Origin: Clostridiales bacterium
GTDB taxonomy: Bacteria; Bacillota; Clostridia; Saccharofermentanales; UBA5734
Assembly (NCBI GenBank): GCA_007135995.1
Contig: SLHU01000320.1
Coordinates: forward strand, 1-15,645
Direction of reading: 5' to 3'
DNA: 15,645 nt
Part shown: positions 1 through 15,645 of the stretch, one piece after another
Numbering within the stretch: position 1 is the stretch's first letter
Layout: each line of letters starts with the position of its first letter
Notes under the pieces: model-generated
Database searches by the model: none
Told to the model about the DNA's origin: nothing
The model's input: the letters and a program-made list of their open reading frames with translations, nothing else
Made by a program: the position numbers and the translations under genes

Positions 1-31
1 TGGAAACCATGCATCTGTGACAAAGATAGCG

Positions 32-37
32 TATAAT
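32..37 (+). promoter_or_regulatory. Candidate promoter -10 box for the branching enzyme gene
   Basis: A perfect TATAAT lies about 100 bases upstream of the chosen start. No good TTGACA-like -35 box is visible 16-18 bases before it; ATGCAT at 9-14 sits at the right distance but matches poorly. The promoter may need an activator, or its true -35 may lie outside the window. Seen: the hexamer. Inferred: its use. Confidence 0.4.
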
Positions 38-41
38 TAAG

Positions 42-120
42 GCAGCTGCTGGCAACAGACAGCCAGCTGCATTGTGTTGTTTAGCTTAATTTCAGACAGC
101 ACGTGCAATTTAACAATTGC
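42..120 (+). other. Leader with two short inverted repeats
   Basis: Downstream of the TATAAT box, GCAGCTG (42-48) pairs with CAGCTGC (64-70), and GCAATT (105-110) pairs with AATTGC (115-120). The second is a 4-base-loop hairpin a few bases before the GGAG ribosome binding site at 127-130. They could shape translation of the branching enzyme mRNA. No known riboswitch was recognised. Confidence 0.3.
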
Positions 121-136
121 GGAAATGGAGCATGCT

Positions 137-2173
137 ATGAATCAGCAAGGTGATCCGGCAGGAAAAGACAATCATAAGGCCTATCATATTCTGCAGCTTG
201 ACCCCTGGCTTGAGCCCTATGCAGACGCTGTCAGAAAACGTGAAAAAGATTACGCAGACAACTGTAAAAGTCTGCTTGAGCAAAGCTGCTCACTGGCTGA
301 TTTCGCTAACGGTCATCATTATTTTGGGTTTCACCTTGATCAGCACGGCTGGGTTTACCGGGAATGGGCACCCGCAGCTGATGCGCTTTATCTAATAGGT
401 GACTTCAATAAATGGAACCGAACGTCACATCCGCTGACAAAAAAGAAACACGGTGAATGGGAAATCAGAATACCAGGGGCAGACGCGCTGAAACATGCTT
501 CCAGGGTGAAAGTCATTGTACATTACCAGGGGGAGGTAAAGGATCGTATCCCGCTTTACATTCGCAAAGTCATCCAGGATCCTCATACGCATGATTTCAG
601 CGGACAAATATGGATGCCTGAGCCATATGTCTGGCAATGCCCGTTTTTTCGAATCAGTCCGGAAACCTTGCCGCTTATCTATGAAGTGCATGTCGGGATG
701 GCGCAGGAAGACCCCAAAATCGGCACCTATCGGGAGTTCGCCGACCAAGTTCTGCCCCGCGCAGCAGCGCTGGGCTACCACGCAGTTCAGCTGATGGCCG
801 TGATGGAACATCCTTATTACGCATCCTTTGGGTATCATGTATCAAACTACTTCGCTGCTTCATCCTGGTTTGGCACCCCTGAAGATTTAAAATATCTGGT
901 AGACAAAGCACATCAGATGGGACTGGCAGTTCTTATGGATCTTGTACAGTCACATGCGGTCAAAAACACATTAGAAGGCATCAATGCATTCGATGGTACA
1001 AATGAACAGTTTTTTCATGCAGGTGATCGCGGGAACCATCATGCCTGGGACTCTAAATTATTCAACTACGGCAAACATGAAGTGATTCACTTTTTGCTGT
1101 CAAGTATCAAGTACTGGCTGGAGGAGTTTCATTTTGACGGGTTTCGCTTCGATGGCGTTACTTCAATGCTGTATCTCGACCATGGACTTGGAACAGCTTT
1201 CGACCGGTATGATAAATACTTCAGCGACAATACCGATCCGGACGCGGTCATTTATCTGCAGCTGGCCAATCAGCTGATTCATGAAATGAAACCAGACGCG
1301 TGGACCATCGCCGAGGATATGAGCGGTATGCCGGGCATGTGCCTGCCGGTTGAGGATGGCGGGATCGGTTTCGACTACCGGCTGGCGATGGGTATGCCTG
1401 ATTACTGGATCAAGCTGCTGGAGCAAAGAGACGAAGACTGGTCCATGCAAAGTCTATGGCATGAACTGACAGCATCAAGGCCTGGTGAAAAGCAAATCGC
1501 CTATGCTGAATCACATGACCAGGCACTGGTTGGTGATAAAACACTCATTTTCAGAATGGCTGACCAGGACATGTATTGGCATATGAGCAAATCAAGCCAG
1601 AGCCTGACCGTAGACAGGGCAGTCGCTTTGCATAAAATGATCCGCATGATTACGCTGACAACCGGGTCTGAAGGATATCTGACCTTTATGGGCAATGAAT
1701 TTGGCCACCCCGAGTGGATTGACTTTCCAAGGCAGGGGAATAACTGGAGCTTCGCCCACTGCCGCAGGCAGTGGTATCTGGCAGATGACCAGAGCTTGTG
1801 GTACTACGATTTAAATCAGTTTGAAAAAGAAATGCTTAGCCTTGTTCCCGGGATGGATATTATGAGGGAAAAGCCAGCCGCTTTGTGGATCGATACTGAG
1901 TTTAACCTGATCGCTTATAAGACCACGCAATATGTATTTATCTACAACTTTCATCCGGTTCGCTCTATTGACGCATTTCCGCTGCCGATTCACCAGGACG
2001 GGGCTTTCCGCGTGAAATTGAGTACTGATGACTCACAGTTCGGCGGTCAGAACCGAATTGACAAGAATAAGAGGTATCACACAGAGCCGCTAAAAGAAAG
2101 GGCAGGCGATCGTGGGATAAAAATATATGTTCCCTGCCGTACAGCTATGATTTTGCAAAAAGAAGACTCATGA
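137..2173 (+). CDS. glgB: 1,4-alpha-glucan branching enzyme, eukaryotic-type GH13
   Basis: Cuts alpha-1,4-glucan chains and re-attaches them by alpha-1,6 bonds, making branched glycogen in the cytoplasm. The 678-residue protein has an N-terminal LDPWLEPY segment, a CBM48-like domain (about residues 60-150, with REWAP) and a GH13 barrel. Visible catalytic features are region I D268/H273 (DLVQSH), nucleophile D339 in GFRFDGVTSM, acid/base E393 in WTIAED and D461 in YAESHDQALVGDKT. The FMGNEFGHPEW stretch is typical of eukaryote-like branching enzymes rather than E. coli-type GlgB. An in-frame GTG at 74 and an ATG at 125 are possible starts. ATG 137 is preferred because GGAG at 127-130 is six bases before it. 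No other glycogen gene lies in the window. Branching activity rather than a related transglycosylase is inferred from the family. Confidence 0.93.
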   Translation: MNQQGDPAGKDNHKAYHILQLDPWLEPYADAVRKREKDYADNCKSLLEQSCSLADFANGHHYFGFHLDQHGWVYREWAPAADALYLIGDFNKWNRTSHPLTKKKHGEWEIRIPGADALKHASRVKVIVHYQGEVKDRIPLYIRKVIQDPHTHDFSGQIWMPEPYVWQCPFFRISPETLPLIYEVHVGMAQEDPKIGTYREFADQVLPRAAALGYHAVQLMAVMEHPYYASFGYHVSNYFAASSWFGTPEDLKYLVDKAHQMGLAVLMDLVQSHAVKNTLEGINAFDGTNEQFFHAGDRGNHHAWDSKLFNYGKHEVIHFLLSSIKYWLEEFHFDGFRFDGVTSMLYLDHGLGTAFDRYDKYFSDNTDPDAVIYLQLANQLIHEMKPDAWTIAEDMSGMPGMCLPVEDGGIGFDYRLAMGMPDYWIKLLEQRDEDWSMQSLWHELTASRPGEKQIAYAESHDQALVGDKTLIFRMADQDMYWHMSKSSQSLTVDRAVALHKMIRMITLTTGSEGYLTFMGNEFGHPEWIDFPRQGNNWSFAHCRRQWYLADDQSLWYYDLNQFEKEMLSLVPGMDIMREKPAALWIDTEFNLIAYKTTQYVFIYNFHPVRSIDAFPLPIHQDGAFRVKLSTDDSQFGGQNRIDKNKRYHTEPLKERAGDRGIKIYVPCRTAMILQKEDS

Positions 2174-2197
2174 ACAGTGTCTGGCTGTTCATGAGTC
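2157..2197 (-). terminator. Intrinsic terminator of the - strand oxidoreductase pair
   Basis: A perfect 12-bp inverted repeat, GACTCATGAACA (2165-2176) and TGTTCATGAGTC (2186-2197), has a 9-base loop. On the - strand it is followed by TTCTTTTT, giving an intrinsic terminator for the dehydrogenase gene. The branching enzyme stop codon lies inside the left arm. On the + strand no T-run follows, so termination there is less certain. Confidence 0.65.
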
Positions 2198-2298
2198 GCT
2201 GCTTACTGTTTCACTGATCAGTCGCTGCTTACTGTTTCACTGATCAGTCGCTGCTTACTGTTTCACTGATCAGTCGCTGCTTACTGTTTCACTGATCC
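2195..2298. repeat. Four tandem copies of a 26-bp unit
   Basis: Units begin at 2195, 2221, 2247 and 2273. The first three are identical; the fourth differs only in its last base (C for A). Each junction forms the palindrome ACTGATCAGT. The first unit overlaps the terminator stem by three bases and the last includes the final 10 bases of the D-2-hydroxyacid dehydrogenase gene with its stop codon. There are no spacers, so this is not a CRISPR array. It is a probable variable-number tandem repeat. Confidence 0.95.
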
Positions 2299-3284
2299 TG
2301 ATCGAATTTCCTGTATCCGGTTTTAAAATCCACCTGATTGATAAGCGGCTCGCCCTTCACATATCGCTTCATGTTTTCAAGGGTGATGGCGGTAATTATT
2401 TTTTGAGTTGTTTTCAGGTGGAAACCGCCTGATACATGCGGCGTGATCAGTGCATTTTTCAGCTTCCATAAACGATGACTGGCCGGCAGCGGTTCAGGAT
2501 CCGTTACGTCCAGTCCCGCACCTGCCAGCTTGTTTTGCTCGAGTGCATCGCTCAAAGCCTCTGTATCAATCGCTGAGCCTCTGCCGACATTGAGGACATA
2601 CGCGCTTTTCTTCAGCAGTCCGATTCTTCTGCGGTCCAGCATTTGCCTGGTTTCATCTGTTTCAGGCAGCGATAAAGCGATGATATCGGCCTCTGGCAGC
2701 AGATCGTCCAGTGCATCGCCTAAATGCAGCTCATCCAGATAGTCTGGCTTTACGGAAGCGTGCCTTTTAACACCTATCGTGTAACTGCCAAGCGCCTTCA
2801 TTTTTCGTGCGAAATCGCCGCCTATGTCTCCAAGGCCAATCACCAGTGTCTTTGACTCTGCAACAGCTGTTACGCTCCCTTTGCTTTCCCACAGCCCCTG
2901 TGGCTGGTTATCACGGTATAAGTGCAGTTTCTTCTGCAGCATCAGCAGCATGCCAAGCATATGTTCTGAAATTGCCAGGCCATACGCGCCGGTTGCGTTT
3001 GTTAAAACAGCCTGCCGCGGAAAACCGCCCTTTTCAGTATAACCGTTTGCTCCGGCTGAAAAAAGCTGCATCCATCTGAGATTCTGCAGCTTGCCGGTTT
3101 TTTCAGGCGATATATTACCGATAATCACTTCAGCCTGCTCCAATAACGCCTTTGCTTCAGAATGATTGGCAAAAGTATCCCTATCATGGTAAGAATAAGC
3201 GTAATCAGGCGCAATTGCTTCAAGTTCACTTCTTTGCTTTTGGTTCATCGGAAAGACGATCAGGACATTTTTTGTCTTTTTCAT
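2289..3284 (-). CDS. D-2-hydroxyacid dehydrogenase family oxidoreductase
   Basis: A 331-residue cytoplasmic enzyme expected to interconvert a 2-keto acid and a D-2-hydroxy acid with NAD(P)H. The Rossmann motif G150-L-G-D-I-G155 is clear. The catalytic trio is present: R235 (NVGRGS), E264 (DPEP) and H283 (TPHVSGG). At the end of the second strand the usual acidic residue is missing and K173/R174/H175 occur instead, which suggests NADP(H) preference (inference). The substrate cannot be told. ATG 3284 is the only start available because an in-frame stop lies two codons upstream, yet it has no close ribosome binding site. The nearest strong one, GAGGAGG, ends 44 bases away, with an inverted repeat between. 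It lies 94 bases downstream of the aldo/keto reductase gene and may share its transcript. Confidence 0.9.
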   Translation of the reverse strand: MKKTKNVLIVFPMNQKQRSELEAIAPDYAYSYHDRDTFANHSEAKALLEQAEVIIGNISPEKTGKLQNLRWMQLFSAGANGYTEKGGFPRQAVLTNATGAYGLAISEHMLGMLLMLQKKLHLYRDNQPQGLWESKGSVTAVAESKTLVIGLGDIGGDFARKMKALGSYTIGVKRHASVKPDYLDELHLGDALDDLLPEADIIALSLPETDETRQMLDRRRIGLLKKSAYVLNVGRGSAIDTEALSDALEQNKLAGAGLDVTDPEPLPASHRLWKLKNALITPHVSGGFHLKTTQKIITAITLENMKRYVKGEPLINQVDFKTGYRKFDQDQ

Positions 3285-3358
3285 TATTTACTGTCAAGGC
3301 ATAACATGATTGTGGCTATGCCTCGTATCCTCCTCAATTAATCTTGATTAATATACCT
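3285..3358 (-). promoter_or_regulatory. Leader of the dehydrogenase: palindrome, distant SD and hairpin
   Basis: In - strand order: a TATATT -10-like box (about 3350-3355), an AT-rich inverted repeat ATTAATCTTGATTAAT (3337-3352), the strong Shine-Dalgarno GAGGAGG (3335-3329), and a hairpin of AGGCATA/TATGCCT (3323-3317 with 3303-3297). Last comes a seven-codon ORF whose TAA overlaps the dehydrogenase ATG as TAATG. The palindrome could be an operator and the small ORF a leader peptide. Motifs are seen; roles are inferred. Confidence 0.35.
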
Positions 3359-3378
3359 GGTGCTGCGTTTTAACTTGG

Positions 3379-4230
3379 CTAGAAACTGGTGCTGTCCGGG
3401 TCGGTCGCTTTGCCGCAGCAGTCTGTCAGACCGGCCAGCATCTTGACATCTTCCTGAGAAAGTTCAAAATCAAACAGATCAATATTCTCACGAATTCTGG
3501 AAGCTGTTACCGATTTAGGTAAAGGCAGAAAGTCCATTTGAAGACTCCATTTCAAAGCAATCTGCGCGATTGTTTTCTTATATTTTTCTGACAGCGCCTT
3601 CATTTCCGGAACATCAAAAATCTCTCCTGTTCCCAGCGGACTGTAGGCTTCCAGAAGAATATTTTGTTTACGGCAGTAATCGACAACGTCTTGTTGTGTT
3701 TCGCCGGGACACAGCTTAATCTGATTCACCATGGGTTTAATGCGTGCAGTCTCCATCAAAGCATCAATATGATGCGGCAAAAAATTACTGATACCAATCG
3801 AGCGGATTTTGCCGGCCTCATAGAGCTCTTCAAATGCTTTCCACGTACCTGCGTTTGCCTGCTGCCAGTTGTCACGGTACTTTAAGGGATTTGGCCAGTG
3901 AATCAGATAAAGATCCAGATAGTCCATATCCAGGTTGTTCATGGTCTTTTCAAATGCAGCTAGAGCTTCCTTGTACCCATGATCCTGATTGCCAAGTTTA
4001 CTGGTGATAAAAACGGCTTCACGGGGAAGACCGCTCTCTTTTACCGCTCGCCCAACGCTTTTTTCGTTTCCATAACCTGCTGCTGTGTCAATATGAAGAT
4101 ACCCTGCATCAAGTGCAGTTTTTACCGCCTGAAAAGCAGTTTCACCTTCTTCAGCCTGCCAGGTTCCAAATCCCACGCAGGGAATTTCCACGTTGTTGTT
4201 CAGTGTGAATGTGTCTTTTGCTGATTTCAT
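3379..4230 (-). CDS. Aldo/keto reductase
   Basis: A 283-residue NADPH-dependent carbonyl reductase of the aldo/keto reductase superfamily (AKR5-like), a single TIM barrel in the cytoplasm. The catalytic tetrad is complete: D48 and Y53 in HIDTAAGYGNE, K78 in ITSKLG and H111 in YLIHWP. The NADP-binding end is seen in PLPKSVTASRIREN. The usual NQIEFHPG segment reads NQIKLCPG, a substitution in the substrate pocket region that may change specificity. ATG 4230 is preceded by AAAGGAGG at ideal spacing, so the start is secure. It is the first gene of a likely two-gene unit with the D-2-hydroxyacid dehydrogenase. Both reduce carbonyls, so detoxification of reactive aldehydes or keto acids is possible but unproven. 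Confidence 0.93.
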   Translation of the reverse strand: MKSAKDTFTLNNNVEIPCVGFGTWQAEEGETAFQAVKTALDAGYLHIDTAAGYGNEKSVGRAVKESGLPREAVFITSKLGNQDHGYKEALAAFEKTMNNLDMDYLDLYLIHWPNPLKYRDNWQQANAGTWKAFEELYEAGKIRSIGISNFLPHHIDALMETARIKPMVNQIKLCPGETQQDVVDYCRKQNILLEAYSPLGTGEIFDVPEMKALSEKYKKTIAQIALKWSLQMDFLPLPKSVTASRIRENIDLFDFELSQEDVKMLAGLTDCCGKATDPDSTSF

Positions 4231-4287
4231 GAGTAGGCCTCCTTTAAATCATCTAAATAAAACGTCATGTGTGCTGCTTGTTGATTG

Positions 4288-4330
4288 TTGCGTACTATTG
4301 TTTGAACGCAAACTATAACTAGGTATTATA
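4288..4330 (-). promoter_or_regulatory. Extended -10 promoter with operator-like repeat, aldo/keto reductase
   Basis: On the - strand TGTTATAAT (4333-4325) is a perfect extended -10 box with TGn; no matching -35 is seen, as is usual for this promoter type. Just downstream of the expected start lie the inverted repeats TTGCGT/ACGCAA (4288-4293, 4306-4311) and GTTTG/CAAAC (4300-4304, 4309-4313). Their position suits a repressor site. The leader would be about 88 bases. Confidence 0.5.
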
Positions 4331-4630
4331 ACACAGCCGGAAATTCTCGCGGATGCATGTGTTACCGACTTTAGTCTGCTGTAGATACTGCATTGTCCGG
4401 AAGCAGAGAAAATAACGCATTTTCAACCCTTCTCTCGTCTCATCGCGGCATGACCACACAGAACAGATAAGATCAGCCTTTCGCTCGTCATGCTTCAATT
4501 TTCGCATGAAGTGATCACACATGCGCAGAACCGTTATCACGCATGTGCAAAGTTCGTTGATCTCACCAATACTGAAACTGTCTGTATTCCTGCGGCTATG
4601 ATAAAATGGGTAAAGCACTGACGATCAGGT
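4331..4630. other. Intergenic stretch without a convincing gene
   Basis: About 300 bases between divergent units. A 99-residue - strand ORF (4319-4618) is Cys-rich, has no good ribosome binding site and runs across the aldo/keto reductase promoter, so it is not called. An 8-bp inverted repeat CACATGCG/CGCATGTG lies at 4518-4525 and 4540-4547. TATGAT at 4597-4602 resembles a + strand -10 but lacks a clear -35. Confidence 0.5.
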
Positions 4631-4696
4631 GCCTTGCACTGCATCTGGCGCCGCCTGGCAGTCTGGCGGCGCCAGATGAAAAACTCAGTGCAAGGC
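4631..4696. repeat. Large inverted repeat, 25-bp stem with one bulge
   Basis: An 11-base outer arm, GCCTTGCACTG (4631-4641), pairs perfectly with 4686-4696. A 14-base inner arm, CATCTGGCGCCGCC (4642-4655), pairs perfectly with 4665-4678. The loop is 9 bases and a 7-base bulge (AAAAACT, 4679-4685) interrupts one side. No T-run follows on either strand, so it is not a standard terminator. It may be a structured RNA, an mRNA element of the peptidase transcript or a small palindromic mobile remnant. Confidence 0.85.
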
Positions 4697-4793
4697 CTTG
4701 ACAGCGCCTGACACCCTCACCAATGCTGTTTGTCCGGCCTGGAACTGGACGTATTGAGGGATCGATCAGAATAAAAATACGAGGTTGATGCAT

Positions 4794-5990
4794 ATGGAAA
4801 TGAACCTGAACCGCGATAAGCTGGAGACTAGAATCCATCACTTGATCGGCAGTCTTAAAAAAAACGGCGGTTTTGACACCGCGCTGATCATTGATAAAGT
4901 CAATCAATACTATTATACAGGAACCATGCAAGATGGGGTTCTGGTGGTAAGAGCAGATGGAAGCATATATTATTATGTCAGAAAAAGTTATCAGCGGGCT
5001 GCAGATGAGTCGCCGCTGAATCAAATTTACAAAATGCGCAGCTATCGCGATATGCTAAGTGAGCTGCCGGATAATCTCGGATGTGTTTACCTTGAAGCGA
5101 ATGCGATGCCTGTCGCGATGATGCAGCGGTTTCAGCGTGTGTTTACGTTTGAGGACATGAAGCCGCTTGATCAGGTTATTTTGACGCAGCGTGCGGTTAA
5201 GGATGCGGATGAGCTTGGCCTGATCAGAGAATCGGGGCGGCAGCACCAGATAGTTATGAACGAGATCATTCCTTCATTATTGCAGGAAGGCATGTCAGAA
5301 ACAGACTTCCTGGCTGACTTATACCAGGCGATGGTCAAACTTGGATATCAGGGATTATCGCGGTTTGGCATGTTTCAAATGGAAATGGTGGTCGGCCAGA
5401 TGGGCTTTGGCGACCATTCGATGTATCCGACTAATTTTGACGGGCCGGGAGGCATGCGCGGCATGTCGCCGGCTGTGCCGATTATTGGCAGCCGGGAAAG
5501 ACGATTGAAAAAAGGCGATCTGGTTTTCGTGGATGTCGGATACGGTGTAGCGGGCTATCACAGTGATAAAACCCAGGTGTATTCTTTCGGATGCAAGCCC
5601 TCAAAAGAAGCTGCCGCAGCTCATACTGCCTGCAGGCAAGTGATGAAGCAGCTGACAGACAAGCTGACAGCGGGTGCTGTGCCGGAACAGATACATCATG
5701 AGGTTTCACATAACCTGCCGACTGGTCTGACCAGGGACTTCATGGGTGTTGGCGAGGAAGCGGTTCGTTTTTTTGGCCATGGCGTTGGCCTGCAGATTGA
5801 TGAAATGCCTGTTATTGCGGTCAAACAAAAGCAGCCGCTGCTGGAAAACATGGTTGTCGCGCTGGAACCAAAATGCGGGCTGCCCGGAGCGGGCATGGTT
5901 GGTGTGGAAGAAACTTTTCTCGTGCGTCAGGATAAACCGGAATGCCTCACAGGTGGTGACAGAGACATAATGGTTGTTGCAGGTGAATGA
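4794..5990 (+). CDS. M24 family metallopeptidase (Xaa-Pro aminopeptidase-like)
   Basis: A 398-residue 'pita-bread' metallopeptidase expected to remove N-terminal residues before proline or cleave Xaa-Pro dipeptides in the cytoplasm. Residues about 1-160 match the creatinase/prolidase N-terminal domain in layout. The C-terminal half carries all five metal ligands of the family: D247 and D258 (VDVGYG...YHSDKT), H329 (FFGHGVGLQIDEMP), E358 (ALEPK) and E372 (GVEET). Starts at TTG 4785 and ATG 4788 are also open; ATG 4794 is chosen because GAGG (4781-4784) is nine bases before it, against three for ATG 4788. A weak promoter, TTGTCC-16-TATTGA (4730-4757), could serve it. The YitT gene follows after 68 bases in the same direction, probably in one operon. 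The exact substrate cannot be told. Confidence 0.9.
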   Translation: MEMNLNRDKLETRIHHLIGSLKKNGGFDTALIIDKVNQYYYTGTMQDGVLVVRADGSIYYYVRKSYQRAADESPLNQIYKMRSYRDMLSELPDNLGCVYLEANAMPVAMMQRFQRVFTFEDMKPLDQVILTQRAVKDADELGLIRESGRQHQIVMNEIIPSLLQEGMSETDFLADLYQAMVKLGYQGLSRFGMFQMEMVVGQMGFGDHSMYPTNFDGPGGMRGMSPAVPIIGSRERRLKKGDLVFVDVGYGVAGYHSDKTQVYSFGCKPSKEAAAAHTACRQVMKQLTDKLTAGAVPEQIHHEVSHNLPTGLTRDFMGVGEEAVRFFGHGVGLQIDEMPVIAVKQKQPLLENMVVALEPKCGLPGAGMVGVEETFLVRQDKPECLTGGDRDIMVVAGE

Positions 5991-6058
5991 AGCTTATAAC
6001 AACGAATATGGTGACAGCATGCACATACTGAGACGTGCTGCAAAAGGGAGGATATGAA

Positions 6059-7012
6059 ATGATGTCTTCGCGCAGGCATGCGCTGATCAGCCAGTCAAAG
6101 TGGTATACGGTGATGCGTGATAGTCTGCTGCTTTTGGCAGGCGGCCTGAGCGCAGCTTTGGCGATTAATGTTTTTTATGTGCCGATCAAGCTGACGATGG
6201 GCGGCGTCTCCGGTATTGTATCGATTATTTATCAGCTGACCGGACGAGGGGAGTTTTTATCCTTCGGGCTCTTATTCATTATTATCAATATCCCGCTTCT
6301 CATCATGGGATATTTTATGATTGGCGTACAGTTTGTCAGCAAAAGTATGATTGGAACCCTTGCATACTCAGTGATTATTGACCTCACACAGCCAATGATG
6401 TCCGGCTGGTACACGGAGTATATTAATCGCCCCCTGGCGTCTGGCGGTGCTGATCCGCTGATTTACTGTGTATTTGGCGGCGTTCTGTACGGCATGGGCC
6501 TTGGAATGATTTTTCGCGGCGGATTTACAACTGGCGGCACCGATATTATCGCTATGCTGGTTCGCAAGAAAGTAAAGATGATCAGTATGGGACAGATTCT
6601 GCTGGTGATGGATGCTTTAATCGTTTTTGCTTCGGCAATCGCCTATCGTCATGGTTCTGAACCAAGCATTCTCCTGGCGATGTACTCATTTATTGCGATG
6701 TATCTGACCGCTAAAAGCATTGATATCCTGCTGGAAGGATTTGATTATTGCCGGACAGCCTATATAATTTCAGATAAAAGTGAAGAAATAGCAGCGCAGA
6801 TTATGACGAAAATGGAACGGGGGGTTACATCACTTCATGGAGAAGGGATGTATACGCGGAAAACCAAAGATATTCTGCTTTGTGTCTTATCGCGAAAACA
6901 AGTGCCGGATATTAAGCTTATTGTCGCGCAGATTGACCCGGACGCTTTTGTCATTGTCACCGAAGCCAGGGAAGTCCTGGGAGAAGGGTTCAGCGGCAGC
7001 CATACGCTGTAA
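6059..7012 (+). CDS. YitT family membrane protein (DUF161/DUF2179)
   Basis: A 317-residue integral membrane protein. Residues about 20-225 form five to six hydrophobic segments with glycine-rich turns such as TMGGVSGIVS and FRGGFTTGGTDIIA, typical of the YitT/DUF161 family. From about residue 230 comes a soluble alpha/beta DUF2179 domain (YIISDKSEEIAAQI...GVTSLHGEGMY), a small ligand-binding-type fold. The molecular function of the family is not established; transport is often assumed. Two ATGs stand together at 6059 and 6062, seven or ten bases after GGGAGG (6046-6051). A GTG at 6035 is in frame but lies before that site and is rejected. The 3' end overlaps the convergent kinase-like gene by 23 bases, and no terminator is evident between them. 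Confidence 0.9.
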   Translation: MMSSRRHALISQSKWYTVMRDSLLLLAGGLSAALAINVFYVPIKLTMGGVSGIVSIIYQLTGRGEFLSFGLLFIIINIPLLIMGYFMIGVQFVSKSMIGTLAYSVIIDLTQPMMSGWYTEYINRPLASGGADPLIYCVFGGVLYGMGLGMIFRGGFTTGGTDIIAMLVRKKVKMISMGQILLVMDALIVFASAIAYRHGSEPSILLAMYSFIAMYLTAKSIDILLEGFDYCRTAYIISDKSEEIAAQIMTKMERGVTSLHGEGMYTRKTKDILLCVLSRKQVPDIKLIVAQIDPDAFVIVTEAREVLGEGFSGSHTL

Positions 7013-7685
7013 GATCGAGTTGTTTCACGGCATGATGATGATGCTGTGTGCCGCGGCGCTCATCAATCACTTTCAGCTGATTGCTGACAGATGCTGCCAG
7101 GATGCTTTTTTTTAAGCAAAGCTGCTGGCAGAGCAGCGAAAACAGCAAGCGGGCTGCCTGACATTTTATGTTGGTCAACACGGGTTCGTATGTAAGAAGA
7201 AATGCGATCAGAGAACCTGCTTCGTCAGTTATATCACCTGTCCGGACAGACTCGAAATCTATTCGGTATACATGATGGTCTAGGTCGCTGAACACAAAAT
7301 TGCGCCAGTTATTATCACCCAGAATCAAATGATTATCTCTGAACAGCTGAGTCGTATAAATATCGCGAAGCAGTCGGACAATCGCTTGAAGCTTATCTTC
7401 AGGTACAGCCTGGCCGGCTGCTTCACATGCTTCAATCAGCTCACAAGCGGTTTTGCCTTGGATGAGACGCATATAAAGGGTGAGTGGCTCAATACGGGTA
7501 ATCTCTGGCACAGACAGATTCTGCTGACGCAGATAAGCCGCATATTGCTGTTCTGTCCGCCAGCTGGCTTCATCTTTGAATATTTTTACAATAGAAAGCT
7601 TTCCGCTTTGCGAATCACGAACCAGCATCACCTGGTTTTGCCTGCTCTTGTATGTTTTGACTAAATTATCATTAGGAGATGTCAT
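6990..7685 (-). CDS. Small kinase-like (protein kinase/aminoglycoside phosphotransferase fold) protein
   Basis: A 231-residue cytoplasmic protein with a reduced protein-kinase-like layout: a strand-3 lysine K34 (VKIFKD), a likely helix-C glutamate E45, a catalytic loop LGDNNWRNF with D124 and N129, and D143 in RIDFE replacing DFG. The His that normally precedes the catalytic Asp in aminoglycoside-type kinases is replaced. The last 50 residues are less conserved-looking and include four His in a row (215-218). The start overlaps the MobB-like gene by 14 bases, with AGGA upstream, so the two are translationally linked. It is last in the ECF operon. A phosphotransferase acting on the imported compound or on a partner is plausible. 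The substrate is unknown and the family assignment rests on motifs only. Confidence 0.65.
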   Translation of the reverse strand: MTSPNDNLVKTYKSRQNQVMLVRDSQSGKLSIVKIFKDEASWRTEQQYAAYLRQQNLSVPEITRIEPLTLYMRLIQGKTACELIEACEAAGQAVPEDKLQAIVRLLRDIYTTQLFRDNHLILGDNNWRNFVFSDLDHHVYRIDFESVRTGDITDEAGSLIAFLLTYEPVLTNIKCQAARLLFSLLCQQLCLKKSILAASVSNQLKVIDERRGTQHHHHAVKQLDLTAYGCR

Positions 7686-8433
7686 GGCGGTTCCTGATTT
7701 CGATGCGGATATCAGCTTGATTCTGATAGCCGCGAAGCTGGCTGATCATGCCGGTTGCTGTCGCTCTGATGATGTCCTGAACAAAAGGAACCAGGTCAAG
7801 CGGCTGGCCATTGATGAACACATCAACTGTCTGATGCTGCTGAACACAATCCGAAAGCTGTGACTTCCCCTTCAGAACACTGTCACAGAACGTCCTGCAG
7901 TCCATACCACAGGCAAAGCAGCATTCAGCGTCAACATCAGGAAGCAGGGGAAGTGCTTTTTCTTCAATCAGGTTAACCATACGATCAATGTCTGTTAGGG
8001 CATTGATTACTGGAACACTGTTATAGCTGTGCAGATCGGCTGAGACAACGCCGCTGACAGCGATCACACAAGGACTCCAGCGCTGATCAAGGTCGCTGAG
8101 GTTTGCTCCGGTCAGTATTTTAGCGATGTTTGCGTCTTCCACGCCTTCGCAGATAACAAAATCATGGCTGTAATGCCTGAGAATCGAAGACAAAGGCAGT
8201 TTTTCAGAATAAAGCACATCAGTTTCATAAAGGCCTCTGGCCGTCACCAGCTGTGAGCCGGCATGACGATGCCGGCTGGTGTTGGTTCCAGGCGGATCTA
8301 TTTGAAACTGCTCAAAATGAATTTCCTTAATTGAGCCAACGGAGCGGCCTCTTTTTCTCAGCTCTTTGATGATGGCCTCTGCCGTTGTTGTTTTACCAGT
8401 TTTAGTTGAGCCATAGACAGATAGTATCCGCAT
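7672..8433 (-). CDS. mobB: MobB-like P-loop protein with Cys cluster and C-terminal domain
   Basis: A 253-residue cytoplasmic protein. Its first 165 residues resemble MobB, the GTP-binding adapter of molybdopterin-guanine dinucleotide synthesis: P-loop GSTKTGKTT (8-16), a SIKEIHFEQFQID segment and FVICEGVED. A Cys cluster follows (C171, C172, C175, C179, C183, in CCFACGMDCRTFC), fit for an iron-sulfur centre or zinc. The last 50 residues (VFINGQPLDLVPFVQDIIR) resemble the tail of long MobB-like proteins I recall from archaea and clostridia. AGGAGG seven bases upstream fixes ATG 8433. It is 136 bases after ecfT and overlaps the kinase-like gene. No mobA or moa/mog gene is in the window, so classical cofactor maturation is not shown. 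It may instead handle the compound taken up by the ECF transporter. Confidence 0.8.
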   Translation of the reverse strand: MRILSVYGSTKTGKTTTAEAIIKELRKRGRSVGSIKEIHFEQFQIDPPGTNTSRHRHAGSQLVTARGLYETDVLYSEKLPLSSILRHYSHDFVICEGVEDANIAKILTGANLSDLDQRWSPCVIAVSGVVSADLHSYNSVPVINALTDIDRMVNLIEEKALPLLPDVDAECCFACGMDCRTFCDSVLKGKSQLSDCVQQHQTVDVFINGQPLDLVPFVQDIIRATATGMISQLRGYQNQADIRIEIRNRHDIS

Positions 8434-8475
8434 GCAGCGTCCTCCTGAGATTCATGAGCTTTATCATTCGCAGCC

Positions 8476-8522
8476 AGGGAAACCCGCTTGCCTTCAGGTG
8501 ACGGGAGAAGCGGTGCATCCCT
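8476..8522 (-). other. Structured spacer between ecfT and the MobB-like gene
   Basis: Within the 136-base gap a two-step stem can form: AGGGA/TCCCT outside (8476-8480, 8518-8522) and CCGCTT/AAGCGG inside (8484-8489, 8508-8513). The 18-base loop contains a CCT/AGG mini-pair. The Shine-Dalgarno of the MobB-like gene lies about 35 bases beyond in the direction of transcription. It could be a cis-acting RNA controlling the last two genes. No known riboswitch class was matched. Confidence 0.3.
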
Positions 8523-8569
8523 TTCTGGACATGATTTTTTGCTGACTGTCACACTTGATATATCACTGC

Positions 8570-9289
8570 CTACACGATCAATAAAACCATCAGGAAGATC
8601 AGTGATGAAGCGATGATCACCAGCCAGTCGGTATATCTTAATTTCAGCTTCATACGGCTGGTCTTCATAAAACCAGAGCGAAAGCCGCGAAGATCCAGGG
8701 CAATTGATAATGCCTGTGCTTTGTCAAGTGTCTGCATAATAACCGGAAAAAACAGATAAGTAAAGGTTTTCACTTTTTGCCGAACGGGTATTTTTTTTTT
8801 TTTTTTTTTTCGCAGCTGCAATGCAATAAGTGTGTGATTGACTTCACGTGCAAGCATGGGTATGAAGCTGATCGCGGTTATTACCATAAAGGCCAGTGTA
8901 TAGGGGAGTTTTAACTGGATCAGGCTTTGAATGGACGCCTGGCTGTTCGATGTTGCCAGTGCGGCACCGCACAAAAGGATGATCAGCATACGTAAAATGA
9001 AGCCCAGTCCGGTTTCAAGACCTGTCTCTGTGACAATCACCCGGTTTCCTGCAGTCAGCAGGGCTTCTCCACTTCGGTTAAAAAGAAGCTGAATGATAAA
9101 GATGCCAAGAAAGGTTGAGAGCACTATGCGCAGTTTAGAAAAAACTTTTGACAGATCAGCGCTAACCAGCATTGACAGTAAAAGCGCCAGAATTAAAAGG
9201 ATTAAAAGCTGAAGGGTTGAGTTCCTGATAATTGCGAGACTTGTCAGTAAGCAAACCGGCAGCATTTTGGCACGCGGATCAAGTTGCAC
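8570..9289 (-). CDS. ecfT: ECF transporter T component (EcfT/CbiQ family)
   Basis: A 239-residue membrane scaffold that links the two ATPases to the substrate-binding S component. It shows the family opening LDPRAK, about five to six hydrophobic segments and the second coupling motif ALDLRGFRSG (R201-G202). At the first coupling motif, where an Ala-x-x-Arg-Gly is expected, it reads ALQLR followed by six Lys (161-166), encoded by a run of 20 A. The chosen start is GTG 9289: AGGAGGT is five bases before it, and GTGCAACTTGA overlaps the stop of the upstream ATPase, indicating coupled translation. An ATG at 9316 and a start at 9364 are open but lack such a site. Changing the A-run by one base would introduce an early stop in either direction. 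Confidence 0.88.
   Translation of the reverse strand: MQLDPRAKMLPVCLLTSLAIIRNSTLQLLILLILALLLSMLVSADLSKVFSKLRIVLSTFLGIFIIQLLFNRSGEALLTAGNRVIVTETGLETGLGFILRMLIILLCGAALATSNSQASIQSLIQLKLPYTLAFMVITAISFIPMLAREVNHTLIALQLRKKKKKKIPVRQKVKTFTYLFFPVIMQTLDKAQALSIALDLRGFRSGFMKTSRMKLKLRYTDWLVIIASSLIFLMVLLIV
8791..8810. repeat. Homopolymer run of 20 T (20 A in the coding strand of ecfT)
   Basis: Twenty identical bases lie inside the coding region of ecfT, encoding part of an Arg codon, six Lys codons and the first base of an Ile codon. Such runs are prone to replication slippage, polymerase slippage and sequencing error. As given the frame is open. Confidence 0.97.
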
Positions 9290-9947
9290 AGGCCACCTCC
9301 TGTATCTTCTTGTCATCCAGGAAAAGCACAGATTGACAATACTGACTGACAAAAGGCTGATCATGACTGATCAGAAGCAAACCTTTCTGCATCCGTATCC
9401 GCTCTGTCATCAGATCACCAAGAACGCGGCGGCTTGCCAGGTCCAGACTGTTTGTCGGTTCATCCAGAATCAGGAAGTCAGGCTCATTCATCATCAGCGC
9501 TGCCAGTGCCAGTCTTTTTTGCTCGCCAGTGCTGAGCCGCAGCGGATTTTCATTTTTTCTCCGCGCAAGCTGAAACAAAGTCAGCAGTTTATCTGCTCGT
9601 TTCCTGATCTCAGCACTATCTGTCTGCTGCAAAATAAACGGGAACAGGAGTTCATCAAGAACAGTATCGGCAAAAAGCTGCTGGCGTGGATTTTGAAACA
9701 AATAGCCAATTTGCCTGCCAATTTGATGAAGAGGAATGTCTGATATGCTTTTGCCGTTTATTAAAACCTGTCCGTCAACAGGCTGAAGCAGCCCCATCAT
9801 CAGCAGCCCAAGCGTTGTTTTGCCGGCGCCATTGCTGCCGGTCAGCCCGGTGCAGATGTCCATTCGAAGATTCAATGACAGACGACGCAGCACAGGCTGC
9901 TGAATTTGAGATGGATAGGCAAATGTAACTTTTTGCAGTTGAATCAT
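9279..9947 (-). CDS. ecfA2: ECF transporter ATPase, second subunit
   Basis: A 222-residue cytoplasmic ABC ATPase that powers the ECF transporter as half of a heterodimer. All key motifs are canonical: Walker A GSNGAGKTT (37-45), Q-loop Q85 (YLFQNPRQQLF), signature LSTGEQKR (138-145), Walker B LILDEP with E163, D-loop SLD (169) and switch H195 (ISHD). An upstream in-frame start at 10046 would add 33 residues from inside the neighbouring gene. ATG 9947 is chosen because GAGGGG lies six bases before it and the protein then begins with the usual MIQLQKVTFAY. The Shine-Dalgarno overlaps the stop of the preceding ATPase gene, and the 3' end overlaps the ecfT start by 11 bases. Confidence 0.93.
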   Translation of the reverse strand: MIQLQKVTFAYPSQIQQPVLRRLSLNLRMDICTGLTGSNGAGKTTLGLLMMGLLQPVDGQVLINGKSISDIPLHQIGRQIGYLFQNPRQQLFADTVLDELLFPFILQQTDSAEIRKRADKLLTLFQLARRKNENPLRLSTGEQKRLALAALMMNEPDFLILDEPTNSLDLASRRVLGDLMTERIRMQKGLLLISHDQPFVSQYCQSVLFLDDKKIQEVACAT

Positions 9948-9957
9948 CAAAAACCCC

Positions 9958-10719
9958 TCATCTGGACGCGCCATAGTGATTAAGATGACCAGACTCAAGA
10001 TGCCATATATCATCTGCCAGATCATCAAAGCGGCCCTGATGGTCAATCAGCAGTATCGCAGTTGAAGCTTGCTTATGCCGCAGGATCATTCGCTTCACCT
10101 TGTCAATTCGATTATTGTCAATCATGGCCAGTGCTTCATCCAGAATCAGGAAGGGCCTTTTCATCAGAAGAAAAGCTGCGAACAAGATCAGCTGCTTTTC
10201 GCCGCCGGAGCAAAGCCTTGGGTTGCGAAATCGAAGTGATTCCAGGGAAAGCTCATGCATGATCTCATTGATCAGTGCGTTCATTCTTTGTACAGCGATA
10301 CCTTGATGTTCCAGACCAAAGGCCAGTTCGCTTTCTGTATCAGGTGTCAGAATCTGCAGATCGGGATCGGGAAATAAAGCACTGATATATTGGGCAATTT
10401 CTCGTCTCTCAGTCATTAACAGATTCATCCAAGGGTTTTCAGATGTTTTTGCTGTGCCCGAGTGTTTGCCGGCTGTTCGCTGATCAAAAAGCACAGGAGA
10501 GGTGCGGTCAAGGTTAAGATGCAACTGTCCAGAAGTACCTGATTCATATGCCTCAGGCAGCGCTCTGCAGATTATTTTTGCTAATGTGGACTTTCCGGCT
10601 CCGTTTTTGCCCTGAAGAACCACTGCCTGACCTTGATGCCAGGTAAAATTGACATCAGACAAGAGGGATGTCTGCATTCCTGGAAAGGTGAAGCGCAGTT
10701 CTGAAACACGGATATTCAT
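9958..10719 (-). CDS. ecfA1: ECF transporter ATPase, first subunit (divergent)
   Basis: A 253-residue ABC ATPase, partner of the downstream ATPase. Walker A GKNGAGKST (37-45) is intact. The ECF-type Q-loop stretch reads LFPDPDLQIL, with Pro117 where Gln is usual. The signature is CSGGEKQ (170-176) and Walker B with D-loop is LILDEALAMID (191-201), lacking the normal Pro-Thr after the catalytic Glu195. The switch His227 (LIDHQ) is kept. A stretch at about 61-110 (DRTSPVLFDQ... to MTERREIAQ) differs from typical EcfA. These changes suggest an asymmetric pair in which one catalytic site is weak (inference). The start ATG overlaps the stop of the upstream SUOX-fold gene as ATGA, with GAGGT nine bases before it. 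Confidence 0.88.
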   Translation of the reverse strand: MNIRVSELRFTFPGMQTSLLSDVNFTWHQGQAVVLQGKNGAGKSTLAKIICRALPEAYESGTSGQLHLNLDRTSPVLFDQRTAGKHSGTAKTSENPWMNLLMTERREIAQYISALFPDPDLQILTPDTESELAFGLEHQGIAVQRMNALINEIMHELSLESLRFRNPRLCSGGEKQLILFAAFLLMKRPFLILDEALAMIDNNRIDKVKRMILRHKQASTAILLIDHQGRFDDLADDIWHLESGHLNHYGASR

Positions 10720-11276
10720 TGCAGGCTGACCTCAACAACATATTTGCACCAGCTCTGGCTGAAAGCCTCTTCAAGAATCACCAGCATATAAGGACCATCA
10801 CCTTTTTGACTGCGATCCCTCAACGGAAGGCCATTTTCAATAAAAACCAGGAATACATGATCCTGCTCATAGATGCGCTGCAGGGGCAGGATTGTCTGAT
10901 AACCATCCACCGCTGAAATAATCGCCTGCTCAAAGTCATCTTCGGCTAAATGATAGGCTTTCAGTAAATCACGAAGCAGGATACCCTCATATACATGTTC
11001 GGAGACTTCTCCGGTACTGGTTCGCCTTGTGGCACTGATTGTCTGGGTCTGGAGCTGCATCAGGTCACTTCTTGAAACAACATAGTCCCTGCCGACGGTG
11101 TCTGGAGACGCTGCTCTAAGTGATATCTGCTGATCTTCATAATACGCAAGCGCGGATGTCCGCTGATCAGTCTGCAGATAATAAGTGACACCGATCAATG
11201 CACTCAACACCAGGCAGGACAAAAACACAATCAGATGAGATCGCTTAAAAGTTGTTTTAGCTTTTTTGTCTGTCAT
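10716..11276 (-). CDS. Membrane-anchored small SUOX/molybdopterin-fold protein
   Basis: A 186-residue protein with one N-terminal membrane segment (about 13-33) after a basic start, so the domain is probably extracytoplasmic. The domain resembles the oxidoreductase molybdopterin-binding (sulfite-oxidase, PF00174-like) fold in miniature: YEGILLRDLLKAY, then AIISAVDGYQTILPL, then VFLVFIENGLPL, GPYMLVI and WCKYVVEVSL. The catalytic Cys of sulfite oxidases is not seen at the expected place, so a binding rather than enzymatic role is likely. It shares this pattern with the lipoprotein two genes upstream, suggesting an old duplication. It overlaps the S-component gene and the next ATPase gene by four bases each, so it is an integral part of the transporter operon. 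The fold assignment is by pattern only. Confidence 0.6.
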   Translation of the reverse strand: MTDKKAKTTFKRSHLIVFLSCLVLSALIGVTYYLQTDQRTSALAYYEDQQISLRAASPDTVGRDYVVSRSDLMQLQTQTISATRRTSTGEVSEHVYEGILLRDLLKAYHLAEDDFEQAIISAVDGYQTILPLQRIYEQDHVFLVFIENGLPLRDRSQKGDGPYMLVILEEAFSQSWCKYVVEVSLQ

Positions 11277-11848
11277 ATGGTTTGATCTCCCTGTTCGTCA
11301 GTCCTTTTTTTGCTTTGCGCCTTGCCGATGCGGCAGGCCAGACGCCAGGCGATCAGACCCCCTAATCCGCCTGAAAGAGACGCGATGCTCAGGCTGAAAA
11401 GAAGCGGGATGGCTGGCAGTCTGAAAAAAAGCAGATTGGACAAATACGTGCCGCTTATATTGGCCGCCATTCCCGCAAGAAAGCAAGAGAGCAATGTCTG
11501 GCCTCTGGACCTGGTGATCAGCCAGATGAGCTCGATCGCCAAGCCCGGTACTGTATATGAAATTATGCTTGCGGCACCGTGGTTGCCAAACGATCCCGAT
11601 ATCATCACAATCAGTGCCTGAACCAGCGCTGTCAGAAAGGCAGCACCAAATTTGCCAGTCAGCGTTCCGGCCAGAACCAGCCACATCATATAAAATCCGC
11701 CTGCTACTGAACCGCCAGGTATGAGGAGCGGACCTGTGACCATATGTGTCAGAGGCACAATAACCGGCTTGATAGCCAATCCCAGGCCGGCCATCAGCGC
11801 GATCAGCATCAGATCATAAGTTGAATAAGATAGTCGCAGTGCTTTCAT
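11273..11848 (-). CDS. ECF transporter S component (substrate-binding membrane protein)
   Basis: A 191-residue hydrophobic protein with about six membrane segments and a Lys/Arg-rich cytoplasmic tail. The segment GPLLIPGGSVAGGFYMMWLVLA followed by GKFGAAFLTALVQALIVM and SGSFGNHG resembles YkoE-like S components, the family that includes hydroxymethylpyrimidine/thiamine-related uptake proteins. In ECF transporters this subunit decides the substrate. Its direct co-transcription with two ATPases and a T component marks a dedicated (group I-like) transporter. The substrate cannot be read from the sequence; the MobB-like and SUOX-fold neighbours point to a pterin or molybdopterin-type compound (inference). 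GAGG six bases upstream supports ATG 11848. Confidence 0.75.
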   Translation of the reverse strand: MKALRLSYSTYDLMLIALMAGLGLAIKPVIVPLTHMVTGPLLIPGGSVAGGFYMMWLVLAGTLTGKFGAAFLTALVQALIVMISGSFGNHGAASIISYTVPGLAIELIWLITRSRGQTLLSCFLAGMAANISGTYLSNLLFFRLPAIPLLFSLSIASLSGGLGGLIAWRLACRIGKAQSKKRTDEQGDQTI

Positions 11849-11868
11849 AAAAATCCTCTTGATTTCTG

Positions 11869-11914
11869 ACAGGACCTGCTGCCAGCCCGGATAATGACAG
11901 ACAGCAGATCCTGT
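11869..11914 (-). other. Intercistronic hairpin between lipoprotein and S-component genes
   Basis: In the - strand RNA, 11914-11902 pairs with 11881-11869 over 13 base pairs (one G-U), with a 20-base loop. No U-run follows, so it is not a full terminator. It could stabilise the upstream lipoprotein mRNA or set a lower level for the transporter genes. This 82-base gap is the widest in the first part of the operon. Confidence 0.5.
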
Positions 11915-11930
11915 AAGAGATGGCTGCAGT

Positions 11931-12398
11931 TTACTCTGTTACAATTATTTCAGCTACACCACGTACCCATACATTGCCGCCTTCACCATCAACCGCCAGC
12001 ATAGGCAAGTTATCATCATCCAGTACTTCGCCATTTTCTTCAAGAACGATGAGTGTTGTTTCCAGCACGGCCTGCTCATAGCTCACCTCAGCACTGAAGC
12101 CGTCGGCTGCCATGAAAGTCACTTGGCTGCCCGCATTCAGGTCAGCCAGTGACAAGATGTCAGCCAGCCTGTAACCTGAGCACGTAACCTGCTCTTCGCC
12201 GTCCCGGCCAAAGCGTGTCAGTGTTTCTTCGTGGTACTCAAGGTGGCTAAGATCGCTGCTAGTAAAACTAACCTGGTTAATCTGGATTGAAAAATCTGCA
12301 TCGGGCGCTTGAGCTGCTGCTTGTCCGCTGCAGGCATTCAGCAGCAGTGATAAGACTGCCAAAGAAATGATGAGTGTTCGTTTAAATCGTAAAGTCAT
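11931..12398 (-). CDS. Small lipoprotein with SUOX/molybdopterin-like fold
   Basis: A 155-residue secreted lipoprotein. The signal peptide ends in the lipobox L20-N-A-C23, so the mature protein would be lipid-anchored on the outside of the membrane. The domain reads YRLADILSLADL, then VTFMAADGFSAEVSYEQA, then LIVLEENGEVL, LPMLAVDG and VWVRGVAEIIV. This is the same order as in the membrane-anchored protein two genes downstream and like the core of the sulfite-oxidase molybdopterin fold (PF00174-like). A single Cys occurs in VTCSGYRL; whether it matches the cofactor-binding Cys is unclear. GGGAGG five bases before ATG 12398 is a strong ribosome binding site. As the first secure gene of the ECF operon it may capture or present the transported compound (inference). 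Confidence 0.65.
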   Translation of the reverse strand: MTLRFKRTLIISLAVLSLLLNACSGQAAAQAPDADFSIQINQVSFTSSDLSHLEYHEETLTRFGRDGEEQVTCSGYRLADILSLADLNAGSQVTFMAADGFSAEVSYEQAVLETTLIVLEENGEVLDDDNLPMLAVDGEGGNVWVRGVAEIIVTE

Positions 12399-12607
12399 GT
12401 AATCCTCCCTGGATCATCAAATTGAATTGACGCTGTCGGCTCTGCCGCACGGCGCATTAACTGTTTTTCTTGTCTGACAGGTATCAAATTGAATCTTTCG
12501 GATATGTGCCAAGTGCCCGGCGTACAAAAAAAGCATACGGAACCACAGGAAACGTACACTTCTTCAAGCGTGATCTGCTGGTTCTTCTCAAACACGGAAA
12601 GCATCAT
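12395..12607 (-). CDS. Possible small Cys-containing protein, unknown
   Basis: A 70-residue ORF that I do not recognise. It contains VSCGSVCFFC (C-x3-C-x2-C), a spacing often seen in metal or iron-sulfur sites. Its stop overlaps the lipoprotein start as ATGA, and its start overlaps the stop of another small ORF upstream in the same way. Against it: a weak ribosome binding site and a C-terminal half that looks like random sequence. It may simply be the 5' leader of the operon. Confidence 0.3.
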   Translation of the reverse strand: MMLSVFEKNQQITLEEVYVSCGSVCFFCTPGTWHISERFNLIPVRQEKQLMRRAAEPTASIQFDDPGRIT

Positions 12608-12705
12608 AATTTCTTATCATACTCATCGGCCATTTCGTCATAGGCATCGCCCTTAGACAAAAAAGCTCGAACCTCATATTCAATTCCAGTCGCGCGACTG
12701 CGCAT
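12604..12705 (-). CDS. Possible 33-residue leader ORF
   Basis: An ORF with an ordinary-looking, charged, helix-prone product ending in GDAYDEMADEYDKKL. Its stop overlaps the next ORF start by four bases. No Shine-Dalgarno is seen, and the best promoter here would start transcription at or just after its ATG. If real, it would need another promoter or an internal start. It may also be the remnant of a longer gene. Confidence 0.2.
   Translation of the reverse strand: MRSRATGIEYEVRAFLSKGDAYDEMADEYDKKL
12687..12700. promoter_or_regulatory. Perfect 14-bp palindrome, candidate operator
   Basis: CAGTCGCGCGACTG is an exact palindrome placed at the predicted transcription start of the - strand ECF operon. 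GC-rich symmetric sites at this position commonly bind dimeric repressors. The regulator is unknown and no regulator gene is in the window. Confidence 0.55.
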
Positions 12706-12707
12706 TA

Positions 12708-12736
12708 ACAATAAAATACCAGATGCCTGTTGTCAA
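12708..12736 (-). promoter_or_regulatory. Promoter of the ECF/MobB operon
   Basis: On the - strand a perfect -35 TTGACA (12736-12731) is followed after 17 bases by TATTGT (12713-12708), four of six matching the -10 consensus. Transcription would begin near 12701, at the edge of the 14-bp palindrome. The leader to the lipoprotein start would be about 300 bases. Confidence 0.55.
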
Positions 12737-12764
12737 GCCGATTTGCTTGCTGTTAAAGGATTTT

Positions 12765-12820
12765 CAGCAAATTGCTGTAAAAATTAGCAGTTGAACCTCT
12801 AAAAAATGTAAACGTTTACG
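12765..12820. promoter_or_regulatory. Divergent control region: two palindromes including a cre/LacI-type site
   Basis: CAGCAAATTGCTG (12765-12777) is an exact inverted repeat with one central base. TGTAAACGTTTACG (12807-12820) contains the perfect palindrome GTAAACGTTTAC and matches 13 of 14 positions of the Bacillota catabolite-response (cre) consensus. It could bind CcpA or another LacI-family regulator and act on the - strand operon, on the + strand URO-D gene, or on both. Confidence 0.5.
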
Positions 12821-12946
12821 GGCGGCTTTCTTTTGCTGCGGCCATTTTGTTTTCTTCAGCAGCAAGGATACAGATGATTCATAAGTAATATGAGCGGATC
12901 ATCACGGATCAGGCAAGATCTGCATAAATATCAGCAAAAAAAGCTT

Positions 12947-12976
12947 ATGACATGCGAGCATCAGCACTTGTATGAT
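12947..12976 (+). promoter_or_regulatory. Promoter of the URO-D family gene
   Basis: ATGACA (12947-12952) and TATGAT (12971-12976) are 18 bases apart; each matches five of six consensus bases. Transcription would start near 12983, inside the 5' extension of the open reading frame. This supports the start at 13068/13071 over the longer 12972 version. Confidence 0.55.
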
Positions 12977-13070
12977 AAAATCAGTGTTGCAGAGAAACAT
13001 GAGGGCACAGTCAGGCGGTCGGGTCCTGATACACTGGTCTGGCGGCCTCGTTCGTGAAAGAAGGTTTATG

Positions 13071-14210
13071 ATGATACTACTAGATGAGCTGCCGCTTGAT
13101 ATTGAAACATTCTGGCAGGACGATGCACGTGCCCATGAAGATAATTGCTTTTCAAAAAAAGCGCCGCAGATCGCGCTGGGCATCCGCATGAGCGATGAGT
13201 GTGTCTTTGCCGAGCTGGATGAGCCGGGTGATCCCTGGGGACATACACCCATAGAACGCAGACTTGAGCTTAACCGCCGCTATAATGACAAAGCAGAAAA
13301 AATTGTGGGACGAAGGCTGTTAAATGAATCGGCTGACCCGCACGACGCGGCTTTTCCTGAGGTGAAGCGCATCGGGGAAGTGTTTGGCGGAACGTATCAT
13401 TTTGGCCAGAAAACAGGCGAGTGGCTGTCCGGAACTGCTGCAAAACCCGCCGAACTGGCGTCTTTGCTTGATCAAGTTGAGCGGCTTGATCTTGAAGACT
13501 TTATGCTGCCATCAAACTGGCATGCGGAGAAAAAAAGGATCTTTGACTGTTACGGGAAAAAACCGCATCAGCTGCGGCATGTTCGCGGGCCGGTCACATT
13601 GGCTGCATCTGTTTATGGTGTGGAAAATCTGATTTACCTGTATTACGATGCACCTGAGCTTTTCAGCCGCTTTTCTGAAACAATCACCCGGGTGATTGTT
13701 GAAATGAGCCGGATTATGGATCGGGAGGCCGGGTTTTCGGAAGGTGAGGCACCATCTGGGTTTTCTTTTGCTGATGATGACTGCTGTCTGCTGACACCGG
13801 AGATGTACGAGGTATTTGGCTATCCTGTTTTAAAAACAGTCTTTGAATGCTTCGCCTCTGATGTAAACGACAAGCGCTTCCAGCATTCAGATTCTGATAT
13901 GGCGCATCTGCTGCCGTTGCTTGGAAAACTGAATCTGACCGGCTGCAACTTTGGTCCGACAGTCCTTATTGACCAGATACGCGCCTATATGCCGCGCACC
14001 AGAATCGACGGCTGTCTGGCACCGTTTACGTTCATGGATAATGATCCGCAGGCAATCGCGGCTGAAGTCAGAAGGGACTTTCAGATGATTCAGCAGCTGG
14101 GAACACGCGGCCTTAACCTATCAACAGCGGGATCCATTAATAATGGCAGCCGGCTGGAAAGCATGCGTCTGATAATGGCGCTGATCCAGCATGAAGGCAG
14201 ATATATGTAA
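13071..14210 (+). CDS. Uroporphyrinogen decarboxylase (URO-D) superfamily protein
   Basis: A 379-residue cytoplasmic protein of the URO-D/methyltransferase superfamily (TIM barrel). Recognised from the C-terminal half: FQHSDSDMAHLL (H272-S-D), LTGCNFGP, MPRTRIDGCL and LNLSTAGSI, in the order found in the 'uroporphyrinogen decarboxylase family' proteins common in anaerobes. These often act with corrinoid methyl-transfer systems rather than in haem synthesis. The N-terminal motif of true HemE (arginine-rich RVP/RQAGR) is absent, so haem synthesis is unlikely. No His-x-Cys zinc site of MtaA type is seen. Two ATGs (13068, 13071) follow AAAGAAGG; the second has the better six-base spacing. A longer version from 12972 begins upstream of the predicted transcription start. 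No corrinoid protein or methyltransferase neighbours are in the window, so the substrate is open. Confidence 0.75.
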   Translation: MILLDELPLDIETFWQDDARAHEDNCFSKKAPQIALGIRMSDECVFAELDEPGDPWGHTPIERRLELNRRYNDKAEKIVGRRLLNESADPHDAAFPEVKRIGEVFGGTYHFGQKTGEWLSGTAAKPAELASLLDQVERLDLEDFMLPSNWHAEKKRIFDCYGKKPHQLRHVRGPVTLAASVYGVENLIYLYYDAPELFSRFSETITRVIVEMSRIMDREAGFSEGEAPSGFSFADDDCCLLTPEMYEVFGYPVLKTVFECFASDVNDKRFQHSDSDMAHLLPLLGKLNLTGCNFGPTVLIDQIRAYMPRTRIDGCLAPFTFMDNDPQAIAAEVRRDFQMIQQLGTRGLNLSTAGSINNGSRLESMRLIMALIQHEGRYM

Positions 14211-14352
14211 AACTGGCCAAAGATAACTCTTTTTCTGACAAGTAAAAAATGGTTTAATAGAGCATGAAACAATTCAAACAGTGCTGCCGTTTTCGTCTTG
14301 ATCGATGTATAGACGTTCAGACATGAAAACGCTTGATTGACTGGAGGTTCAC

Positions 14353-15099
14353 ATGGAAGGCATTATCTATAGTTTTCTCGCAGGTGTCTCAACCGTTCTG
14401 GGTGTATTTGTCCTGATGATATTTGGTACACCGTCAAAAAAGGTTCTGGCTGCGTTACTGGGTTTTGCCGGCGGTATTATGACCGCCATATCAGTTTTTG
14501 AACTGATGCCGGAGGCCGTTGAGCTAGGTTCTGTATTCAGCGCTGTCATCGGCTTTCTGCTGGGCGCCGGCATGATGTTCGCGCTCGATAAAGTGATGCC
14601 GCATTCGCATATGTCGGAAAGTGACGATATGGTTGTTGAAAATCCGGAGAAGCTGACATTTGTCAGCAATCCGATTGCCCGTACCGGCTATCTGATTTTG
14701 TTTGGCATTGCCCTGCATAATCTGCCGGAAGGGCTCGCGATCGGCGCCGGACTGGAAGCCAGTCCGGAACTGGGGATGCTGATCGCGGTTGCGATCGCGC
14801 TTCACAATATCCCAGAAGGGCTGGCTATTGCGGGCCCGCTGAAAGCAGGCGGACTGAGCAGCATCAAAATCATCCTCTTTACGCTTGCCGCCGGACTGAT
14901 GACACCGATTGGCGCAGCTATCGGGCTCTTGTTTTTCTCCATCTCACCGATCTTTGTCGGCGGGTCACTGGCATTCGCGGCTGGCGCGATGATCTACATT
15001 GTCAATGATGAGCTCATCCCTCAGTCAAACGCCATGGATAGTCATCTGGCAAATGCCGGACTCATCGCGGGACTGTTGCTTGGATTCGCCCTGCTTTGA
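14353..15099 (+). CDS. ZIP family divalent metal transporter (GufA-like)
   Basis: A 248-residue inner-membrane protein of the Zrt/Irt-like family, which moves zinc or other divalent metals. Both metal-site helices are complete: ALHNLPEGLAIG (H122, N123, E126) and ALHNIPEGLAIAG (H151, N152, E155). About eight membrane segments are evident and a short acidic/His loop (PHSHMSESDD, 83-92) lies between segments 3 and 4, where ZIP proteins carry metal-sensing loops. GGAGG five bases upstream fixes ATG 14353. It lies 142 bases after the URO-D gene, with weak promoter-like sequence in between, and 22 bases before the protease gene, with which it may be co-transcribed. The metal cannot be told from sequence. 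Confidence 0.93.
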   Translation: MEGIIYSFLAGVSTVLGVFVLMIFGTPSKKVLAALLGFAGGIMTAISVFELMPEAVELGSVFSAVIGFLLGAGMMFALDKVMPHSHMSESDDMVVENPEKLTFVSNPIARTGYLILFGIALHNLPEGLAIGAGLEASPELGMLIAVAIALHNIPEGLAIAGPLKAGGLSSIKIILFTLAAGLMTPIGAAIGLLFFSISPIFVGGSLAFAAGAMIYIVNDELIPQSNAMDSHLANAGLIAGLLLGFALL

Positions 15100-15121
15100 T
15101 TATTTAATGTAAGGAAAACAA

Positions 15122-15645
15122 ATGATTTATCTCAACGAAGATCAGTCTGACCAGGGTGTGGATAATCAGACATCAGCAAGCCTGGATGCTTTGCAGGAAA
15201 AGCTGCGTCATAAGAAAAAAACCGTTGTCAGGCTGATGGCCCTGGTAACCGCGGTCGCCTTTCTGATTTTGTCTTTCAGCGGTGCGCTCAGGTTGTTTGG
15301 CTTGCCGCCTCTGGAGTTTCTGCTTGAATCGCGCCAGCTATCACAGGATTCTGACATTGCCCTTCTTAAACAGTCCGTTTTATCAGTCAGTGCCAATGGC
15401 AGCAGGGGGACGGGTTTTGTCCTGGCAGATCAGCAGCTGGCTGTGACCAATTTTCACATCACTGAACATGCAGGACAGCTGGAGATGAGAGATGTCAATG
15501 GCGGGCAGTCACTTCATCTGGAATGGCAGGAAACGCCGGAACTGGATCTGGCCATTATCAAGATCGACAGTCACGATGTGCGAGGACTTGAGCTTGAAAC
15601 AGAAATTCTGCCTGATCTTGGCGAGACCGTTCTGATGATCGGCAA
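15122..15645 (+). CDS. Membrane-anchored trypsin-like (HtrA/DegP-type) serine protease, 5' part
   Basis: The first 174 codons of a gene cut by the window end. A 35-residue charged cytoplasmic head is followed by a membrane segment (about 36-56), then the start of a chymotrypsin-fold protease domain facing outward: SVLSVSANGSRGTGFVL, catalytic His112 in VTNFHI, and Asp142 in ELDLAII. The His-Asp gap of 30 residues equals that of DegP. The serine motif and any PDZ domain would lie beyond the window. Expected to degrade or sense misfolded envelope proteins. AAGG seven bases before ATG 15122 supports the start. Confidence 0.85.
   Translation, partial: MIYLNEDQSDQGVDNQTSASLDALQEKLRHKKKTVVRLMALVTAVAFLILSFSGALRLFGLPPLEFLLESRQLSQDSDIALLKQSVLSVSANGSRGTGFVLADQQLAVTNFHITEHAGQLEMRDVNGGQSLHLEWQETPELDLAIIKIDSHDVRGLELETEILPDLGETVLMIG

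What the first reader, a model, noticed from the sequence alone, without database searches (positions are those of the whole stretch)
6990..12736. ECF transporter operon combined with two SUOX-fold surface proteins, a MobB-like protein and a kinase-like protein
Seen: eight clear - strand genes, several with ATGA or longer overlaps, encode a complete dedicated ECF transporter (S, two ATPases, T), two small extracytoplasmic proteins that look like minimal molybdopterin-binding (sulfite-oxidase) folds, a MobB-like P-loop protein with a Cys cluster, and a reduced kinase. Known: ECF S components take up vitamins and cofactors; MobB handles the molybdenum cofactor nucleotide; I recall no ECF transporter described for molybdopterin. 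Inference: a salvage system for a pterin, molybdopterin or related compound, with surface binding proteins and cytoplasmic processing. The mix of a solute-capturing lipoprotein with an ECF S component is itself unusual, since ECF systems normally need no binding protein.
Basis: partly seen in the sequence, partly recalled or inferred. Interest (0 to 1): 0.75.

Follow-up and report, generated by a model that had tools for sequence, protein, structure and literature searches.

The report
Riboswitch-controlled importer for tungsten/molybdenum cofactor
A bacterial operon, controlled by an RNA sensor for the molybdenum/tungsten cofactor, appears to capture that cofactor (or its pterin core) outside the cell and pump it in, which would answer how a cofactor long thought to be always home-made can be taken from the surroundings.

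Summary
In detail: eight minus-strand genes (6990-12398) encode a complete dedicated ECF transporter (S, A, A, T), two small SUOX-family surface proteins, a MobB/Cys-cluster protein and a small kinase-like protein. In 80 relatives' loci, SUOX genes lie near S in 69, T in 67, MobB in 53, the riboswitch upstream of S in 50. Relatives add a surface phosphodiesterase (45 of 80) and S-layer-anchored SUOX proteins. All 16 strong S-positive genomes of a 393-genome class sample carry tungsten/molybdenum pterin enzymes. Of 48 S-bearing genomes, 14 lack detectable MoaA, MoaC and MoeA yet all 14 keep such enzymes; one is a 98%-complete MAG. Best reading: uptake and salvage of the pyranopterin cofactor (molybdopterin, Moco or Tuco). 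My literature searches found no such bacterial transporter. Against: 14 of 16 strong S-positive genomes in the class sample have MoaC, Moa loss is not enriched among them, no substrate was tested, and the host genome is only 59% complete.

The parts
12708..12736 (-). promoter-like hexamers TTGACA-17-TATTGT upstream of the riboswitch
   Evidence: 10 of 12 matches; 1.3 expected by chance in the stretch scanned, so suggestive only
12565..12684 (-). Moco/Tuco riboswitch aptamer (RF01055), class without the P3 stem
   Evidence: 67.1 bits, gathering score 36; P3 positions deleted in the alignment; same in 15 further aptamers from 14 relatives' loci
11931..12398 (-). lipoprotein-like protein with one minimal SUOX-family (PF00174) domain; proposed surface pterin/cofactor binder
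11273..11848 (-). ECF S (substrate-binding) component, PF09819, closest solved fold YkoE
10716..11276 (-). membrane-anchored minimal SUOX-family protein
9958..10719 (-). ECF ATPase 1
9279..9974 (-). ECF ATPase 2 (start uncertain, by eye 9947 or 9974; ORF open to 10046)
8570..9364 (-). ECF T component (CbiQ family)
7672..8433 (-). MobB-like P-loop protein with C-terminal Cys cluster (CCxxCxxxC...C, invariant in the 29 sequences aligned, window included)
6990..7685 (-). small kinase-like protein keeping a D..WRNF...DFE motif

Best explanation
A high-affinity uptake and salvage system for the pyranopterin cofactor of tungsten/molybdenum enzymes (molybdopterin, Moco or Tuco, or a close derivative). 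When cofactor is short, the P3-less Moco/Tuco riboswitch lets the operon be expressed (OFF-switch logic reported for an E. coli Moco RNA, inferred here). SUOX-family proteins without a conserved Mo-ligand Cys sit on the cell surface (lipoprotein, membrane-anchored; in relatives also S-layer-anchored), bind the pterin cofactor and pass it inward, like the NEAT proteins of heme uptake (analogy, recalled); in many relatives a surface phosphodiesterase with its own SUOX-like N-terminus first cleaves dinucleotide forms (MGD/MCD) or other phosphodiesters. The S component takes the ligand and the A-A-T module imports it. In the cytoplasm the kinase (restoring a phosphate) and the MobB/Cys-cluster protein (holding or nucleotidylating the cofactor) prepare it for enzymes such as the two aldehyde:ferredoxin-oxidoreductase-type proteins that the same genome encodes. 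Shown: gene content, riboswitch, conservation, co-occurrence, absence of detectable synthesis genes in some carriers. Inferred: substrate, direction of transport, each protein's step.
For: Riboswitch over the operon in the window and upstream of S in 50 of 80 relatives' loci, 47 of 66 with more than 2 kb upstream. Within 8 kb of S in 80 loci: SUOX 69, ATPase 74, T 67, MobB 53, kinase 41, phosphodiesterase 45. All 16 strong S-positive genomes among 392 others of the class carry PF01314 (15) or PF00384 (G398); 85 of 392 have either (p 7e-12, relatedness not corrected). Of 48 S-bearing genomes (window's own and 47 reached through 48 of the 80 loci) 16 lack MoaC; all 16 lack MoaA, 14 of 16 also MoeA, and all 16 have at least one AOR or PF00384 hit. 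G008, the same genome as G096 by identical contig coordinates, is 98% complete with 7 AOR and 2 PF00384 hits and none of the three. G033 (Anaerosalibacter, not labelled MAG) likewise, with a PF00384 enzyme just behind the T gene. A 100%-complete genome without MoaC/MoeA/MoaE hits (MoaA not tested) has a Moco riboswitch directly before a divergent S, a weakly SUOX-like protein and a MobA-like protein. The lipoprotein SUOX profile matches sulfite dehydrogenases and the solved pterin-binding protein 7kos.
Against: In the class sample only 2 of 16 strong S-positive genomes lack MoaC versus 6 of 63 other tested genomes: no enrichment (p 0.66). 14 of 16 have MoaC, so salvage would be supplementary there. 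Three genomes with AOR but without MoaC/MoeA (G257, G324, G404) have no S at the cut-off used. The window's genome is 59% complete, so its missing Moa/MoeA genes prove little; completeness of most of the 47 other genomes is not given. 19 of 66 loci with ample upstream sequence have no riboswitch there, and in L010, L014, L027, L059 and L072 it lies 6-9.5 kb upstream of S. The window operon lacks the phosphodiesterase. PruR's pocket is said to be likely too small for Moco (PMC13259868, passages). The S component is nearest in fold to a thiamine binder. No ligand was tested.
Confidence: 0.74

Rival explanations
1. The ECF transporter imports the metal oxyanion (tungstate or molybdate), not the organic cofactor; the Tuco riboswitch simply controls metal supply, as it does for other metal transporters.
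For: Moco RNAs are known upstream of molybdate transporter genes (PMC2408646, abstract and passages); some group I ECF systems carry metals (recall); a FecCD/BtuF-type ABC set, a kind that I recall includes molybdate importers, lies inside the L010 operon (Pfam) and, by the look of its sequences, L014.
Against: S-bearing genomes with tungsten/molybdenum enzymes but no detectable MoaA, MoaC and MoeA (14 of 48) could not use bare metal. The S component is in the YkoE (organic ligand) group; SUOX proteins, a phosphodiesterase and a kinase have no obvious role in oxyanion uptake.
Confidence: 0.08
2. The substrate is another pterin (for example monapterin, neopterin or a degradation product of the cofactor) used as a precursor, signal or redox carrier, with the riboswitch linking it to cofactor demand.
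For: PruR, a small SUOX-fold protein without the Mo-ligand Cys, binds tetrahydromonapterin and similar small pterins (PMC13259868, passages); the SUOX profiles match the PruR entry 7kos and the similar 7kom.
Against: MobB, MoeA (L036), a MobA-like gene (L118), AOR and PF00384 enzyme genes next to these operons concern the finished pyranopterin; known cofactor synthesis starts from GTP, not from a free pterin, so a simple pterin would not rescue loss of MoaA/MoaC (established pathway knowledge).
Confidence: 0.09
3. An ordinary vitamin transporter (thiamine or its pyrimidine) of the YkoE family that happens to lie under a cofactor riboswitch.
Against: No TPP riboswitch in the window or 15 relatives' loci scanned with Rfam (thiamine genes were not searched for); the riboswitch class and the co-conserved genes concern the Mo/W cofactor; a sequence profile of the clade found no solved structure, YkoE included, at E up to 10.
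Confidence: 0.04
4. The operon builds or feeds an extracellular redox system (FMN-binding, NosR-like and SUOX proteins) rather than importing a cofactor; the ECF part supplies flavin or another precursor.
For: FMN_bind proteins lie near S in 28 of 80 loci; ApbE and Fer4/FMN_bind membrane proteins were identified in single loci (L018, L059).
Against: The window lacks these genes and they were not found near S in 52 of 80 loci (some contigs end early). The only FMN riboswitch in the 15 loci scanned lies in L009, about 3.5 kb upstream of its Moco riboswitch. No Cys is conserved in the SUOX proteins, so Mo enzymes are not expected.
Confidence: 0.05

Closest known systems
Group I ECF transporters with YkoE-type S component (YkoEDC, thiamine)
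   Different: About 20% identity to YkoE; Moco/Tuco riboswitch at the operon; accompanied by SUOX surface proteins, MobB and kinase
Moco/Tuco riboswitch regulon (RF01055)
   Same: Aptamer scores far above threshold; P3-less class that Regulski et al. 2008 link to tungsten users
   Different: In the abstract and passages I read, the controlled genes are molybdate transporters, biosynthesis genes and Moco-using proteins; an organic-cofactor importer is not mentioned there
PruR periplasmic pterin-binding proteins (SUOX fold, PDB 7KOS)
   Same: Small exported SUOX-family proteins without a conserved Mo-ligand Cys; profiles match 7kos (clearly for the lipoprotein set, weakly for the anchored set)
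   Different: Here in transporter operons, lipid-, membrane- or S-layer-anchored, often in larger proteins or joined to a phosphodiesterase, not beside a c-di-GMP regulator
Heme surface relay (Isd/NEAT) and BtuCDF cobalamin uptake (analogy, recalled)
   Same: Repeated small ligand-binding modules on the surface hand a scarce cofactor to a membrane importer
   Different: Different folds, different ligand, ECF importer
Dietary Moco acquisition in C. elegans (PMC9793310)
   Same: Use of Moco made by another organism
   Different: Animal, transport route unknown; here a candidate dedicated bacterial importer

Membership tests
ECF transporter (group I, dedicated module) | S, T and two ATPase components encoded together | tested here: met
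   T present near S in 67 and an ATPase in 74 of 80 loci
ECF transporter (group I, dedicated module) | ATP-driven uptake of a substrate bound by S | not testable with these tools
   needs biochemistry
YkoE thiamine S components | PF09819 membership and YkoE fold | tested here: met
YkoE thiamine S components | thiamine-pocket residues (W49, E77, Q95, D131, Y46 of YkoE) | not tested
   residues known from PMC5037267 (passages); no residue-level superposition was available
YkoE thiamine S components | thiamine regulation (TPP riboswitch at the operon) | tested here: not met
   no TPP riboswitch in the window and 15 relatives' loci scanned whole at gathering score
Moco/Tuco riboswitch RF01055 | score over the curated cut-off | tested here: met
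   67.1 vs 36 bits
Tuco subclass of RF01055 | absence of the P3 stem | tested here: met
   class defined in PMC2408646 (passages)
Tuco subclass of RF01055 | response to tungsten cofactor | not testable with these tools
   the literature passages rest on correlation
SUOX-family Mo enzymes | Cys that ligates Mo | tested here: not met
   no Cys is conserved: 21 of 58 anchored SUOX proteins have none and the rest mostly one near the C-terminus; 22 of 39 upstream SUOX proteins have none beyond residue 60, the other 17 at scattered positions. The window proteins do contain Cys (lipoprotein residue 75, in a column that is mostly Trp; anchored protein near its C-terminus). The ligand position itself was not mapped onto a SUOX enzyme.
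PruR-type pterin-binding SUOX proteins | small exported SUOX domain without the ligand Cys, related to 7kos/7kom | tested here: met
   lipoprotein set: 7kom 1.4e-5, 7kos 1.5e-5. Anchored set weak: 7kom 0.0012, 7kos 0.036, with two unrelated viral VP30 chains in between at 0.016-0.02; the two sets are related to each other (99.9%)
PruR-type pterin-binding SUOX proteins | binds a pterin | not testable with these tools
   no ligand assay
MobB (MGD adaptor) | MobB P-loop domain over cut-off | tested here: met
   PF03205 59 vs 26.6 bits; TIGR00176 73 bits, just under its 76.2 cut-off, and PRK14494 models well under theirs
Nucleotide pyrophosphatase/phosphodiesterase (relatives only, not in the window) | alkaline-phosphatase-type two-metal site | tested here: met
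Cofactor auxotrophy of hosts | pterin enzymes present, MoaA/MoaC/MoeA absent | tested here: inconclusive
   14 of 48 S-bearing genomes, all with enzyme hits, but 14 of 16 strong S-positive genomes of at least 90% completeness have MoaC

The most novel reading that the evidence does not exclude
The tungsten/molybdenum pyranopterin cofactor is a shared 'vitamin' among anaerobes: some bacteria with several tungsten enzymes have lost the whole synthesis route, metal insertion included, and live on metallated cofactor (Tuco/Moco) released by others, taken up by riboswitch-controlled importers of at least two unrelated kinds (this ECF system with a SUOX surface relay, and a FecCD/BtuF-type ABC importer with a MobA-like protein as in L133).
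Probability: 0.38. Interest if true: 0.93.

Novelty: new variant of a known kind. Interest (0 to 1): 0.85.

Why it matters
[quoted passage not shown] elegans, and asks how Moco crosses membranes (PMC9793310, passages). This operon is a concrete bacterial candidate, with 269 S-encoding stretches in the species genomes scanned, that makes the question testable. It would add the Mo/W cofactor to the list of exchanged cofactors such as B12, give a use for small SUOX-fold proteins outside c-di-GMP signalling, and explain tungsten enzymes in genomes without detectable synthesis genes.

Tried and rejected
Metal-only transport, simple pterin, thiamine and redox-system readings were weighed and ranked lower (see rivals). 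A loss-of-synthesis enrichment among S-positive genomes was looked for and not found. MoaE (PF02391) proved a poor marker: 21 of 67 genomes, weak scores, missing also in many MoaC-positive genomes; of the 16 MoaC-negative S-bearing genomes only G008 has a (weak) hit. A terminator after the aptamer was not found by the pattern scan, and the local hairpin folds only slightly better than shuffles (z -1.35, 17 of 200 shuffles as good). The S profile found no solved structure by sequence; the S protein found nothing in plasmids and viral contigs. VIA-align rows covered only residues 285-502 of the phosphodiesterase, so its SUOX-like N-terminus rests on profile comparison (96.9% with the lipoprotein set A7, 93.3% with the anchored set A6). 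PF00384 also takes in proteins that may hold no Mo (for example ~1190-residue hits); the genomes that rest on PF00384 alone (G024, G033, G047, G398) have formate-dehydrogenase-like hits at E 1e-81 or better. Literature searches for such a system: (open-licence PMC papers only). The phrase 'molybdenum cofactor transporters' occurs once, for genes of a fungus, without detail (PMC13315312, passage); an E. coli model paper uses Moco uptake as an example of unrealistic solutions (PMC3423039, passages).
Full report
OBSERVATION. The window carries eight minus-strand genes between 6990 and 12398. Pfam and NCBIfam identify two minimal Oxidored_molyb (SUOX) proteins, a PF09819 S component, two ECF ATPases, a CbiQ-type T component, a MobB-like protein with a C-terminal Cys cluster and a weakly matching kinase. 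The kinase keeps a D..WRNF...DFE motif; a loose form of it is found in 32 of 39 relatives tested.

THE MISSED ELEMENT. At gathering scores Rfam finds one family in the whole window: RF01055, the Moco/Tuco riboswitch, at 12565-12684 on the minus strand, 67.1 bits against a cut-off of 36. It sits between a promoter-like site (weak) and the first gene. The alignment lacks the P3 stem. Regulski et al. 2008 (PMC2408646, passages) report that 58 of 176 such RNAs lack P3 and that 17 of the 19 organisms carrying P3-less forms also carry genes indicative of tungsten-cofactor metabolism. Of 15 relatives' loci scanned with Rfam 14 had an aptamer upstream of the operon (all but L065); these and a second copy in L019 also lack P3.

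CONSERVATION. A genome-contig scan with an alignment of 40 S components found 269 stretches encoding a relative; the best 80 were kept. Within 8 kb of S I found SUOX genes in 69 of 80, ATPases in 74, T in 67, MobB in 53, kinase in 41, a phosphodiesterase in 45 and an FMN-binding protein in 28; many contigs end early. A covariance model from the 16 aptamers found a riboswitch upstream of S in 50 of 80 loci, 47 of 66 with more than 2 kb of upstream sequence. It is absent from 19 of those 66, and in five loci (L010, L014, L027, L059, L072) it lies 6-9.5 kb upstream with several genes between. The gene set holds even where the order is shuffled (L122, L123).

SUOX PROTEINS. No Cys is conserved: 21 of 58 anchored SUOX proteins have no Cys and the others mostly one near the C-terminus; of 39 upstream SUOX proteins 22 have none beyond residue 60 and 17 have them at scattered positions. 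The window lipoprotein has a Cys at residue 75, in a column that is mostly Trp. The Mo-ligand position was not mapped onto a SUOX enzyme. The lipoprotein profile matches sulfite dehydrogenases (8e-10) and the pterin-binding entries 7kom and 7kos (about 1.5e-5); the anchored profile matches the latter only weakly (0.0012 and 0.036, with two unrelated viral chains in between). PruR (7KOS) is a SUOX-fold pterin binder lacking the ligand Cys; the same review says its truncated site likely cannot hold Moco (PMC13259868, passages). So family and lack of a conserved Cys favour binding over catalysis; whether these proteins hold the large cofactor is open.

HOST METABOLISM. The window's genome (G000, 2.19 Mb, 432 contigs, 59% complete) has two AOR-type proteins and no detected MoaA, MoaC or MoeA; its incompleteness forbids a firm claim. 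I gave 48 of the 80 loci plus G000; 48 genomes were searched (L024 not held). MoaC was found in 32 of 48, MoeA in 32, MoaA in 30. Sixteen lack MoaC; all 16 lack MoaA and 14 also MoeA. In 25 of the 48 (those 16, two lacking only MoeA, seven MoaC-positive) AOR was found in 21 and PF00384 in 20; every one of the 16 has at least one. Thirteen of the 14 triple-negative genomes have the riboswitch upstream of S (all but G043 = L065). Completeness is not given for genomes reached through loci, but G008 (L010) has the same hit coordinates as G096, which is 98% complete with 1% contamination, and G033 (Anaerosalibacter) is not labelled a MAG.

CLASS SAMPLE. Of 393 genomes of the class (drawn with at least 90% completeness, except G000), 19 match the S profile at E up to 1e-25: G000, 16 strong (193 bits or more) and two weak (about 110 bits). 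AOR is in 53 and PF00384 in 70 of 393. All 16 strong carriers are among the 85 of 392 with either enzyme (hypergeometric p 7e-12; 16 genomes from 7 families, relatedness not corrected). Nine lack MoaC: G000, G096, G200, G236, G257, G324, G404, G145, G294. Thus 2 of 16 strong carriers versus 6 of 63 others lack MoaC (p 0.66): the operon tracks use of the cofactor, not loss of synthesis. This counts against a purely auxotrophic role.

INDEPENDENT INSTANCES. Of the seven genomes (at least 90% complete) lacking both MoaC and MoeA, four show a candidate importer under a Moco riboswitch. G096 and G200 have this operon, the latter with AOR about 1.1 kb beyond the kinase gene on the other strand. G145 (100% complete; MoaE also absent, MoaA not tested) has a P3-bearing riboswitch (87.6 bits) directly before a divergent S (32% identity to the window's), a weakly SUOX-like protein without a Pfam match and a MobA-like protein below the NCBIfam cut-off, beside a formate-dehydrogenase-like enzyme. 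G294 (99% complete; MoaE also absent, MoaA not tested) has no S at the cut-off but a P3-bearing riboswitch (88.4 bits) before FecCD-ABC-binding protein-NTPase-MobA-like genes, with a molybdopterin oxidoreductase upstream. In G257, G324 and G404 only one contig each, with an AOR gene, was examined and showed neither.

INTERPRETATION. Repression by cofactor, pterin-type surface proteins, a phosphodiesterase suited to dinucleotide forms, an organic-ligand-type S component, MobB and a kinase, and presence in genomes with pterin enzymes but no detectable synthesis genes together point to uptake of the pyranopterin cofactor. Missing MoeA in 14 genomes suggests that at least some import metallated cofactor; that step is inferred.

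NOVELTY. My searches of open-licence PMC papers showed no paper on an ECF or other bacterial importer for this cofactor; subscription papers and preprints were not searchable. PMC9793310 (passages) gives the prevailing view that cells make Moco themselves and says uptake in another organism than C. elegans had yet to be examined or observed. The components are of known kinds; the combination and proposed substrate appear new.

Noticed in passing
L128 (G000:C361:1-5627): One of the window genome's AOR genes lies in a same-strand run with a ThiF/MoeB-like protein, a 91-residue protein and, after a gap of about 200 bp, another ECF transporter (MptD/Trep_Strep-type S, T, ATPase): a second ECF system near a tungsten enzyme.
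   Followed up: partly
L133:13075-17397: Moco riboswitch (P3-bearing, 88 bits) heading FecCD permease, ABC ATPase, binding protein, NTPase_1 and a MobA-like gene in a 99%-complete genome without MoaC/MoeA/MoaE hits: a different candidate cofactor importer.
   Followed up: partly
L118:9893-11647: Three-gene cassette: S, weakly SUOX-like protein, MobA-like protein under a P3-bearing Moco riboswitch; no A-A-T genes matched in the 18 kb fetched.
   Followed up: partly
L014, L023, L043, L052: Two or more riboswitch copies in one locus, some close together.
   Followed up: no
L059:651-1799 and 1840-5859: S-layer-anchored proteins with SUOX-family matches, the larger one also with beta-propeller-type repeats, upstream of the operon.
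   Followed up: partly
window:12972-14210: URO-D family protein (PF01208), divergent from the operon; role not examined.
   Followed up: no
window:74-7012 and 14353-15099: Flanking genes: alpha-amylase/CBM48 protein, 2-hydroxyacid dehydrogenase, aldo/keto reductase, M24 peptidase, YitT/DUF2179 protein, ZIP transporter.
   Followed up: no
G009 (L011) and G040 (L061); G094: MoaC present (MoaA too in G009 and G040) but MoeA not found; metal insertion route unclear.
   Followed up: no
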